Source: Bacteroidales bacterium (GTDB taxonomy: Bacteria > Bacteroidota > Bacteroidia > Bacteroidales > UBA932). Taken from it: DNA of 64,000 nucleotides. Of the stretch, positions 1-64,000 are shown piece after piece; within the stretch, counting starts at the first letter, position 1, and every line of letters begins with the position of its first letter. The translations under genes were made by a program, and so were the position numbers. A model generated the notes under the pieces. It did not search any database and was not told where the DNA came from. It saw nothing but the letters and a program-made list of their open reading frames with translations. The stretch spans positions 186,001-250,000 of the forward strand of contig JAFSQE010000022.1 of the NCBI GenBank assembly GCA_017446775.1, in the 5' to 3' direction.

Positions 1-1
1 C

Positions 2-1294
2 TGTATGATGCTTCTCTGGGGTTGCCCCGAGAAACCCGATGATCCTGAAGTTAAGGATTCCATCACGGTTAGCCCGGATACATGGACATCTCCTTTTGAC
101 GGCGAGACATTCGCTGTTACCGTTACAGCCAGCGGTGATTTTACTTCAAAGCCCGACGTAAACTGGATTACCGTTTCTGGTACTAACGTAACAGTAGCAG
201 CCAACGAGGCTTATGAGGCGCGTTCCGGCAAGGTGACTTTCACATGCGGTGAAGCATCCGCAGTTCTGGCTGTTAACCAGGAGGCTGCTCCCAAGCCCAA
301 GGAGTATACCGAGCTTGCAGGCCCTGCAAACAGTTACAACGTAACAGCAGCAGGCGACTACAAGATCAAGGCTACCGTAATGGGTAACGGCGACAAAGGT
401 CTGCACTCTTCATTCCCTATCACCTCAACTGCAATCAGCCCTGCCGGTGCAACTCTGGTATGGCAGGAAGTTGAAGGCCTTATCTCTGATGTTAAACTGC
501 AGGATGGCTTCCTGTGCTTCACTTGCGCAAACAAGGACGGTAACGCTGTTGTAGCGGCTACCGCTGCCGACGGTACCATCCTTTGGAGCTGGCACATCTG
601 GAGCGCAGAAGCCCCCACCGATGTAGACCTCGGTACCTGGACCCTTATGGATCGCAACCTTGGTGCTACTATGGCGAAGGACGAAGAAAGTTGTGGCCTG
701 TATTACCAGTGGGGCCGCAAGGATCCTTTCTCAAGAGTATTAGCATTTGATTCAGCATCTGGCGAAGGCTGGTATCACCCTGTAGTTGGTGGCGGTGACG
801 ATGCAGGTAGCGCAGATATCCACTGCATTGCTTATTCCGTGGCTCATCCCAATGAATATATTGCTTTATCAAACCGCAATGACGACTGGCTTGTTGAGCC
901 CAATCAGCGCTATCTTTGGGGTCTCAACTGGGAAGCAGACGGCAATATCGATTTCCAGCCTTTCAAGAGCGTTTACGATCCTTGTCCCAAGGGCTATGCA
1001 GTGGCTACTCCCAACTGCTTCGCTGCCGGTGTTGGTTCTGCATCACGTAATAGCGACAATTCATTCACACTCTTCGAAGGAAAGATTTTCGTTCCTGCCG
1101 CTGGTTTTATTTACACCGGAGGATATGGTTGGTATAATGCCGACGGTGCCGGTTGGGGTGGCCTGTGGGAGTGCTCTACTTCGTGGGGTAACACTGAGAA
1201 CGGTTTCCGTTTGGCAGGTCACAATTTTGACGCTCGTGACAACAACGCACGTGCAGCCGCACACCCTGTACGCTGTATGAAATATGCAGAATAA
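2..1294 (+). CDS. BACON + FISUMP-like lipoprotein, 5' end cut by the window
   Basis: The reading frame is open to the left edge, so the true start and most of the signal peptide lie outside the window; the Met codons at 5 and 8 are internal to a signal sequence ending in LLWGC, a lipobox-like cysteine. After a short acidic linker comes a BACON-like Ig domain (about residues 20-95; WITVSG and the VTF...AVLAVNQEA strand pattern). The C-terminal half is a FISUMP-like domain (Fibrobacter succinogenes major paralogous type), marked by MDRNLGAT, YYQWGRKDPF, YDPCPKGY and a closing PVRCMK. Such proteins are secreted or surface-anchored in Bacteroidales and have no settled function. Two more FISUMP-like proteins lie downstream (12425 and 22507), so this gene probably belongs to the same accessory locus. 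A strong terminator follows. Confidence 0.8.
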   Translation, partial: CMMLLWGCPEKPDDPEVKDSITVSPDTWTSPFDGETFAVTVTASGDFTSKPDVNWITVSGTNVTVAANEAYEARSGKVTFTCGEASAVLAVNQEAAPKPKEYTELAGPANSYNVTAAGDYKIKATVMGNGDKGLHSSFPITSTAISPAGATLVWQEVEGLISDVKLQDGFLCFTCANKDGNAVVAATAADGTILWSWHIWSAEAPTDVDLGTWTLMDRNLGATMAKDEESCGLYYQWGRKDPFSRVLAFDSASGEGWYHPVVGGGDDAGSADIHCIAYSVAHPNEYIALSNRNDDWLVEPNQRYLWGLNWEADGNIDFQPFKSVYDPCPKGYAVATPNCFAAGVGSASRNSDNSFTLFEGKIFVPAAGFIYTGGYGWYNADGAGWGGLWECSTSWGNTENGFRLAGHNFDARDNNARAAAHPVRCMKYAE

Positions 1295-1318
1295 TCACTT
1301 TTTTCAATGTTTGTTCAA

Positions 1319-1349
1319 GGAGGCCGGTTTTTCGGCCGGCCTCCTTTTT
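1319..1349 (+). terminator. Rho-independent terminator after the FISUMP-like gene
   Basis: A perfect 9-bp stem (GGAGGCCGG at 1319-1327 with CCGGCCTCC at 1336-1344) with an 8-base loop is followed by five T. It lies 25 bases after the stop of the upstream gene and only 11 bases before the next start codon, so the downstream gene has no room for its own promoter after the terminator. Confidence 0.85.
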
Positions 1350-1360
1350 AACAATCGGAT

Positions 1361-2584
1361 ATGAATAAATTGTTCAATATTGCATCGGCGATGCTTGTAC
1401 TTCTTCCCCTGTTGGCTTGTGGCTGTGAAAAAGACCCTTCAGACACCCCTGAGAAGGATACCCGCAGTGCGCTGGAGCGCTACTGGGCTGATGATTATAC
1501 GGGAGAGATAGGCATTCAGCAGGGAGAACACACAGTCAACGGCGTTGCCGTGCCACGTATGTTCCTGGGCGGCAAGCTGCTCTACGTGACCGGAATGAAC
1601 TGCTACAATCTTTTCGTTCAGTGTCACGAATCCAACGCGATGAAAACCGAGAATATGGAGAAAACGGTTGAAACCCTTGTAAAGGAGCAGGTACCCATTG
1701 TCCGCTTCAGTGGCAGTCCGTTCTATGCGAGCCAGTTCCACTTCTATATGGATAATAAACAGAAGTTCCTGGCCAATCTGGAGCATCTGGCCACTTTATG
1801 CGACGAGGCCCACATTCTGCTTATTCCCTCCATCTTCTGGAATACCGGCTCCGTTCCCGACTATTACGAAGAACATCCTACCGCCTGGGGCGATAAGTCC
1901 AGCAAAACCTACGCCCATATGCTGAGTTACACAACCGACATCGTCAATACTCTTAAAGATCACAAGTGCGTGGCGATGTGGGAGTTTGGCAACGAATTCA
2001 ACCTTGCGGCAGACATTGCCATTGCCGGTTATACCGATATTCCCGCACGGGTAGTGAGCACTGCATACCAGGGCTTTGCAGAGCTTATCAAGACTCTGGA
2101 CCCCCACGGGCGTGTGATCGCCAGCGGCAACAGCATCATGCGCAATGCGCAGTATCACCTTATGGTTGGTCCCAGCTGGGATACGGACTCATATGCACAG
2201 TACAAAGAGGTAACCGAAGTGTTCACTCCCGACCCGATGACAGGTATGTCGGAGCACGTATATGAAGATGCCAGAGTCTTTTCCGACAAAGGCACGGTAG
2301 GCCGAAGTGACCAGATTCTGTATGCCAAGCAAGCCGCCGCTGAGTTGGGCAAGGTATATTACATTGGCGAATTTACCGGCCCCAAGACGGCCGTAGGTGA
2401 TTCGCTGATGGTACGCAAGCATTTCATCTCCTATTATGCTCAGCGCGTTCAAATCTCACTGATGTGGAATTATGCCCTCAAGGGCGACATCGAGTGGAGT
2501 TTCAAGGCCGATACGCCTTATGGCAGAATGGCCTTCAATCTGATGCGCGAATACAACGAAAGATTCAAAACTGTAACCGAATAG
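1361..2584 (+). CDS. GH5-like glycoside hydrolase lipoprotein (candidate beta-mannanase/glucanase)
   Basis: A 407-residue lipoprotein: a hydrophobic signal runs to LLAC (Cys20), followed by CEKD, a lysine-acidic pattern like the Bacteroidetes lipoprotein export signal. The rest is a clan GH-A TIM barrel. Glu212 in WEFGNEFN fits the acid/base on strand 4, and Glu337 in YYIGEF fits the nucleophile on strand 7. Family GH5 is the best match, and the neighbouring beta-mannosidases make a mannan-active endo-enzyme plausible, but substrate cannot be read from the sequence. It is the first gene of a run (1361-12260) with gaps of only a few bases or overlaps. Its start is 11 bases after a terminator hairpin, so transcription must read through the hairpin or start inside it. 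Confidence 0.8.
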   Translation: MNKLFNIASAMLVLLPLLACGCEKDPSDTPEKDTRSALERYWADDYTGEIGIQQGEHTVNGVAVPRMFLGGKLLYVTGMNCYNLFVQCHESNAMKTENMEKTVETLVKEQVPIVRFSGSPFYASQFHFYMDNKQKFLANLEHLATLCDEAHILLIPSIFWNTGSVPDYYEEHPTAWGDKSSKTYAHMLSYTTDIVNTLKDHKCVAMWEFGNEFNLAADIAIAGYTDIPARVVSTAYQGFAELIKTLDPHGRVIASGNSIMRNAQYHLMVGPSWDTDSYAQYKEVTEVFTPDPMTGMSEHVYEDARVFSDKGTVGRSDQILYAKQAAAELGKVYYIGEFTGPKTAVGDSLMVRKHFISYYAQRVQISLMWNYALKGDIEWSFKADTPYGRMAFNLMREYNERFKTVTE

Positions 2585-2588
2585 CACT

Positions 2589-4985
2589 ATGAAAAAGATA
2601 TTGTTGTCCACGGCGTTGCTGCTGGTTTCGGCGATAGGCTACTGCCACGTCGCAGAGGTCTCCCTTAACGGGACATGGAGCCTGAAGTTCTTCCCTCAGC
2701 CTCCCGCTGCGGTTATGACTCCGGAAGAGGCAGCCTCCATAGACGGGACGATGATAGAGGCCATCGTGCCCGGCAATGTCGAGATCGACCTTGAAAGGGC
2801 CGGCCTGATTGCCGACCCCATGATTGGCAACAATATCTATACTCTCCGCAAATGGGAAGGTTATCAGTGGTACTTCAAAAAGACTTTTACGGGTCCCGAA
2901 GTTAAAGAAGGGCAGAGGGTTATCCTCTGCTTTGCGGGACTTGATACTTTCGCGGAGATTTACCTGAACGGCAAGAAGGTGGGCAGTGCAGCCAACATGC
3001 TCATCGAGCATGAATATGATGTCACAAGCTTGCTTCAGGGTGAGAATACCCTTGAGGTAATCATCCGGTCTTCTGTGCTGGAGGCCCAGAAATACTTCCT
3101 GGGTGTCCTTAGCATAGGCAATTTCTCCAACGAAGAGAGTGCGTATGTGCGCCGTGCCCCCAGCACCTACGGCTGGGACATCATGCCGCGCCTGGTAAGC
3201 GCCGGCCTGTGGCGTAATGTCACCCTCAAGATTGAGAATCCGGTTAGCATAACGGACGCTCACTGGATGACATACAGTATGGATATGCCCGCCCGCAAGG
3301 CAAGTTTATATTTATATCTGCAAACCAGAATGCCCTTCGAGGCATTTGACAATGTAAAGGTGAAACTGACCATGCTGCGCAAAGGCAAGATTGTGTTTGA
3401 GCACGAGCGCCTTATGCGCAAGGCGGTTGACTATCTGGATTTCGTGTTGGAAAATGTCGACTTCTGGTGGCCTCGTGGCTATGGTGAGCCGGCACTGTAT
3501 GATGTATGCGTGCAGCTGGTCGACAAGAATACCGGCGAGGTCTATGATACCGACCGTCGCCGCATAGGCATCAGGATGGTGGAGTTGGATATCGACGATG
3601 TGAATCTCCCCGGCAAGCCCGGGCGCTTCCAGTTTGTGGTAAACGGCGTGAGAGTGTTTGCCAAAGGTACCAACTGGGTGCCGCTGGACGCTCTGCACAG
3701 CCGCGATGCCTCGCACTACGAGCAGGCCGTTGGCCTTATGACAGAGATGAACTGCAACATTGCCCGCTGCTGGGGCGGTAACGTATATGAAGACCACAAG
3801 TTCTTTGACCTTTGCGACGAGAACGGCATAATGGTATGGCAGGACTTCGCCATGGGTTGCGGTAGCTATTCCCAGCGGGATGATTTTGCTGCCATGATAG
3901 AGGAAGAGGCTGTCAGCGTGGTGCGCAAGCTGCGCAGTCACACGTCTCTAGTGCTCTGGAGCGGCAATAACGAAGATGACCAGAGTATGGTGTGGGGCCG
4001 TCTGCACAATTTCAAACTTGACCCCAACCGGGACCGTGTATCCCGCGAGACTATCGCCCGCGTGGTATATGAGATGGACCCTACACGGCCCTATCTGCCA
4101 TCTTCGCCATATTACAGTCCCCGCATCGTGGAGCAGGGCAACGGCGACGAATTCCTGCCAGAGAACCATCTCTGGGGCCCCCGCGGCTATTACAAGGCCG
4201 ATTATTATGTGAAGAATCCGAGCCAGTTTATAAGCGAAATAGGCTATCACGGCTGCCCCAATATGGAGACGCTGAAGAAGATGTTCACTCCTGAATGCGT
4301 CAACCCCTGGCTTAACGGTGAGCTTGGTATGTGGAACGATGAGTGGCAGACCAAAGCCAATCGTATTTATGATGAGAAGTTCCAGGGCGGCCGCAACGAT
4401 TTGATGACAAATCAGGTCAAAACCATTTTCGGGGAAATCCCCGCTAAATTGGAAGACTTTATCTTCGCCTCGCAGAGCGTTCAGGCAGAGGCGATGAAAT
4501 ATTTTGTGGAACGATGGAGAGGCGGCAGGCCGTATCGCACCGGCATCATCTGGTGGAACATCCGCGACGGATGGCCGCTGCTCTCCGATGCAATAAGCGA
4601 TTATTACGGCGGCAAGAAACGGGCGTTCTTCTATCTGAAGAATGTCCATCATGACGTTTGCTGCCTTATTACCGACGACGGCCCCAACAGCAAATACTAT
4701 TATCTGCGGGCCGACAATCAGACTCTCTCAGATGCTGAGGGCGAGGTTGAGGTTATCGATGTGGAAAGCGGCAAGACCATTTATAGTGGCAGATTCACCG
4801 CGGCGGCCAATACCGTTACCCTCATCAAGAAACTTCCTTCCCGCAAGGGGCAGGGTATGCTGATGATTAAATACAAGATTGAAGGCCGTGAATACGCCAA
4901 CCACTATCTGTATGGCGAACCGCCGTACAAACTTGAAGACTACAGGAATTGGATAAATAAAACAGGTATATATGAAATCAGGTAA
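2589..4985 (+). CDS. GH2 family glycoside hydrolase, beta-mannosidase-like
   Basis: A 798-residue secreted GH2 enzyme with an N-terminal signal peptide (cleavage near residue 20). A sugar-binding jelly-roll domain (about 25-190; SLNGTW, IVPGNVE), an Ig-like middle domain (about 200-320) and a TIM barrel follow. Glu461 in WSGNNED is the expected acid/base and Glu549 in ISEIGYHG the expected nucleophile, a pattern typical of beta-mannosidases within GH2. It would release terminal beta-linked mannose or a related sugar in the periplasm. It starts 4 bases after the GH5-like gene and overlaps the next gene by 14 bases. It is only distantly like the second GH2 in the operon (8184), so the two probably act on different linkages. 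Confidence 0.85.
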   Translation: MKKILLSTALLLVSAIGYCHVAEVSLNGTWSLKFFPQPPAAVMTPEEAASIDGTMIEAIVPGNVEIDLERAGLIADPMIGNNIYTLRKWEGYQWYFKKTFTGPEVKEGQRVILCFAGLDTFAEIYLNGKKVGSAANMLIEHEYDVTSLLQGENTLEVIIRSSVLEAQKYFLGVLSIGNFSNEESAYVRRAPSTYGWDIMPRLVSAGLWRNVTLKIENPVSITDAHWMTYSMDMPARKASLYLYLQTRMPFEAFDNVKVKLTMLRKGKIVFEHERLMRKAVDYLDFVLENVDFWWPRGYGEPALYDVCVQLVDKNTGEVYDTDRRRIGIRMVELDIDDVNLPGKPGRFQFVVNGVRVFAKGTNWVPLDALHSRDASHYEQAVGLMTEMNCNIARCWGGNVYEDHKFFDLCDENGIMVWQDFAMGCGSYSQRDDFAAMIEEEAVSVVRKLRSHTSLVLWSGNNEDDQSMVWGRLHNFKLDPNRDRVSRETIARVVYEMDPTRPYLPSSPYYSPRIVEQGNGDEFLPENHLWGPRGYYKADYYVKNPSQFISEIGYHGCPNMETLKKMFTPECVNPWLNGELGMWNDEWQTKANRIYDEKFQGGRNDLMTNQVKTIFGEIPAKLEDFIFASQSVQAEAMKYFVERWRGGRPYRTGIIWWNIRDGWPLLSDAISDYYGGKKRAFFYLKNVHHDVCCLITDDGPNSKYYYLRADNQTLSDAEGEVEVIDVESGKTIYSGRFTAAANTVTLIKKLPSRKGQGMLMIKYKIEGREYANHYLYGEPPYKLEDYRNWINKTGIYEIR

Positions 4986-6522
4986 AATACTTGCCGGCTG
5001 TATTGTCACCGCGAGTTTGATCTCGCTGGTCGCCTGCAACGGCAGCCGCCGGAACAAACCGGATACTCCGGATGATTCCGGAGACAAGGGATTCACCGTG
5101 GTCAAGCTGGCCGATGCTACACCGGTGGCCCTTGAATCCATAGGCGCAGAGTTCGACCCGCACTTCTATGCCCAAAATGTGGTGGGCCGTCCCGGGGCCG
5201 GACTGAAGGCAGAGGACTTCAAAATCATCGAGGACCGCGTGACCCGCATGGGGCTTCAGAAGTTCCGCGTGATGATCCAGCCGCAATGGTATGAGCCGTA
5301 CAATGATAACGCTGACCCCTTTGACACCGATATGTCTGCATTCAGATGGAACACCGTGGAGATGCAGTCGCTGTATCAGGTTCTGGACCTGGCGCAGAAA
5401 AACAATATGAGCGTTTGCCTGGCCATCTGGGGCTGCACCCGCTACGTCAAGATGGTAGAGGAAGAATATGCCGATGTCACCACCTGCTTTATGTGCGACT
5501 GGGATGCAAACCAGAACTGGATGTGTCCGCCCAAGAGCAATGAAGAGTTTGGGGAGAACTTCGCCGCCCTTGTCAAGTATCTGATAGAGGAGAAGGGATA
5601 TACCTGCGTAAACGAAGTGACGCCCTTCAACGAGCCCGGCGGCGATATCATCGCGCCCGACGGCTATATGGAGGTCTGTCGCGCCCTGGACAGGCATTTC
5701 CGTCGTCTTGGTGTGCGCGACAAGGTCCGTTTCAACCTTTCAGACAATATCGATACCCATCAGTATTATCTGGAGGCTTGTGCCAACCAACTGAAGGGCA
5801 TCGCCGACATATTCAACAGCCACACATACATCTTCGGTTACGAGACACCAAATTCGGAGATAGAAGAGTGGGAGAAGAACAATGTGGCTATTTCCCAGCG
5901 AGCTGGATTGAAGCATATAGTGGGCGAATTCGGCAGCAACCAGTGCGTGGGCGCTTCCCGCCAGAGGGATATCGATGAATACGAGCGTGGTGTGCTCATA
6001 ACCCGCCTCGCTCTCAACTTCTTCAATACCGGCGCGTGCGCTATCAGTTACTGGAGTTTGATTGACCAGTACTATAATTTTCAGGGCGATTACCAGCAGA
6101 TGCAGCAGCTTGGTCTCTGGCGCTCAGTCAAGAATGAATACTCACAGGATACTACTTTCGCCCGCATCAAATGCGACTATGAGTGCCGTCCGCAGTTTTA
6201 TGCATATTCGCTGCTTTCGAGCCGAGTAAGGCCCGGTGCGGAGATCCATCCGATAGAGACGGGTCGCGAATTCGCCGCTGCCACGGCATTCAGGAATGCC
6301 GACGGCAAGTGGGTCTATGCAATCGCCAATCAAGATAAGAGAAAGCTTCAGCTAAAGATAGAGAATGACGCGCAGGGAGAGTTCGAGCTGATCAGATATG
6401 AAGAGGGCAAACTGCCCGACGACGGTTCTTTGATTGCACCGGGCGTCAGTGCCGCAGTTTCCGGCGGGGGACTCAAGGTCGAGATACCAGCCAAAAGTGT
6501 AGTTTATTGCTGCCAGAAATAG
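4972..6522 (+). CDS. Clan GH-A glycoside hydrolase lipoprotein
   Basis: A 516-residue lipoprotein with lipobox LVAC (Cys22). The body is a TIM barrel of clan GH-A: Glu221 in PFNEPGG fits the acid/base and Glu319 in VGEFGSN the nucleophile, with a small beta domain at the C-terminus (VYAIANQDKRK onward) like those of GH30, GH39 and GH5 enzymes. I cannot assign the family with confidence. The start ATG lies 14 bases inside the preceding GH2 gene in another frame; the signal peptide beginning at this Met supports the choice. Translational coupling with the GH2 is likely. In context it should act on the same polysaccharide as the two beta-mannosidases. Confidence 0.8.
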   Translation: MKSGKILAGCIVTASLISLVACNGSRRNKPDTPDDSGDKGFTVVKLADATPVALESIGAEFDPHFYAQNVVGRPGAGLKAEDFKIIEDRVTRMGLQKFRVMIQPQWYEPYNDNADPFDTDMSAFRWNTVEMQSLYQVLDLAQKNNMSVCLAIWGCTRYVKMVEEEYADVTTCFMCDWDANQNWMCPPKSNEEFGENFAALVKYLIEEKGYTCVNEVTPFNEPGGDIIAPDGYMEVCRALDRHFRRLGVRDKVRFNLSDNIDTHQYYLEACANQLKGIADIFNSHTYIFGYETPNSEIEEWEKNNVAISQRAGLKHIVGEFGSNQCVGASRQRDIDEYERGVLITRLALNFFNTGACAISYWSLIDQYYNFQGDYQQMQQLGLWRSVKNEYSQDTTFARIKCDYECRPQFYAYSLLSSRVRPGAEIHPIETGREFAAATAFRNADGKWVYAIANQDKRKLQLKIENDAQGEFELIRYEEGKLPDDGSLIAPGVSAAVSGGGLKVEIPAKSVVYCCQK

Positions 6523-6528
6523 CCTGTT

Positions 6529-8187
6529 ATGAAAAGGATCGCACTGCTGTTTGCCGTTGTGGCTGTCTTTTCCTGCGCCTGCGACCCCGTCGTTGAGCCG
6601 GAAGACAAGCCCGTCAATATCTACGGCAATACCATCCACATAGATGCTACACAGCGGGGAGATGTCCTGCCCAATATCGTGGATAATGTGAATGTGTGGG
6701 ATATGGGCAAGCTGTATTATCATCCCAAGATAAATGAAGAGGCCAACGTGTTTGAGTTTGTGCGCTACGTGCAGTTCATGCAGTGCACCGGCGGCAGCGC
6801 AGAGAGGGATTTGTTCCGCAGGCCCGCGGACCGGAGTGTGCTGGACGATTATGCCTTTGAGCCGCTGATTACCAACTGCCGCGGGGTGCTGTCCATGGGC
6901 GCCAAACCCCATCTGAAACTGGGCAGCGTGCCTTTGAAACTCACGACCGATCCGGTGGCGGGCACCTTTGGCACCAATATGTATCCGCCGGACGATTACA
7001 ATCAGTATTACACATACATAAAGGCCGTCATTAAGGCACTTGTGGAGGAATTCGGCCTGGAAGAGGTATGCACTTGGCGCTTCGGATGTATGACCGAATA
7101 CGAAAACTACGATTGGTTCAAGGCCCGCAGCGGGCTGGGCAGCGACAGCTGTGAGGCATATTGCAAGCTGTATGACTATACGGTGCAGGCGTTGGTGGAT
7201 GTGCTGGGACCCGACGTGTTTGTGGGTGCTCACAGTATGACAGTCACCGAAGGGGGCTGGGACGAAGCCATGTTCATAGAGCACTGCTCTTCCGGCACCA
7301 ACTATGCCAACGGTGGCAAGGGTACCCCCATCAAGTTCCTTTCTGCATCGTTCTACGATGTTTGTCCCGGAGTATTCACCTCCGGCCACGATTTGCCCGG
7401 CACTATCAAAGTGCTGAAGGATGCGGCTTCCAAGGCGGGACTAAAGGGTGTTATCTTTGGCATTGACGAGGGACGCATCCTGAGCGGCCTTCGCGCCGGG
7501 CAGTCCAGCAGGGAACTCTACAACAGAACCACCGGCTATACCTGGCAGGCGGCCTACGATGCCCGTCTGTTCAAACAAGGCATTGACAATGGACTGGATT
7601 ACTTTTCCACCTGGAATTTCCTCACCGGCGGCAACGTCTACGGATATCCCATCATAAGCTATCACGTGGCCCGCAATATCGCCAGGTTCGAGGGGATGAA
7701 CAGGGCAAAGACGGATGTCTCTATAGAGGCTCTGGATGATTCCGAGGTTGATTGCCTTGCCGCAACCGACGGCAGTACCGTCAGGGTTATGGTTTATAAT
7801 TTCAAGAACGCCTTGAACTATTCCAGGCGTTTCAATTATGGTATGCAGATTAAGTTGCCTTTCGATGCAAAGAGGGTACAGATTACGAGATATCTTGTAA
7901 ATGACGATTGCAACTTTTTTGATGATTGGTTAGCGGACTGGGAGGAGTTGGGCATCACGACGTCCGACTTCTCCTGGAGTCCGGACGACCCGATGCTGGA
8001 TATGACCGTGACGCTGAATCGCGCCTCCGCTATCCGTATGTATAAAACGAAGAGAGACAAGTATATAGAGTGTTCTCGCCTGACGCCTGTTACAGAGGAG
8101 GCGGAAGTGGTTAAAGGGGTGCTGACATTGGGCAGCGAAAGGATTGAGGCGAGCAACGTACTATTCCTGGAAATCAAACCTCTATGA
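6529..8187 (+). CDS. GH39-like clan GH-A glycoside hydrolase lipoprotein
   Basis: A 552-residue lipoprotein with a short signal and lipobox VFSC (Cys16). The fold is a clan GH-A barrel resembling GH39 (beta-xylosidase/iduronidase type): an early strand with HLKLGSVP, Glu190 in CMTEYEN as the likely acid/base, and Glu314 in GIDEGR as the likely nucleophile. The C-terminal 120 residues form a beta-sandwich region. The activity is not predictable beyond retaining glycosidase. The stop overlaps the next start as ATGA, so it is translationally coupled to the second GH2. It is one of two unassigned GH-A enzymes in the operon and does not share detailed sequence with the one at 4972. Confidence 0.7.
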   Translation: MKRIALLFAVVAVFSCACDPVVEPEDKPVNIYGNTIHIDATQRGDVLPNIVDNVNVWDMGKLYYHPKINEEANVFEFVRYVQFMQCTGGSAERDLFRRPADRSVLDDYAFEPLITNCRGVLSMGAKPHLKLGSVPLKLTTDPVAGTFGTNMYPPDDYNQYYTYIKAVIKALVEEFGLEEVCTWRFGCMTEYENYDWFKARSGLGSDSCEAYCKLYDYTVQALVDVLGPDVFVGAHSMTVTEGGWDEAMFIEHCSSGTNYANGGKGTPIKFLSASFYDVCPGVFTSGHDLPGTIKVLKDAASKAGLKGVIFGIDEGRILSGLRAGQSSRELYNRTTGYTWQAAYDARLFKQGIDNGLDYFSTWNFLTGGNVYGYPIISYHVARNIARFEGMNRAKTDVSIEALDDSEVDCLAATDGSTVRVMVYNFKNALNYSRRFNYGMQIKLPFDAKRVQITRYLVNDDCNFFDDWLADWEELGITTSDFSWSPDDPMLDMTVTLNRASAIRMYKTKRDKYIECSRLTPVTEEAEVVKGVLTLGSERIEASNVLFLEIKPL

Positions 8188-10739
8188 AAAGAATAATCAC
8201 AGTTGCGGCAGCCCTTGTGCTGTCGCTATCTGCCTTTGCGGGTAAGTTTCTGAACCTTTCCGGAGAGTGGCGGCTGGATATAGCCGGTAAAGATGCTCCG
8301 CGGAATCTGGCCGTTACAGTGCCGGGTGATGTCCATTCTGCGCTGCTGGAGGCAGGTCTGATTAAAGACCCGTACTATGCCTTCAACGAGCTGGACAATC
8401 TCTGGGTGGGGCGTGAGGACTGGGTTTTCAGCCGGACGTTTGTCCTGGATGCTTCTTTTCTGGCACATGAGGCTGTATATCTGCGTGCAGAGGATGTGGA
8501 TATATTCTGCGACATATCTATAAACGGACATAATGTGGGTAGTACCACTAACCGCTTTCGCCGATGGGAGTGGGATGTGAAGCCGTATCTCAGGGCTGGA
8601 GAAAATGTTATTGAGGGCTATTTCCACAGTGCCTGGAATGAGTGCGAGAAGGTGGCTGCCGGCTATGACTATCCTATGCCGATGTCGGAGGTGGGCCTTG
8701 TGCCCGACATCAACACCATCCGCAAGCCGACCTGCCACGGCGGCTGGGACTGGGGCCCGTGCCAGATGGTGACCGGATTTGCCGGGCCGCTGGAACTCAT
8801 CGCTGTTGATGCCGCCCGCATAGATTATGTCTATTGCGACCAGGATTTCTCCCGCAAGGGGCGCGTTGGCGTCAAGGTAAATGTCGAGATAACATCGCCC
8901 GCAGGTGGTTCATCGGTCGTTTCGGCATCGTTTGCGGGTCAGAAAAAGAGCCGGAAGGTTAAGCTTGCCGCCGGAGGTAACATCGTCTCTTTTGATTTTG
9001 CGGTGAGGAATCCCCGCCTCTGGTGGCCCAACGGGATGGGGGAGCAGTATCTGTATCCTCTTGAAGTGGCCGTAGAGGGTTGTCGTGTCTCCAAAAAGAT
9101 CGGCCTTCGCCAGGTTGAGGTGGTGAATTACCCCGACACCGTTTATGGCAAGGAGGGGATGTGCATGACCTTCCGTATCAACGGGCGCGATATGTTTGCC
9201 AAGGGCGCTGACTGGGTGCCGTGCGAGCTGTTTGAATCCCGCCAGACTTATGAGCGCTATGCCGATTTCCTGACCAGCGCCCGAGATGCCAACATGAATA
9301 TGCTGCGCCACTGGGGCGGTGGCCAGTTCGAGCATGAGGAGTTTTACAATATCTGCGACTCGCTGGGCCTGATGCTCTGGCACGACTTTATGTTCTCTTG
9401 CGCCATCTATCCTGCGGACAAACGCTTCCTGGACGAGGTGGAGGCGGAGCTGAACCATCAGCTGCGCCGCCTCCGCGACCACAGTTGCATAGCGATGTGG
9501 TGCGGCGACAACGAATGCGTTGGCGCGCTGGGATGGTGGGATGTGACCCGCAAAAACCGCCATTTCTACACCTCCAAGCTGGATACCTTGATAAAGCTGC
9601 GCGGCCGTGTCGTTGCAGAGGTGGATCCCGCGCGTGTATATTGGCCCAGTTCGCCCTGCGCCGGTCCGGGCGATTACCAGACAGACAACTGGAAAGAGGA
9701 TACCAAGGGCGACATGCACCTTTGGTCGGTATCCAAATTTGCAGGGCCGCTCTCTGATTATTACAAGATAAGGCCGCGCTTCTGCTCTGAAATAGGTCAT
9801 TCTTCATTCCCCAGGTACGATTTGGTGGCGAAGTATTCGTCACCTGGTGCCGCCAATCCGTGGTCGCCTGAGTTCGAGCATCACGTCAAGGAGGTAACCG
9901 ACGGCCGTCGCGGCAATCAGATAATCATGGACCGGCTGCGCCTGCATTTCAACTTCCCCAACCGGATGGAGGACCTGTGCTATCTCTCGCAGGTAGAGCA
10001 GGCTATGGGTCTCGAGACCTGTTCGCAATACTGGCGCACTCTGGAGCCAAACTGTATGGGCGTCATATACTGGCAACTGAACGACATCTGGCCAGGAACA
10101 TCCTGGGCGTCGGTAGAATATGACGGCAAATGGAAACAGAGCCACTATCACGCCAAGAGGTTCTTCGCTCCCGAAATCATCACCGCCGTGCCTTCCTGGG
10201 AAGATGGTGACAAACTCGGAATATGGGTCGTAAACGATACCGCAAGCGACAAAGAATACACCGCCGTGGTTCGGCTGTGGACATTTGAAGGCGAGGTGGT
10301 TTGTGAAAAGAATTTTCCTGTCAGTGTGGTTGGTGACTCATCTGTTATGGCTGCAGAATTCTCTCTGAATGAGTTTGGTGATTCCGCGGCCCGCAACGGG
10401 CGGTTTATGGAGCTGCAGTTGTTGTACCGCAACCGGGAGGTGGCCTACAACACCTGGTTGTTTGACGAATTCAAGAACAGCCCGTTGGAAAAGGCTGCGG
10501 TTTCCTGCAATCCGGCTGTCCGTGACGGTCGGTGGACGGTGACTCTCACCACTGACAAACCAGCATTCTTCACCTGGCTTGGAGTAGGGGACATCCCCGG
10601 CGAATTCAATGACAACAGCTTCACCCTCTATCCCGGACGCTCGGTAGAATTGGTCTTCACGCCCAAAAATGGTTTCACCGATTTCGATAAATTCGTATCT
10701 TCGCTCTCGGTTACGCACTTGAGCGAAACTTATTTATGA
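8184..10739 (+). CDS. GH2 beta-mannosidase
   Basis: An 851-residue secreted enzyme with a signal peptide cleaved after about AFA (residue 19). It follows the classical beta-mannosidase layout: jelly-roll domain (VPGDVHSALL), Ig-like domains, TIM barrel and C-terminal beta domains. Glu444 in CGDNECVG is the acid/base and Glu536 in CSEIGHSS the nucleophile. The DWGP and YWQLNDIWPG stretches are hallmarks of beta-mannosidases. It would remove beta-mannose from non-reducing ends of manno-oligosaccharides or N-glycan core fragments. Its ATG overlaps the previous stop and its stop overlaps gmhA, so the three genes are coupled. This is the most confidently assigned hydrolase of the operon. Confidence 0.9.
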   Translation: MKRIITVAAALVLSLSAFAGKFLNLSGEWRLDIAGKDAPRNLAVTVPGDVHSALLEAGLIKDPYYAFNELDNLWVGREDWVFSRTFVLDASFLAHEAVYLRAEDVDIFCDISINGHNVGSTTNRFRRWEWDVKPYLRAGENVIEGYFHSAWNECEKVAAGYDYPMPMSEVGLVPDINTIRKPTCHGGWDWGPCQMVTGFAGPLELIAVDAARIDYVYCDQDFSRKGRVGVKVNVEITSPAGGSSVVSASFAGQKKSRKVKLAAGGNIVSFDFAVRNPRLWWPNGMGEQYLYPLEVAVEGCRVSKKIGLRQVEVVNYPDTVYGKEGMCMTFRINGRDMFAKGADWVPCELFESRQTYERYADFLTSARDANMNMLRHWGGGQFEHEEFYNICDSLGLMLWHDFMFSCAIYPADKRFLDEVEAELNHQLRRLRDHSCIAMWCGDNECVGALGWWDVTRKNRHFYTSKLDTLIKLRGRVVAEVDPARVYWPSSPCAGPGDYQTDNWKEDTKGDMHLWSVSKFAGPLSDYYKIRPRFCSEIGHSSFPRYDLVAKYSSPGAANPWSPEFEHHVKEVTDGRRGNQIIMDRLRLHFNFPNRMEDLCYLSQVEQAMGLETCSQYWRTLEPNCMGVIYWQLNDIWPGTSWASVEYDGKWKQSHYHAKRFFAPEIITAVPSWEDGDKLGIWVVNDTASDKEYTAVVRLWTFEGEVVCEKNFPVSVVGDSSVMAAEFSLNEFGDSAARNGRFMELQLLYRNREVAYNTWLFDEFKNSPLEKAAVSCNPAVRDGRWTVTLTTDKPAFFTWLGVGDIPGEFNDNSFTLYPGRSVELVFTPKNGFTDFDKFVSSLSVTHLSETYL

Positions 10740-11314
10740 TGAAATCTCTGATTCAGAACAGTCTTGACGAACATCTTCGCGTGGCGCAGGCCTTCGTGGG
10801 CGATGCCGTTACGGTGGAGAATATTGATAAGGCGGCGCGGCTGATTGCCGATTCCATTAAGGCGGGTGGTAAGGTGCTCACCTGCGGTAATGGAGGGTCG
10901 CTTTGCGATGCCACCCATTTTGCTGAAGAGCTCACCGGGCGCTTCCGGGAAAGCCGTGGCCCGCTGCCGGCGATGGCCATAAACGATGCGGCACACATCA
11001 CCTGCACCACCAACGATTACTCCTTCGAGAAGATTTTCTCCCGCGTTGTGGAGGCACTGGGCCGGCCGGGCGATGTGCTGTGCGGCTTTTCTACCAGCGG
11101 CACATCCAAAAACGTGGTGGAGGCGGCCCGCGTGGCGCGCGAGAAGGGGATGAGGGTGGTGGGCTTCACCCGCACCGGTGACAATCCGCTTGCGGCGCTT
11201 TCCGACGCCGTGATAGCTGTGCCCCACGATGGCTACAGCGACCGCATCCAGGAGATGCACATCACCGCAGTGCATATTATAATAGAGGCTGTGGAAGAAC
11301 TTGTGAAACAATAG
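10736..11314 (+). CDS. gmhA: Phosphoheptose isomerase (SIS domain)
   Basis: A 192-residue SIS protein of normal GmhA length. GmhA converts sedoheptulose 7-phosphate to glycero-manno-heptose 7-phosphate, the first step of lipopolysaccharide/S-layer heptose synthesis. The signature CGNGGSLCDATHFAEE with the catalytic Glu, the STSGTSKNV phosphate loop and the RIQEMHI histidine all match active GmhA. The start may be 10736 or the second ATG at 10739. It overlaps the stop of the beta-mannosidase gene. Its place inside a glycosidase operon, without gmhB or hldE nearby, is odd; it may serve heptose synthesis simply by co-transcription, or act on another sugar phosphate. Confidence 0.9.
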   Translation: MMKSLIQNSLDEHLRVAQAFVGDAVTVENIDKAARLIADSIKAGGKVLTCGNGGSLCDATHFAEELTGRFRESRGPLPAMAINDAAHITCTTNDYSFEKIFSRVVEALGRPGDVLCGFSTSGTSKNVVEAARVAREKGMRVVGFTRTGDNPLAALSDAVIAVPHDGYSDRIQEMHITAVHIIIEAVEELVKQ

Positions 11315-11318
11315 TATT

Positions 11319-12260
11319 ATGAAAATATCGCGCAGATCATTCGTTAAGACAGGCCTCGCAGCATCCGCAGCCCTGGCTGCGACATCGTTATTGGGCACTG
11401 CATGCACTCCGGCCGTGCCGGGCAAAAAGGTCAAGGCCAAAAGGGTCATCATCTTCACCTTCGACGGCATCCGGGTGGATGGTCTTGCGCAGGCAAACAC
11501 CCCCAATATCGATTCGCTTATCGCAACCGGCAGCGCATCGTTCTTAACCCGCGACGTGATGCCCTCCATCACGCTGCCCAACTACACCAGTCATTTGCTG
11601 GGTGCGGGCCCGGAGGTTCACGGCGTCGTCGACAACAGCTGGACGATGGACAATATCAAACTGCCGGCGGTGGAGACAGACCAGGACGGTTATTTCCCAT
11701 CTGTGTTCAAGGTGCTGCACGATGCTGGCATCAAGACCGCCTATTACTGGAACTGGCTGCCGCTTATCAATCCCATAAACCAGAAGTGGCTTGACGACAA
11801 GCTTTCTTCTGAAGAGAATGATTACGCTACTCTGTGCGACCGCGCTATGGAGTTTATTGCGGCTAACCGCGACCAGAAGATGTTCATGTTCCTCTACGAT
11901 GTCTGGACAGACGTGATGGGGCACAGGCATCAGTGGATGTCTCCCGAATACATAAAGTCTATTGAAGACGATGATGCACAGGTGGGCCGTGTAATCGACT
12001 TCCTTAAAAAGGAGGGGCTGTATGAGGATTCCCATCTGATGTTCATATCAGACCACGGCGGGATCGGCTACGGCCACGGCGGTACCACTCCGGAAGAGAT
12101 GACCGTCCCGTGGATAATCTCCGGTCCAGGCATCAAAAAGGGATTTACCATAGAGGAATCCAACAACACCGTCAATACCGCCAGCACCGTACTGCGCCTT
12201 TTCGGTCTGGACCAGCCCCTTGCATGGACCGGCGAAGTGCCGACATCGATATTTGAATAA
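11319..12260 (+). CDS. Tat-exported alkaline phosphatase superfamily phosphodiesterase
   Basis: A 313-residue protein of the nucleotide pyrophosphatase/phosphodiesterase branch. The N-terminus has a twin-arginine motif (SRRSFVK) and a lipobox-like GTAC, suggesting a Tat-exported lipoprotein. Metal-binding and catalytic parts are visible: FTFDGIR (Asp), a Thr nucleophile in SITLPNYTS, and SDHGG followed by GHGG near residues 245-255. It would hydrolyse a phosphodiester or phosphomonoester outside the cytoplasm, for instance on a phosphorylated glycan, but the substrate is unknown. It is the last gene of the operon, 4 bases after gmhA, and is followed by a terminator hairpin at 12305. Confidence 0.85.
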   Translation: MKISRRSFVKTGLAASAALAATSLLGTACTPAVPGKKVKAKRVIIFTFDGIRVDGLAQANTPNIDSLIATGSASFLTRDVMPSITLPNYTSHLLGAGPEVHGVVDNSWTMDNIKLPAVETDQDGYFPSVFKVLHDAGIKTAYYWNWLPLINPINQKWLDDKLSSEENDYATLCDRAMEFIAANRDQKMFMFLYDVWTDVMGHRHQWMSPEYIKSIEDDDAQVGRVIDFLKKEGLYEDSHLMFISDHGGIGYGHGGTTPEEMTVPWIISGPGIKKGFTIEESNNTVNTASTVLRLFGLDQPLAWTGEVPTSIFE

Positions 12261-12304
12261 TCCTTCGTTCCTCGCCCTTGGCGTCACTTTGGCAAAAGAA
12301 GGCC

Positions 12305-12331
12305 GGGTACCTTTTTTCGGGTACCTTTTTT
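12305..12331 (+). terminator. Terminator of the glycosidase operon
   Basis: GGTACC at 12306-12311 pairs with GGTACC at 12320-12325, extended by one G-U pair, and is followed by six T. It lies 45 bases after the last stop of the 1361-12260 operon. The stem is short, so termination may be partial. Confidence 0.6.
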
Positions 12332-12351
12332 GCTGTTATATTTCGGTGGGT

Positions 12352-12382
12352 TTTGAATTTTATTCAAAAACGGGTATCTTAG
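12352..12382 (+). promoter_or_regulatory. Bacteroidetes-type promoter for the DUF4988/TIM-barrel locus
   Basis: TTTG at 12352-12355 is followed after 19 bases by TATCTTAG at 12375-12382, one mismatch from the Bacteroidetes -7 box TAnnTTTG and with the standard 19-21 spacing. It lies about 40 bases before the start of the 709-residue lipoprotein and is the only good promoter I see for the whole 12.4-24.8 kb block. Confidence 0.65.
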
Positions 12383-12424
12383 CGCGATTGAACCGCCATA
12401 TTTGGAAATATGAGACTAATAAAT

Positions 12425-14554
12425 ATGAGAAAAATTATCCCTATCATCCTTACGGTGTGCGCTTTGCTGGCCGCATCGTGTACAGATTATCAGGCCCAGA
12501 TCGATGAACTTCAATCCAAGGTAGACAAGATTGCGGGCAAGGAGATCACTGTAGGTAAGATCAATGCCGGTGTGGCTGCGTTGCAGCAGTTGGTAGAGGC
12601 CGTTCAGGCGGGCGATGTGGTAAAGTTCTACACCCCGGCAGATGGCTGCTGCGTCGTGACATTCAAGAAAGCCGGCAATGTGACCCTTTACAACCAGACA
12701 TGTAATATAAGTGTGGCTGGGTTCTCAGGTGCCTATTACTGGAAACTGGGCGGCGAGTGGATCACAGATGGCTCTGCAGAGAAGGTTCCGGTGTCAACGC
12801 TGCCGCAGTTCAGGGTGAGCGACTATTCGCTGCAGATGTCTGTGGATGGCGGGAATACATGGAACAGTATCCCTGCTGTAGACGACTCGGTATTCGTGAG
12901 CATTGAAGATGATGCATCTTATCTGCATATCACCCTTGTGGGCGGGCAGAAGCTGGATATCCCCAAGAATGTCCCGCTGGCTGTCGCTTTCAGCGGCGAT
13001 GGCAGCACGTTTGCCGTCAGTGGCGTTGTGGAGGTTGAATACTGCATCAGTGGTGACACAGGCGATTATACGGTGACCCCCGTTGCCGGCGAAGGTTGGA
13101 CAGCCACTGTAGTTAAAGAGAATGAATTCAAGGGTACTATAAAGTTTGTGGCCCCGGCAGAACCTGTCGGCAGCACTGTACAGATTATGGTGAGCGACGG
13201 CATGGGACATATGGTGGCTTCTGAAATAGAGCTTGCGAGCCTCACCGTAAATGAAGACTTCCCTGTTATGTATCCCACCTGGGAGGCATATAATGTCGGT
13301 TACGAAGGAGGCCCTGTAGAGGTGAAGCTTAACACCAACCTCGAATATGAACTTGCTTTGGAAGACGCTGCATCTGAATGGCTCTCCGTTGGTCTGACAA
13401 GGGTTGTACGCGAAGAATCGGTATTTTTCACCGCCAAGGCCAACGATGCAACCTCGATGCGTTCTGCCCAGGTGACATTCACCAGTGGCGCATATATTAA
13501 AAAGGTTCTCATCTGGCAGGATGCAAAACAGCCTGCTATAGGCGAGAATCTGAGTGCAAACGGCACGGCAAACTGCTACATAGTAACCGACGAGGGTGAC
13601 TATTACTTTGACGCAAAGGTTGCAGGCAACGGCCCTGCGGGTGTTTTCCCCGTACTCGATTTCCCCGAAACGGCAGCCTTGGCCCCCGCCACTACAAATC
13701 TCTCCAACAAGGTGGAGGTGTTAACCAACCAGAACAATGTTATAAGCAATGTCCAGCTGTCGGCCGACGGCATAGTATCTTTCCATGCAAGCGGAGCCGA
13801 AGGCAATGCAGTCATCGCGGTGAAGAACCTGCGAGGGAAGATTATCTGGAGCTGGCATATCTGGTGTACTGACCTGCCAAAAGACCGCACCCATACCAAT
13901 CCCGATATGGTTCAGTTCACAGTAATGGACCGTAACCTGGGCGCTACCAGTGCCGATGCCGCCGACGGCGAGCAGACACATGGAATGTACTATCAATGGG
14001 GGCGCAAGGATCCCTTCACCGCCGATGTTATGCTGAACGGAATGAAGACCAACTCTTCGCAGTCTTTCCTGTTCGCAACACAGAACCCCGACTACGCATG
14101 TCTGGAGGTTTCAAACGGCAACTGGTATAAGGGCACCATGGTCAACAACTATCTCTGGGGCAATCCCGACTATCAGAAGACAATGGACCTGGCCGACATC
14201 CATAAATCCATTTACGACCCGTGTCCGCTTGGATATATGGTGCCGCCCTCCAATACGTTCCTGATTTTTGGAGACGAAAGCAGGGTCGAATATCTCGACA
14301 ACGGTATCCTGGTAAGGGGCGACTATGGTCAGACCAACTTCTATCCATTTGCCGGCCGTGCATACCGCAGCTTTGGCAGAATCGGTGTTGAGGTTACCCT
14401 CTGGCACTCCTGTGCCGCCCGTTACAGCATATACGACGACGACGGCGGTGCATGTACCCGTCTGTCCATGGTGGACAACAGAATCTACTGGTTCTACGGC
14501 GATATGCGCAGCCGCGGCATCCCCGTACGTTGCGTGAAACAAGTTTCCGAGTAA
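12425..14554 (+). CDS. DUF4988 + Ig/BACON + FISUMP-like surface lipoprotein
   Basis: A lipoprotein of 709 residues from the ATG at 12425 (MRKIIPII, lipobox AASC, Cys19); an in-frame ATG at 12410 would add five residues. The N-terminus is a DUF4988-type segment: a short coiled coil (IDELQSKVDKIAG) followed by a repeated beta unit (VTFKKAG, YYWKLGGEW, SVDGGNTW). Next come an Ig-like domain (GEGWTATV; about 190-270), a BACON-like domain (about 280-370), and a C-terminal FISUMP-like domain (about 380-709; MDRNLGAT, YYQWGRKDPF, YDPCPLGY, PVRCVK). DUF4988 is known from N-termini of Bacteroidetes surface lipoproteins including PL29-type lyases. No catalytic residues are evident; a glycan-binding or scaffolding role is possible. 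It opens the block of TIM-barrel paralogs and has its own promoter. Confidence 0.85.
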   Translation: MRKIIPIILTVCALLAASCTDYQAQIDELQSKVDKIAGKEITVGKINAGVAALQQLVEAVQAGDVVKFYTPADGCCVVTFKKAGNVTLYNQTCNISVAGFSGAYYWKLGGEWITDGSAEKVPVSTLPQFRVSDYSLQMSVDGGNTWNSIPAVDDSVFVSIEDDASYLHITLVGGQKLDIPKNVPLAVAFSGDGSTFAVSGVVEVEYCISGDTGDYTVTPVAGEGWTATVVKENEFKGTIKFVAPAEPVGSTVQIMVSDGMGHMVASEIELASLTVNEDFPVMYPTWEAYNVGYEGGPVEVKLNTNLEYELALEDAASEWLSVGLTRVVREESVFFTAKANDATSMRSAQVTFTSGAYIKKVLIWQDAKQPAIGENLSANGTANCYIVTDEGDYYFDAKVAGNGPAGVFPVLDFPETAALAPATTNLSNKVEVLTNQNNVISNVQLSADGIVSFHASGAEGNAVIAVKNLRGKIIWSWHIWCTDLPKDRTHTNPDMVQFTVMDRNLGATSADAADGEQTHGMYYQWGRKDPFTADVMLNGMKTNSSQSFLFATQNPDYACLEVSNGNWYKGTMVNNYLWGNPDYQKTMDLADIHKSIYDPCPLGYMVPPSNTFLIFGDESRVEYLDNGILVRGDYGQTNFYPFAGRAYRSFGRIGVEVTLWHSCAARYSIYDDDGGACTRLSMVDNRIYWFYGDMRSRGIPVRCVKQVSE

Positions 14555-14562
14555 GAACTCAG

Positions 14563-16155
14563 ATGAGACGCGCTTGCATATTGTTGATGGCATCCCTGTT
14601 GCCGATGCTCTCCTGCTGTCAGAAAGATGAGCAGGAGCGTCTTGCGCAGTTGCAGCAGGAGGCCGACAGCATTGCTGCGCTTTTGGCAGATACAGACGCG
14701 GCTACTGCCGATATAGAAGTGCCCCAGGAGAGTGCCTATCTCTTTACCTTTGATAAATACAAATATGGTGTGGATGCCGGCGCAAGCGTGAGCATACCAT
14801 TCAGCCTTCCCGAAAAATCCACGGTCGAGGTGATTGCGAAGGATGGTTGGAGCGCAACCGTAACTATGGATACGGATGTTTCGGGCGTGATTGTCGTCAC
14901 GGCTCCGGATCCTGCTGAATATGCTGACCTGGTGGCGGTGGCAACCGCAGAAGACGGAAAGCAGGTGGCGACCATCCTCAATCTGATGGTACGCGACCCG
15001 TTCAGCGATGATACCCGTCCGTATATCAACGCCCTGGGATACTACAGCTTTAAGCCGGCCCAGGCGACCCTCGAGAATTTTCAGAAACTGGTGGATGCCG
15101 GTATCAAGTCGGTGACACTGGAGTGTGATGATTACAACTGGAAGGAGCAGCTGGAACTGATTATCGAGGCGGGACTGCAGGTTTTGCCCGTTATCGGTTA
15201 CTACGGCGAACAGTATTACAAATATCTGGATGCGTACGACGGCCTGGACGAGGTGGTCAATTACCTCAAAGACAAGCCTGGGGTGCTGGCATATCATATC
15301 TGCGATGAACCAAGCGTAGACAAGGTATACGAGCTGATGTGCATCAAAGATAAGATAGAATCTCTAGACCCCGTGCATCCGGTATATGTGAATCTTGGTC
15401 CAGATGCTTCAAGGTCGTTCCTTGGCACCGAGTATTATCCCGACTATATTGAGTGCTATGCCGGATTGTGCGGTTTGAAACTTCTCTCGTTTGACATATA
15501 TCCGATTTTGCCGGGTGGAATCCAGAAAAGTTGGTACAAGTGCCTGGATACTGTGTCTAAGGCTGCTCAGAGCCACAACGTCCCCTTCTGGTCGTTCGCG
15601 GCCAGCTGCTGGATAAACAAGGAGACAACCCTCAGGGAGCGTCCCACGGTAGAGAATCTCCGTCTGCAGGTATATCACAACCTGTGCTACGGTGCGCAGG
15701 TGGTTCAGTACTTTACCATCTGCAGCTACAGCGGTACCAGCCTGGCCCCGATGATGGCCTACACCGATCAGTGGACCGATGCCTATGACGTACTGAAGGA
15801 TTTCAATCTGGAGATGCTCCGCCGCAGCTACGTTTTCGCAGGCTGCCGGGTGAACAGGCTCCGCCATACCAACTTTATGACAGCCTGGGGGCAGCAGATA
15901 AGCGTGCAGGACTATCCGGAAGTGATGACCTCGCTGGTTACCAGCAGCGATGCGCTTGTGTCATTTATAGAGAACAGGGGGAGCGAATATGTAGTGATTG
16001 CCAACAAGAGCTGGACAGAGAAGATAACCGCAGAGGTGGAATTCACCGATATGATATACACAATCGACCGCGACGGTACCTTTACAGAACGTCAGCCGGG
16101 CACAACCTCCGTTACCATAGACGAAGGCGATATGCTGGTCATAAAGTACAGATAA
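14563..16155 (+). CDS. DEP-motif TIM-barrel lipoprotein, paralog A
   Basis: A 530-residue lipoprotein starting at 14563; the frame is open further upstream, but the signal peptide and lipobox MLSC (Cys18) fix the start. CQKDE after the signal resembles the K-acidic-acidic surface export signal of Bacteroidetes lipoproteins. A short coiled coil (ERLAQLQQEADSIAALL), an Ig-like module (about 50-145; FTFDKYKYGVDAG, KDGWSATV, VTAPDPA) and a TIM barrel (about 150-450) follow. Glu249 in HICDEPS is placed like a GH-A acid/base. The strand expected to carry a nucleophile reads FWSFAASCW, without Glu. The C-terminal beta module ends in DEGDMLVIKYR. Four more paralogs lie downstream. Function unknown: glycosidase with a non-standard mechanism or a glycan-binding barrel. 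Confidence 0.8.
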   Translation: MRRACILLMASLLPMLSCCQKDEQERLAQLQQEADSIAALLADTDAATADIEVPQESAYLFTFDKYKYGVDAGASVSIPFSLPEKSTVEVIAKDGWSATVTMDTDVSGVIVVTAPDPAEYADLVAVATAEDGKQVATILNLMVRDPFSDDTRPYINALGYYSFKPAQATLENFQKLVDAGIKSVTLECDDYNWKEQLELIIEAGLQVLPVIGYYGEQYYKYLDAYDGLDEVVNYLKDKPGVLAYHICDEPSVDKVYELMCIKDKIESLDPVHPVYVNLGPDASRSFLGTEYYPDYIECYAGLCGLKLLSFDIYPILPGGIQKSWYKCLDTVSKAAQSHNVPFWSFAASCWINKETTLRERPTVENLRLQVYHNLCYGAQVVQYFTICSYSGTSLAPMMAYTDQWTDAYDVLKDFNLEMLRRSYVFAGCRVNRLRHTNFMTAWGQQISVQDYPEVMTSLVTSSDALVSFIENRGSEYVVIANKSWTEKITAEVEFTDMIYTIDRDGTFTERQPGTTSVTIDEGDMLVIKYR

Positions 16156-16163
16156 ACGCGATT

Positions 16164-17774
16164 ATGAAGATAAGACTCCATATCATTCTTTTTGCAGCGC
16201 TGCTGCTTGCCACCTCCTGCGACCAGGAGGGTAAAGACCGGCTGGATGCCCTGCAGAGTGAGGCCGACCAGATTGCCGGGCAAATGTCGGCAACCGATTC
16301 TCCATCGGTAGAAGTTGATGTGCCGGGCGACGAACCCTACGCATTTGCTTTTGACAGGCCACGCTATGGGGTGGATGCTGCAGGCAGCGTTACAATCAAA
16401 TATTCCCTGCCCAAGCCATCCACTGTAGAGGTTTTTGCAAAGGATGGGTGGAGTGCAGAGGTCAATGCCATCTCCGACACGCAGGGGGAGATTGTGGTAA
16501 CCTGCCCCGACCCCGCCGTGGGGAGCGAACTGGTTGCTGTAGCCACCGACCAGAACGGCCACAGCGTTGCGGTTCCGCTTAACATAATCGTCCGGGACCC
16601 CTATACAGATGAGACCCGCACCACCATTTGCACGATGGGATACTATGGCTTCAAGCCCGGTGTGGCCAAACTGGAAAACTTCCAGAAGCTGGCAGAAGCC
16701 GGCATCGATGCGATAACCGTAGAGGCAGACGAACCAGACTATATGGACCAGCTGGACATGGCCTATCAGGCAGGAGTCAAGTGCGTGCCGGTGATAATGT
16801 ATTATACAGAGCGCTACTCAATCTACGGCGATGACTACAAAGGTCTGGAAGAGATAATCACCAAACTGAAGAATCATCCCGCAACTATGGCATACCATAT
16901 ATGGGATGAGCCCAGCACAAAGAACATCCCCACGATAAAGATGCAGAAAGAGAAGATAGAGGAGCTGGATCCCGACCATCCGGTATATGTCAACCTCAAT
17001 CCCGACGGCAGCCCGGGTGCACTGGGCGTTGACTACTATCACGATTATATAGAGGCATTTGTGCGCGACTGCAAGGTGAAGTTCCTTTCGTTTGACATGT
17101 ATCCCATGCGTCCCGAAACCGACCCTGATTATCCCGACGGAATAGTAGGATACTGGTATCAGTGCCTGGAGGCTGTTTCGAACATCACCAAACAGTATGG
17201 CATCCCTTTCTGGGCGTTTGCCGCAAGCTGCTGGATAAACAAAGAGCAGAATTTGTTTGCAAAGCCTACCGTGGCCAATCTCCGCATGCAGGCCTATACA
17301 AATATGGCATACGGCGCACAGGTGCAGCAATACTTTACCATAATGCAGTACGGAGGTACCGACTATGCGCCTATCAGTTACGACGGCAGTTGGACCGGAG
17401 CGTACGACACGCTCAAAGAGTTCAATCTGGAACTGCGAAAGCGCGGCTATATCTTTGATGGCTGCAAGATGGACCGGGTGCGTTATACCCACGTGGTGCC
17501 CTTCTTCTGCCAGAGGCTTGCAGATAAGGATCTCCCGCCGCAGATTGCAACGCTAACCACAGCCGGCGATGCTCTGGTATCGTTTATCGAGAACCGTGGG
17601 AACCAGTATGTGGTGGTCTGCAACCGCTCCTATAAAGATGAAAATACCCTGAGCCTGGATTTGAACGATATGGTGTATGTGATAGACCGCGAAGGCAATT
17701 TTATAGAGTGCGCAGCCGGCACTTCGACCTTTGAGATGGAGGCGGGGGATATGCTTGTGATAAAAATTAAGTAA
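16164..17774 (+). CDS. DEP-motif TIM-barrel lipoprotein, paralog B
   Basis: A 536-residue lipoprotein (lipobox ATSC, Cys19) with the same layout as paralog A: coiled coil (KDRLDALQSEADQIAGQM), Ig-like module (FAFDRPRYGVDAAG, KDGWSAEV, VTCPDPA), TIM barrel, and a closing beta module ending EAGDMLVIKIK. Glu249 in HIWDEPS aligns exactly with Glu249 of paralog A. FLSFDMYP and FWAFAASCW mark the next strands, again without a second Glu at the nucleophile position. It is the closest relative of paralog A by eye. It starts 8 bases after paralog A and ends one base before paralog C, so the three are surely one transcript. Confidence 0.8.
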   Translation: MKIRLHIILFAALLLATSCDQEGKDRLDALQSEADQIAGQMSATDSPSVEVDVPGDEPYAFAFDRPRYGVDAAGSVTIKYSLPKPSTVEVFAKDGWSAEVNAISDTQGEIVVTCPDPAVGSELVAVATDQNGHSVAVPLNIIVRDPYTDETRTTICTMGYYGFKPGVAKLENFQKLAEAGIDAITVEADEPDYMDQLDMAYQAGVKCVPVIMYYTERYSIYGDDYKGLEEIITKLKNHPATMAYHIWDEPSTKNIPTIKMQKEKIEELDPDHPVYVNLNPDGSPGALGVDYYHDYIEAFVRDCKVKFLSFDMYPMRPETDPDYPDGIVGYWYQCLEAVSNITKQYGIPFWAFAASCWINKEQNLFAKPTVANLRMQAYTNMAYGAQVQQYFTIMQYGGTDYAPISYDGSWTGAYDTLKEFNLELRKRGYIFDGCKMDRVRYTHVVPFFCQRLADKDLPPQIATLTTAGDALVSFIENRGNQYVVVCNRSYKDENTLSLDLNDMVYVIDREGNFIECAAGTSTFEMEAGDMLVIKIK

Positions 17775-17775
17775 C

Positions 17776-19359
17776 ATGAAAAGAATATCTACACTGTTTG
17801 CATGTTTTGTGCTTCTGCTCGCAGTTTCTTGCCATAAAGAAGAAAAAGAGCGTCTTGAGCAGTTGCGCCAGGAGGCAGAGCGTTTGCAGCAAGATTTGTC
17901 AGAAACCTCTGCCCCGGGCGACCCCGATGTTCAAATCCCCTCTTATTCAGAGTATCGTTTCTCTTTTGACAAAGAGCGATATGGCGTGGATGCAGGCGGC
18001 AGCGTGACTCTGAACTATACCCTGCCGGAGGATTCACGGATAGAACTCATGGTCAAGGATGGATGGAGTGCAGAACTCATCGCGACCGATGCAAAAAGCG
18101 GACAGATTGTGGTCACCTGCCCAGATCCGGCCATTGCGAGCGACGTGGTTGTAAAGGCAGTAACTACAGAGGGAAGTTCTGTGGCACAGGTGCTGCCGCT
18201 GCTGGTGCGCGACCCCTATACCGATGCCACCCGTACGGATGTGGCGGCGATGGGGTATTTCTGCTTCTATCCGGGCATCGCTACCGATTACCACTTCAGC
18301 AAGATGGCAGAGTGCGGGATGAACATGCTTACCATAGAGGCCTATGATAACTGGGAAGAGCAACTGGAACTCTCCGAAAAGTATGGACTTAAAGGGGTCC
18401 TGTTCGTGAATGGCGCTGCCGGAGATTATTACTTCAATCAAGCGGATACAAAGCTGTCGGAAATCATTGCAGTGGCCAAGGATATGCCTGCACTTGCGGG
18501 ATATCAGATATTTGACGAGCCGTCCGTAAAGAACATCGGCCAGATAAAGTTCGAGAAGGACAGGATAGAGGAGCTGGATCCGAATCCCAATCACCCGGTA
18601 TATGTCAATCTCCATCCAAGCAGCGTCTCAGCTGGAGGAATGGGCGTGGAGGACTACTTCGAATATGTAGAGAAAATAGTTACCGAGTGTGACCTCAAGT
18701 TTATCACATTTGACCAGTACCCGGTCTTTACATCTGGAATAGACCCTTCATGGTCCAGGTCGCTGGCAGCAATATATGAGTCGTCAAAGCGGCATAATAT
18801 TCCGTTCTGGGCATTCACACTGTGCTGCCGCGAGCATAACCGGGAAGATCCGAACGTGGGCAATATCCGCCTGCAGTGCAACACCAACCTGGCATACGGA
18901 GCCCAGGTTAACCAGTTCTTTGTATATCGCGCCACCAGCGGTACAAACTATGCTCCACTGATGGGCGACGGCACCTACACCAAAGCCTACGATGACTGCA
19001 AGACATACTGCACAGAGATGCACAATCGTGGTTACGTTTTCTCCGGCAGTGATGTCAAGTTCCTGCGCCAAACCATAGAGGCGGATACATACGGCTGTTT
19101 CTTGTCGGAAAGGGATTATCCCGATGCCGTGAGTGCATTCTCCACCAGCGGGCCGACACTTGTCTCTTTTATAGAGAACAAAGGCAACAGCTATATGGTG
19201 GTGGTGAACAAAAACTGGCAGGAAGCCATAAATGTGGATATCACATTCGAGGATATGGTGTATGTCATAGACCACGACGGTGAGTTTACAGAATACCAGA
19301 AAGGCGATGCGCACCTCAGTATTGAAGAGGGCGACATGATGGTAATCAAATACAGATAA
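17776..19359 (+). CDS. DEP-motif TIM-barrel lipoprotein, paralog C
   Basis: A 527-residue lipoprotein (lipobox AVSC, Cys19; CHKEE right after it, a K-acidic-acidic surface export-like signal). It has the coiled coil (KERLEQLRQEAERLQQDL), Ig-like module (FSFDKERYGVDAGG, KDGWSAEL, VTCPDPA) and TIM barrel. Glu248 in QIFDEPS matches the conserved acid/base-like Glu. The strand that reads FAASCW in A and B is diverged here (FWAFTLCCREH), so side-chain chemistry in the pocket differs. The C-terminus ends EEGDMMVIKYR. It ends with a TAATG overlap into the following DUF4988 gene. Confidence 0.8.
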   Translation: MKRISTLFACFVLLLAVSCHKEEKERLEQLRQEAERLQQDLSETSAPGDPDVQIPSYSEYRFSFDKERYGVDAGGSVTLNYTLPEDSRIELMVKDGWSAELIATDAKSGQIVVTCPDPAIASDVVVKAVTTEGSSVAQVLPLLVRDPYTDATRTDVAAMGYFCFYPGIATDYHFSKMAECGMNMLTIEAYDNWEEQLELSEKYGLKGVLFVNGAAGDYYFNQADTKLSEIIAVAKDMPALAGYQIFDEPSVKNIGQIKFEKDRIEELDPNPNHPVYVNLHPSSVSAGGMGVEDYFEYVEKIVTECDLKFITFDQYPVFTSGIDPSWSRSLAAIYESSKRHNIPFWAFTLCCREHNREDPNVGNIRLQCNTNLAYGAQVNQFFVYRATSGTNYAPLMGDGTYTKAYDDCKTYCTEMHNRGYVFSGSDVKFLRQTIEADTYGCFLSERDYPDAVSAFSTSGPTLVSFIENKGNSYMVVVNKNWQEAINVDITFEDMVYVIDHDGEFTEYQKGDAHLSIEEGDMMVIKYR

Positions 19360-19370
19360 TGCAAGGCATT

Positions 19371-20207
19371 ATGACACGCAAGATACTCATATTGACCTTT
19401 TCCGCGCTGCTTGCCGTCTCGTGTGGCGATTACGACCAGCGGTTGGATGAAATGCAGCGCCAGATAGACGACCTGGTGACAACAACCTCCAGGATCAACG
19501 AGAATGTTGCTGCCATGAAGGCTATTGTAGAGGCTATCCAGGCTCAGGACGAGGTGGTTTCGCTTGCACCGGTCACAGAGGGCGGCAAGGTCGCCGGTTA
19601 TACCGTAACCTTCAAGCAGGGGGGCAGCGTAACTGTTTATAATTCCACTGCAAATGTGACGGTGGGAGAGTATCAAGGCCGGTATTACTGGATGGTGGAT
19701 GGTGACTGGCTCAAAGACTCTGCCGGCAATAAGATAGAGGCATGCGCAGGCGCAGCTACACCGCAGTTCGTAATATCGGATGGCATCATCAGGGTCTCTC
19801 TCGACGGAGGTCGCAGCTGGACCGATGTGGGCCGGGTGGGGGTTGCTGTGCTGGCCTCGGTAGAAGATGGGCCCGACGCTGTCACGCTGGTGCTTGCCAG
19901 CGGGGCACGCATTGTCCTGCCCAAGCAAAAGTCGCTGAGCGTGACTCTGAGCACCAACCGCCTTTCAATGGGGGCGGGCAGCGGCCGCACCATCGGCTAC
20001 ACCATCACCGGGGGTACCGATGATACCCAGGTCATAACCTATGCCAAGGATGGCTGGAGCGCTACCGTGAGTCCGGAATCGGCCTCGGAGGGGTATATCA
20101 CAGTCATGTCGCCGGGCGTCGCAAGCGAATCCGCCGTGCTGGTTTTTGTCTCGGACAACACCGGCCGCAGCATAGTGACACAGTTGACGGTCGTTTCTAC
20201 CAAATAA
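19371..20207 (+). CDS. Short DUF4988 + Ig-like lipoprotein without FISUMP domain
   Basis: A 278-residue lipoprotein from the ATG at 19371 (MTRKILIL, lipobox AVSC); an ATG at 19359 overlapping the previous stop is also in frame. It has the DUF4988-type N-terminus (coiled coil LDEMQRQIDDLV, VTFKQGG, YYWMVDGDW, SLDGGRSW) and one Ig-like domain at the C-terminus (AKDGWSATVSPE, ITVMSPG). That last domain resembles the Ig-like module of paralogs A-C, which links the two protein types. Compared with the 709-residue protein at 12425 it lacks the BACON-like and FISUMP-like parts, yet it ends in a clean stop, so it looks like a shorter natural form rather than a broken gene. Function unknown. Confidence 0.75.
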   Translation: MTRKILILTFSALLAVSCGDYDQRLDEMQRQIDDLVTTTSRINENVAAMKAIVEAIQAQDEVVSLAPVTEGGKVAGYTVTFKQGGSVTVYNSTANVTVGEYQGRYYWMVDGDWLKDSAGNKIEACAGAATPQFVISDGIIRVSLDGGRSWTDVGRVGVAVLASVEDGPDAVTLVLASGARIVLPKQKSLSVTLSTNRLSMGAGSGRTIGYTITGGTDDTQVITYAKDGWSATVSPESASEGYITVMSPGVASESAVLVFVSDNTGRSIVTQLTVVSTK

Positions 20208-20218
20208 TACCCTTTTGA

Positions 20219-20986
20219 ATGAAGCCTGCAGTTACACTCTTTACCATAGCGGTGATTCTTCTGGCAGCGTGCGCGCCGTCACAGAAGGTGGCCCGTTACG
20301 GCATCAGTGTGGAGCAGGAATATCCCCACGACACACTCTCCTATACGCAAGGCCTCTTTTTTGCCGATGGCGATCTTTACGAGACGGCTGGTCAGTACGG
20401 TGAATCGCGCCTTATCAAGGTCGATTTGCAAACCGGCGCGGCAAAACAACAGGTTGCGATGGAAGCTGAGATCTTTGCAGAAGGCAGTTGCGCCATAGGT
20501 GGCGAGATATTCGTGCTGACCTGGCTGGAAGGGGTGTGTCTGGTGTACGATAAAGAGACATTCGATCCTATCGGCCGCAAGACATACAAGCGCCAGGGGT
20601 GGGGACTTACCACCGACGGCAGCCTGCTTATCATGAGCGACGGCAGCGCCTAGATCTATTTTGTCAATCCCAAGACATTCACCACCGTGCGCAGCGTCAC
20701 CGTACATCGCGGAGGCAAGAGCGTCAACTATCTCAACGAGCTGGAGTTTATCAACGGCAAGATCTGGGCGAACATATACACCAAAGACGAGATTGTGATA
20801 ATCAACCCCGCCAGCGGCGAGGTCGAAGGGGTGATAGACTGCAGAGGCCTGCTGCCCAGTGATTTGCGCAGCGAACGTACCGATGTGCTCAACGGCATAG
20901 CCTGCAACCCCGACACCGGGGAGATATTCCTCACCGGCAAATACTGGCCGCGGATGTACCGGGTTACCCTTACGGAAAAGAAATAA
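20219..20986 (+). pseudogene. Glutaminyl-peptide cyclotransferase interrupted by an in-frame TAG
   Basis: The frame encodes a full-length (about 255 codons) secreted glutaminyl cyclase of the beta-propeller type (Glu_cyclase_2 family), which forms N-terminal pyroglutamate. It has a lipobox LAAC (Cys18), QEYPHDTLSYTQGL, YGESRLIKVDL, GWGLTTDG and LNELEFINGKIWAN. Codon 145 is TAG at 20651-20653, in the middle of SDGSA-stop-IYFVNPKTF; homologs usually continue through this site, and a single C-to-T change from CAG (Gln) would explain it. No frame change occurs, and the rest to 20986 is well conserved. Either a recent nonsense mutation, a sequencing error, or readthrough. TAG ends several other genes here, so genome-wide recoding is unlikely. 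Confidence 0.8.
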
Positions 20987-20998
20987 TACACTATAAAG

Positions 20999-22495
20999 AT
21001 GTACAGGAGATTATTGTTGATGCTGGTACTGCTGTCGCTCTCTGCGACTCTTGGTGCCAGCGACGGTGTTATTCGCTTTGACAAGACACGATACTGCGTA
21101 AGTGCTGCAGAGAGTGTCACGATCGAGTATTCACTCCCCAAAGAGGGCAATTTTGCCGTATCGACTCTCAAGGGACACGGCTGGCAGTGCCAGGTTTATG
21201 CTGCCGACCGTCTTCACGGACGCATCGTGGTAACGGCTCCCGACCCGGCAACGGAGGTGGAGATGGTGGCGCATGCAATCTATCCGGGCGGTGAACAGAT
21301 TGTGGCAACGCTCCCCATAATGGTAAAGGACCCCTATACCGATGCGACGCGGCCCAGGATAGACCTGCTCCCGTTTGGAGGTCTGGACAGGGTGAATACT
21401 ACCCAGGAAGATTATAACAAGGTGGCGCAGGCCGGCTTCACCATGATAACGCTGGAGGGTGGCGAAAAGATGGATATGAACGGCGACGGCACACTGGACG
21501 ACGACGATATGCTGGCCACTATCCGTTTCAAGCTGGACCTTATCAAAAACGCGGGTCTGAAATACTCCCTGCATCACCCCCAGCTTGCCAGTGTGATAGA
21601 GCTGTGTAAAGACGATCCGGACCTGACTATGATACATATCTTTGACGAGCCCGGCCTGAATCTGATACCGATGTTGAAGCAGCGCCGCGACTGGATAAAG
21701 GCCATCGCCCCTGACGTGCCTGTGCACATCAACCTACATCCGCACGCCAGCGTCCGCGCACTTGGCACCGATTATTATACCGACTATGTCCGCAAGATGG
21801 TAGAGGGGACCGGTATGGATATCCTCTCTTACGACCATTATCCGGTGCTGATAGACGGCAGCGTGATGAACGAGTGGTACCGTTGCCTGGAGGCAAACTA
21901 TCAGGTAGGCAAAGAAAAGGGGGTCCCCATCTGGCTCTTCACCGCCTCCTGCGGCATGGATTACGAACGCCCGGCACGCCAGATACCCACCATGAATAAT
22001 CTCCGCCTGCAGGTCTATACCGACCTGGCATACGGTGCCCCGGTGGTACAGTATTTTGTGTACCGTTCGTACTCTAAGCAGTGCATCGCTCCTATAACGG
22101 TAGATGGCAAGTATACGTATCTCTATGACCTGGTAAAGGAGTTCAACGCCGAGGTACACCGCCGCGGTTTTGTGTTTGCCGGCGGCAACGTATCCAAGGT
22201 ACGCTTCACCCACCTGACTCCCTATTACTGCCTGCCGCTGATAAGTGAAGACCTGCCTGAAGAGATAACATCCATTGATTCCGACAGGACGGCTTTGGTG
22301 TCGTTTGTGGAGAACGGCAGCAACAGATATATCGTTATGGTAAACAGCAGCTGTATGGAGAAGTTCACCGTAGATGTGGAGTTCGCCACCACTGTCTGCA
22401 CCATAGACCGGGACGGTGTATTCACAGAACATCAGCCTGGTAAAGCCAGCTTCGTGGTGGACGAAGGTGATATGTTGGTAATCAAATACAGATAA
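20999..22495 (+). CDS. DEP-motif TIM-barrel secreted protein, paralog D
   Basis: A 498-residue relative of paralogs A-C. It has a cleavable signal (residues 1-20, LGASDG) but no lipobox cysteine and no coiled coil, so it is probably periplasmic rather than anchored. The Ig-like module is present (IRFDKTRYCVSAAES, VTAPDPA), then the TIM barrel with Glu217 in HIFDEPG. The barrel contains an acidic insert near residues 160-172 (DMNGDGTLDDDD) that looks like a dockerin-type calcium loop and is absent from the others. FTASCGM replaces the FAASCW strand. The C-terminus ends DEGDMLVIKYR. It lies 12 bases after the broken glutaminyl cyclase. Confidence 0.8.
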   Translation: MYRRLLLMLVLLSLSATLGASDGVIRFDKTRYCVSAAESVTIEYSLPKEGNFAVSTLKGHGWQCQVYAADRLHGRIVVTAPDPATEVEMVAHAIYPGGEQIVATLPIMVKDPYTDATRPRIDLLPFGGLDRVNTTQEDYNKVAQAGFTMITLEGGEKMDMNGDGTLDDDDMLATIRFKLDLIKNAGLKYSLHHPQLASVIELCKDDPDLTMIHIFDEPGLNLIPMLKQRRDWIKAIAPDVPVHINLHPHASVRALGTDYYTDYVRKMVEGTGMDILSYDHYPVLIDGSVMNEWYRCLEANYQVGKEKGVPIWLFTASCGMDYERPARQIPTMNNLRLQVYTDLAYGAPVVQYFVYRSYSKQCIAPITVDGKYTYLYDLVKEFNAEVHRRGFVFAGGNVSKVRFTHLTPYYCLPLISEDLPEEITSIDSDRTALVSFVENGSNRYIVMVNSSCMEKFTVDVEFATTVCTIDRDGVFTEHQPGKASFVVDEGDMLVIKYR

Positions 22496-22506
22496 TAGTT
22501 CAGTTT

Positions 22507-23622
22507 ATGAAAAAGATACTTGTTTTATTATTGTCGGTTGCACTTGTCGCCATTGCAGGGTGCTCCCATCGCCATTCTGCCGCTTCTGTATGGGATTCGG
22601 CTGTCAATCTGAGCGACGCCGGCCATGCCAATTGCTATATCGTACCGGCCGCGGGATTATATTGTTTTGACGTTACCGTCATCGGCAACGGGCAGCAGGG
22701 CATCATCCCTGGCGCAAAATTCCATACCGAGAATGCCACAATCGCTCCCGTTTCTGCAAAGGTGCTGACCAACGACGGTGCCGTGAGTGATGTCAGCTTT
22801 GACGGCAGCAAGGTTTATTTCCGTGCCGGCGAGGCTCTTGGAAACGCCCAGATTGCAGTGTACGACGCATTTGGCGATGTGCTCTGGAGCTGGCATATCT
22901 GGCGCACCGATACCCCTAAGGAGATAACCCACACCAACCGCGACAAGATATCCTGGACCGTGCTCGACCGCAACCTGGGAGCTACCAGCGCCGACCCTGA
23001 CAACTGGGAAGGAACCCTGGGGCTGTACTATCAGTGGGGCCGCAAGGATCCGTTCACATCAAAGCAGATTCTGAAAAAGATGTACGTCAACCAGGAGAAG
23101 TCACTCGCGTATGCCGTTAAGAATCCCACCCGAGCGTTCCTGCTGGTGGCAGGGAAGGACGTTTATGATGCGTTTGACTGGTATGTGGTTAGCAAGGACG
23201 AGACCAACCATCACCTCTGGGGCAACCCCGATTTCGCCTTCTGCCATCCGCTTAAAGATATGGTCAAGACAATCTACGACCCGTGTCCGGCAGGATATCT
23301 GGTGGCGCCCTCCAACACCTTCATAGATTTTGAGGTGCCTCAGAAGATGGAGTTTGTCCCCGGCGGCTTCTTCTTTATGGCCGATAACGGCCAGAAGGAG
23401 TTCTTCCCCTATGCCGGTGGCTTCTATCTGGGCATGGTAGACCGCAGCGAACCCTCCGGCCCTTACTGCTCCCTTTGGAACTCCTGCAGCGCCCGTTTCA
23501 TATATTGGGACGACGGCGGCTGCCGCACCCAGGTGGACGGAACCACCCGCGAGGCGCGTCTCTATTACGGCGACCTGCGCCCCCGCTGCTATCCTGTACG
23601 TTGCGTGAAACAGGCAGAATAG
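22507..23622 (+). CDS. FISUMP-like lipoprotein
   Basis: A 371-residue lipoprotein (lipobox IAGC, Cys19) that is essentially one FISUMP-like unit preceded by its usual beta segment (SDAGHANCYIVPAAG, WSWHIWRTDTP). Markers are LDRNLGATSAD, YYQWGRKDPF, YDPCPAGY and PVRCVKQ at the very end. It matches the C-terminal half of the 709-residue protein at 12425 (TANCYIV, WSWHIWCTDLP) very closely, so it could have arisen by duplication of that half without the DUF4988 and BACON parts. It sits between paralogs D and E in the same transcript. Role unknown; presumably surface-exposed. Confidence 0.85.
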   Translation: MKKILVLLLSVALVAIAGCSHRHSAASVWDSAVNLSDAGHANCYIVPAAGLYCFDVTVIGNGQQGIIPGAKFHTENATIAPVSAKVLTNDGAVSDVSFDGSKVYFRAGEALGNAQIAVYDAFGDVLWSWHIWRTDTPKEITHTNRDKISWTVLDRNLGATSADPDNWEGTLGLYYQWGRKDPFTSKQILKKMYVNQEKSLAYAVKNPTRAFLLVAGKDVYDAFDWYVVSKDETNHHLWGNPDFAFCHPLKDMVKTIYDPCPAGYLVAPSNTFIDFEVPQKMEFVPGGFFFMADNGQKEFFPYAGGFYLGMVDRSEPSGPYCSLWNSCSARFIYWDDGGCRTQVDGTTREARLYYGDLRPRCYPVRCVKQAE

Positions 23623-23631
23623 GACAGATTT

Positions 23632-24828
23632 ATGAGAAGGTTCTGCACTCTGGCAATCCTGATACTCTGTGCCTGCAACCTGCGGGCGCAGGATAAGATT
23701 ATCTCCATGGGCTATCTCGGATTCCGCGATGCCGGCGCCACTCTGGAGAACTTCATGATGCTCTCTCAGGCTGGTATAGATATGCTGACTCTGGAACTTG
23801 ACCAGGACACCGCCGCCCTGCAGTTGGATTTGGCGCAGGAGACGGGGTTGATGATACTCGCAGTGCTGGCGCCATACACAGATCGTTCTTCAATCGAGGA
23901 GGTGGATTTCGACCTGGTGGACAGCATCGTGAACCGCTTCAAGAACCATCCCGCCCTTTATGGCTGGCATATCTGCGACGAGCCGGGATTAAAGCGTATT
24001 CCGTATCTGAAATATGTAAAGGAACATATCGAGGCGCTGGACCCCGTGCATCCGGTATACATCAATCTTAACCCGCTGGGCTCCATTCGGGCTCTGGGTA
24101 CCGATTATTATCCCGATTACGTGGAGGCCTATGCCTGGGAGTGCAGCCTCAAGCTGCTCTCTTACGACTGCTACCCCGCAATGAGCTATGGCATCCTTAA
24201 CTGGTGGTATATGTGCAACGAGGCGGTAGCGGCCACCTGCCGGCGTCACAACATTCCCTTCTGGGCATTTGCAGCTACCTGCTGGATAGACCGCGAAGGG
24301 CCCAACAACATGCACGCGAAGCCGACGCTGGAGAACATCCGCCTGCAAATCAATACCAACCTTGCCTACGGCGCGCAGGTGATGCAGTATTTCACCATCC
24401 GGGACTTTGGCGGCAGCTCCCTGGCTCCGAACATGGGCAACACCAGATGGACCAGCGCCTATGATACCATGAAGGCCGCGAACCTTGAGATGAAGTGCCG
24501 CGAACACATCTTTGGCGGCTGCAAGGTCCTTGCGACCCGTTTCACACACCTGACACCCTTCGCCTGCCTGCCGCTTACGCCAGGCGATTTGCCCTCTGAG
24601 GTCGGCGCCCTGGATACCGACCGTACCGCCCTGGTATCGATCTTAGAGAATAACGGCGCCCGCTATGTGGTGGTTGTCAACTCCACAGATAAAGAAAAAT
24701 GCACGGCCAGTGCGACCTTTACTGCCCCTTGCTCTCTGATAGACCGCACCGGGGCCGTGATACCCGTTACCTCTGGCAGCCACACCTTTGTAATAGATGA
24801 GGGTGACATGCTGGTGATTGCCATCTGA
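23632..24828 (+). CDS. DEP-motif TIM-barrel secreted protein, paralog E (barrel only)
   Basis: A 398-residue member of the same family with a signal peptide ending near LRAQD and no lipobox. It goes straight into the barrel (ISMGYLGFRDAGATLENF) and lacks both coiled coil and Ig-like module, so it defines the minimal catalytic or binding unit. Glu117 in HICDEPG is conserved, as are LLSYDCYP, FWAFAATCW and the C-terminal DEGDMLVIAI. As in the others, no Glu is seen where a GH-A nucleophile is expected. It is the last member of the tandem series. Confidence 0.8.
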   Translation: MRRFCTLAILILCACNLRAQDKIISMGYLGFRDAGATLENFMMLSQAGIDMLTLELDQDTAALQLDLAQETGLMILAVLAPYTDRSSIEEVDFDLVDSIVNRFKNHPALYGWHICDEPGLKRIPYLKYVKEHIEALDPVHPVYINLNPLGSIRALGTDYYPDYVEAYAWECSLKLLSYDCYPAMSYGILNWWYMCNEAVAATCRRHNIPFWAFAATCWIDREGPNNMHAKPTLENIRLQINTNLAYGAQVMQYFTIRDFGGSSLAPNMGNTRWTSAYDTMKAANLEMKCREHIFGGCKVLATRFTHLTPFACLPLTPGDLPSEVGALDTDRTALVSILENNGARYVVVVNSTDKEKCTASATFTAPCSLIDRTGAVIPVTSGSHTFVIDEGDMLVIAI

Positions 24829-24848
24829 TCAAATCAAAAAACTACAAT

Positions 24849-26042
24849 ATGCACCGCTCACTTGTGATAATGCTCTCGCTGCTGGTCGCCTGCGCACAGT
24901 TGCCACCCCAACCGGAACAAATTGTCCTGCACAGGGAAGAGGGGTCGATAACCTTTGCCGTAGATGACGTCGAACCGCTTGACTACCATCTTTACAGGGA
25001 AGAATCGGGGCTGAAGCTGGCAGAAAGTCTCCATAATGCCCCCGACGGCAATTATATTGATAACTGGAATCCGGAGATTGTGGCGTGCAGTTTTGCGGCC
25101 GACACGAATCTGTGCCACATTGGCGAGGACGTAGTGTTCCAGATGCTGATGCAGGCATGGTCGGAGCACCGGCCGGTGGTGTTGTCGCCCGATGTGATAT
25201 GGCTGCTTATCTGCCAGCAGTTCAGTCATTACGTGAACCAGAACCCGGAGAAGGTGCGCCATCTGATGGTGGACCATAAGGGCAGGCAGCAGCTTGTGGT
25301 AAGGGTCTTCGATAAACCGCAAAGCGTTGCCGCATGGGGCTCCGTCATAGATGAATTTGCGGGCGATATTGCTGCAAACACCAACAATGGCATCGCATCT
25401 GCTCTGGTGGCCGACTTTACAACCACGGCAGTTGACGAGCGGATTGCATCTGAGGTGACCCTTATGGATGTCGTAAAGCCGTACTTTGAATACATTGTGG
25501 TTTACGGAGTCTGCGGCATTCCCTCCATAACCGTGACCGGCACCCCCCAGGACTGGCATAAAGTGATGGAAAAGACCAGGTCCCTGGAACAATACGGCCT
25601 TAAATGGTGGGTGAAGGATCTTTTGCCCATACTGGAGCAGTTCTCCAGGGCGTCGGAAGGAGATCCCGACTACTGGTTCTGGAAGGATATTGTGAAAAAG
25701 ACGCGTCCCCGCGAGATACAGGGACCGACCTGCGACGGAAGCAGGCCCCGGCTTACAAAGTTCGACGGCTGGTTCTTGAAGTTCTTCCCGTTTGACAACG
25801 ACGGCCGTACCCCCAAAAAAGTCACCGTTACCCAGACGATGCTTGCAGAGACCGTGGCGGTGCCGTTCAAATATCGAGAAGAGAATTTGGACGGAGTTGT
25901 GATTGGCGAGACCACTATGGAGATTGTGGCCGGCATCGTTGGCGTGCAGGAAGATACCACAAGCTTTAGCTTAACTCCAAGGATAGGATGGTTTGTACGC
26001 ACCGCGAGACCTGTTGAAGATAATCCCGTTTCTGCCGAGTAA
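24849..26042 (+). CDS. DUF4419 lipoprotein
   Basis: A 397-residue protein with a lipoprotein-like signal (LLVAC, Cys15) and a DUF4419 domain over most of its length; RPVVLSPDVIWLLICQQF and the GIPSITVTGTPQDWHKV strand are typical of that family, which occurs in fungi and bacteria and has no known activity. It follows paralog E by 20 bases and could be on the same transcript, but its content does not link it to glycan use. It ends two bases before the nitroreductase start. Confidence 0.75.
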   Translation: MHRSLVIMLSLLVACAQLPPQPEQIVLHREEGSITFAVDDVEPLDYHLYREESGLKLAESLHNAPDGNYIDNWNPEIVACSFAADTNLCHIGEDVVFQMLMQAWSEHRPVVLSPDVIWLLICQQFSHYVNQNPEKVRHLMVDHKGRQQLVVRVFDKPQSVAAWGSVIDEFAGDIAANTNNGIASALVADFTTTAVDERIASEVTLMDVVKPYFEYIVVYGVCGIPSITVTGTPQDWHKVMEKTRSLEQYGLKWWVKDLLPILEQFSRASEGDPDYWFWKDIVKKTRPREIQGPTCDGSRPRLTKFDGWFLKFFPFDNDGRTPKKVTVTQTMLAETVAVPFKYREENLDGVVIGETTMEIVAGIVGVQEDTTSFSLTPRIGWFVRTARPVEDNPVSAE

Positions 26043-26043
26043 T

Positions 26044-26673
26044 ATGGCCGATAATTACCTTGAAAGAAGGGCTCAGGAGCTGCAGCAACGCCGGCCTGTG
26101 GTGCGCCACAGCGGCGTGTCGCTGGACACCCTGCTTAAGAAAAACCGCAGCTGGCGCGGTTTTGACCAGGGTTGCGTCGTTTCAGAAGCGCAGCTTAGGC
26201 AGATAGTGGCTGCCACTACGCTGGTAGCCTCGGGGATGAACAGGCAGCGGCTAAGGTACCGCCTTGTAACCAAAGATGATGCAGGCAAGCTGTTGCCAAA
26301 CATTACCCTTGGCGCTGCACTGCCTCAAGAACATCTGCCGCATCCTGGCAGCGAGCCGCAGGCATTCATCGTAGTGTGCGCTACCGAACCGGAAAACAAG
26401 GTTATCGACATCGACCTGGGCATCGCAGCCCAGAGTATGCTGCTCAAAGCCACCGAGATGGGGCTGGGCGGTATCTTTATCCTTAACTTCCGTGCCGAGG
26501 CCGTACGGCGGGAGCTGGAACTGCCGTCGGCGCCAATTGCCGTAATAGCCATCGGAAAACCTGCAGAGAAGATATTCCTGATACCGGCAGAGGCGGGCGC
26601 AGACCTTAACTACTACCGCCGGGACGGCATCCACTACGTCCCTAAATTACGGCTGGACGACCTGTTGATCTGA
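26044..26673 (+). CDS. Nitroreductase family protein
   Basis: A 209-residue FMN-dependent nitroreductase-like protein. The start is taken at 26044, just after the DUF4419 stop; the frame is open 17 codons further up but those codons overlap the upstream gene. KNRSWRGF near residue 36 is the family's FMN phosphate-binding motif; LGIAAQSMLLKATEMGLGG and AVIAIGKPAEK are the conserved later parts. It probably reduces a quinone, nitro or similar compound with NAD(P)H in the cytoplasm. It converges on the fucose-isomerase-like gene with only 4 bases between the stops and no clear terminator. Confidence 0.85.
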   Translation: MADNYLERRAQELQQRRPVVRHSGVSLDTLLKKNRSWRGFDQGCVVSEAQLRQIVAATTLVASGMNRQRLRYRLVTKDDAGKLLPNITLGAALPQEHLPHPGSEPQAFIVVCATEPENKVIDIDLGIAAQSMLLKATEMGLGGIFILNFRAEAVRRELELPSAPIAVIAIGKPAEKIFLIPAEAGADLNYYRRDGIHYVPKLRLDDLLI

Positions 26674-26677
26674 ACCG

Positions 26678-27856
26678 CTATCGGTAAAGGATAATATGGT
26701 TCCCGAGCCGGGATGCCATAAAGCGGTCGAATTCTGCCCGTGAAGGAAACCGGAACCGAACTTGGGTGCGGCATCGTGCCTGATAGTTGGTGTTGCAGAT
26801 TATCTCTCCCTCTGCATGGTAAACCTGCTGCAAAGTGCTGCCACCTATCTTTAGCAGTTTGCAGGGGCCTGGCTCAAGACGGCCGGCCACCCCGATTCCG
26901 ATGCCCGACTCAAAATGGCTGGGGAGGGTGTAACTTAAACACATGGAGATGGGAATGGTGCAGTGGGCGAAGTCTACGGTACACTCTGCCTCGCAGCTGG
27001 AAGAGGGGTTCGCCATGAATGCCGGATGTCCGCATAGGGCACGGGCTACAAGTAGTGTCCACAGGGAGGGAATATCCCCCTCGCAGCCAGATATAATCCC
27101 TTCGTCGCTCAGGCGGGAGAGCGCGAGGCAGCTGGTGGTATGGCAACTGCCAAGCAGGTCAAAGCACTTTATGGTGAGGGCGGTGAGCCGGTATCGACTG
27201 CAGATGGTCTTGAGTGCCCGGTACATACGCTCGGCATCAGAAAGTGCCTCGCGGCTGTATGTCGCAGCCTCTTCTGAAATCTCACCTGCGGCGGTGTTCC
27301 GGTATTCTTCTTCCACTTCGCTTATGGGAATGTCAATAAACTCGCAGCCGAAACTGGTGCATACCGCCTCGCGGTCTATACCGGAGGATATCAGCCAGGA
27401 TGATGCCCCGCCGATCAGGCCTATGCGCGACGATGCCAGCGCTTTTACGACCCGTCCGTCAGAGTATGGATCAAGGGCGGGGGTGCTGCCAGTGGCGGGA
27501 GCAATGCCGCTTGCAGGGTACGGGGCGCACTCCTCTATCGGCAGGTTCACCAGCGTATGCCTTACGCTGCGCTGCTGTAAAAACGACGCGATTTCGCGTG
27601 CCGCCGCAAAGCTGTTGTGGTAGCCGTCGGAAAGCAGCACAACCGGCTGCGGAATCTTCTCCCAGATGCGCGAGAAGAGTTCTTCTGTGCCGCCGGTAGC
27701 GATAAAGCATACAGCATCGGCCGCCACATCAAGTCCGTCGTAATAATTGATAAAGTGCAGCTCTCTGCCACCCAAATATCGCTGAATCGCGTCCATGCGC
27801 TTTTTGTCCAACAAAGAGGTGTCGTGAAGCGAAGAGGTGAAAATAATAACGTCCAT
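26678..27856 (-). CDS. L-fucose/L-arabinose isomerase-fold protein
   Basis: A 392-residue protein resembling the FucI/AraA isomerase fold as found in uncharacterised Bacteroidetes members. The N-terminal half is Rossmann-like; SRIGLIGGASSWLI starts the second domain, and TALTIKCFDLLG plus SGCEGDIPSLWT carry the acidic residues that bind the metal in fucose isomerase. Length is well below that of classical FucI (about 590), so it belongs to the short branch. It would interconvert an aldose and a ketose, substrate unknown. It is a single-gene unit transcribed away from the thiamine receptor; a -7 box lies directly before the start. Confidence 0.7.
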   Translation of the reverse strand: MDVIIFTSSLHDTSLLDKKRMDAIQRYLGGRELHFINYYDGLDVAADAVCFIATGGTEELFSRIWEKIPQPVVLLSDGYHNSFAAAREIASFLQQRSVRHTLVNLPIEECAPYPASGIAPATGSTPALDPYSDGRVVKALASSRIGLIGGASSWLISSGIDREAVCTSFGCEFIDIPISEVEEEYRNTAAGEISEEAATYSREALSDAERMYRALKTICSRYRLTALTIKCFDLLGSCHTTSCLALSRLSDEGIISGCEGDIPSLWTLLVARALCGHPAFMANPSSSCEAECTVDFAHCTIPISMCLSYTLPSHFESGIGIGVAGRLEPGPCKLLKIGGSTLQQVYHAEGEIICNTNYQARCRTQVRFRFPSRAEFDRFMASRLGNHIILYR

Positions 27857-27861
27857 AGTTA

Positions 27862-27869
27862 CAAAATTA
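27862..27869 (-). promoter_or_regulatory. -7 promoter box for the isomerase-like gene
   Basis: On the minus strand TAATTTTG matches TAnnTTTG exactly and ends 5 bases before the ATG at 27856. If used, the transcript would start at or within a few bases of the start codon (leaderless). No -33 TTTG is seen at the normal distance. Confidence 0.4.
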
Positions 27870-27881
27870 GTAAAATTCCAC

Positions 27882-27889
27882 TACATTTG
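27882..27889 (+). promoter_or_regulatory. -7 promoter box for the TPP riboswitch transcript
   Basis: TACATTTG fits the Bacteroidetes -7 consensus exactly and ends just before the riboswitch, placing the transcription start at about 27894-27896. The upstream -33 position reads TTAC, a weak match. Confidence 0.5.
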
Positions 27890-27892
27890 ACG

Positions 27893-27979
27893 CCAGAAAG
27901 GGGTGCGTCGCACACCAAAGTGCGGAGCTGAGATGATACCCTATGAACTTGATCGGGTTAGGACCCGCGTAAAGGAGAC
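27893..27979 (+). promoter_or_regulatory. TPP (THI-box) riboswitch
   Basis: The order of conserved elements is that of the thiamine pyrophosphate riboswitch: GGGTGC, then CTGAGAT at 27928-27934, ATACCC at 27936-27941, GAACTTGATC at 27945-27954 and GGGTTAGGACCC at 27955-27966. The ribosome-binding-like AAAGGAG at 27971-27977 follows immediately and could be sequestered with the closing stem when TPP binds, so control of translation is likely. It governs the TonB-dependent receptor starting at 27983. Confidence 0.93.
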
Positions 27980-27982
27980 ATT

Positions 27983-30097
27983 ATGAAAAAGCATTTGATG
28001 GCTATTGCGGCGCTTCTGCCGCTGTGCGCCGGCCTGATGGCGCAGGACTTTGACGATTCCTCAATCTATTCCGCAGACGACACCTGGCAGAGTGCGTTGG
28101 ACAGCATCGTGGTGAGCGCATCCCGCGCAACCTCTACGAGCCCTGTGGCTTACAGCGAGATGAGTCGGGAACAGATGCGGCTCAGCAACCCCGCATCCTC
28201 GTTGCCGATGATGCTGAATATGCAGCCCTCGGTCGTTACGATGGATGAGGGCGGCACCGGACTGGGATACTCCAAGATCCGTGTGCGTGGCAGCGACCCG
28301 ACCCGCATGAATATCACCCTTAACGGCATCACCTACAACGATGCCGAATCGCAGGAGGTATACTGGGTCAACCTGCCGTCGCTCTCATCTATGCTGGGTT
28401 CCGCCCAGTTGCAGCGCGGCGTGGGTTCATCTACCAACGGCGTGGGCGCCTTTGGCAGCAGCCTTAACCTGATTTCTGCCGCTGCGCATACCAGGCCCTA
28501 TCTGGAACTGGATATTGCCGGCGGCTCGTTCTTTACAGCGATGGGAGGCATCAGGGCCGGCACTGGCCTGAGTAAGCACGGCTTCAGCCTGGATGTGGGT
28601 TATAACTACAACCGCACCGAGGGATACATCCGCAACGCCTTTGCCCGTCTGCACTCCGCGAACGTGGTGGGCAGCTGGTATGGCCGGCGCAGCAGTGCAA
28701 AGCTGATATATATCCACGGCCGGCAGCGCACCGGCATCACCTGGAACGGCATCTCTTACGAGCAGCTGATGACCGACCGCCGCTACAACCCCGCGGGCGA
28801 GTACACCGGTCCCGACGGCAATCCGGCATATTACGACAACGAGACCGACAACTATATGCAGCACATAGTGCAGGGCATATACTCGCTGCGCCTTGCCGAT
28901 AACCTTTACGGCAGCGCCACCCTCAACTACACCCGCGGCGACGGGTGGTATGAGCAGTTCAAGGAGAACGCAAAGCTCAGCAAATACGGCTACGACACCG
29001 ACAAGCGGAGCAACCTGGTGCGAATGAAGCAGATGTCCAACGACTTCTATGCCGGCAGCGTCAATCTCAAATACGAGACCCCCCGCGGCCTGGCCCAGGC
29101 CGGCGTGAACTATTCCATCTATGATGGCGACCATTTTGGCACCCTCAAGTGGGTGGAGGCGATGCCGGAGGTGGATACAAAGCGCCATTATTACGACAAC
29201 AACGGCCTCAAGAAAGACCTCTCTGCCTTTGTCAAGGGCGCTCTGAATTTGATGGACGGCGGCCTTAACATTTACGGCGATGCCCAGTGGCGCCGTATCC
29301 GCTACCACATCGGCGGCTATGACGATGACTTCATCCCGCTTGATGGCGACCATCCGTACGACTTTTTCAACGGCAAGGCCGGCGCTACCTGGCAGATGAG
29401 CCGCACGAGCAATATCTACGCCTCCGCAGCCCTGGCCCACAAGGAGCCCTGCCGCACCGACATAAAGGATGCCATCACAAATGGGGGAGAGGTTCTGCCC
29501 GAGCGCCTGCTGGACTACGAGTTCGGCTACAGGTATAGCTCAAGCCGGCTAGCCCTTGCCGCTAACGTCTACCTGATGGAATACAAAGACCAGCTGGTGG
29601 CAACCGGCAAGATTACCAGCACCGGCCATATCGTAAAGGACAACATACCCGTCAGCTACCGCCGGGGCGTAGAACTCTCCGCCGGCTGGCAGGCGCTGCC
29701 GGTTCTCCGGCTCGATGCCAATTCCACATTCAGCCTCAACAAGATAGTGAACGGGGATGGCTCTCTAACCGACCTGATGCTCTCCCCCGGTTATGTGGGC
29801 GCATTCTCCGCCACCGTGAATCCTACCAGCCGCCTGACCTTAACCCTCGCGGATAAAGTGGTCGGCAGCCAGTATTTCGACAACAGTTCCAACCCGACGC
29901 ACAAACTGCCCGCCTACAATGTCTTCAACGCCTCTGTAAGCTACGATTTTGGCAAGGTTACGATATCAGCCTTCGTGAACAACCTGCTCAATGCAAAATA
30001 TGTAGCCGACGCCTGGTACGACTACGAATGGGACGAGTGCGGCTACTTCCCCGCCGCCCCTGTTAACGGTACGATTAAATTGAGCTGTACATTATAA
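27983..30097 (+). CDS. TonB-dependent outer-membrane receptor, probably thiamine
   Basis: A 704-residue receptor with signal peptide (LMAQD), a TonB-box-like segment (DSIVVSASRA), plug domain (about 40-150; IRVRGSDPTRMNITLNG, GAFGSSLNLIS) and a 22-strand-type barrel ending in an aromatic/hydrophobic residue run. It lacks the N-terminal carboxypeptidase-like domain of SusC proteins, and no SusD gene is beside it. The TPP riboswitch in its leader indicates that it imports thiamine or a thiamine derivative across the outer membrane; riboswitch-controlled receptors of this kind are known in Bacteroides. The MFS gene after it may continue the route across the inner membrane, but that gene has its own promoter box. 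Confidence 0.9.
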   Translation: MKKHLMAIAALLPLCAGLMAQDFDDSSIYSADDTWQSALDSIVVSASRATSTSPVAYSEMSREQMRLSNPASSLPMMLNMQPSVVTMDEGGTGLGYSKIRVRGSDPTRMNITLNGITYNDAESQEVYWVNLPSLSSMLGSAQLQRGVGSSTNGVGAFGSSLNLISAAAHTRPYLELDIAGGSFFTAMGGIRAGTGLSKHGFSLDVGYNYNRTEGYIRNAFARLHSANVVGSWYGRRSSAKLIYIHGRQRTGITWNGISYEQLMTDRRYNPAGEYTGPDGNPAYYDNETDNYMQHIVQGIYSLRLADNLYGSATLNYTRGDGWYEQFKENAKLSKYGYDTDKRSNLVRMKQMSNDFYAGSVNLKYETPRGLAQAGVNYSIYDGDHFGTLKWVEAMPEVDTKRHYYDNNGLKKDLSAFVKGALNLMDGGLNIYGDAQWRRIRYHIGGYDDDFIPLDGDHPYDFFNGKAGATWQMSRTSNIYASAALAHKEPCRTDIKDAITNGGEVLPERLLDYEFGYRYSSSRLALAANVYLMEYKDQLVATGKITSTGHIVKDNIPVSYRRGVELSAGWQALPVLRLDANSTFSLNKIVNGDGSLTDLMLSPGYVGAFSATVNPTSRLTLTLADKVVGSQYFDNSSNPTHKLPAYNVFNASVSYDFGKVTISAFVNNLLNAKYVADAWYDYEWDECGYFPAAPVNGTIKLSCTL

Positions 30098-30114
30098 CGG
30101 AAGTGTAATTTGAT

Positions 30115-30122
30115 TATCTTTG
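30115..30122 (+). promoter_or_regulatory. -7 promoter box before the MFS transporter
   Basis: TATCTTTG is a perfect Bacteroidetes -7 box 40 bases before the chosen ATG at 30163. No TTTG lies at the -33 position. Confidence 0.5.
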
Positions 30123-30162
30123 GAGTCTCAATACGCCTTATTTGCGTGATGTTATTCTAGAG

Positions 30163-31437
30163 ATGGAGAAAACTCAAGTAAGCCCTCAGCAAAAACCTAC
30201 CGGATACGCCTGGTTAGTTGTTGCCATCCTCTTTGTCGCTGCCGCATTGAATCAGTTGGACAGGTCAATGGTCGCCACCATGAGACTGTCCATAAGGGCG
30301 GCTATCCCTATGACGGATGCGCAGTTCGGATTGCTCTCTTCTGCCCTTTTATGGGCGTACGGATTTACCAATCCGATTGCCGGCTATCTGGCAGACCGTT
30401 TCAGCCGTGTAAAAGTTATTATCCTAAGTCTGCTTTCGTGGTCGGTCATCACCTGGCTCACCTCGCGCGTAGTAACGTACGAGCAGTTGCTGGCCTGTCG
30501 AATTGCCCTTGGCATAAGCGAGGCCTGCTATCTGCCGGCTGCGTTGGCGCTGATTATGGACTATCACAAAGGACCAACCCAATCCAGGGCGACGGGGTTC
30601 CATATGTGCGGTCTGGTGCTGGGCGCCAGCCTGGGCTTTCTTGGTTCGCACATGGCCACAACCCACAATAGCTGGAGCTACGCATTCTCCCTGTGCGGCC
30701 TGTTGGGAATAGCATATACGCTGTTCGCCTTCTTTACCCTTAAAGAGGCACCGAAAGAGCCAACGGCAGGGAAGGCAGAGGCAGAACAGAAGCCCGCAGA
30801 GGAGAAGGTGTCGTTCTGGGAAGCGTTCAGGCATCTTTTCACCAATCCATCCTTCATCTATCTCTCTATTTTCTGGGGTATTGTGGGCATCCTGGCACAG
30901 GTGGAGGGTTCGTGGCTGCCGACCTATTATCAGGAGGCATTCAACCTGCCCGAGACCAAGGCCGGCCTGCTGGCGACCCTGTTCCTGAATCCATGGCAGA
31001 TAATAGGTCTGCTGCTGGGCGGGTGGATTGCCGACCGTTGGAGCAAGAGCAACAGGTATGCCCGTATCAACATACCCATCATCGGTATCTGCATCGCCGC
31101 TCCGGCCGCGTTCTTTGCCGGTTATTCGGTTGTGCTTTGGATGGCCGTGGGCTTTATGGTGGTTTATGGCATCAGCCGTATGTTTGTGGACACCAACCTG
31201 ATGCCGATTATAGTGGCTACCACCGACAAGCGCTACCGCGCCACTGCATACGGGATGATGAACATGTTCACCACGGTAATCGGCGGTCTTGGAGTTTATG
31301 TGATAGGCATACTGCGCGACCACAATGTGGATATGCGCCTGATACTGCAGGTGGTTTCCCTCACCGCCCTTGCCAGCGTGGTATTCCTTGTCTTAATCAA
31401 ACGCAGCGTAAAAAAGATTAAAGCCCGAAGGGCGTAG
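30163..31437 (+). CDS. MFS transporter
   Basis: A 424-residue major facilitator with about 12 hydrophobic segments and a long charged loop after segment 6 (about residues 200-230). LADRFSRVKVI after segment 2 is the MFS loop signature (G-x-x-x-D-R-x-x-R type), repeated in the second half as IADRWSKSNR. The early NQLDRSMVA and RIALGISEACYLPA resemble the anion:cation symporter (ACS/hexuronate) branch. The start is set at ATG 30163; a TTG at 30142 would extend it seven codons. It could move thiamine after the riboswitch-controlled receptor, or feed the sugar catabolic operon that begins 135 bases later; context does not decide. Confidence 0.85.
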   Translation: MEKTQVSPQQKPTGYAWLVVAILFVAAALNQLDRSMVATMRLSIRAAIPMTDAQFGLLSSALLWAYGFTNPIAGYLADRFSRVKVIILSLLSWSVITWLTSRVVTYEQLLACRIALGISEACYLPAALALIMDYHKGPTQSRATGFHMCGLVLGASLGFLGSHMATTHNSWSYAFSLCGLLGIAYTLFAFFTLKEAPKEPTAGKAEAEQKPAEEKVSFWEAFRHLFTNPSFIYLSIFWGIVGILAQVEGSWLPTYYQEAFNLPETKAGLLATLFLNPWQIIGLLLGGWIADRWSKSNRYARINIPIIGICIAAPAAFFAGYSVVLWMAVGFMVVYGISRMFVDTNLMPIIVATTDKRYRATAYGMMNMFTTVIGGLGVYVIGILRDHNVDMRLILQVVSLTALASVVFLVLIKRSVKKIKARRA

Positions 31438-31440
31438 GTA

Positions 31441-31480
31441 AGTCCCTTCCCCGAGGGAAGGGATTTAGGGATGGGGATAC
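31441..31480 (+). repeat. Palindromic REP-like element
   Basis: TCCCTTCCC (31443-31451) and GGGAAGGGA (31455-31463) form a perfect 9-bp stem around a 3-base loop, followed by TTTAGGGATGGGG. It begins a few bases after the MFS stop. There is no T run, so it is not a standard terminator. The form resembles dispersed palindromes seen in Bacteroidetes genomes, but no second copy was noticed in this window. Confidence 0.5.
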
Positions 31481-31493
31481 GTTATAAGCAGAA

Positions 31494-31566
31494 TGTGCGT
31501 CAGGAAAAAGTTTCGCAAGTTGTCCTAACGCACATATAAAGTAACAAAGCAGAACTTGCGAAACTT
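31494..31566 (+). promoter_or_regulatory. Two competing inverted repeats before the aldolase gene
   Basis: Repeat 1 pairs TGTGCGTCAGGA (31494-31505) with TCCTAACGCACA (31523-31534), 11 of 12 pairs. Its loop contains AAGTTTCGCAAGTT (31508-31521), which is a perfect 14-bp complement of AACTTGCGAAACTT (31553-31566), just before the start codon. Forming one stem excludes the other, as in attenuators and riboswitch-like leaders; alternatively the arms are operator half-sites. Confidence 0.6.
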
Positions 31567-31572
31567 GTGTTT

Positions 31573-32358
31573 ATGGTAGAAAATATGCGAAAAAGCCGCG
31601 TGCTTGAAAAAATGAGAGCTGGACAGGTTGCCACCTGTTTCAAGTTGAACATGACCGGTATGGAGGTCGCGGAGATTGCCGCGCTCAGCGGTTTCGACTG
31701 CATCTGGCTGGACCGTGAACATTGCGTGAACGGCTGGCAGGACATCAAGGCGCAGATTCTGGCGTGCAAGGCCTACGGCGCCGACACTATGGTGCGCGTG
31801 TCCCGCGGCCCATACAGCAACCTCATCAAGCCCTTTGAAATGGACTCCACCGGCATCATGGTGCCGCACGTGATGAGCCTTGCAGAGGCCAGGCAGATTG
31901 TGTATTACACCAAGTTCCACCCCGTGGGAAGAAGGCCGATAGACGGCGGCAACGCAGACGGGGCATACTGCATGTTGGACGGCGCAAAGTATATGCAGCA
32001 GGCCAACGAGCAGCGCTTCACCGTGCTGCAGATAGAGGACCCCGAACCGCTGGAAGAGCTGGAAGAGATTGCAGCGCTGCCCGGATTCGACATGCTGTTC
32101 TTCGGCCCTGCCGATTTCAGCCAGGGTATAGGAGACCCGCTGAACTTCGCCAATCCGCTGCTGAAGCAAACCCGCAAGAGGGTAGCTGAACTTGCACACA
32201 AATACGGCAAGTTTGCCGGTACCACCGGCGGCGTGCAGGGTGCGCCCGAACTAATCGACATGGGCTACAACTTTATCAGCATGGGTGCCGATGTTGTCGG
32301 AGTGGGGCAGTACTGTGCACAGATCCTTGAAGACTATCATAAACTTACCGGCAGATAA
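31573..32358 (+). CDS. HpcH/HpaI family aldolase
   Basis: A protein of 261 residues from ATG 31573 (an ATG at 31585, giving 257 residues, fits the family's usual N-terminus MRKSRVLEKM better). It is a class II pyruvate/2-keto-3-deoxy-acid aldolase: FDCIWLDREH holds the catalytic His, STGIMVPHV the conserved strand, LQIEDP and FFGPADFS the metal-binding Glu and Asp. It would cleave a 2-keto-3-deoxy sugar acid to pyruvate or a related keto acid plus an aldehyde. It is the first gene of the operon up to 38410, and its last base is the first base of the nagA-like start codon. The true substrate is unknown. Confidence 0.85.
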   Translation: MVENMRKSRVLEKMRAGQVATCFKLNMTGMEVAEIAALSGFDCIWLDREHCVNGWQDIKAQILACKAYGADTMVRVSRGPYSNLIKPFEMDSTGIMVPHVMSLAEARQIVYYTKFHPVGRRPIDGGNADGAYCMLDGAKYMQQANEQRFTVLQIEDPEPLEELEEIAALPGFDMLFFGPADFSQGIGDPLNFANPLLKQTRKRVAELAHKYGKFAGTTGGVQGAPELIDMGYNFISMGADVVGVGQYCAQILEDYHKLTGR

Positions 32359-33512
32359 TGAAAGCGATAAAGGGTAATATAGTTACCGAGTCCGCTGTAA
32401 TCGACGGCTATCTTGTGCTTGACGGCGGAAGGATTGCCGATGTTACTCTGGCAAAACCGCAGTGCGGGATTGAAGACCGTTCTGGCTGCTATATCCTTCC
32501 CGGTTTCATCGACATGCACATCCACGGTGTCCACAATTTCCTGGTGGATAATGGACCCCAGGCGCTGGAAGGGATGTGCGACACGCTGCCGCGATACGGT
32601 GTCACCAGTTTTTTGCCCACCGTCTCGCCAAGCCCGATGGGCAAGGATTCGGCGTTTCTGAAAACCCTTTCTGCTACCAGGCCGGCCGGGACCAACATCC
32701 TGGGCTTTCATCTGGAAGGGCCGTTCCTGGCTCTTACCGGTGCCTTTAATAAGGATGCCATCGTTGGTGGCGGCGCCGACCGCGTGCGCGCACTAATCGA
32801 GGCGGCCAGGCCATACAAATGCATCTTCAGCATCTCCCCCGATGTGGACGGGATATTCGAGTTGATTCCGATAATGGCAGAGGGCGGTACCCCCGTGTTC
32901 ATGACCCATACGGCGGCCAATGTGCAGCAGGCGCAGAAGGCTATCGAGCTTGGCGCGCGCCACTGCACCCACTTCTACGACGTGTTCCCGTGTCCGCCTG
33001 TTTCGGAACCTGGCGTAAGGCCGTCCGGCATAGTGGAGGCGGCTCTGGCCGATGAACGTGTCAGTGTCGATTTCATCCTGGACGGCGTACACGTGGATCC
33101 GATAGCCGTTAAAATGGCCATGGCGGCCAAGAAGAGCGGTCCCGGCAAGGTGTGCCTCATCACCGATGCCAATGTCGGCGCCGGCTTTGAGCCCGGCACG
33201 TATACATTCGGCAATATGGGCGACATCTGTTTCGACTATAAGGGCGCTCCCGCCCGTAGCGTAAAGGACCATACCCTGGCCGGCAGCGGACTTACCCTGG
33301 ACCAGGCCCTGCGCAATGCGGTGGGGTTCCTGGGGCTCGATTTGGTAGAAGCCAGCAAACTGCTCAGCTACAACCCGGCAAAGGTACTGCACGAAGAGCA
33401 CCGCAAGGGCCTGCTGGCAGCGGGCTACGATGCCGATTTTGTGGTGCTGGACAAAGACCTGCAGGTACAGGCTACCTGGATAAATGGAGAAGAATATTTT
33501 AAAAACAATTAA
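32358..33512 (+). CDS. nagA: N-acetylglucosamine-6-phosphate deacetylase-like amidohydrolase
   Basis: A 384-residue NagA-like amidohydrolase, which removes acetate from an N-acetylamino sugar 6-phosphate. Key residues are visible: metal-site His54 and His56 in DMHIHG, Glu121 in HLEGPF, His185 in MTHTA, His206 in CTHFYDVF and the catalytic Asp271 in LITDAN. The segment CTHFYDVFPCPP replaces the usual HLFNAM substrate loop of NagA, which suggests a somewhat different amino sugar. The start overlaps the aldolase stop by one base. The following NagB-like gene supports amino-sugar catabolism. Confidence 0.8.
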   Translation: MKAIKGNIVTESAVIDGYLVLDGGRIADVTLAKPQCGIEDRSGCYILPGFIDMHIHGVHNFLVDNGPQALEGMCDTLPRYGVTSFLPTVSPSPMGKDSAFLKTLSATRPAGTNILGFHLEGPFLALTGAFNKDAIVGGGADRVRALIEAARPYKCIFSISPDVDGIFELIPIMAEGGTPVFMTHTAANVQQAQKAIELGARHCTHFYDVFPCPPVSEPGVRPSGIVEAALADERVSVDFILDGVHVDPIAVKMAMAAKKSGPGKVCLITDANVGAGFEPGTYTFGNMGDICFDYKGAPARSVKDHTLAGSGLTLDQALRNAVGFLGLDLVEASKLLSYNPAKVLHEEHRKGLLAAGYDADFVVLDKDLQVQATWINGEEYFKNN

Positions 33513-33523
33513 TAGATAAAGTT

Positions 33524-34462
33524 ATGTCAGAAAACAAGTTCACGTACCAGCCTTCGCTTTTCGTCCCTTTCCGTGACAAGGAAGTGATAGACCGCGTGGC
33601 GGCCATCAAGCGCGAGGATATGGAGAAACACCCCAACCCCGACTACAAGATTCGCGTGGTGCCCGATGCTTCTGTTGAGCACTATATGATTGAGGATATG
33701 GTAAGGCGCCTGAAAGAGTCGTCCGATACCGGCAAGAAGGTAGTGATGATTCTGCCCAACCCTGTGACAACCTATCGCTATGTGGCACGTATGTGCAACG
33801 CCCTTAAGATTGATTGCCACAATCTTTATGCATTCGCTATGGACGAATATGCAGATCAGGATGGCAATATCGCTCCGGAAGACTGGGAGTGCGGCTTTAC
33901 CTATGCCATGCTGCATAACTTCTATTATGAGCTGGACGAGAAACTGCGTCCCGAACGCAGCCATTTCACCGGCTTCACCAACAAGAACATCAACGACTAC
34001 AGCAAGATGATTGAGGATATGGGCGGTGCCGACATAGTGTATGCAGGCCCCGGCTGGACCGGCCATCTGGCATTCATAGAGCCCGACGCACCCGAGTTCC
34101 AGGGCGACCTTGAGGAGTGGAAGCAGATGGGGGCGCGCGTATGCACCCTGAGCCCTTTCACCCTGGCTCAGAACTCGCTGCACGGCGCATTCGGCCTTAG
34201 CGGCAACCTGGCCGCAGTGCCGCCTAAAGCTGCTACCATCGGTCCGCGCGACGTGATTGCGGCAAAATATCGCAACGACACCCACGCCATCACCATCCAC
34301 GGCACCAGCTCTGCATGGCAGCGCTTCACTACCCGTCTGGTGCTGCACGGTCCCGTGAGCCCGCGCATCCCGGAGAGCATAATGCAGACTCTCCCCACCT
34401 CGGTATACGTATCCGAGACCATCGCAAAGAACATAGAACCTGATTGGGTTAACGAATATTAG
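33524..34462 (+). CDS. Glucosamine-6-phosphate deaminase-like protein with altered active site
   Basis: A 312-residue NagB-family protein. NagB converts glucosamine 6-phosphate to fructose 6-phosphate and ammonia. The MDEY motif (Asp107) and GHLAFIEP (His181, Glu186) align with the catalytic His and Glu of Escherichia coli NagB, but the Asp that normally stands two residues before the His is Thr179 (GWTGH instead of NDGH). The family's allosteric Lys/Thr phosphate region is not recognisable by eye. It may therefore act on a different amino sugar phosphate, or only isomerise. It lies between NagA-like and ceramidase-like genes, 11 and 3 bases away. Confidence 0.75.
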   Translation: MSENKFTYQPSLFVPFRDKEVIDRVAAIKREDMEKHPNPDYKIRVVPDASVEHYMIEDMVRRLKESSDTGKKVVMILPNPVTTYRYVARMCNALKIDCHNLYAFAMDEYADQDGNIAPEDWECGFTYAMLHNFYYELDEKLRPERSHFTGFTNKNINDYSKMIEDMGGADIVYAGPGWTGHLAFIEPDAPEFQGDLEEWKQMGARVCTLSPFTLAQNSLHGAFGLSGNLAAVPPKAATIGPRDVIAAKYRNDTHAITIHGTSSAWQRFTTRLVLHGPVSPRIPESIMQTLPTSVYVSETIAKNIEPDWVNEY

Positions 34463-34465
34463 GAT

Positions 34466-35791
34466 ATGGCAGAAAACGTTCTGAAAGCGGGTGCGGCGTA
34501 CGAGGAGATAACCCCCTCTGACTCGCAGTTTCTCTACGGCTATCCGTACGTAGAGAGGATGAGCACCGGTGCGCACGACCCGCTTAACTCCACTGCTTTG
34601 TTCCTGGATAACGGAGAGCGGCAGGTGATGTTCATCGCCAACGACATCCTTTATCTGAACAAGGAGTCCGTGGCCAACATCCGCAGTGGCATAAATGCTG
34701 CCACCGGTGTGCCGCAGGAGGGTATAATGATATCCACCACCCACACCCATTCGGCTCCCGTGCCGTTCGACGTGATAATCAGCCGCAACGACAAGGTTGT
34801 GCCGCCGGTGGATAAACAATATATCCATTTTGTGGAGCAGCAGGCGGTTAAGGCTGGCATCAGGGCATTCGAGGCTGCCCGGCCCGCCGAACTGGGTTAT
34901 GTGATGGGCGATGCAACCGGCCTTGGCACCAACCGACACGATCCGGCAGGCCCCAGGGATATGCAGGTGCCCACTATGCTGGTGCGCGGCCTCGACGGCA
35001 GCTACATCGCTGCAATGATGGTGGTTTGTATGCACCCCACCGTGCTGCACGAAGATTCCAAGCTCTGCTCTTCCGATTTCCCGCACTATACCCGCGAACT
35101 GTTGCGCAAGGAACTACTGGGCGAAGGCTGCCCCGTGGCATACTTTACCGGCACCTCCGGCGACCAGAGCCCGCGGCATGTGACCCGCGGCAACAACTTT
35201 GCAGAGGCGCAGCGCCTGGGCGAGATTGTGGCAGCCTCGGTGATAGCGGAGGCGTCAAAAGGTGTGACATTCTCCCGCGACCCTGAGATTGCAGTAGCTG
35301 GAACCCTGCTGGAACTGCCCCACCGCGAATTCCCGTCGATGGAGTGGGCGCAGGCAAACCGCGACCGCGCAAAGGCCCACTTTGAGGCACTCAAGGCCGA
35401 CCCCACTGCAGACAAGCGCGAAACCCGCACCGCCGAGGTAGACTGGTTCGGCAGCGAAGAGGCGCTGCTGCTATCCACCCTGGCACATAACAACGAGTTG
35501 GGCGATGTGTATGCAAGCTGCCTGCCCGCAGAGATACAGGTCATCAAGGTCGGCGACTTTTCCTTTGCCGCCTGGCCGGGCGAGATATTCGTAGAGTTCG
35601 GCCTCTGGCTTAAGGAAGCCTGCAGGAATGTCTCTCTGATAGGCTACGCAAACGGCGATTTGCAGGGCTATGTGGTGACCCGCGAGGCAGTAGAAAAAAG
35701 ATATTACGAATCGGGCAACTCGTTCTTTGACGTAAGCGCGGGTTACACGATGCTTGAAGAGACCAAAAAACTGATTGCAAGCCTGCAGTAA
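34466..35791 (+). CDS. Neutral/alkaline ceramidase N-terminal-like hydrolase
   Basis: A 441-residue protein matching the neutral ceramidase N-terminal domain family (KAGAAYEEITP at the start, MISTTHTHSAP with zinc-ligand histidines near residue 93, GTSGDQSPR near 230). Many bacterial members are not ceramidases and occur in carbohydrate operons; hydrolysis of an amide or ester on a sugar is a reasonable guess. There is no signal peptide, so it acts in the cytoplasm, which argues against ceramide as substrate. It is coupled to the next gene by a TAATG overlap. Confidence 0.75.
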   Translation: MAENVLKAGAAYEEITPSDSQFLYGYPYVERMSTGAHDPLNSTALFLDNGERQVMFIANDILYLNKESVANIRSGINAATGVPQEGIMISTTHTHSAPVPFDVIISRNDKVVPPVDKQYIHFVEQQAVKAGIRAFEAARPAELGYVMGDATGLGTNRHDPAGPRDMQVPTMLVRGLDGSYIAAMMVVCMHPTVLHEDSKLCSSDFPHYTRELLRKELLGEGCPVAYFTGTSGDQSPRHVTRGNNFAEAQRLGEIVAASVIAEASKGVTFSRDPEIAVAGTLLELPHREFPSMEWAQANRDRAKAHFEALKADPTADKRETRTAEVDWFGSEEALLLSTLAHNNELGDVYASCLPAEIQVIKVGDFSFAAWPGEIFVEFGLWLKEACRNVSLIGYANGDLQGYVVTREAVEKRYYESGNSFFDVSAGYTMLEETKKLIASLQ

Positions 35792-37104
35792 TGAGCCGTT
35801 TTCTGGGCATAGATCTGGGGACCACATACTTCAAGGCGGGAGTCTACGACGCCGCCGGAAACCTTTGTGGCCTCGGCCGGGCCTCTGTGCCCAAGAATGC
35901 CGTCGGCGGGCGATGCGAACTAAAGGTGGAGGAGTTCTGGAAGTCCATCCGCCAGGCCGTTTCTGATGCGCTGGCCCAGGCTGGCATCCCAGCAGGAGCC
36001 ATAGACGGCATATCCTATTCGTCCCAGGCCAACAGTTTTCTGCTGCTGGACGGGGCAGGGGAGCCGCTCACCCCGCTGGTGCTCTGGCCCGACGGCCGTG
36101 CCGGGGGCGGTTGTGAGACGCTTGAAAAGTTGGCCGCAAGGCCAGACTTTCTTCAGAAAACCGGGCTCGGCATTGTCCCCAACGGGGAATTTATGCTGGC
36201 CAAGCTCGATTGGTTTAAAAAGATGCAGCCCCAGACCTGGAGTCGTACCGCATCGGTGATGACAATATCCGACTACCTTGTATATGCTCTAACAGGATAC
36301 AAGGCTGGCGACCAGAGCACCGCCGCCATGACTGCGCTGCTGGATGTCCGGCAGGGTTGCTGGTGGAACGAGGCGCTGGATATTTTTTGCCTTAAGTCGC
36401 AGATGCTCTCCGAACCGCTTCCTACCGGTATGTTGGTTGGCAAGGTTGCCAGCAGAGGGGCGGCCATGGCAGGCCTCAAGGTTGGTACACCGCTCTATCT
36501 TGGCTCTCTGGACCATTATGCAGTGGCCATAGGGGCGGGCATCACTTCTGGGAGCCGGATAAGTGAATCCACCGGCACCGTGCTGGCCTGTGTGGGTTAT
36601 AGGGAAGGCTATCATCCCCGCGCTGGTGTAATCACAGCCCGAGGTATGGATGCCGGCCACTATTTCCAGCTGGCGTTTGATGGTAACGGGGCCACCGCCG
36701 TGGAGTGGTATCAGAAGAATTACGCTCCGGAAATGACTATCGCCCAACTGGAAGAGGCAGCGAAAAAGATTCCGGCCGGCTGTGACGGCCTCGCGGCCCT
36801 GCCCCGGAGCGACAAGTATCCAGGTTTGGACGGCTTCAGAAATGTCCGTCCGGAACATACGCCGGGCCATTTTATGCGCGCCATCTTTGAATCTACGGCT
36901 TCGACTCTGTTAGAATTGGTGGACAGGCTCGATCCGGAAAAGAAGGTTACCGAAATGGTCCCATCCGGCGGCGGAGCCCGCAACCCGCTCTGGCTGCAGA
37001 TCAAGGCCGATATGCTGGGCCGGCGCTATCTCCCTCAACCCACCGGAGAACTCGCCACCAAAGGCGCTGCACTAATTTGTAAAAATCAAAACGACAAGAT
37101 ATGA
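35791..37104 (+). CDS. FGGY-family carbohydrate kinase
   Basis: A 437-residue xylulokinase/glycerol-kinase-type enzyme. LGIDLGTTYFKAGVYD is the ATP-binding phosphate 1 loop, WPDGRA and SDYLVYALTG are typical of the N-terminal domain, and SGGGARNPLW the C-terminal adenosine motif. It phosphorylates a sugar or polyol in the cytoplasm; which one cannot be read out. It is shorter than xylulokinase (about 490), mainly between the domains. Its end overlaps the SIS gene by four bases (ATGA). Together with the NagA/NagB-like genes it suggests that the substrate enters the cell unphosphorylated. Confidence 0.85.
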   Translation: MSRFLGIDLGTTYFKAGVYDAAGNLCGLGRASVPKNAVGGRCELKVEEFWKSIRQAVSDALAQAGIPAGAIDGISYSSQANSFLLLDGAGEPLTPLVLWPDGRAGGGCETLEKLAARPDFLQKTGLGIVPNGEFMLAKLDWFKKMQPQTWSRTASVMTISDYLVYALTGYKAGDQSTAAMTALLDVRQGCWWNEALDIFCLKSQMLSEPLPTGMLVGKVASRGAAMAGLKVGTPLYLGSLDHYAVAIGAGITSGSRISESTGTVLACVGYREGYHPRAGVITARGMDAGHYFQLAFDGNGATAVEWYQKNYAPEMTIAQLEEAAKKIPAGCDGLAALPRSDKYPGLDGFRNVRPEHTPGHFMRAIFESTASTLLELVDRLDPEKKVTEMVPSGGGARNPLWLQIKADMLGRRYLPQPTGELATKGAALICKNQNDKI

Positions 37105-37703
37105 AAATGACAAAAGAAGATGTGATTGCAAGGGCTAAGGAGTCCATCGCGATAGAGGCCAAAGCGATAGCCGATATTGCCGGCTATCTCGACGAAGACA
37201 GCTTCTACGAGGCCGTAAAGGCGCTTGCGACTGCCCCGCGCATAACCACCTGCGCCAGCGGCAGCTCCGGCATCGCCGCCAAGAAATTTGCCCATTCGCT
37301 CTGCTGTATAGAGCGCGGCGCGCAGTTCCTCTCTCCCGCAGAGGCTGTGCACGGCGGTATGGGCTGTATGAAAAAGGGTGACGTGGTGGTGATGGTCTCC
37401 CGCGGCGGCAAGACCGCCGAGTTGCTGCCCATCATCGATGTCTGCAACAAGAAGGGCGTGACCCTTATCGGCATCACAGAAAACCTGAACTCCATCCTGG
37501 CGCAGAAGTCACAGATTGTGGTTCCTATGAAGATAGAGCGCGAAAGCGACTGCCTTAACGTTATGGCCACTACCAGTTATGTGGTTACAATTGCTATCTT
37601 TGACGCGATGTTGAATGCCCTTATGGCGATGACAGATTACACCCTGGAACAGTTCGCCCTTATCCATCCGGGCGGTGCTGTCGGTGACAGATTAAATAAA
37701 TAG
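37101..37703 (+). CDS. SIS-domain sugar phosphate isomerase
   Basis: A 200-residue single SIS domain close to KdsD/GutQ-type arabinose-5-phosphate isomerases but without their CBS domains. CASGSSGIAAKKFAHSL and MVSRGGKTAELL form the two phosphate/sugar loops; IHPGGAVGDRL near the C-terminus is the KdsD-like signature. It should interconvert an aldose and ketose phosphate. The neighbours are the FGGY kinase and the TIM-like protein, 2 bases downstream. No kdsB or kdsA genes are nearby, so a catabolic rather than LPS role is more likely. Confidence 0.8.
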   Translation: MKMTKEDVIARAKESIAIEAKAIADIAGYLDEDSFYEAVKALATAPRITTCASGSSGIAAKKFAHSLCCIERGAQFLSPAEAVHGGMGCMKKGDVVVMVSRGGKTAELLPIIDVCNKKGVTLIGITENLNSILAQKSQIVVPMKIERESDCLNVMATTSYVVTIAIFDAMLNALMAMTDYTLEQFALIHPGGAVGDRLNK

Positions 37704-37705
37704 CT

Positions 37706-38410
37706 ATGTATAAAGGATTTTCAATCAAGCCACCGTTCTTTGAGATAGGGCCCAAGGCCTATATGTACGGCGAGCGGCTGCTTCGCCTGGCCAAGGCGGC
37801 AGATGCAGCATCAGAGAAATATGACGTGCGGATACTCTTCACCCCGCAACCCAGCGACATATATATGCTGGCTCACGAAACCAGGAACCTGATTATTGTG
37901 GCACAGCACATTGACCCGATTCCGGTTGGCCGTGGACAGGGTTCCATTCTGGCAGAGGCTGTCAAGGCCGCCGGAGCCCACGCCGTTATGCTCAACCACG
38001 CCGAGAAGCCGGTAACTTTGGCCGATCTGGCAGCCAGCGTAAAGCGTGCCGACGAAGTCGGCCTGGTATCCATCATCTGTGCCGATTCCCTGAAAGAAGC
38101 CGAGGCGGTTGCGCTGCTTAATCCGAACATCATCGTGGCAGAACCGTCCGAGCTTATCGGTACCGGAGTAACCAGCGACGAGGAATATGTCCGTGCAACC
38201 ACTGCGGCCATCAAGAAGGTCAACCCCGAGATACAGGTGCTCCAGGCCGCCGGCATCAAATGCGGTCAGGATGTCTATAACGTAATCCGCGCCGGAGCCG
38301 ACGCTACAGGTACCACCAGCGGCGTGATGCGGGCAGAAGACCCCGAGGCTGCCATGGAAGAGATGATTGCCGCCGTGCGCCGTGCCTGGGACGAGACACA
38401 CAGCAAGTAA
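37706..38410 (+). CDS. Triose-phosphate-isomerase-like protein of the archaeal type
   Basis: A 234-residue TIM homolog of the short archaeal form. NHAEKPV (His electrophile), VAEPSELIGTG (catalytic Glu) and the C-terminal TGTTSGVMRAEDP phosphate loop are all present; Lys8 in SIKPPF may be the substrate Lys. Housekeeping bacterial TpiA is about 250 residues and has a different N-terminus, so this is probably a dedicated catabolic enzyme. Similar TIM-like isomerases act on tetrulose phosphates in erythritol-type pathways, which is one possible model here. It is the last gene of the 31573-38410 operon by spacing. Confidence 0.8.
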   Translation: MYKGFSIKPPFFEIGPKAYMYGERLLRLAKAADAASEKYDVRILFTPQPSDIYMLAHETRNLIIVAQHIDPIPVGRGQGSILAEAVKAAGAHAVMLNHAEKPVTLADLAASVKRADEVGLVSIICADSLKEAEAVALLNPNIIVAEPSELIGTGVTSDEEYVRATTAAIKKVNPEIQVLQAAGIKCGQDVYNVIRAGADATGTTSGVMRAEDPEAAMEEMIAAVRRAWDETHSK

Positions 38411-38455
38411 ATAACCACAATAATAGTATTAACCAATCATTTAAAATCAACCAAA

Positions 38456-38956
38456 ATGAAAATTTACAAAGGTAAAGTAACAGTCCAGTCCAAAGACCAC
38501 ATGCCTGATTTCCACAATGTGACCGAGCAGGTCAAGAAGATTGTTGCCGAAAGCGGCATCAAGGACGGTATCTGCGTACTTTATTCCCATCACACCACTT
38601 GCTCTGTAATGATCCAGGAGTGCTCTCACGACGTTACCTATTTCAACCGTGAGTTCCTGCAGCAGGATCTTATCAACATTATGGAGAAACTCGTTCCCAC
38701 CTGCCGTTACGAGGGTCAGTACCTGCATCCGGGTCCCAAGCATATCGAGTTCGCACTTGCACATCCCGGTGAGGTAGAGCGCGGCAGCCTGAACACCGAC
38801 GCACATCTTCGCAGCAGCTTCTTTGGCCGCAGCGAGACCCTTATGATAGACGAAGGCAAGCTCTCCCTCGGAGACTTCGGTTTCGTTTACTTCATCGACT
38901 GGGACCAGGTCCGCGAACGCGAACGCGTCCTCGAAGTCAAGATAATCGGCGAGTAA
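38456..38956 (+). CDS. YjbQ/UPF0047 family protein
   Basis: A 166-residue YjbQ-type protein. SHHTTCSV near residue 45 and the NTDAHLRSS...GRS stretch are the conserved core; members form trimers and are reported to have weak thiamine-phosphate synthase activity. It is separated from the upstream TIM-like gene by 45 AT-rich bases and followed by a strong terminator, so it may be a single unit or the end of the catabolic operon. The nearby thiamine-related genes are suggestive but do not prove a thiamine role. Confidence 0.85.
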   Translation: MKIYKGKVTVQSKDHMPDFHNVTEQVKKIVAESGIKDGICVLYSHHTTCSVMIQECSHDVTYFNREFLQQDLINIMEKLVPTCRYEGQYLHPGPKHIEFALAHPGEVERGSLNTDAHLRSSFFGRSETLMIDEGKLSLGDFGFVYFIDWDQVRERERVLEVKIIGE

Positions 38957-38981
38957 GCGACAAGGGGATTTACCCGACATT

Positions 38982-39017
38982 AAAAGGGGGGAGACAACGT
39001 ATGTCTTCCCTCTTTTG
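38982..39017 (+). terminator. Rho-independent terminator after yjbQ
   Basis: A stem of about 10 bp (GGGGGGAGAC at 38986-38995 with GTCTTCCCTC at 39003-39012, two G-U pairs) is extended by four A-T pairs and ends in TTTT. Confidence 0.85.
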
Positions 39018-39030
39018 TTAAATTAATTGC

Positions 39031-39038
39031 TATCTTCG
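39031..39038 (+). promoter_or_regulatory. -7-like box before pnuC
   Basis: TATCTTCG has one mismatch to TAnnTTTG and lies 20 bases before the ATG at 39059, directly after the terminator. No TTTG at the proper -33 distance. Confidence 0.4.
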
Positions 39039-39058
39039 CACAATATTCCGTTAACGAT

Positions 39059-39685
39059 ATGACACTGGAGGTTTTTCTCGCTTATTTCGAATGGTTTGCG
39101 GCGGCTGTGGCCCTGGCGTATGTTATTTTCCAGATTTTCCAGAAGCCGCTGATGTGGTACCTGGCAATTGTCGCGGCACTCTGCTATCTGCTGGTGTATG
39201 TCCACAACGGCCTCTATGCGATGGCAGGGGTCCAGGGCTATCTGATTGGGGCCGGCATCTACGGCCTGATAGACTGGACGCAGAGCAAAAAACGCGAGAA
39301 GGGTACCGAGAACGAGGGCAAAATCATGATCCGCCCGTTCGAGTGGAAGGTGGGGCTTGTGTCGGTGGCCCTTGCGGCGGGAGCCTTTTTCCTGCTCCAC
39401 TACCTGCTGGCAAAAGTGGCAGGTCCCGAGATCTCCGTCTGGAGGCCTTGGGTGGATGCCCTGCTGGCAACCAACACCATACTGGCGACCTTCTACACCG
39501 GCCGCCGCTATATCATATCGTGGGTGATGTGGTTTGTGTTTGATATAATCGCCGCAGTATTGTATTTCAAACTTGGGATGGTTCCCACCGGAATACTCTT
39601 CTCTGTATATGTAATAACAGCCGTAATCGGCTTTTTCAACTGGAAAAACAACGGGGTCTGGGAAGAAGACCACAGTGTGATATGA
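39059..39685 (+). CDS. pnuC: PnuC-family vitamin/nucleoside transporter
   Basis: A 208-residue membrane protein with about seven hydrophobic segments. The WVMWFVFDIIAAVLYFK and SVYVITAVIGFFNW stretches are typical of PnuC, which takes up nicotinamide riboside by facilitated diffusion; close relatives (PnuT) carry thiamine and are often next to a thiamine pyrophosphokinase in Bacteroidetes. Here no THI box precedes the gene and the neighbour is a BadF-type kinase, with which it overlaps by four bases. Substrate undecided between nicotinamide riboside and thiamine. Confidence 0.85.
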   Translation: MTLEVFLAYFEWFAAAVALAYVIFQIFQKPLMWYLAIVAALCYLLVYVHNGLYAMAGVQGYLIGAGIYGLIDWTQSKKREKGTENEGKIMIRPFEWKVGLVSVALAAGAFFLLHYLLAKVAGPEISVWRPWVDALLATNTILATFYTGRRYIISWVMWFVFDIIAAVLYFKLGMVPTGILFSVYVITAVIGFFNWKNNGVWEEDHSVI

Positions 39686-40515
39686 TTCAACTTATTGCTG
39701 ATAGTGGCGCCACCAAAACCGAGTGGCGCGTTTTGGCGGACGGCAGTGTCAGGGAGGTCGCCACGGTTGGCGTGAGCCCGTTGTACATCAAGCCGGCCCA
39801 AATCAAGAAGATACTCCGTAAAGAGGTTTTGCCCGTGGCAGGTGCCGATGTGGATAAGATTCACTTCTACGGCGCCGGAGTGGTGGGCGACATGAAAGAT
39901 ATCCTTGCAGAGTGCCTTGCGGATAGCTTTCCGAAGGCAGAGGTTACGGTAGAGAGCGATATGCTGGCGGCTTGCCGCGCCCTGTTTGGTGACAGCAGCG
40001 GCATTGCCTGCATCCTGGGTACCGGAAGCAACTGCTGCAGCTGGGACGGCAGTCAGATGACCGCTACCGCAAAGAGCGGCGGATTCATACTGGGCGATGA
40101 GGGGAGCGGGGCCTATATGGGCAAGCGGCTGCTTTCAGATTACATCAAGGGATTTGTTCCGGCAGCATTGGCCAAAGAGTTTGACAAGCGATATCATCTC
40201 TCTTATGCCGACATTGTGGGCAAGGTTTACCGGGAGGAGGCACCCAGCCGCTTTCTGGCGAGCTTCTCGCCCTTTATATCGGAACATCGCAACCACCAGT
40301 ATATAAAAGTCCTTATCCGCGAGAGCCTTGAGGAGTTTATGGTGCGCAATGTGTTGCGCTACGACCCCCGCCGCAACAAGGTGGGCTTTGTGGGCGGCAT
40401 AGCAGAGTGCTACCGCGATGTGATAGAACAAATATTCAGGACTGCCGGATACAAACTCGGTCCGATTTACGCAAAGCCCATAGACGGTCTTGTAAAATAT
40501 CACGCAGAACGATAA
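39682..40515 (+). CDS. BadF/BadG-type ATPase, N-acetylglucosamine kinase-like
   Basis: A 277-residue kinase of the ASKHA fold. LIADSGATKTEWRV is the phosphate 1 loop, ILGTGSNCC the phosphate 2 loop, GFILGDEGSGAYMG the conserved middle motif and VGFVGGIAE the adenosine motif. Such Bacteroidetes proteins are related to N-acetylglucosamine and N-acetylmuramic acid kinases. With the MurQ-like gene starting at the next base it would suit recycling of cell-wall amino sugars. Its ATG overlaps the pnuC stop. Confidence 0.8.
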   Translation: MIQLIADSGATKTEWRVLADGSVREVATVGVSPLYIKPAQIKKILRKEVLPVAGADVDKIHFYGAGVVGDMKDILAECLADSFPKAEVTVESDMLAACRALFGDSSGIACILGTGSNCCSWDGSQMTATAKSGGFILGDEGSGAYMGKRLLSDYIKGFVPAALAKEFDKRYHLSYADIVGKVYREEAPSRFLASFSPFISEHRNHQYIKVLIRESLEEFMVRNVLRYDPRRNKVGFVGGIAECYRDVIEQIFRTAGYKLGPIYAKPIDGLVKYHAER

Positions 40516-41178
40516 ATGGACCTTTTGCAAACGATATACTCCAACAATAAGCTTGTGCTGGAGGCGGTGGAGCGGGTGGAGCCCGTTCTGAGGCGCCTGG
40601 CTGGCAAGACTGCAGAAAAACTCCGCGCAGGCGGCAGGATAATCTGCATTGGCGGCGCGAGCTCCGTGCCGCAGGCATATCGTTGTCAGGATATCTTTTT
40701 TGCATTGGATGCGCAAGCCGATATGTCGGCCTTTCAGCAAAAGGTTGCCTTTGGCAGGAACGATGTGTTCCTGGCGGTGGAGTGCGATGCAGACGATGCC
40801 ATGGCTGCACAGATGCGCGCCTGGAGGCGTTGGGGGATGTTTACCGCCTGCCTCTCTTGCCGCAGCGCATCAAGCCTGGCTACGGCATCGGAGATTGCCG
40901 TGATACTGTCTTTTGAAACGGTGTCAGAGAACCGCCCGCTAAAAGAGAGATGCGCCCTGCAGGTTGCTCTGGATGCACTGCTGACCCTCTCTTTTGCAGA
41001 ATACGGAGCCGCTCTGGGTGGCGGCGCAAAGCAGAGCAGTGGCGATGACGCCCTGGAAAAGGCCGCCGCTTCGCTTATCAGGGAGATTCCGGCGCTTGAC
41101 CGCGAGGGCGCGATAGAGTTGATAAAAAGATACGGCTCGGTAAAAAAGGCCGTCAAAGCATATAACGCTGATGTATAA
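40516..41178 (+). CDS. Reduced MurQ-like SIS protein
   Basis: A 220-residue protein that looks like a shortened N-acetylmuramic acid 6-phosphate etherase. The N-terminal helix pair, GGRIICIGGAS loop and the C-terminal UBA-like tail (LIKRYGSVKKAVKAY) follow MurQ, but it is some 80 residues shorter and the catalytic region with the conserved Glu (the ECPP stretch of MurQ) is not visible; ASSVPQAYRCQD stands there instead. It may be a regulatory or substrate-altered member. It starts right after the BadF kinase and overlaps recR by 8 bases. Confidence 0.6.
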   Translation: MDLLQTIYSNNKLVLEAVERVEPVLRRLAGKTAEKLRAGGRIICIGGASSVPQAYRCQDIFFALDAQADMSAFQQKVAFGRNDVFLAVECDADDAMAAQMRAWRRWGMFTACLSCRSASSLATASEIAVILSFETVSENRPLKERCALQVALDALLTLSFAEYGAALGGGAKQSSGDDALEKAAASLIREIPALDREGAIELIKRYGSVKKAVKAYNADV

Positions 41179-41785
41179 ACAGAATTATAGATCCAAACTT
41201 CTCGAAGATGCCGTAGAGCAGATAGCCTCGCTCCCCGGGGTGGGGCGCAAGAGTGCGCTGCGATACGCGCTGCACCTGCTAAAAGAACCTGCAGCCAATG
41301 TAGAGAAGTTTACCTCTGCCATAAGCCAGATGCGCTCTGGAGTGCGTTATTGCCCGGAGTGCAATATGATAAGCGACAACGGACTGTGCCCGATCTGCAG
41401 CGACAGCTCGCGCGACCGCAGTCTGGTGTGTGTGGTGGAGAGTCTGCGCGACGTGCTCAGCATAGAGAACACCGGCCAGTATCACGGCCTCTACCATGTG
41501 CTGGGCGGGATAATCTCCCCTATGGATGGTATAGGTCCCGACGACCTGCCCATCAAAGCGCTGGTGGAGAGGGTGGCGAGGGGCGAAATAACCGAAATAA
41601 TCCTGGCGCTGGATACCAACATGGAGGGGGAGACCACCTCGCTGTATATCTACCGTCAGCTGGCGGCCAGCGGCGTAAAGGTGTCGGCCATAGCCCGGGG
41701 TGTGGCGTTTGGCGACGACCTCGAATACACAGACGAATTCACCCTTGGCAAAGCGATTGTCAACCGGCAGCTATTCAGTATCTAA
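41171..41785 (+). CDS. recR: Recombination protein RecR
   Basis: A 204-residue RecR of normal size. The helix-hairpin-helix (ASLPGVGRKSALRYAL), the four-cysteine zinc motif (CPECNMISDNGLCPIC, residues about 59-74) and the Toprim domain (VVESLRDV, ALDTNMEGETT) are complete. RecR acts with RecO and RecF in recombinational repair and loading of RecA. It overlaps the MurQ-like gene and is followed directly by mntP. Confidence 0.97.
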   Translation: MYKQNYRSKLLEDAVEQIASLPGVGRKSALRYALHLLKEPAANVEKFTSAISQMRSGVRYCPECNMISDNGLCPICSDSSRDRSLVCVVESLRDVLSIENTGQYHGLYHVLGGIISPMDGIGPDDLPIKALVERVARGEITEIILALDTNMEGETTSLYIYRQLAASGVKVSAIARGVAFGDDLEYTDEFTLGKAIVNRQLFSI

Positions 41786-42355
41786 ATGTCTTACCTTGAG
41801 ATTTTTTTGCTGGCCCTTGGGCTCTGTGCCGATACCCTGGCGGTCACGATGGCCTTCGGCGCTGCCGGCGGCCGGGTCAGTCTTGGCGGCCATCTTAGGA
41901 TTGACCTTACGCTGGGTTTTATCCAGGCCGCTTTTACCGTAGCCGGGTGGGCGCTGGGTGCCGCTTTTCTGAATCTGATAGAATCGGTGGACCACTGGGT
42001 CGCCTTTGGCCTGCTGCTGTTTATCGGCGTCAAGATGATCATAGAGTCGGTGCGTCCCGCATCGGAACAGGAAAAGGCAGATCTGACGCATTTCTGGCCG
42101 CTGGTGGTGGCAGGCATCGCCACCAGTATCGATGCCCTGGCGGTGGGGATATCGCTGGCGATGATATCGCTTCCTGGCGTCAAGCTTAGCGTTACCTTCT
42201 CTGCAATCTTCGCCGTAACGGCGATAGTGGCGGCGATAGGCCTTCTCGGAGGGCGTGCATTCGAAAAGGTGCTGGGACGCAAGGCGGGTGTTGCAGCCGG
42301 TATAATCCTCATAGTCATAGGTATCAAGATTTTGCTGGAACATATTGTTTTTTAG
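41786..42355 (+). CDS. mntP: Manganese efflux pump MntP
   Basis: A 189-residue membrane protein with six hydrophobic segments and the MntP hallmarks: CADTLAVTMAFG in the first segment and SIDALAVGIS in the fourth, whose Asp residues are needed for Mn export in Escherichia coli. It begins at the base after the recR stop. No yybP-ykoY type riboswitch could be seen, so manganese control is not evident here. Confidence 0.93.
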   Translation: MSYLEIFLLALGLCADTLAVTMAFGAAGGRVSLGGHLRIDLTLGFIQAAFTVAGWALGAAFLNLIESVDHWVAFGLLLFIGVKMIIESVRPASEQEKADLTHFWPLVVAGIATSIDALAVGISLAMISLPGVKLSVTFSAIFAVTAIVAAIGLLGGRAFEKVLGRKAGVAAGIILIVIGIKILLEHIVF

Positions 42356-42365
42356 AAAAAAAACT

Positions 42366-42373
42366 TACCTTTG
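42366..42373 (+). promoter_or_regulatory. -7 promoter box for corA
   Basis: TACCTTTG fits TAnnTTTG; an ATTG lies 18 bases upstream as a weak -33. A 10-base palindrome (TTTTGCAAAA, 42382-42391) sits just after it, at the expected transcription start, and could be an operator. The leader to the ATG at 42506 would be about 125 bases, with no structure I recognise. Confidence 0.5.
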
Positions 42374-42505
42374 CGCTGCAATTTTGCAAAAATCAGATGA
42401 TTTCGGTATTGAACATAAAATTCGTGAAAACGTCGCCCCGAGAACGGTTGCTGATATCTGTTGGTTAATCACCCCAGTTATCAACCCCGTTATGCTTGGA
42501 GAGTT

Positions 42506-43456
42506 ATGATCGAAATTTTTTACAAGACCCCGGAATCAAAGTTCGAATCCACCAACAATCTCGCAATCCTTACCACCCTGCGGCGCGAAGACGTGCTGTG
42601 GCTGGATTTGTTTGACCCGGAAGGGGAGGAGAAGCGTGCCGTAGAGGGCTACCTTAACACCACCCTCCAGAGCCGTGCGCAGGCAGAAGAGATCGAGAGT
42701 TCATCCCGCTACAGCGAAGACGACAGCTCCATATTCATCAATACCAACTTCCTGATTCCCAGTCCGGAGAACTACACTATGGAGTCGGTGTCGTTTATCC
42801 TGTGCGGCAAGACTATCGTATCGGTGCGCCAGGCTGCCCTGCGCAGCTTTACAGATATCCAGCGGCGCATCGTATCCGGCATCCGCTATTATCCCACCGG
42901 CTTCCATGTGCTTATGGGCATCCTTGACAACCGTATCGACCTGGATGCCGACATGATTGAGTTGATGAGCAAGGAGATGGAGCAGTACAGCCGCCGCGTG
43001 AGCCTGGGAGAAGACGTGAGCGAAGATTTCCTGATCGATATCAACCAGTTGCAGGAGAACACCATGATGGTTCGCGAGAACATCGTGGATAAGCAGCGCA
43101 TGATCTCCAGCGTGCTCAAGAGCGAAAAGACTCCGGACGAGATAAACGACAAGCTTTCCGGGTTGCTGAAGGACATCACCTCCCTTATCAACCATACCAA
43201 CTTTATCTTTGAACGTCTTGAGTATCTGCAGAATACTGTGCTGGGTCTGATTAACGTAGAGCAGAACAAAATCATGAAGATATTCACGCTGGTAAGCCTG
43301 TTGCTCATGCCTCCCACGCTGGTTGCGAGCATCTACGGCATGAACGTGCAACTGCCGCTTATCGGGGGTATCTGGGACTTCGTGATGATAATGGCCCTGA
43401 TGCTGGCTCTGGTGATTGTGGTAATCACCATTTTCCGCAGCCGCAAAATGTTGTAA
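42506..43456 (+). CDS. corA: CorA-type magnesium transporter
   Basis: A 316-residue CorA protein from the ATG at 42506; a TTG at 42461 extends the frame but would add an atypical N-terminus. A cytoplasmic alpha/beta domain and long helix (about 1-240) lead to two transmembrane segments with the YGMNV selectivity signature between them and the positively charged end RSRKML. It would take up Mg2+ or Co2+ across the inner membrane. It is transcribed alone; rpsA has its own promoter box downstream. Confidence 0.92.
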   Translation: MIEIFYKTPESKFESTNNLAILTTLRREDVLWLDLFDPEGEEKRAVEGYLNTTLQSRAQAEEIESSSRYSEDDSSIFINTNFLIPSPENYTMESVSFILCGKTIVSVRQAALRSFTDIQRRIVSGIRYYPTGFHVLMGILDNRIDLDADMIELMSKEMEQYSRRVSLGEDVSEDFLIDINQLQENTMMVRENIVDKQRMISSVLKSEKTPDEINDKLSGLLKDITSLINHTNFIFERLEYLQNTVLGLINVEQNKIMKIFTLVSLLLMPPTLVASIYGMNVQLPLIGGIWDFVMIMALMLALVIVVITIFRSRKML

Positions 43457-43472
43457 ATTAAGATTTTTTGCA

Positions 43473-43480
43473 TATCTTTG
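43473..43480 (+). promoter_or_regulatory. -7 promoter box for rpsA
   Basis: TATCTTTG is a perfect -7 box; GTTG ending at 43453 lies 19 bases upstream as a three-of-four -33 match. Transcription would begin near 43486, leaving a leader of about 78 bases. Confidence 0.6.
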
Positions 43481-43483
43481 CGC

Positions 43484-43515
43484 TCCCTTTGCGCGTGGTA
43501 CGCGCGTGCAAGGGG
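43484..43515 (+). promoter_or_regulatory. Stem-loop in the rpsA leader
   Basis: CCCTTTGCGCG (43485-43495) can pair with CGCGTGCAAGGGG (about 43503-43515) allowing one bulged base and a G-U pair. It sits at the very 5' end of the predicted rpsA mRNA. Autogenous control of rpsA through leader structure is known in Escherichia coli; its use here is inferred. Confidence 0.45.
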
Positions 43516-43563
43516 TCTACAAATAATGTCTAATTACTTATTAAACAAAACATTAGTTTAATT

Positions 43564-45423
43564 ATGAACGAAGAAACAAAACTCGAGCAGGAGCAGATTC
43601 AGGAGCCCGTTGCACAGCCCGTAGAAGAGGTTAAGCACACCCCCGTAATCGAGAACGCTTCCGCAGACAACGCCACTTTCGACTGGGACGCTTTTGAGAG
43701 CGACAACGAGGGCGAAGTCGACCTGCAGGCCACTAAAGAGGCTTACGAAAATTCACTTTCACACATTGCAGACGGTGAGGTAATAGAAGGTACCGTCGTT
43801 GCAAAGAACAAACGCGAAGTAGTTGTAAACATCGGCTACAAGAGCGAGGCCGTTATCAATGCAGCCGAGTTCAAATACTGCGAGGATACCCTCCAGATTG
43901 GTGACAAGGTTGAGGTCTTTGTAGAATCTACAGAAGACAAGAAGGGCCAGCTCGCACTCTCTCACAAGCGTGCCCGCAGCCTGCGCAGCTGGGACCGCGT
44001 AAACGAGGCTTTCGAGAAAGACGAAATCGTGAAAGGTTACGTGAAGTGCCGCACCAAGGGCGGTATGATCGTGGATGTATTCGGTATCGAGGCATTCCTG
44101 CCGGGTTCACAGATAGAAGTCAAGCCCATCAGGGACTATGACGCATACGTCAACAAGACTCTGGATCTCAAGATCGTCAAGATCAACAACGAGTTCCGCA
44201 ATGTTGTCGTTTCCCACAAGGCTCTTGAAGAGGCTATGCTCGAGGCTCAGAAAGCTGAGCTCATCGGCAAGCTTGAGAAGGGTCAGGTTGTCGAGGGTGT
44301 CGTTAAGAACATCACCAGCTACGGCGTATTCGTAGACCTGGGCGGTGTGGACGGTCTGGTACACATCACCGACCTTAGCTGGGGCCGCGTAAACCACCCC
44401 GAAGAGGTCGTTTCTCTCGACGAGAAGATCAAGGTCGTTATCCTCGACTTCGACGAGGTCAAGAAGCGTATCGCCCTTGGCATCAAGCAGCTCTATCCTC
44501 ATCCTTGGGATGCACTCGATCCCAACCTCAAGGTAGGTGACAAGGTTAAGGGTAAAGTTGTCGTTATCGCAGATTACGGCGCATTCGTAGAGATTCAGCC
44601 CGGTGTCGAGGGTCTGATCCACGTAAGCGAGATGAGCTGGAGCCTGCACCTGCGCTCTGCACAGGATTTCTTCAAGGTAGGCGACGAGGTCGAGGCAGTC
44701 GTGCTGACTCTCGACCGCGAAGAGCGCAAGATCTCCCTGGGCGTCAAGCAGCTCAAGGAGGATCCCTGGCAGTCTATCGCAGAGAAATATCCTATCGGCA
44801 GCAAGCACACCGCTACCGTTCGCAATATCACCAACTTTGGCGTTTTCGTAGAGCTTGACGAGGGCGTTGAGGGTCTGATCCACATCAGCGACCTGAGCTG
44901 GACCAAGAAGATCAAACACCCCAGCGAGATTGTCAACATCGGCGAGCCCATCGAGGTTATCGTGCTTGACATCGAGCCCAACATCCGTCGTCTTAGCCTT
45001 GGCCACAAGCAGCTCGAACCAAGCCCTTGGGAGGAGTACGAGAGTGTTTACACCCAGGGTTCCGTACACGATGGTACTGTTGTATCGGCATCCGATAAGG
45101 GCGCTACCGTGGCTCTCGAGAACGGTATCGAAGGCTTCGTAGTGGCAAAGGGTATGACCAAGCAGGACGGCACCACCATCAAGGAGGGCGAGACCCTTCC
45201 GTTCAAGGTGCTTGAGTTCAACAAGAACTCCCGCAAGCTCATCCTCTCCCACACCCGCACCTTCGAGGAGCCCAAGAAAGAAGAGGTGAAGGTACGTAAC
45301 AGCGAAGAGGCTTCTACCGCAAAGGTTATGAAGAAGAACAACGCTGCCAACGAGGTCACTACTCTGGGCGACATCAGCGACCTGGCTGCTCTCAAGAGCG
45401 AGATGGAAGCAGCAGAGAAATAA
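43564..45423 (+). CDS. rpsA: 30S ribosomal protein S1
   Basis: A 619-residue S1 with six S1 RNA-binding repeats at about residues 72-140, 155-225, 240-310, 325-400, 412-485 and 500-565; repeats 3-5 carry the clearest motif (YGVFVDL, GLVHITDLSW). An acidic N-terminal tail and a lysine-rich C-terminal tail flank them, as is usual in Bacteroidetes. S1 brings mRNA to the 30S subunit, which matters here because Bacteroidetes mRNAs mostly lack Shine-Dalgarno sequences. Own promoter, structured leader and a strong terminator mark a single-gene unit. Codon use is highly biased, as expected for strong expression. Confidence 0.97.
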   Translation: MNEETKLEQEQIQEPVAQPVEEVKHTPVIENASADNATFDWDAFESDNEGEVDLQATKEAYENSLSHIADGEVIEGTVVAKNKREVVVNIGYKSEAVINAAEFKYCEDTLQIGDKVEVFVESTEDKKGQLALSHKRARSLRSWDRVNEAFEKDEIVKGYVKCRTKGGMIVDVFGIEAFLPGSQIEVKPIRDYDAYVNKTLDLKIVKINNEFRNVVVSHKALEEAMLEAQKAELIGKLEKGQVVEGVVKNITSYGVFVDLGGVDGLVHITDLSWGRVNHPEEVVSLDEKIKVVILDFDEVKKRIALGIKQLYPHPWDALDPNLKVGDKVKGKVVVIADYGAFVEIQPGVEGLIHVSEMSWSLHLRSAQDFFKVGDEVEAVVLTLDREERKISLGVKQLKEDPWQSIAEKYPIGSKHTATVRNITNFGVFVELDEGVEGLIHISDLSWTKKIKHPSEIVNIGEPIEVIVLDIEPNIRRLSLGHKQLEPSPWEEYESVYTQGSVHDGTVVSASDKGATVALENGIEGFVVAKGMTKQDGTTIKEGETLPFKVLEFNKNSRKLILSHTRTFEEPKKEEVKVRNSEEASTAKVMKKNNAANEVTTLGDISDLAALKSEMEAAEK

Positions 45424-45444
45424 TCTCCGCCGCAACATCAAAAG

Positions 45445-45476
45445 GGACGTCTCCTTCACGGGAGACGTTCTTTTTT
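45445..45476 (+). terminator. Rho-independent terminator of rpsA
   Basis: GGACGTCTCC (45445-45454) pairs with GGAGACGTTC (45461-45470) over 10 bp with one G-U pair, followed by six T. A second perfect 8-bp stem, TTCCCGGG/CCCGGGAA (45482-45503), follows without T run. Confidence 0.9.
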
Positions 45477-45511
45477 ATCCCTTCCCGGGCGCTCTCCCGG
45501 GAAATCTTTAC

Positions 45512-45519
45512 TATCTTTG
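45512..45519 (+). promoter_or_regulatory. -7 promoter box for rnz
   Basis: TATCTTTG matches the consensus exactly and ends 6 bases before the ATG at 45526, so the rnz mRNA would be leaderless or nearly so. No -33 match at the usual distance. Confidence 0.5.
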
Positions 45520-45525
45520 TGTCTC

Positions 45526-46452
45526 ATGGAATTCTCCCTGATAACGATGGGCACGGCCTCTGCCTCTGCCAACCCTGTGCGCCACACCAGCGCGCACGTG
45601 GTCACGGTACACAACCACCGCTTTCTGGTAGATTGCGGCGAAGGGTGCCAGATGTCGCTGCAGCAGTGCGGCATCCCGTTTTCTTGGATAGACAATATCC
45701 TGATATCCCATCTGCACGGCGACCACCTTTTCGGCATATTCGGTCTGCTGAGCACCATGGCGATGCAGGGGCGCACGGCACCGCTGTATATCTATGCTCC
45801 GGCCGGCTTCAAGGTGATGTTGGACTTCTTCTACGACCAGTTTGCCGACGGCGTAAAGTATGACATCAACTTCAGGCCGCTGGAGATGAAAGGCAAGGAG
45901 CAGATTATTCAGATGCGTTCGCTCACGGTTTCGGCCTTCCCGCTGAATCATCGCGTGCCCACCTTCGGCTTCCTGTTTGAAGAGAAGGCCCCGCTGCGCA
46001 ATATCCGCAAGGAGCTCATTGAACGCGACAATCTTACGCTCACTGAGATTGGGGCACTGAAAAGGGGAGAAGATGTCCGCCGCGGCCGTAAAAAGTTAAA
46101 GGCAGAGGATTATACCTACATCCCGTACATCCCCCGCCGCCTGGCTTATTGCTGCGACACCGCACCATTTAAACAGCTGCCGGAGTGGATTGCAGGCGCA
46201 GACCTTGTCTACCACGATTCAACCTACGCCGACGACTACGAAGACCACGCCCGCAAATACTGCCATTCCACCAGCCGCATGGCCGCCCAGACAGCGAAAG
46301 ACGCCGGCGCCAGGCAGCTCATCCTGGGCCACTTCTCTGCCCGTTACAAAGACCTGCAGCCCATGCTCGCCCAGGCCCGCGAACTCTTCCCCGATACCTA
46401 CCTCGCCGAAGAACAGCACAAGTACGAGATTCCGCTGAACAGAATGAATTAG
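45526..46452 (+). CDS. rnz: Ribonuclease Z
   Basis: A 308-residue tRNA 3'-endonuclease of the metallo-beta-lactamase fold. SHLHGDHLFG is the zinc-binding HxHxDH motif; VDCGEG, FPLNHRVPTFGF, YCCDTAP, HDSTYAD and LGHFSARY supply the remaining metal ligands and the RNase Z-specific loop. The start ATG at 45526 follows a -7 box closely; in-frame codons further up lie inside that box. It matures tRNA 3' ends, an essential task. It converges on mltG, 43 bases apart. Confidence 0.95.
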   Translation: MEFSLITMGTASASANPVRHTSAHVVTVHNHRFLVDCGEGCQMSLQQCGIPFSWIDNILISHLHGDHLFGIFGLLSTMAMQGRTAPLYIYAPAGFKVMLDFFYDQFADGVKYDINFRPLEMKGKEQIIQMRSLTVSAFPLNHRVPTFGFLFEEKAPLRNIRKELIERDNLTLTEIGALKRGEDVRRGRKKLKAEDYTYIPYIPRRLAYCCDTAPFKQLPEWIAGADLVYHDSTYADDYEDHARKYCHSTSRMAAQTAKDAGARQLILGHFSARYKDLQPMLAQARELFPDTYLAEEQHKYEIPLNRMN

Positions 46453-46495
46453 CAGCAAGCAAAACCTTCAAACGAAGTCCTCTGCCTGAGACCCG

Positions 46496-47542
46496 CTACT
46501 TCTTCTGCTGGGCGTTTAATGCGCTGTGGTAGCGGCGGGCGTTTTCAAGGTGACCGGCGAGGGTGGAGGCGAAGCGGTGCTGGCCGTTGAAGTTCTCGTG
46601 GGCGCAGAAATAGAGATAGTTGTGATGCTGATAGTTGAGCACGGCATCGATGGCGGCCTTGGTGGGGGTGGTAATCGGCCCCGGCGTCAGGCCGGTATGC
46701 TTATAGGTGTTGTAGGGAGAATCCACTTCCAGGTGCTTGTTCAGGATGCGGCGCAGCGACGGGTCGTTCACTGCGTATTTTACCGTGGGGTCGGCCTGCA
46801 GCGGCATCCCCTTGCGCAGGCGGTTAATGTAAACCCCTGCAATCGTGGGCATCTCCGGCTCGTATTTGGTCTCTTCAATCACGATGGAGGCCAGCGTCAT
46901 CACCTGTTCTGGATTCAGGCCCGCCTCGCGCGCCTTGTTACGGCGGGAGTCGTTCCAGAAAGCATCATATTCCTTTTTCAGACGGTCCAGAAGCTGCAGA
47001 GGGGTGATGGTCCAATAGACCTCGTAGGTGTCCGGGATGAACATCGCCAGATATGTTGCGCGGTTGAATCCGTGCGAAGCCATTATCTGACGGTCGCCGA
47101 TGGCTGCGATGATCTCTGTTGAATCGGCCTCCAGTTGCCTGCCAAGCGCCCCCGCAATCTTCTCCAGATCGCGTACGCAAGGGCGTACCAGAAGCTTGAC
47201 CGGAGTCTGCCACCCGTGCGAGAAGACCCGCTCTATCTGTTTGTTGTTAAGACCGGCCTGCAACTGATAATGACCTGGCTTGAAAGTCTGTTGAAGGTTC
47301 ATGCGCGATGCGGCGCGGCGGAACGATTTCATATTGCTGACTGCACCGCTGGCGGCGATGGAATCCAGCAGCCCGTTATAGTCTGTGCTGTGATAGATGT
47401 TGATCGCGCGCCCGCCACCCACGCTGTTGCTCCGCAGCCAGGTGTAATAATAATCGGCTGCAAATACAGCCGCGGCAACGACCGCCAAAGCGCACGCTGT
47501 CACCACAATGCCGATTGCTTTCTTTCGCCTTCTGGCTGTCAT
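46496..47542 (-). CDS. mltG: Endolytic murein transglycosylase MltG
   Basis: A 348-residue inner-membrane protein: one N-terminal membrane segment (VVTACALAVVAAAVFAADYY), a LysM-like region, and the YceG/MltG catalytic domain with the active-site Glu in LASIVIEETKY, followed by VYINRL, LQADPTVKYA and SPYNTY. MltG cuts nascent glycan strands and sets their length. Its ATG overlaps the stop of the upstream glucosaminidase by four bases, so two peptidoglycan hydrolases share one transcript. Confidence 0.95.
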   Translation of the reverse strand: MTARRRKKAIGIVVTACALAVVAAAVFAADYYYTWLRSNSVGGGRAINIYHSTDYNGLLDSIAASGAVSNMKSFRRAASRMNLQQTFKPGHYQLQAGLNNKQIERVFSHGWQTPVKLLVRPCVRDLEKIAGALGRQLEADSTEIIAAIGDRQIMASHGFNRATYLAMFIPDTYEVYWTITPLQLLDRLKKEYDAFWNDSRRNKAREAGLNPEQVMTLASIVIEETKYEPEMPTIAGVYINRLRKGMPLQADPTVKYAVNDPSLRRILNKHLEVDSPYNTYKHTGLTPGPITTPTKAAIDAVLNYQHHNYLYFCAHENFNGQHRFASTLAGHLENARRYHSALNAQQKK

Positions 47543-48516
47543 TTCTTCTCTTTGCGCAGATTGATTATCGTGCCAGGCAGAGGCTCCCTGCCAGGACGCA
47601 TATTGTTGAATTTGTATAGATTCTTCATTTTAACGGCAAAGCGCTGCGACATCGATTTCATGGTTTCGCCCTCTTCTACCACGTGCTTTGCCAGATCTTT
47701 GGTGCTCTGGGAACGCTTGGGCTGGAGATAAACCATAGTCCCGGCGGGGATGGTGTGGTCTTTCTTCTCTTCGTTAAAGCGCAGTATCTCGCGGCGGAAC
47801 AGGTTGAACTGACGCGCCAGGGAGGCGTATGTCTCTGTGCCGGTGGCGACAATATACACGATGCCGTGTTTCTCGTAGAAGGTGTAGTCTATCACCACGC
47901 TGCCCAGGCTGCGGGGACGGAACTGCAGCGGCCGCTCTACCTTTACGGAGCGTTCCAGTACCGACGGGGGAGGGGGCAGGACAGGTTTCGGACCCTTGTA
48001 GCTTCCTGCCAGGTCGTATTGGTAGAGCTTGTAGTCTTCAATAATCTTTATCAGTTTCTCTGCATAGGCCGGGTCGGTGGCATAGCCCGCCTTCTTGAGG
48101 CCGCGTGCCCATCCCTTGTAGTCGGTGGGACTCAGATCGAACAGGAAGGAGTAGCGGTCGTTGTATCGCAAAAAGTCGGAATGGTCGCTGAACGAATCCT
48201 CTGCGCTGTCATAACTGCGGAAGCATTCGTCCTTGAGGTCATCGTCGTGACGGATCACTGGACCATGCCAGTTTTTGCACTTTATGCCAAAGTGATTGTT
48301 GGCCTCTACAGCCAGGCGCGATGTGCCGTTGGCCGATTCCAGACACCCCTGCGCCAGGGTGATGCTGGCCGGGACGCCGCTTGCCGCCATCTGCTCCATT
48401 GCGACATCGCGCCATCGGCGGATGTATTTTTCACGCATGTCATCGCCTTTGGCGGCCAGGCCCGGCAGCAGAAGCAGCGCCGCTAATATCGTTTTTAAGA
48501 AGAATTTCACTGGCAA
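47539..48516 (-). CDS. Secreted glucosaminidase (GH73-like) with two LysM domains
   Basis: A 325-residue peptidoglycan hydrolase with a signal peptide (LLLPGLAAKG). The N-terminal glucosaminidase domain (about 30-165) shows ITLAQGCLESANGTS, with the likely catalytic Glu, and NNHFGIKCK. Two LysM domains follow, about 215-265 (less regular) and 275-325 (HVVEEGETMKSMSQRF), which bind the cell wall. It is co-transcribed with mltG and divergent from lemA. Confidence 0.9.
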   Translation of the reverse strand: MPVKFFLKTILAALLLLPGLAAKGDDMREKYIRRWRDVAMEQMAASGVPASITLAQGCLESANGTSRLAVEANNHFGIKCKNWHGPVIRHDDDLKDECFRSYDSAEDSFSDHSDFLRYNDRYSFLFDLSPTDYKGWARGLKKAGYATDPAYAEKLIKIIEDYKLYQYDLAGSYKGPKPVLPPPPSVLERSVKVERPLQFRPRSLGSVVIDYTFYEKHGIVYIVATGTETYASLARQFNLFRREILRFNEEKKDHTIPAGTMVYLQPKRSQSTKDLAKHVVEEGETMKSMSQRFAVKMKNLYKFNNMRPGREPLPGTIINLRKEKK

Positions 48517-48531
48517 AACGTATTATCAGAG

Positions 48532-48539
48532 CAAAATTA
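48532..48539 (-). promoter_or_regulatory. -7 promoter box for the glucosaminidase-mltG operon
   Basis: TAATTTTG on the minus strand fits the consensus and lies 15 bases before the ATG at 48516, predicting a leader of about 10 bases. Confidence 0.45.
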
Positions 48540-48592
48540 ATCAAAAAAGTGGTAAATTAGCAGTCTGAACCAGACAATCTAACACAAAAGAT

Positions 48593-49135
48593 ATGGTAGC
48601 ACTTATTATTTTCATCGCCCTGGTAGTAGTCATAGGGCTCTACATCTTCTCTACACAGCGCAAGCTCGTCAATCTGGACGAGATGGCCAACAACGCTTTC
48701 AACCAGATCGCAGTACAGCAGAACAGCCGCTGGGACGCAGTCAGCAGCCTTGTCGCAATGACAGAGAAGTATTCCAAACATGAACATGACACCCTGGTAG
48801 AGGTTATCGGCCAGCGTACAAAAGTTACCAACGCCGCCGAATCCAATGCCCAGGACAACAAAATCAGCGAGGCGATGGGCCGCCTGATTGCAATCGGAGA
48901 GCAATACCCTGCACTCAAGGCCGATGGCATGTTCACCAAGACGATGGATTCCATCAATAATTACGAGAATATGGTGCGTACCAACCGCATGGTATATAAC
49001 GACAGCGTAACCAAGATGAACCGTATGGTACGCCAGTGGCCGTCTTCTTTCGTGGCTGGCCTGTTGCACTTTGGCCTCAGGGATTACCTCGATATCCCCG
49101 ATGCAAAGAAGGATATGCCCACCATCAATGTCTAG
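48593..49135 (+). CDS. lemA: LemA family protein
   Basis: A 180-residue LemA protein: an N-terminal membrane anchor (VALIIFIALVVVIGLYIF) followed by a four-helix bundle domain with the family motif NLDEMANNAFNQIAVQ. Length and layout are normal. LemA proteins are envelope proteins of unclear function, often near peptidases or stress genes. The last four bases overlap the convergent WbqC-like gene. Confidence 0.9.
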   Translation: MVALIIFIALVVVIGLYIFSTQRKLVNLDEMANNAFNQIAVQQNSRWDAVSSLVAMTEKYSKHEHDTLVEVIGQRTKVTNAAESNAQDNKISEAMGRLIAIGEQYPALKADGMFTKTMDSINNYENMVRTNRMVYNDSVTKMNRMVRQWPSSFVAGLLHFGLRDYLDIPDAKKDMPTINV

Positions 49136-49740
49136 AGGTAACTGCCGGCCTCGGGACCCTCGCAGAAGAGCAGGTCTACAATAGACATATCGGGCAGGAA
49201 TCCGTGGCGGCTGCAGAATGTCTGATAGTACTCCTTAGCCCGCCACCCACAGGTATCCCGCTTGGGATGAACAGCGCTCCGCAGGTCATTCAGACCGGTC
49301 GGGGCGCTTTCATAATCTGCGGTCAGCTGCACCTCGGTGCGGATGTCCAGCATAGAGAGCAGTTTTTCTGTAAGGGCGAGATTCATATCGAACAGGAACT
49401 CGTACCGCCTGTCAAGTATCGCGTCGATGTCGTCCCAATAATACTTGAAGAACGGCGCCGGGCCGTATGCCGTGGCGATTGCGCGGCGATGGGTGTGCAG
49501 CCAGTTCTTGCTGTAGTCTATGCGGATGTCGCGGATAAACCGGCTGCCGGCGTGCAGTACCGGTACCAGGAGTGTCTGGACCCCGTCCGGCGAATAGATG
49601 TTGCAGCGGTTGCGGTACGATTGTTTCTGGAATGTTTCGCACGCCTCTACCATCGCCTTGCCGCTGGTGGCGATGGCTGCGAAATACGATACCGGCGGCA
49701 GGTATGCCGTGCTGAGCAGGATGTCGCTACAAGCTTCCAC
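49132..49740 (-). CDS. WbqC-like family protein
   Basis: A 202-residue WbqC-type protein (LSTAYLPPVSYFA at the start, SYRNRCNIYSPDGVQTL, and the DYSKNWLHTHRRAI and FFKYYWDDI stretches). Family members occur in O-antigen and lipid A neighbourhoods and show similarity to transglutaminase/papain-like folds, but the activity is unknown. It follows lpxA with a 14-base overlap, so it is translationally coupled to lipid A synthesis genes, which supports an envelope polysaccharide role. Confidence 0.85.
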   Translation of the reverse strand: MEACSDILLSTAYLPPVSYFAAIATSGKAMVEACETFQKQSYRNRCNIYSPDGVQTLLVPVLHAGSRFIRDIRIDYSKNWLHTHRRAIATAYGPAPFFKYYWDDIDAILDRRYEFLFDMNLALTEKLLSMLDIRTEVQLTADYESAPTGLNDLRSAVHPKRDTCGWRAKEYYQTFCSRHGFLPDMSIVDLLFCEGPEAGSYL

Positions 49741-50512
49741 TGCGCTTGCAAATACCGCGTTTGGAGGCGCGGATAAAGTCGGTTATGATGCGGGCGTGCT
49801 TGCCGTCGGGATAGAACTCGTCTATGATACGCAGGGCGTCGGAGACATTGTTGTTCTCTTCGTAGATAATCTTGTAGACGCTCTTTATCTCCTCTATCTC
49901 GGCGTTTGTAAAGCCGCGGCGCCTGAGTCCGATGGCGTTGATCCCCTCATATACGATAGGATGCCCTGCAGACAGGATATAGGGCGGGATATCCTTGGCA
50001 ACCCCGCTGGCCCCGCCGACCATGGCGTGTGTGCCGATATGGGTGAACTGATGCACCATGGTGCCGCCCCCGACAATGGCCCAGTCGTCCATGTCGGTTT
50101 CGCCGGCCAGGCCAACATGGCTCACGATGATGCAATGGTTACCTATGCGGCAGTCGTGCGCAATATGGGCGTAAGACATCACCAGGCAGTCATCTCCGAT
50201 TTTGGTGAGCCGCTTGCCGCTGGCTGCGGTGCCGCGGTTGATGGTGGCGCACTCGCGGATGGTGGTCCTGTCGCCAATCTCAACCCATGTCTCTTCGCCG
50301 TCAAATTTCAGATCCTGCGGTATGGCACCGATCACCGCGCCGGGAAATATCCGGCAGTCGCGGCCTATGCGGACATAATCGTAGATGGTAGCGTTGGGGC
50401 CGATGTGGCAGCCGTCGCCGATTACTACGTTTGCGGCGATATAGCAGAAGGGTTCAATCACTACATTCCGGCCGATCTTGGCGTCTGGGTGGATGTATGA
50501 GAGGTTGTTCAT
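49727..50512 (-). CDS. lpxA: UDP-N-acetylglucosamine acyltransferase
   Basis: A 261-residue LpxA, normal length, built of a left-handed beta helix of hexapeptide repeats (about 1-185) and a helical C-terminus. The HIAHDCRIGNHCI stretch contains the catalytic His, and VGGGTMVHQFTHIG is the acceptor region. It performs the first step of lipid A synthesis using an acyl-ACP. It overlaps lpxC by four bases. Confidence 0.95.
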   Translation of the reverse strand: MNNLSYIHPDAKIGRNVVIEPFCYIAANVVIGDGCHIGPNATIYDYVRIGRDCRIFPGAVIGAIPQDLKFDGEETWVEIGDRTTIRECATINRGTAASGKRLTKIGDDCLVMSYAHIAHDCRIGNHCIIVSHVGLAGETDMDDWAIVGGGTMVHQFTHIGTHAMVGGASGVAKDIPPYILSAGHPIVYEGINAIGLRRRGFTNAEIEEIKSVYKIIYEENNNVSDALRIIDEFYPDGKHARIITDFIRASKRGICKRSGSL

Positions 50513-51420
50513 TTCAAATAAAGTAAGTCAGATTCCAACAGGGCTTTGCACACCGTCGTATTTATGCGGTGCCCCGTTTTTCTCGCAATAATTGTGCCCA
50601 GCAGCGGCGCTCCCAGCAGGGCGAAGTCGCCTAGAAGGTCCAGCATCTTGTGGCGGACAATCTCGTCGTGGAAGTGCAGCTGCAGGTTGTTGAGGTAGCC
50701 CTGATGCACCTGAAGGTCCCCGACGCCGAAGTAGCTCTGCATACGATTAAGTGTCGCTTCGTCTACGGGATGCTCCACAATCACTATCGCATTGTCCATA
50801 TCGCCTCCTTTGATGAGCCCCTTGCTTGCCAGATACTCCAGCTCGTGGAAAAAGCAGAAAGTGCGGCACGGCGCTATCCCGGTGGCATAATCCACTTGAT
50901 GGGAATACCGCAGCCGCTGGATTCCGAGTACCCTGGAGCCGAAATCCACCGTCAGGTCGGCAGAAAACTCCTCTGAAGGCAGGATGTCGATGCAGGCGTC
51001 CGATTCCCCATCCTCCCAGTGGAAAGGTTCGCGCAGCGCCAGGTACCGTCTTGGTGCAGACTGCTCCTGCAGGCCGTCGGCCGTGATGGCGTTGACGTAT
51101 GGCAGCGCGCTGCCGTCCAGGATCGGCACCTCGGGGCCGTCTATGTCAACCAGCATATTGTCGATGCCCAGTCCGGAAGCGGCGCTGATAAGGTGCTCGA
51201 TGGTGCTCACAGCGGCATCCCCACTGGAGATGGTGGTGCCGCGGGCCGTGGATGTGACATTGGATGCGATGGCCCTGACAAGCGCCAGCGGACCGATGTC
51301 GCTCCTTACGAACCGTATGCCGTGGTTCTCCGGAGCCGGCTGCAGTGTCATGGATGTAACGACTCCGGTATGGAGCCCCTTGCCGGTGAAGGTGTATTCT
51401 CTTTTCAGGGTGTGTTGCAT
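50509..51420 (-). CDS. lpxC: UDP-3-O-acyl-N-acetylglucosamine deacetylase, without FabZ domain
   Basis: A 303-residue zinc deacetylase, the committed step of lipid A synthesis. The metal site is intact: His in STIEHLISA and the HKMLDLLGDFALLG motif with His and Asp; FTGKGLHTGV starts the protein. In Bacteroides and many relatives LpxC is fused to a C-terminal FabZ dehydratase (about 460 residues in all); here the frame ends cleanly at 303 residues directly before lpxA, so the fusion is absent. Either this lineage never had it or lost it; fabZ must then lie elsewhere. Confidence 0.93.
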   Translation of the reverse strand: MQHTLKREYTFTGKGLHTGVVTSMTLQPAPENHGIRFVRSDIGPLALVRAIASNVTSTARGTTISSGDAAVSTIEHLISAASGLGIDNMLVDIDGPEVPILDGSALPYVNAITADGLQEQSAPRRYLALREPFHWEDGESDACIDILPSEEFSADLTVDFGSRVLGIQRLRYSHQVDYATGIAPCRTFCFFHELEYLASKGLIKGGDMDNAIVIVEHPVDEATLNRMQSYFGVGDLQVHQGYLNNLQLHFHDEIVRHKMLDLLGDFALLGAPLLGTIIARKTGHRINTTVCKALLESDLLYLK

Positions 51421-52439
51421 CAGTCCTGCTTCTCTTCTGCTTTTCTTTCGCCACTTCTCTTGAATGCAGAGTAGGCGCGCATATACTGCATATAGGTCAT
51501 GGCAGGATAGCCCATAAGGCTCTGCCCCGGGGTCTTCCAGTCTTTCATCAGGCCGGTCTTTGCTGCAAAGGTGGTGTTGGGGGCAATGGTGATGTGCCCG
51601 CCTATGCCGGTCTGCCCGCCAAAAACGCAGTGCTCCCCGATATGGGTGCTGCCCGCGATGCCGGTCTGGGCCGCAATCACGGTATCGGCCCCGATCTCAA
51701 CGTTGTGGGCAACCATTATCAGGTCGTCCAGCTTGACCCCCCTGCGGATGATGGTGGAGCCCATGGTGGCGCGGTCTATACAGGTGTTGGCGCCAATCTC
51801 CACATCGTCTTCTATTACCACATTGCCCGTCTGCCGGATTTTCTTGTAGGTGCCGTCCTGCCGCGGCGCAAAGCCAAATCCGTCGGCCCCTATCACGCAG
51901 CCGGAGTGCAGGATGCAGTTGCTCCCTATCACGCAGTCGTGGTAAATCCTGACCCCCGGATAGATGGTTACATTGTCGCCTATGCTGACGTTCTCTCCGA
52001 TGAAAACCTGCGGATAAATCTGGCAGTCGCGGCCCACGGTGGCCCCCCTTTCTACAATGGTCTGGGTGCCGATATAGGTGCGGCGACCTATCTTCCCCTT
52101 GACGGAGCGGCAGCGCAGCAGCTGTGCCAGGCGGTTACCTTTGCGTCGGGCACGCTTCTGTGAAGAGAACCACTCCAGCAGGTCGGCCACCGCCTGGTAG
52201 GCATCGTCTACCGCAATCATGGTGGCGCTCACAGCCTCCTTTGGGGTAAAGGAACGGTTTACCAGCACTATGCTCGCCTTGGTGCTGTACAGATACTTTT
52301 CATATTTCGGGTTGGCAAAAAAGCAGATGTCGCCCTTCTTTCCATATTCTATCCGTGCCGGAGAATCCACCAGGACATCCGGCTCGCCGATAACCTCGCC
52401 TCCCAGATGCTCAGCAATCTCTCTTGCAGTAAATTTCAT
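51420..52439 (-). CDS. lpxD: UDP-3-O-(3-hydroxyacyl)glucosamine N-acyltransferase
   Basis: A 339-residue LpxD. The start is set at 52439 ([14 protein letters not shown]); the frame is open 17 codons further but those residues are not typical. It has the N-terminal uridine-binding domain (about 1-100), a hexapeptide-repeat left-handed helix with the catalytic His in MVAHNVEIG, and a short helical tail ([15 protein letters not shown]). It adds the N-linked acyl chain in lipid A synthesis. Order lpxD-lpxC-lpxA is conserved in Bacteroidetes. A -7-like box (CGAAGGTA on the plus strand, 52470-52477) lies about 30 bases upstream. Confidence 0.95.
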
Positions 52440-52469
52440 CGTTGGTAACAGATAATAAAAGTTTATCTG

Positions 52470-52477
52470 CGAAGGTA
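52470..52477 (-). promoter_or_regulatory. -7-like box for the lpxD operon
   Basis: TACCTTCG on the minus strand has one mismatch to TAnnTTTG and would give a leader of about 25 bases before lpxD. Confidence 0.4.
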
Positions 52478-52483
52478 ATAAAA

Positions 52484-52515
52484 TTTGCACAATAAACTCC
52501 GATGGACTATATTTG
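52484..52515 (+). promoter_or_regulatory. Consensus promoter of the rimP-nusA-infB operon
   Basis: TTTG at 52484-52487 and TATATTTG at 52508-52515 are separated by 20 bases, a full match to the Bacteroidetes primary sigma consensus (TTTG, 19-21, TAnnTTTG). The leader to rimP is about 42 bases. It is the best promoter in the window and overlaps the region divergent to lpxD. Confidence 0.85.
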
Positions 52516-52562
52516 CAGCCGATTTCGAGGGGCTGGTAAAGTCCCTCATTTTTTTGTAAAGA

Positions 52563-53024
52563 ATGAAACAGGCAGAGATTTTAAAAACAGCTGCAGAGCA
52601 GTATGCCGATGCAAACGGACTGTTTCTGGTGTCGATAGAGATTTCCAGGGATAACGACATCGACGTTACGATAGATGCCGACAGCCGCGATGTGACACTG
52701 GACGATTGCGTGGGGATGACGGGATACATTCAGGAGCGTGTCAGCCGGGATGTTGAGGATTACGCCCTTACAATCGGTTCTGCCGGCCTGACGTCGCCCT
52801 TCAGGGTTCCGCGCCAATATCGCAAGGCAGTGGGCAGCGAGGTCTGGATTACACGTGCCACCGGGGAACGTCTCAAGGCAACCATCCTTGCCGCAGATGA
52901 AGATGCGGTAGAGTTCTCCTGGCAGAAAAAGGGGGAGGGCAAAGGAGCCAAAGCCCGCGAAACCGTTACCGAACGGCTCAGCTATAACGATATCAAATCA
53001 GCAAAACCAATAATTAAATTTTAA
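52563..53024 (+). CDS. rimP: Ribosome maturation factor RimP
   Basis: A 153-residue RimP with the two expected domains: N-terminal alpha/beta ([28 protein letters not shown]) and a C-terminal SH3-like barrel ([20 protein letters not shown]). It helps 30S subunit assembly. It is the first gene of the conserved rimP-nusA-infB operon and lies 3 bases before nusA. Confidence 0.93.
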
Positions 53025-53027
53025 ATA

Positions 53028-54269
53028 ATGGAAGTAAATCTTGTCAGCACTTTCGCTGAATTCAAAGAGGGTAAAAACATCGACAGGCCCACGATGATGA
53101 GCGTCCTTGAGGAGGCATTCCGCGCACAGCTTGAAAAAATGTACGGCGAGGATGCCAAGTTCGACATCGTGATCAACATAGACAAGGGTGACTTTGAGAT
53201 CTGGCGTACCCGCGAGGTGGTGGAGACGGTAGAGAATCCCGCTACGGAGATCTCTCTGGACGAAGTGAGCAAAATAGACGATTCTTACGAGGTGGGTGAG
53301 GATTATTCAGAGGAGGTCAAGCTCTCCCAGTTTGGCCGCCGCGGTATCCTCAACATCCGCCAGAATCTTGCAGGCCGCATCATGGATCTGGAAAACGCCA
53401 ATCTTTACAACCGCTACAAAGAGCGCATCGGCGAGATTATCGTAGGTCAGGTGCATCAGTCCTGGAAGAAAGAGACCATTATCCACGACGAGGAGAAGAA
53501 CGAGCTGGTTCTGCCCAAATCGGAGCAGATCCCGTCTGACTTCTTCCGCAAGGACGACACCGTGAAGGCGATTGTCACCAATGTGGAGATGAAGAACAAC
53601 CGTCCTGTGATAACCCTCTCCCGTACCTCCAGCCTCTTCCTTGAGAAGCTCTTCGAGCAGGAGGTTCCCGAGATATTCGACGGCCTTATCACCATCAAGA
53701 AGGTGGTCCGCATCCCCGGCGAGCGTGCCAAGGTGGCTGTGGAATCCTACGACGACCGCATCGACCCGGTGGGCGCATGCGTAGGCGTCAAGGGCTCCCG
53801 TATCCACGGTATCGTGAAAGAGCTGCACAACGAGAATATCGACGTGATCAACTGGACCAACAACAAGCAGCTGCTTATCCAGCGCGCCCTCTCTCCCGCA
53901 CGCATCTCATCGATGGAGTTTGACGAGGCAAACAAGACCGTGAACGTATATCTCAAGCCCTCCGAGGTATCCGTGGCGATTGGCAAGGGCGGCTGCAACA
54001 TCAAGCTGGCCGGTATGCTTATCGACTATCAGATAGAAGCTTACCGTGAGGTCGACGAGGCCGAGGCGGCGGCAGAAGAAGAGGATGTATTGCTGGAGGA
54101 TTTCAGCGACGAGATTGACACCTGGATCATCGACGCCCTCAAGGCAATCGGTCTGGATACTGCCAAGAGCGTTCTGGCACTCCCCGTAGAGGAGATCAGC
54201 CAGCGCGCCGACCTCGAAGACGAGACCGTAGAGGAAGTACAGAAGATTTTGCGTTCTGAATTTGAATAA
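53028..54269 (+). CDS. nusA: Transcription termination/antitermination protein NusA
   Basis: A 413-residue NusA: N-terminal RNA-polymerase-binding domain (about 1-125), S1 domain (about 135-200), two KH domains (about 230-345; GACVGVKGSRIHGI and VAIGKGGCNIKLAG are the GxxG-type loops), and a short acidic tail with one helix-hairpin-helix-like segment. It modulates pausing and termination. It sits between rimP and infB as in most bacteria. Confidence 0.96.
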   Translation: MEVNLVSTFAEFKEGKNIDRPTMMSVLEEAFRAQLEKMYGEDAKFDIVINIDKGDFEIWRTREVVETVENPATEISLDEVSKIDDSYEVGEDYSEEVKLSQFGRRGILNIRQNLAGRIMDLENANLYNRYKERIGEIIVGQVHQSWKKETIIHDEEKNELVLPKSEQIPSDFFRKDDTVKAIVTNVEMKNNRPVITLSRTSSLFLEKLFEQEVPEIFDGLITIKKVVRIPGERAKVAVESYDDRIDPVGACVGVKGSRIHGIVKELHNENIDVINWTNNKQLLIQRALSPARISSMEFDEANKTVNVYLKPSEVSVAIGKGGCNIKLAGMLIDYQIEAYREVDEAEAAAEEEDVLLEDFSDEIDTWIIDALKAIGLDTAKSVLALPVEEISQRADLEDETVEEVQKILRSEFE

Positions 54270-54275
54270 TCTTAT

Positions 54276-56978
54276 ATGGCAAAAATTAGAGCAAGCAAGG
54301 TAGTTAAAGAGTTCAACATTGCCCTTTCGACCCTGGTCGAGTTCCTCAAGAAAAAGGGGATCGAGATAGAGGCCAATCCGGGTGCGGTGCTCTCGGAAGA
54401 TGCATACGCCCTGGTAGAGAAAGAGTTCGCCAAGGAGCATCTGCTTAAGGAGCAGTCGCGCAAGGTGGCAATCTCCGTGAAGGAGATTACAGAGAGCGAC
54501 AAGGCCAAGGCGCCGGCAGAAGAGCCGGAAGAGGTCATCATCAAGACCAATGTGCTGGATGTCAAGCCTTTTGTGCCCAAGAGCGCCCCTGCACCCAAGC
54601 CGGCAGAGGAGAAGCCCGAGGTGGTCGAGACACCCGCTCCGGAGGAAGAAGTGGCCCCGGAACAACCGGCCAAGCCGTCTGCCACCATCAAGGTCCTGGA
54701 TAAGATAGACCTCGATGCCCACAAGAAACCGGCACCCAAGGCAGAGGAGAAGCCCAAGCCGGTGGCAGAGGCACCCGAGAAGGAGGAACCCGCCAGCCGG
54801 AAGGCACCCGAGAAACCCGTTATCGAGCACATCGAGACCAAGGTAGAGAAGCTCAAAGGGCCCGAGATCCTGGGTAAGATAAACCTTGAAGAGACCAAGC
54901 CTGCTGCACGCGAAAAACACGACAAGAACAAGAAGCGCGAGCGCATCCACAAGCAGACCGCCAAGGTCGATATCAGCCAGAGCGCAAACTATGGCAGGGA
55001 TGCCGACCGCAACCGTCGTGGCAAGAAAAACCAGCGGGATGCCGCTGTCAGCAAGTTCATCCGCCCCGAGACCGACGAAGACGAGGTTCAGCGTCAGATC
55101 AAAGAGACCTATGCGCGCCTGACAGAGAGCCGCAGCAAGACCAAGGGGAGCAAGCACCGCCGCGAGAAGCGCGAGATATTCGAGCAGCGTCAGGAGGAGG
55201 CTATGCAAAAGGAGGCCCTCACCAGCAACATCCTTAAGGTCACGGAGTTCGTAACCGTGAACGAACTTGCCATAATGATGAACAACACCCCCGTGACCAA
55301 GGTCATAGAGGCCTGCATGAACCTCGGGCAGATGGTATCCATCAACCAGCGACTGGAGGCCGATGCCCTGGTGCTTGTGGCAGAGGAGTTCGGATACAAG
55401 ATAGAATTCACCACCGCCGGCGAGCAGGAAGCCCTGGAGCAGGAGGAAGACCGTCCCGAAGATCTGGTTCCGCGCCCCCCGATTATCACCGTCATGGGTC
55501 ATGTGGACCACGGTAAGACATCGCTGCTCGACTATATCCGCAAGTCCAACGTTATTGCGGGCGAGGCGGGCGGTATCACCCAGCACATCGGCGCCTACAA
55601 CGTAGAGTTGCCCGATGGCCGCCATATCACCTTCCTGGATACCCCGGGCCACGAGGCCTTCACCGCAATGCGTGCCCGCGGAGCCAAGCTCACCGACATC
55701 GCCATCATCATCATCGCTGCCGACGATGCAGTGATGCCCCAGACGATAGAGGCGATAAACCATGCGCAGGCTGCGGGCGTGCCCATGGTGTTTGCCATAA
55801 ACAAGATAGACAAGCCCGGCGCAAACGGCGAGAAGATCCGCGAGCAGCTGGCCAACATGAACATCCTTGTAGAGGACTGGGGCGGCAAATACCAGTGCCA
55901 GGAGATCTCTGCAAAGAAAGGTATCAATGTAGACAAACTGCTGGACAAGGTGCTTCTCGAGGCCGATATGCTCGAGCTTAAGGCCAACCCCGACAAACGT
56001 GCCGTGGGCAGCGTGGTAGAGTCGTCCCTGGACAAGGGGCGCGGTTACCTGGCCACCGTGCTGGTTCAGGCCGGTACACTGCACGTAGGTGATGTTGTCC
56101 TGGCAGGTTGCTACACCGGCCGCGTAAAGGCTATGTTCAACGAACGCGGCCAGAAGATAACCGAGGCGGGTCCTTCCACCCCTGTGTCGGTGCTCGGCCT
56201 TAACGGCGCACCCACCGCGGGTGATACCATCAATGTCCTGGAAGACGAGAAAGAGGCCAAGGAGATTGCCAACAAGCGCGAACAGCTGCTCCGCATGCAG
56301 GGTCTGCGCGCCCAGCAGCACGTCACCCTGGAGGAGATTGGCCGCCGTATCGCCATCGGCAACTTCAAAGAGCTCAACATTATCGTCAAGGCCGATGTGG
56401 ACGGCTCTATCGAGGCACTCTCCGACTCCCTTATCAAGCTCTCTACAGAAGAGGTCAAGGTCAATGTCATCCACAAGGCCGTGGGTGCCATCTCCGAGTC
56501 GGACGTACTGCTTGCGGTAGCTTCCAACGCCATCATCATCGGTTTCCAGGTGCGTCCTTCTGTTGAAGCCCGCCGCCAGGCAGAGAAAGAGGGTATCGAG
56601 ATACGTCTCTACTCTGTGATCTACGACGCGATAGAAGAGGTCAAGGACGGTATCGAGGGTATGCTTGCTCCGGAAGAGAAGGAGGAGGTTACCGCAACCG
56701 CCGAGGTCCGCGAGACCTTCAAGATCTCCAAGGTCGGCACCATCGCTGGCTGTATGGTCAAGGAGGGCAAGCTCACCCGCACCGCCAAGGTGCGCGTGAT
56801 TCGCGACGGTATCGTGGTCTACACCGGCACGCTCGGATCACTGAAGCGTTTCAAAGACGATGTGAAGGAGGTGGCAGCGGGTTACGACTGCGGTATGAAC
56901 ATAGAGAACTTCAACGATATCAAGGTAGGCGATATGATAGAGGCCTACACCATCGTACAGATAAAGAGGACGCTATAA
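54276..56978 (+). CDS. infB: Translation initiation factor IF-2
   Basis: A 900-residue IF-2. The N-terminus begins with the IF2N helix domain (about 1-55), followed by a long charged, proline/glutamate/lysine-rich linker (about 80-300). The GTPase domain starts near residue 405, with GHVDHGKT (G1), DTPGHEAF (G3) and NKIDKP (G4), followed by domains II-IV that bind ribosome and initiator tRNA. Its last six bases overlap the convergent rfbD gene. Long Glu/Lys-rich linkers are usual for Bacteroidetes IF-2. Confidence 0.97.
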
Positions 56979-57830
56979 GCTTCTCTTGTATCGGCGCATG
57001 TTGCGCTCAAGGGCGCTCTGCCAGGGTTCTGGCGTAATGCCAAAGTCGCGGGCGATCTTGGCGCAGTCGAGAAAAGAGTATTTCGGACGGGTAGCCTTCT
57101 GCGGGTACTCGTCCGATTTTATATCCACCACGCGGCAACGGTTACCGGCGCAGTGCATTATTGCCGCCGCAAAGTCGCTCCAGCTGCAGGCGCCCCTGCC
57201 GCTGAAGTGGTACACCTCGCCCCGGTATTCGCCGGCACGCCCGACTGTCTTTACTATCGCCTCTGCCAGGGAATCGGCCGCGGTGGGGCTCCCGATCTGG
57301 TCGCACACAACATTCACTACATCCCGCGCCGCACCAAGCGAGGCCATCGTCTTCATGAAATTCTTGCCGAACGGGGAATAGAGCCAGGCGGTGCGGATAA
57401 TTATCCCCTTGCATCCAACCTGCTGCATCGCCTTCTCTCCCGCCAGCTTGCTGCTGCCATATACGCATAGCGGGGCGGGGCGGTCGCTCTCTTTGTAGGC
57501 AGAACGCTTTTGTCCGTCAAACACATAGTCGGTGGATATCTGGATAAGGGCGGCATCGGCCTTAAGGGCGGCTTCTGCAAGGGTCTTGACCCCAAGATGG
57601 TTTATGCTGTAGCAGCGCTGGATATCGCTCTCTGCCCCCTCTACGTTGGTATATGCGGCGCAGTTGACGATGGTGCGTATGTTGTGCGCGGCCATGAAAC
57701 TTTCAACCGCAGCGGCATCGCAGATATCAAGCTCGGCATCGGTGGCAAACACGCTCCGGCGGCGTGCAAGCTTCCTTTGCAGTTCGCGACCCAGCTGCCC
57801 GCCGGCGCCCGTTATCCAAATTGCGTTCAT
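56973..57830 (-). CDS. rfbD: dTDP-4-dehydrorhamnose reductase
   Basis: A 285-residue short-chain dehydrogenase-like enzyme that makes dTDP-L-rhamnose from dTDP-4-dehydrorhamnose. [12 protein letters not shown] binds NAD(P)H; STDYVFDG and [11 protein letters not shown] carry the Ser/Tyr-x-x-x-Lys catalytic residues. The rfbA, rfbB and rfbC genes are not next to it, so the pathway genes are split. It runs convergent to infB and divergent from the DUF4290 gene. Confidence 0.93.
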
Positions 57831-57849
57831 TTAAATCTTGTTTCTTCCA

Positions 57850-57857
57850 CAAAAGTA
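57850..57857 (-). promoter_or_regulatory. -7 promoter box for rfbD
   Basis: TACTTTTG on the minus strand matches TAnnTTTG and lies 19 bases before the ATG at 57830. Confidence 0.45.
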
Positions 57858-57871
57858 GTCAATAAATTTGT

Positions 57872-57879
57872 TATCTTTG
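57872..57879 (+). promoter_or_regulatory. -7 promoter box for the DUF4290-ftsK unit
   Basis: TATCTTTG is a perfect -7 box 24 bases before the preferred ATG at 57904. No -33 TTTG at 19-21 bases. Confidence 0.5.
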
Positions 57880-57903
57880 TAAGTTACTATGCATAATACG
57901 CCT

Positions 57904-58533
57904 ATGGATTACAATACTTACAGAGAGAAACTGATACTTCCGGAATACGGGAGGCACGTGCAGAAGATGATTGAGCGGGTGAAGGGGATAGAAGACCGGC
58001 AGAAGCGTAACGAGCAGATTCAGGCTGTGGTGAATGTGATGACGCTGCTAAACCCCTCGCTCAGGGAATATCCAGACTACAAACGCAAGCTTTGGGATCA
58101 CGTATATGTGATTGCCGGATACGATATCGACATCGATTCTCCATACGAGGCGCCGACCCCCGCGAAGGCGGCTGCCAGGCCGGAGCCGATACCTGTAGAC
58201 AAAACCCCCATCAAGGCGAGCTGCTACGGCCGCAATATCGAGAATATGATAGACCTGGTGGCCGGGATAGAAGATGATACCGTCCGTACGGAGATGATCC
58301 GCAACCTTGCCCGCTACATGCGCCAGCAATACCTTATCTGGAACAAAGACAGCGTTGCAGACGAAACCATCCTCAAGGATATGGCAACCCTGGCACAGGG
58401 CAAGCTGGAGATTCCGGAAGGTCTGGAGCTGGGCGCCGTGCATGGCGAGTTCAACCGCCCGCGCGGGCTGGATATGCGTCAGGGACAATCCGGCAAGAAG
58501 AAAAACAAGAAAAAGTTCAGGAATAACAACTAG
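57904..58533 (+). CDS. DUF4290 protein
   Basis: A 209-residue cytoplasmic protein typical of Bacteroidetes (DUF4290). The start at 57904 gives the usual MDYNTYREKLILPEYG; an ATG at 57889 would add five residues. It is mainly helical (NIENMIDLVAGIEDD repeats the earlier HVQKMIERVKGIEDR, so the two halves look related) and ends in a very basic, glycine/lysine/asparagine-rich tail. Function unknown. It lies 2 bases before ftsK, so a link to cell division or chromosome segregation is possible. Confidence 0.85.
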   Translation: MDYNTYREKLILPEYGRHVQKMIERVKGIEDRQKRNEQIQAVVNVMTLLNPSLREYPDYKRKLWDHVYVIAGYDIDIDSPYEAPTPAKAAARPEPIPVDKTPIKASCYGRNIENMIDLVAGIEDDTVRTEMIRNLARYMRQQYLIWNKDSVADETILKDMATLAQGKLEIPEGLELGAVHGEFNRPRGLDMRQGQSGKKKNKKKFRNNN

Positions 58534-58535
58534 CG

Positions 58536-60920
58536 ATGGCCACCAAGAAAAAGAAGAAGAAAAAACAGGCGCACAAACCTTTTCTCACAGAAGAGAATAA
58601 AGTGGCAATCAGGATTATCCTGGGGTTGCTGCTACTCTGCCTGACTGTTCTTGTAACAGCCTCGCTGGTGTCTTATATCTTCACCTGGAAGGCCGATTTC
58701 AGCATCAAGTCCGATCCCGATGCATGGCGTACATATGTCAGCAGTCACAATATCTGCGGCAAGGCGGGTTTCTTTATATCAGACTTCTTGATTGCACGGC
58801 TGTTCGGAGTGGGGGCGTACTGTATCCCCATCCTTCTGGCAGTGCTCACCATCGGCTGCTTCCGCATCCGCAAGGTCCGCCTGTGGCGCTGCTTCTTCCT
58901 TTGCCTGATGGGTGCCGTCGTAATCTCGCTTATGGCATCTTTCGTGGCCGGTTTCTGGAACGACTTCGTGCTCTCTACGGGGGCAGGCGGCTCATACGGT
59001 TACTTCGTTAACCAATGGCTGGCCGCAACCATCGGCCGCCTGGGGGCAGGGTTGCTCATTTCTCTGCTGTTCATACTATGGCTGATGCTGTGCTCCGGCA
59101 AAGTGGCGCTGGCGATAGACAGGTTCGTATACCGCGCTTTCAACCGTACACCCAAGCCGGCCCTGACCATAGAAGAAGACGAAACCATCCCGGCTTTGGA
59201 CCTTGACCAGGTACCCGATCCCATCGATCTGGAAAGCGATAATGATGTTATCCTTGACGACGATACCGTCGATGCAGGAGAGGAAGATGATGCAGACGAT
59301 GCCCCGATAGACCTGTTCTCCGGAGCCGATGACAACGATGTTCAGATTACGGTAGAGAAGGGCGGTTACGACCCCGATGCCAATATGGACGAGGACGAGC
59401 TGGAACACCTTTACAACCCGCGACTCGACCTTTCGAAATATGAATTCCCGTCGGTGGCGCTGCTGGACGAATACCGCGACAAGTGGTACGAGATATCCCT
59501 GGACGAGATGGAGCGCAACAAAAACCGCATCGTCCACACCCTGGCCAGCTACAAGATCCGTGTAGAGAGCATCTCTGCCAAGAAGGGGCCCACTGTAACG
59601 CTCTACAAGATACGCCTGGCAGAGGGGACCCGCATCGCCCAGGTCAAGCGGCTGGAAGAGGATATCGCCATGTCGCTTGCGGCCAAGGGCGTCCGCGTGC
59701 TTGTTCTGGAGGGTGCAATAGGCATAGAGGTGGCAAACGAGAAGCCCAGCGTAGTGCCGCTCAAGATGATTCTCAACTCGCCGCAGTATCGCGACAAGTG
59801 CGCCGGTATGGAACTCCCGGTGGCGCTGGGTATCACCGTAACCAACGAACCGTTCTTCCTTGACCTGGCCCGGATGCCGCACCTGCTGGTTGCCGGTGCC
59901 ACCGGCATGGGTAAATCTGTGGGGCTCAACGCCATCATCGCCTCGCTGCTTTATGCAAAGCATCCTTCGGAGATGAAATTTGTGATGGTCGACCCCAAAA
60001 AGGTAGAGCTGGACTTCTACCAGGCGCTGGAGAAGCACTTCCTGGCAGCACTGCCCGATGCAGAGGAGGTGATTATCACCGATACCACCAAGGTGGTGCA
60101 CACGCTCCGTTCCCTCTGCTCCGAGATGGATGCACGCTACGACCTGCTGCGTGATGCCGGTGTCAGAAAGATTACAGAATACAACGGGAAATTCCTGGCC
60201 CGCAAGCTCAATCCGCTTAAGGGACACAAATATCTCCCGTATATAGTGGTTATTATAGACGAGTTTGCCGACCTGCTGATGACTGCCGGGCGCGAGGTAG
60301 AAGAACCAATAGCCCGTCTTGCGCAGAAAGCACGTGCCGTGGGCATCCATCTGGTAATCGCCACCCAGCGCCCTACCACCGATGTGATTACCGGTACCAT
60401 CAAGGCCAACTTCAACTCCCGCATCGCCTTCAAGGTGAACTCCGGTGTAGACAGCAAAACCATTATCGATGCTTCCGGCGCGCAACGCCTTATCGGTCGC
60501 GGCGATATGCTGGTGCTCTATCCGGGCAGCGATCTGGTGCGTGTACAGTGCGCCATGATTGATACCCCAGAAATTGAGCGTATCACCAAGTTTATAGGCC
60601 GCCAGCGGGGCTACAGCCATGTATTCTATCTTCCCGAATATGTCGACGAGAATGCCGACGATGGCGGCGGCGTTGCCAGCCTCACCAGGCGTGACGCCCT
60701 GTTCGAGGAAGCAGCCAAGATACTTGTGCAGACGCAGCAGGGTTCCACATCCATGCTCCAGCGCAAGCTTAACCTGGGCTATAACCGCGCCGGACGCCTT
60801 ATGGACCAGCTGGAAGCAGCCGGCATAGTGGGTCCCTCCAACGGCAGCAAGAGCCGCGACGTGCTCATCTCGGACTTTGATTCGCTGGACAGGATTATCG
60901 AGGCCCTCGACCATCAGTAG
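58536..60920 (+). CDS. ftsK: DNA translocase FtsK
   Basis: A 794-residue FtsK/SpoIIIE translocase. A lysine-rich start and four hydrophobic segments (about residues 22-190) anchor it; a short acidic linker (about 210-300) leads to the motor: beta domain, GATGMGKS (Walker A, about residue 455) and VVIIDEFADLLM (Walker B), then the winged-helix gamma domain (QQGSTSMLQRKLNLGYNRAGRLMDQLE region, about 730-790) that reads the chromosome's polarity sequences. It pumps DNA at the division septum. Confidence 0.97.
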   Translation: MATKKKKKKKQAHKPFLTEENKVAIRIILGLLLLCLTVLVTASLVSYIFTWKADFSIKSDPDAWRTYVSSHNICGKAGFFISDFLIARLFGVGAYCIPILLAVLTIGCFRIRKVRLWRCFFLCLMGAVVISLMASFVAGFWNDFVLSTGAGGSYGYFVNQWLAATIGRLGAGLLISLLFILWLMLCSGKVALAIDRFVYRAFNRTPKPALTIEEDETIPALDLDQVPDPIDLESDNDVILDDDTVDAGEEDDADDAPIDLFSGADDNDVQITVEKGGYDPDANMDEDELEHLYNPRLDLSKYEFPSVALLDEYRDKWYEISLDEMERNKNRIVHTLASYKIRVESISAKKGPTVTLYKIRLAEGTRIAQVKRLEEDIAMSLAAKGVRVLVLEGAIGIEVANEKPSVVPLKMILNSPQYRDKCAGMELPVALGITVTNEPFFLDLARMPHLLVAGATGMGKSVGLNAIIASLLYAKHPSEMKFVMVDPKKVELDFYQALEKHFLAALPDAEEVIITDTTKVVHTLRSLCSEMDARYDLLRDAGVRKITEYNGKFLARKLNPLKGHKYLPYIVVIIDEFADLLMTAGREVEEPIARLAQKARAVGIHLVIATQRPTTDVITGTIKANFNSRIAFKVNSGVDSKTIIDASGAQRLIGRGDMLVLYPGSDLVRVQCAMIDTPEIERITKFIGRQRGYSHVFYLPEYVDENADDGGGVASLTRRDALFEEAAKILVQTQQGSTSMLQRKLNLGYNRAGRLMDQLEAAGIVGPSNGSKSRDVLISDFDSLDRIIEALDHQ

Positions 60921-60951
60921 TCTTTGGCACTCATTTTGCCTTGGTTAAGGT

Positions 60952-61446
60952 ATGAAACGGTTATTCGCAATCATATTCGCCCTTGCATGCGTTTCTGCAG
61001 CGTATGCGCAAAACGATGCCGAGACCCTTTGGGACAGCCTCAGGCAGCAGGGGCAGCTCTCTATGGACTTTACCTTAAGGGGGATTGACACCAATGGCGT
61101 GGTGGTAACTTCAGAACAGGGGGTGGCCTATCTCAATGGGGACAGCTACCGCATAGAGTGCGGCGACATGCTTGTATGCTGCGACGGGACATCCATGTGG
61201 ATGTACAACAGCGAGAGCGAAGAACTTGTTATAGACCACGATGCGGCGCTGCCGTTTATGCAGGCGACCAACGTCAAGCGCGACCAGACTGGTACTATCT
61301 ATGCAACCTACTACGCCGACGATGTCACATTCAATGTAAAGATCACCAACCTTGCCAACCCATCCGAACCCTTCGCGCAAGGCATCTTTACAATCGATAC
61401 CTCATCGCTCTCAGACAACGTCATCGTCACCGACCTGCGCGACTAG
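60952..61446 (+). CDS. LolA-like outer-membrane lipoprotein carrier
   Basis: A 164-residue protein with a signal peptide (AAYAQN) and a LolA/LolB-like beta domain: FTLRGIDTNG, QGVAYLNGDSYRIE, MLVCCDGTSMWMYN and ELVIDHD follow the order seen in Bacteroidetes LolA-like proteins found next to ftsK. It is presumed to shuttle lipoproteins through the periplasm. It starts 31 bases after ftsK and ends before a strong terminator. Confidence 0.85.
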   Translation: MKRLFAIIFALACVSAAYAQNDAETLWDSLRQQGQLSMDFTLRGIDTNGVVVTSEQGVAYLNGDSYRIECGDMLVCCDGTSMWMYNSESEELVIDHDAALPFMQATNVKRDQTGTIYATYYADDVTFNVKITNLANPSEPFAQGIFTIDTSSLSDNVIVTDLRD

Positions 61447-61464
61447 CTGTACCAGTCCACAATA

Positions 61465-61496
61465 AATAAATCCCGGGGATTCGCCCGGGATTTATT
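61465..61496. terminator. Bidirectional terminator hairpin
   Basis: AATAAATCCCGGG (61465-61477) and CCCGGGATTTATT (61484-61496) are perfectly complementary over 13 bp with a 6-base loop. A/T-rich outer ends give T-rich tracts on both strands, so it can serve the LolA-like gene on the plus strand and the kinase gene on the minus strand. Confidence 0.85.
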
Positions 61497-61497
61497 A

Positions 61498-62568
61498 TTA
61501 TGCCTTCTCTATAAATGCCTTCATCTGGGGTACCTTGGCGCGGGCGGCTTCGAACAGCGCCCATTGGTTGCGGGTGCGCACCAGGTTGTGCTCCGGGTAT
61601 TTGATCTTGTAATAGGTGTCGCCGTTGATATAGTCTGTGAAGAAGCGCACCGCCTGCATGTAGGGGAACAGGCACGCGGCATAGGGGAGGTTCTCCTTCT
61701 CCAGGGGGGTGAGGAATGTCGCACCCTCAAGGTAGCCCTTGGCAAACGCCTCAAAGATATCCATCTTGAAATCGACCTTCTCCCAGGCGGGGTCATCCTC
61801 TGCCACGGTGTTGGCAGCCGTGCGCAAAAAGTCGCCGAAATCAGAGAATACAAAGCTCGGCATCAGGGTGTCGAGGTCAATCACGCAGAGTATGTTGCCG
61901 TCGGCATCAAACATCATGTTGTTGACCTTGGTGTCGCAGTGGCAAATGCGTTTGGGCAGCACGCCTTCGCGGTACATCCGCTCTGCCTTGCACATCTCCT
62001 GCTCGAACGGCAGCATCCTGGCAAGGATAGCCTTCACCTCGGGCTCTGCCATGCGGCCGGCGGCATCGGCATTGACGGCCTCGTGCAGCTGGCGGGCGCG
62101 CAGCTCCATATTGTGAAAGTCGGGGATGGTCTCGCCCAGGGTGTCCGGGATATCGGAGAGCATCGCCTCAAAATTGCCGAACGCCTTGCCTGCGAAGTAT
62201 GAGTATTTTGGATCGACAGTTTCGAAAGTGTAGGCATCTTTGATGAATACCGACACGCGCCAGTACGCCTGTCCGTCGAACCAGTATGTCTTGCCCGTCT
62301 CGATGCAGGGGAGGAATGTGAGCACCTTGCGCTCTATATCGGGGTCGCCGGCCAGCTTGCGGCGTATGTGGGCGGTGGCGCAGTCGATATTGTGCTGCAG
62401 CAGGTCCACATCTTTGAATATGGCGTTGTTAATCTTCTGTAGCACGTAGTCGTCGGCACCGTCGGTCTTGACCAGCAGCGTGTCGTTGATAAGTCCGTTG
62501 CCCAGAGGCTTGATTTCTGTTATGTTGCCCTTGATGGCGAAGTGTTTAACTATATCCTTCATATACAT
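61498..62568 (-). CDS. Aminoglycoside-phosphotransferase-fold kinase, NahK-like
   Basis: A 356-residue kinase. The N-terminal lobe has PLGNGLINDT and YVLQKIN (ATP-binding Lys); the catalytic loop is ICHCDTKVNNMMFD and the metal site VIDLDTLMPS. This pattern is close to N-acetylhexosamine 1-kinase (NahK), which makes N-acetylhexosamine 1-phosphate in salvage of host-glycan sugars. Activity here is inferred. The start could be 62568 or 62562. It is 6 bases downstream of the NUDIX gene, in the same unit. Confidence 0.8.
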   Translation of the reverse strand: MYMKDIVKHFAIKGNITEIKPLGNGLINDTLLVKTDGADDYVLQKINNAIFKDVDLLQHNIDCATAHIRRKLAGDPDIERKVLTFLPCIETGKTYWFDGQAYWRVSVFIKDAYTFETVDPKYSYFAGKAFGNFEAMLSDIPDTLGETIPDFHNMELRARQLHEAVNADAAGRMAEPEVKAILARMLPFEQEMCKAERMYREGVLPKRICHCDTKVNNMMFDADGNILCVIDLDTLMPSFVFSDFGDFLRTAANTVAEDDPAWEKVDFKMDIFEAFAKGYLEGATFLTPLEKENLPYAACLFPYMQAVRFFTDYINGDTYYKIKYPEHNLVRTRNQWALFEAARAKVPQMKAFIEKA

Positions 62569-62574
62569 TAGTTA

Positions 62575-63186
62575 TTATTGTTCTGCTGCAAAGACGTCCC
62601 GGATAGAGGGGTAGGCACTTTTAAGGAGCCGCTTCAGACGCCACGGCCCGCACCACACGGCCTTTTCTATATCCTCTTCTTCCTGCACCCTGACTTTTTC
62701 GCGGGAGGTGAGCTTCATCTTGTACCAGTGCGCCTCTTTAAGCACAAAGTTGCCCTTGTTGTGGTAGGTGTGATATGTGATGCAGATTGGCTCGCCCAGC
62801 TCGATGCCTTTCAGGCCGGTCTCCTCCTGCACCTCACGCAGCGCGCACTGCTCCAGGGTTTCCCCCGGCTCCTGATGCCCCTTGGGCATATCCCACGCCC
62901 CGCGGCGCCAGAAAAGCAGCACCTTGCCGCAGCGGTTGCGAATCATACCGCCGGCAGCGACCTCTACCTTGAGGGATGAAATAATCTTTGAAAACGCACC
63001 GTCCGGGTCGTCGGTTTTAATAACCAGGGAGGTGATATCCCCCGCCTTCTCAAACCAGACGGGCAGCTGCGACAGGTCGTCGGAGGGTTGGACGTCGTAG
63101 TAAACCGTATCGGAAAGTTGATCTTCCGCTGTGCCGGATGGCACCACACAAATGCTTCTGTTACCGAAATATAGTTTGTACATCAT
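62575..63186 (-). CDS. NUDIX hydrolase
   Basis: A 203-residue protein with a distinct N-terminal part (about 1-70) and a NUDIX domain; GHQEPGETLEQC followed by REVQEETGL is a full NUDIX box. ADP-ribose or sugar-nucleotide pyrophosphatase activity is possible; with the neighbouring NahK-like kinase a nucleotide-sugar substrate may be considered. The -7 box ends 4 bases before the start, so the mRNA is likely leaderless. Confidence 0.88.
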   Translation of the reverse strand: MMYKLYFGNRSICVVPSGTAEDQLSDTVYYDVQPSDDLSQLPVWFEKAGDITSLVIKTDDPDGAFSKIISSLKVEVAAGGMIRNRCGKVLLFWRRGAWDMPKGHQEPGETLEQCALREVQEETGLKGIELGEPICITYHTYHNKGNFVLKEAHWYKMKLTSREKVRVQEEEDIEKAVWCGPWRLKRLLKSAYPSIRDVFAAEQ

Positions 63187-63217
63187 TTTACAAATTTAAC
63201 TAAAAACACTAAATTTG
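63186..63217 (+). promoter_or_regulatory. Promoter for pyrE
   Basis: TAAATTTG at 63210-63217 is a consensus -7 box; TTTT at 63186-63189, 20 bases upstream, is a three-of-four -33 match. Leader about 18 bases. It overlaps the divergent NUDIX promoter, so the two may compete for polymerase. Confidence 0.6.
63191..63198 (-). promoter_or_regulatory. -7 promoter box for the NUDIX-kinase unit
   Basis: TAAATTTG on the minus strand is a consensus -7 box ending 4 bases before the ATG at 63186, so transcription would start at the start codon. Confidence 0.5.
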
Positions 63218-63240
63218 AGAGATTTTAAGCAAAGAAAGTT

Positions 63241-63876
63241 ATGATTAGTTCAGAAAAGCAGGTGGCCGGTTACCTGTTGGATGTCGGGGCAGTGCAGTTG
63301 CGCCCCGCAGAACCGTTTACATGGGCATCGGGCTGGAAGTCGCCAATCTATTGCGACAACCGCAAGCTGCTCTCTTTCCCGCAGATACGCACCGCTATCC
63401 GCGACCTTACCGTGCGTACCATAGAAGACCATTTCAAAACTGTGGATGTCATTGCCGGCGTTGCAACCGGCGCCATTGCTATGGGGGCTCTTGTGGCAGA
63501 AAAGATGGACAAACCTTTTATCTATGTCCGCCCCAAGCCCAAAGACCACGGCATGGAAAACCAGATAGAGGGGGTGTTTAACCGTGGTGACAGGGTTGTC
63601 GTTATAGAGGATCTGATCTCCACCGGTACCAGCAGCCTAAGCGCCGCCAACGCACTCAGCGCTGCGGGGTGCATTGTAGAGGGCATGGTTGCGGTATTCT
63701 CTTATAACTTCCCCTCTGCACGCCGCGAATTTGAATATAAAAGCGGCCTGGAGGTCTACACCCTGTCCAACTACGATGCGCTTATCCAGACAGCTGTAGA
63801 ACGCAAACTTATATCTGAGGCAGACATCGAGATGTTGCGCGGTTGGCGCTTCAAGCCCGAGACCTGGGGGGTATAG
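63241..63876 (+). CDS. pyrE: Orotate phosphoribosyltransferase
   Basis: A 211-residue PyrE, normal length, that joins orotate to PRPP in pyrimidine synthesis. VVVIEDLISTGTSS is the PRPP-binding motif, and RPKPKDHGMENQIEG is the flexible catalytic loop with the conserved Lys and His. It starts a unit that continues 2 bases later with an SRPBCC-like gene. Confidence 0.95.
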   Translation: MISSEKQVAGYLLDVGAVQLRPAEPFTWASGWKSPIYCDNRKLLSFPQIRTAIRDLTVRTIEDHFKTVDVIAGVATGAIAMGALVAEKMDKPFIYVRPKPKDHGMENQIEGVFNRGDRVVVIEDLISTGTSSLSAANALSAAGCIVEGMVAVFSYNFPSARREFEYKSGLEVYTLSNYDALIQTAVERKLISEADIEMLRGWRFKPETWGV

Positions 63877-63878
63877 AT

Positions 63879-64000
63879 ATGTCGGACACACACATTACAA
63901 GCAAGACCGTGCTGATAGACCGTCAGCCGGTGGTCCTTTACAGCGCTTTGAACGACCTCAGCGCCCTGGCAAACAATCTGCCTGAGGATAGGCGGGCTAC
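63879..64000 (+). CDS. Start of an SRPBCC-like gene, cut by the window end
   Basis: An open frame begins at ATG 63879, 2 bases after pyrE, and runs off the window (40 codons visible: MSDTHITSKTVLIDRQPVVL and on to NDLSALANNLPED). The pattern of a short strand followed by LYSALNDLSALANNLPED resembles the N-terminus of START/SRPBCC-type proteins that often follow pyrE in Bacteroidetes. Assignment is tentative because only the N-terminus is visible. Confidence 0.5.
   Translation, partial: MSDTHITSKTVLIDRQPVVLYSALNDLSALANNLPEDRRA

Follow-up and report, generated by a model that had tools for sequence, protein, structure and literature searches.

Glycosidases of clan GH-A, to which GH35 belongs, have an acid/base Glu at the end of strand 4 of a (beta/alpha)8 barrel and a nucleophile Glu at the end of strand 7; the GH42 beta-galactosidases and GH164 beta-mannosidase are members of this clan. 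In GH123 the Asp of a consecutive Asp-Glu holds the 2-acetamido group (excerpts of PMC11087588), and in the GH35 exo-beta-D-glucosaminidase TkGlmA, which retains its nucleophile Glu347, the Asp preceding the acid/base (Asp178-Glu179) is considered the amino-group selector (excerpts of PMC8861115). Bacteroidetes PULs combine tandem lipoproteins and glycan-acting enzymes with SusC/SusD, and a DUF4988-like module is present in the Bacteroides ovatus GH98 endoxylanase (9h6f).

The window analysed here is a 64,000-nucleotide stretch of a 2.0 Mb assembly (G000:C6:186001-250000) whose nearest relatives with named records are Bacteroidales metagenome assemblies, chiefly ruminant-gut. It contains five barrel paralogs that are related to known sugar-cutting enzymes, albeit without an acidic residue at one usual catalytic position, and that constitute a GH-A-derived family lacking the clan's nucleophile in the usual place. 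The strand-4 Glu of the clan is present (E249 of barrel 2, in 69/69 sequences) as the putative acid/base. In contrast to GH42 and GH164, none of the barrels (0/70) has an acidic residue in the place of the strand-7 nucleophile, Asp and not Asn precedes the acid/base, and the beta-galactosidase trimerisation domain (Glyco_hydro_42M) is not matched in any of the five at E≤0.1 in Pfam. An Asp directly preceding the acid/base Glu is shared with TkGlmA, although the barrels, unlike TkGlmA, have no nucleophile at the usual place. The consecutive pair (D248-E249) also resembles that of the GH123 beta-N-acetylgalactosaminidases, a parallel that is not proof of homology; GH123 membership was considered and rejected, with hhalign at ~1% and no GH123_cat match in the barrels at E≤0.1 (Pfam).

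The surrounding block resembles Bacteroidetes PULs in its tandem lipoproteins and glycan-acting enzymes, and one SusC/SusD locus adjoins it here; unlike these PULs, the block itself is without SusC/SusD and is free-standing in two related genomes, G006 and G025. Relative to the B. ovatus endoxylanase, Ig, BACON-like and FISUMP-like domains replace GH98. The operon is conserved and separable, and is probably for surface glycan breakdown, with the barrels probably digesting a rhamnose-containing polysaccharide via unusual chemistry. If this is right, they make up a carbohydrate-active enzyme family that is new and that occurs in tandem in rumen bacteria, and their strictly conserved residues make the odd chemistry directly testable.

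Organization and conservation of the block

The block consists of ten unidirectional genes (12410-26042, all on the + strand, as are all features described here) with intergenic gaps of 8, 8, 1, -1, 11, 12, 11, 9 and 20 bp. A Bacteroidetes-type promoter-like site, TTTG-N19-TATCTTAG (12352..12382), lies just 5' of the first ATG, and a terminator-like hairpin (12305..12326) separates the block from the upstream locus. The original prediction had one visible promoter; the site fits the Bacteroidetes promoter consensus but is weak, because 1.85 matches of this type are expected per window by chance. Terminator-like hairpins numbered 19 against 12.9 expected in the 16 kb scanned.

The first gene (12410..14554) codes for a lipoprotein with a coiled coil, DUF4988, Ig-like and BACON-like domains and a C-terminal 'FISUMP-like' domain. 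It is followed by three barrel lipoproteins: paralog 1, with an acidic coil (14563..16155), paralog 2, with related copies in other genomes at the rhaBAT locus (16164..17774), and paralog 3 (17776..19359). A DUF4988 lipoprotein (19359..20207; PF16378 2.7e-18) with a C-terminal Ig-like domain common to the barrels is next, then a glutaminyl cyclase gene (PF05096; 20219..20986) with its frame broken by a TAG at 20651-20653. Barrel paralog 4 (20999..22495) has a signal peptide without a lipobox (by eye), an Ig-like domain and the barrel; a lipoprotein (22507..23622) has the same C-terminal domain as the 12410 product, at 46% identity; barrel paralog 5 (23632..24828) is exported and without an Ig-like domain; and a DUF4419 protein (24849..26042; PF14388 1.9e-66), with no counterpart in the relatives' loci compared, forms the 3' end of the operon.

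As predicted, genes 14563, 16164, 17776, 20999 and 23632 have in common the barrel, a DEP(S/G) motif and, at the C-terminus, a beta module that ends in [EA]GDM[LM]VI, with the fold predicted for barrel 2 alone. Barrels 1–3 have a lipobox and an acidic coil, the coil being absent by eye from barrels 4 and 5. The two DUF4988 lipoproteins also stand, with PF16378 scoring 44.2 bits in 12410 and 66.8 bits in 19359 (Pfam cut-off 30 bits), and orthologs of 19359 are matched by the barrel profile (E 1.4e-14 to 1.5e-10). One FISUMP-like partner had been described, and 22507 is indeed present, but its C-terminal domain is found in 12410 too. The label 'FISUMP' (Fibrobacter major paralogous domain) for this domain finds no support in Pfam or NCBIfam, where no such family is listed for either protein at E≤0.1; our literature search returned no mention of FISUMP, and one paper in which DUF4988 occurs. 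Sequence searches against solved structures gave nothing useful for 12410 and weak GH98 matches (E 0.2) for 19359, and the Foldseek matches of the 12410 model are mainly generic multi-Ig chains (TMq 0.10-0.13). The 12410 product is probably a surface glycan-binding protein.

A barrel alignment search of 198 relatives gave matches in 23 genomes, one of them the window's own, and 13 of the 23 are among the 25 other genomes of the same genus. Discounting G014 and G024, which have weaker matches only, the block is present in 12 of the 26 genus genomes (11 plus the window's own), such that the proposed neighbourhood survey does find a recurring multi-paralog system. The barrel-4 query gives 13/26, since G014 is taken in; in G010 this query picks up other slots only. 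Across the phylum sample, with up to three candidates scored per genome, at least one of 395 genomes besides the window's own has a match at E≤1e-15.

Contigs permitting, gene order is kept: a DUF4988-FISUMP-like protein, two to four barrels, a DUF4988 protein and/or cyclase, and then barrel 4, often a FISUMP-like lipoprotein, an M15 peptidase and barrel 5. The M15 peptidase (PF13539, 3.3e-23) is a usual member that is absent from the window, and the set of members first described was to that extent incomplete. Its gene is present in G006, G007, G009 (partial; L079, placed by contig number and coordinates), G010, G016, G017, G018, G020, G023 and G025, and was not found in the blocks of G000 or G021.

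In a FastTree phylogeny of 71 sequences, support is 1.0 for each of slots 4 and 5 (10 and 11 tips, respectively), 0.73 for slot 1, 0.77 for slot 3 and 0.335 for the entire slot 2 (14 tips). Because of the low support elsewhere, the slots can be called old with confidence only in the case of slots 4 and 5 and of a rha-type subgroup of slot 2. Relative to G021, dN/dS is 0.11-0.14 for barrels 3–5 (Nei-Gojobori; dS of barrel 3 is near saturation), and these barrels are under purifying selection.

Rhamnose-linked neighbours and a proposed function

Relatives of slot 2 are located downstream of rhaB, rhaA and rhaT. There are seven such rha-type barrels from six genomes (L063, L064 and L066-L070; L063 and L068 are one genome, and L068 starts at the barrel), and rhaT was found at every one of these loci except L068. 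The distance from the rhaT stop to the barrel start is 4 bp in L064 and 8 bp in L067, and other genes lie between rhaT and the barrel in three of the seven copies (L066, L069 and L070). In L064, the type locus, RhaA passes its NCBIfam cut-off (611 bits vs 572), and the rhamnulokinase (505.8 vs 528) and RhaT (330 vs 369) are both just below theirs. The rha-type copies group as a single clade (support 1.0), with the block copies from G000 and G023 next to it (0.987); the G000 contig ends ∼280 bp past rhaT.

The survey of more distant relatives covered eleven loci with flanks (L052-L055 and L082-L088); further distant matches are in G061, G066, G082, G097, G101 and G112. GH78 is near the barrel in six of the eleven (L052, L082, L083, L085, L086 and L087) and was not found near it in the other five (L053, L054, L055, L084 and L088). 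The independent cases number about three, as L082/L083 and L085-L087 are close kin. Order-wide there are 101 GH78 matches in 99 genomes, or ∼0.6% per random 20 kb at ∼3.5 Mb per genome, a chance figure that is raised by the clustering of such genes. L054 combines SusC/SusD with GH20, L053 carries GH38, SIS, ROK and an epimerase, and a protein beside the L085 barrel locus has a weak GLMA-type domain match (1.7e-5, below cut-off).

Together with the M15 peptidase, the neighbouring genes suggest an envelope glycan with both rhamnose and an amino sugar. These two clues pull apart in that a 2-amino group is lacking in L-rhamnose; both sugars occur together in some bacterial envelope polysaccharides. 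A literature search for a wall-polysaccharide PUL found nothing related.

We consider it likely that the block is a separable surface operon degrading a rhamnose-containing heteroglycan. The 12410, 19359 and 22507 lipoproteins, with their coils and DUF4988/Ig/BACON-like stalks, would hold and present the glycan; barrels 1–3, lipoproteins in which the cysteine is followed by an acidic coil, would be displayed so as to cut it at the surface, and the coil-less barrels 4 and 5 would act further inside. If right, this points to a rumen niche on rhamnose-containing, perhaps bacterial, polysaccharides that annotation aimed at plant fibre could miss.

For the chemistry itself, the residues concerned are D248-E249 at the end of strand 4 of barrel 2 (codons 16905..16910), the proposed acid/base pair, and D311-x-Y313 at the end of strand 6 (codons 17094..17102); D248, E249, D311 and Y313 are each found in 69/69 aligned sequences. 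Were the barrels active hydrolases with E249 as acid/base, D248 (with Y313) could hold a 2-amino or 2-acetamido group of the substrate, which would replace the missing nucleophile and would mean that the substrate bears both rhamnose and an amino sugar. Loss of the nucleophile and a change from Asn to Asp are the trace expected from a shift to substrate-assisted catalysis. We give such retaining catalysis a modest chance, reduced by the Glu that is found shortly past strand 7 in 61/61 genus members; taken as one blended reading with the surface operon, it comes close to an even balance, tilting slightly toward doubt. The fullest version, in which a GH-A barrel dropped its protein nucleophile for neighbouring-group catalysis and came to fill at least five tandem slots for one rhamnose/amino-sugar envelope-type heteroglycan, is doubtful; the route would run from Asn-Glu to Asp-Glu, through loss of the strand-7 Glu, to tandem diversification. 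If true, it would provide a new GH family along with a route from a classical retaining to a substrate-assisted enzyme.

The same invariant D311 could instead act as the base in an inverting reaction, with E249 as the acid and L-rhamnose being freed from an alpha-L-rhamnoside without involvement of any amino sugar. The slot-2 relatives that directly follow rhaT in L064 and L067 and the GH78 neighbours favour this explanation, although it leaves the Asp in place of the GH42 Asn before the acid/base (69/69) unexplained, and five separately kept slots seem many for one terminal sugar. We give it a modest chance of being correct.

The upstream SusCD locus and the resident cyclase

The distal part of a SusCD locus occupies 1..12260 of the window, with LacI, a GH78 rhamnosidase, SusC and SusD just before the window start. 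The absence of SusC/SusD and of a regulator that had been noted is therefore true inside the block and not of its immediate surroundings, where all of these genes lie directly upstream. The order 3' of SusD is a 22507-like lipoprotein, GH5-type, GH2, GH5-like, GH39, GH2 mannosidase, SIS and phosphodiesterase genes; the GH5-type gene matches 8d89 ('endo-mannanase') at E 3e-166, and no paper on this PDB entry was found among the literature matches listed.

The block might be the mere tail of this locus, the two making one ordinary PUL: they are contiguous in G000 and G021, and upstream genes adjoin block genes in L044, L075 and L077. SusC/SusD do not adjoin the block in G006 and G025, however, and in these two genomes it directly adjoins flank genes that in G021 lie past the SusCD locus (GH123, and genes that we read as glutamate dehydrogenase, acyltransferase, oxidoreductase and beta-lactamase-like), with no SusCD locus in between. 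Moreover, GH39 is present in seven of the 26 genus genomes and was not found in six of the 12 block genomes (G006, G007, G009, G020, G023 and G025), several of these assemblies being incomplete. On these two grounds the block and the SusCD locus are separable, and the block has promoter-like and terminator-like sites of its own, both weak; that it is simply a PUL tail is unlikely.

The glutaminyl cyclase was described as a partner of the barrels, and this role we reject: it is a resident gene, here broken by the TAG, that adjoins a TonB receptor in genomes without the block. Glutaminyl cyclase serves the Bacteroidetes Q-rule (PMC10653852), and the window's genome has PF05096 only in this gene. 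Matches to both cyclase and TonB receptor were found in seven of the 14 block-less genus genomes and are on one contig in six of these (G001, G004, G008, G013, G019 and G022), being on separate contigs in G011. By match coordinates the spacing is 99-104 bp in five genomes and ∼180 bp in G013, where the TonB match begins at residue 31; the gene order was seen in L096, L097 and L098. On the simplest reading, the cyclase predates the block, which expanded around it. The block-less genomes have more divergent TonB copies (43-49% identity) and other lipoproteins adjoining the cyclase, and do not show an island with a clean empty site. The segment 3' of the TAG is still conserved (dN 0.114, dS 0.88), and the stop is thus either recent or an assembly error.

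The strand-7 position of the barrels

The model of barrel 2, the sole barrel with a predicted fold, is a (beta/alpha)8 barrel of clan GH-A, and GH42 ranks best among the matches listed by Foldseek. Barrel 4 matches Pfam GH42 at 32.2 bits (E 9.5e-8; cut-off 21 bits) and barrel 5 marginally passes at 22.6 bits (E 7.8e-5; GH2_C 2.2e-5), with no Pfam GH42 match in barrels 1–3. The suggestion that the barrels stand outside characterised GH families survives insofar as they fit none cleanly; they are not without relatives, since barrel 4 and, marginally, barrel 5 pass the GH42 cut-off and the predicted fold belongs to clan GH-A.

A353 of barrel 2 (codon 17220..17222) aligns with the strand-7 Glu of GH42 (3tts). 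Its column contains A 40, T 21, V 5, L 2, S 1 and I 1 (n=70), and an acidic residue is seen in 0/70 both there and at residues 350-356; these residue counts leave out tip L040_617-2779p, a DUF4988 protein picked up via an N-terminal match. In an alignment with GH42, the residue preceding the acid/base is Asn in GH42 and Asp in 69/69 barrel sequences.

A Glu is located within 14 alignment columns past the nucleophile position in 61/61 genus sequences versus 1/9 distant relatives; in barrel 2 the Glu of the loop after strand 7 is E361. This Glu may extend into the active site and act as a shifted nucleophile, making the barrels classical retaining clan GH-A enzymes with the nucleophile relocated to the post-strand-7 loop. 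Its context is WINKE-like or REW-like and its place in the alignment differs between slots, and the eight of nine distant relatives that are without it keep every other site residue, all of which makes relocation quite improbable. Still less probable is that the barrels have lost catalysis and act as binding proteins on a retained GH42-like fold; the 0/70 at the nucleophile position and the other binding-type lipoproteins alongside are consistent with such a role, whereas D248-E249, the proposed acid/base pair, and D311/Y313 do not vary across 69 sequences, relatives from other families included, and the dN/dS of barrels 3–5 is low (0.11-0.14). That they are ordinary GH42-type retaining beta-galactosidases is barely credible in spite of the scores of barrels 4 and 5 and the best structural match, given the lack of a Glu at the nucleophile position, the strand-4 Asp in place of Asn, the unmatched trimerisation domain and the three barrels without a GH42 match.

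The glutaminyl cyclase frame and the end of the operon

The single PF05096 glutaminyl cyclase gene found in the genome carrying the window (G000) lies inside the ten-gene surface operon, or block, at window 20219-20986, and contains an in-frame TAG at window 20651-20653. The portion 3' of this stop still appears conserved, so the TAG either arose recently or reflects a mistake in the assembly. The 3' end of the operon is formed by a DUF4419 gene (window 24849-26042), for which no counterpart was seen among the relatives' loci compared.

Cyclase and rhaT neighborhoods in relatives

Very large reading frames adjoin the cyclase gene in two genomes of the same genus that lack the block (L096:9175-12759 and L097:779-10350); these frames, numbering one to three and 917-1195 aa in length, are lipoprotein-like and occupy the place held by the block in G000. 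At three loci with relatives of barrel 2 downstream of rhaT (L066, L069 and L070), small, variable genes separate the barrel from rhaT, including a 154-aa gene that by reading resembles a helix-turn-helix antitoxin, and this interval is possibly an insertion hotspot.

GH123 genes and a further barrel relative

A GH123 gene flanking the locus (L058:866-2650; G000:C6:155557-156510) adjoins a glutamate dehydrogenase-like gene, and three consecutive, weak GH123_cat matches are present on a separate contig (G000:C35:56170-61641). A sixth barrel relative with 35% identity is encoded distant from the block (G000:C24:49681-50787; loci L006 and L057), and comparable matches were obtained in several genomes of the genus.
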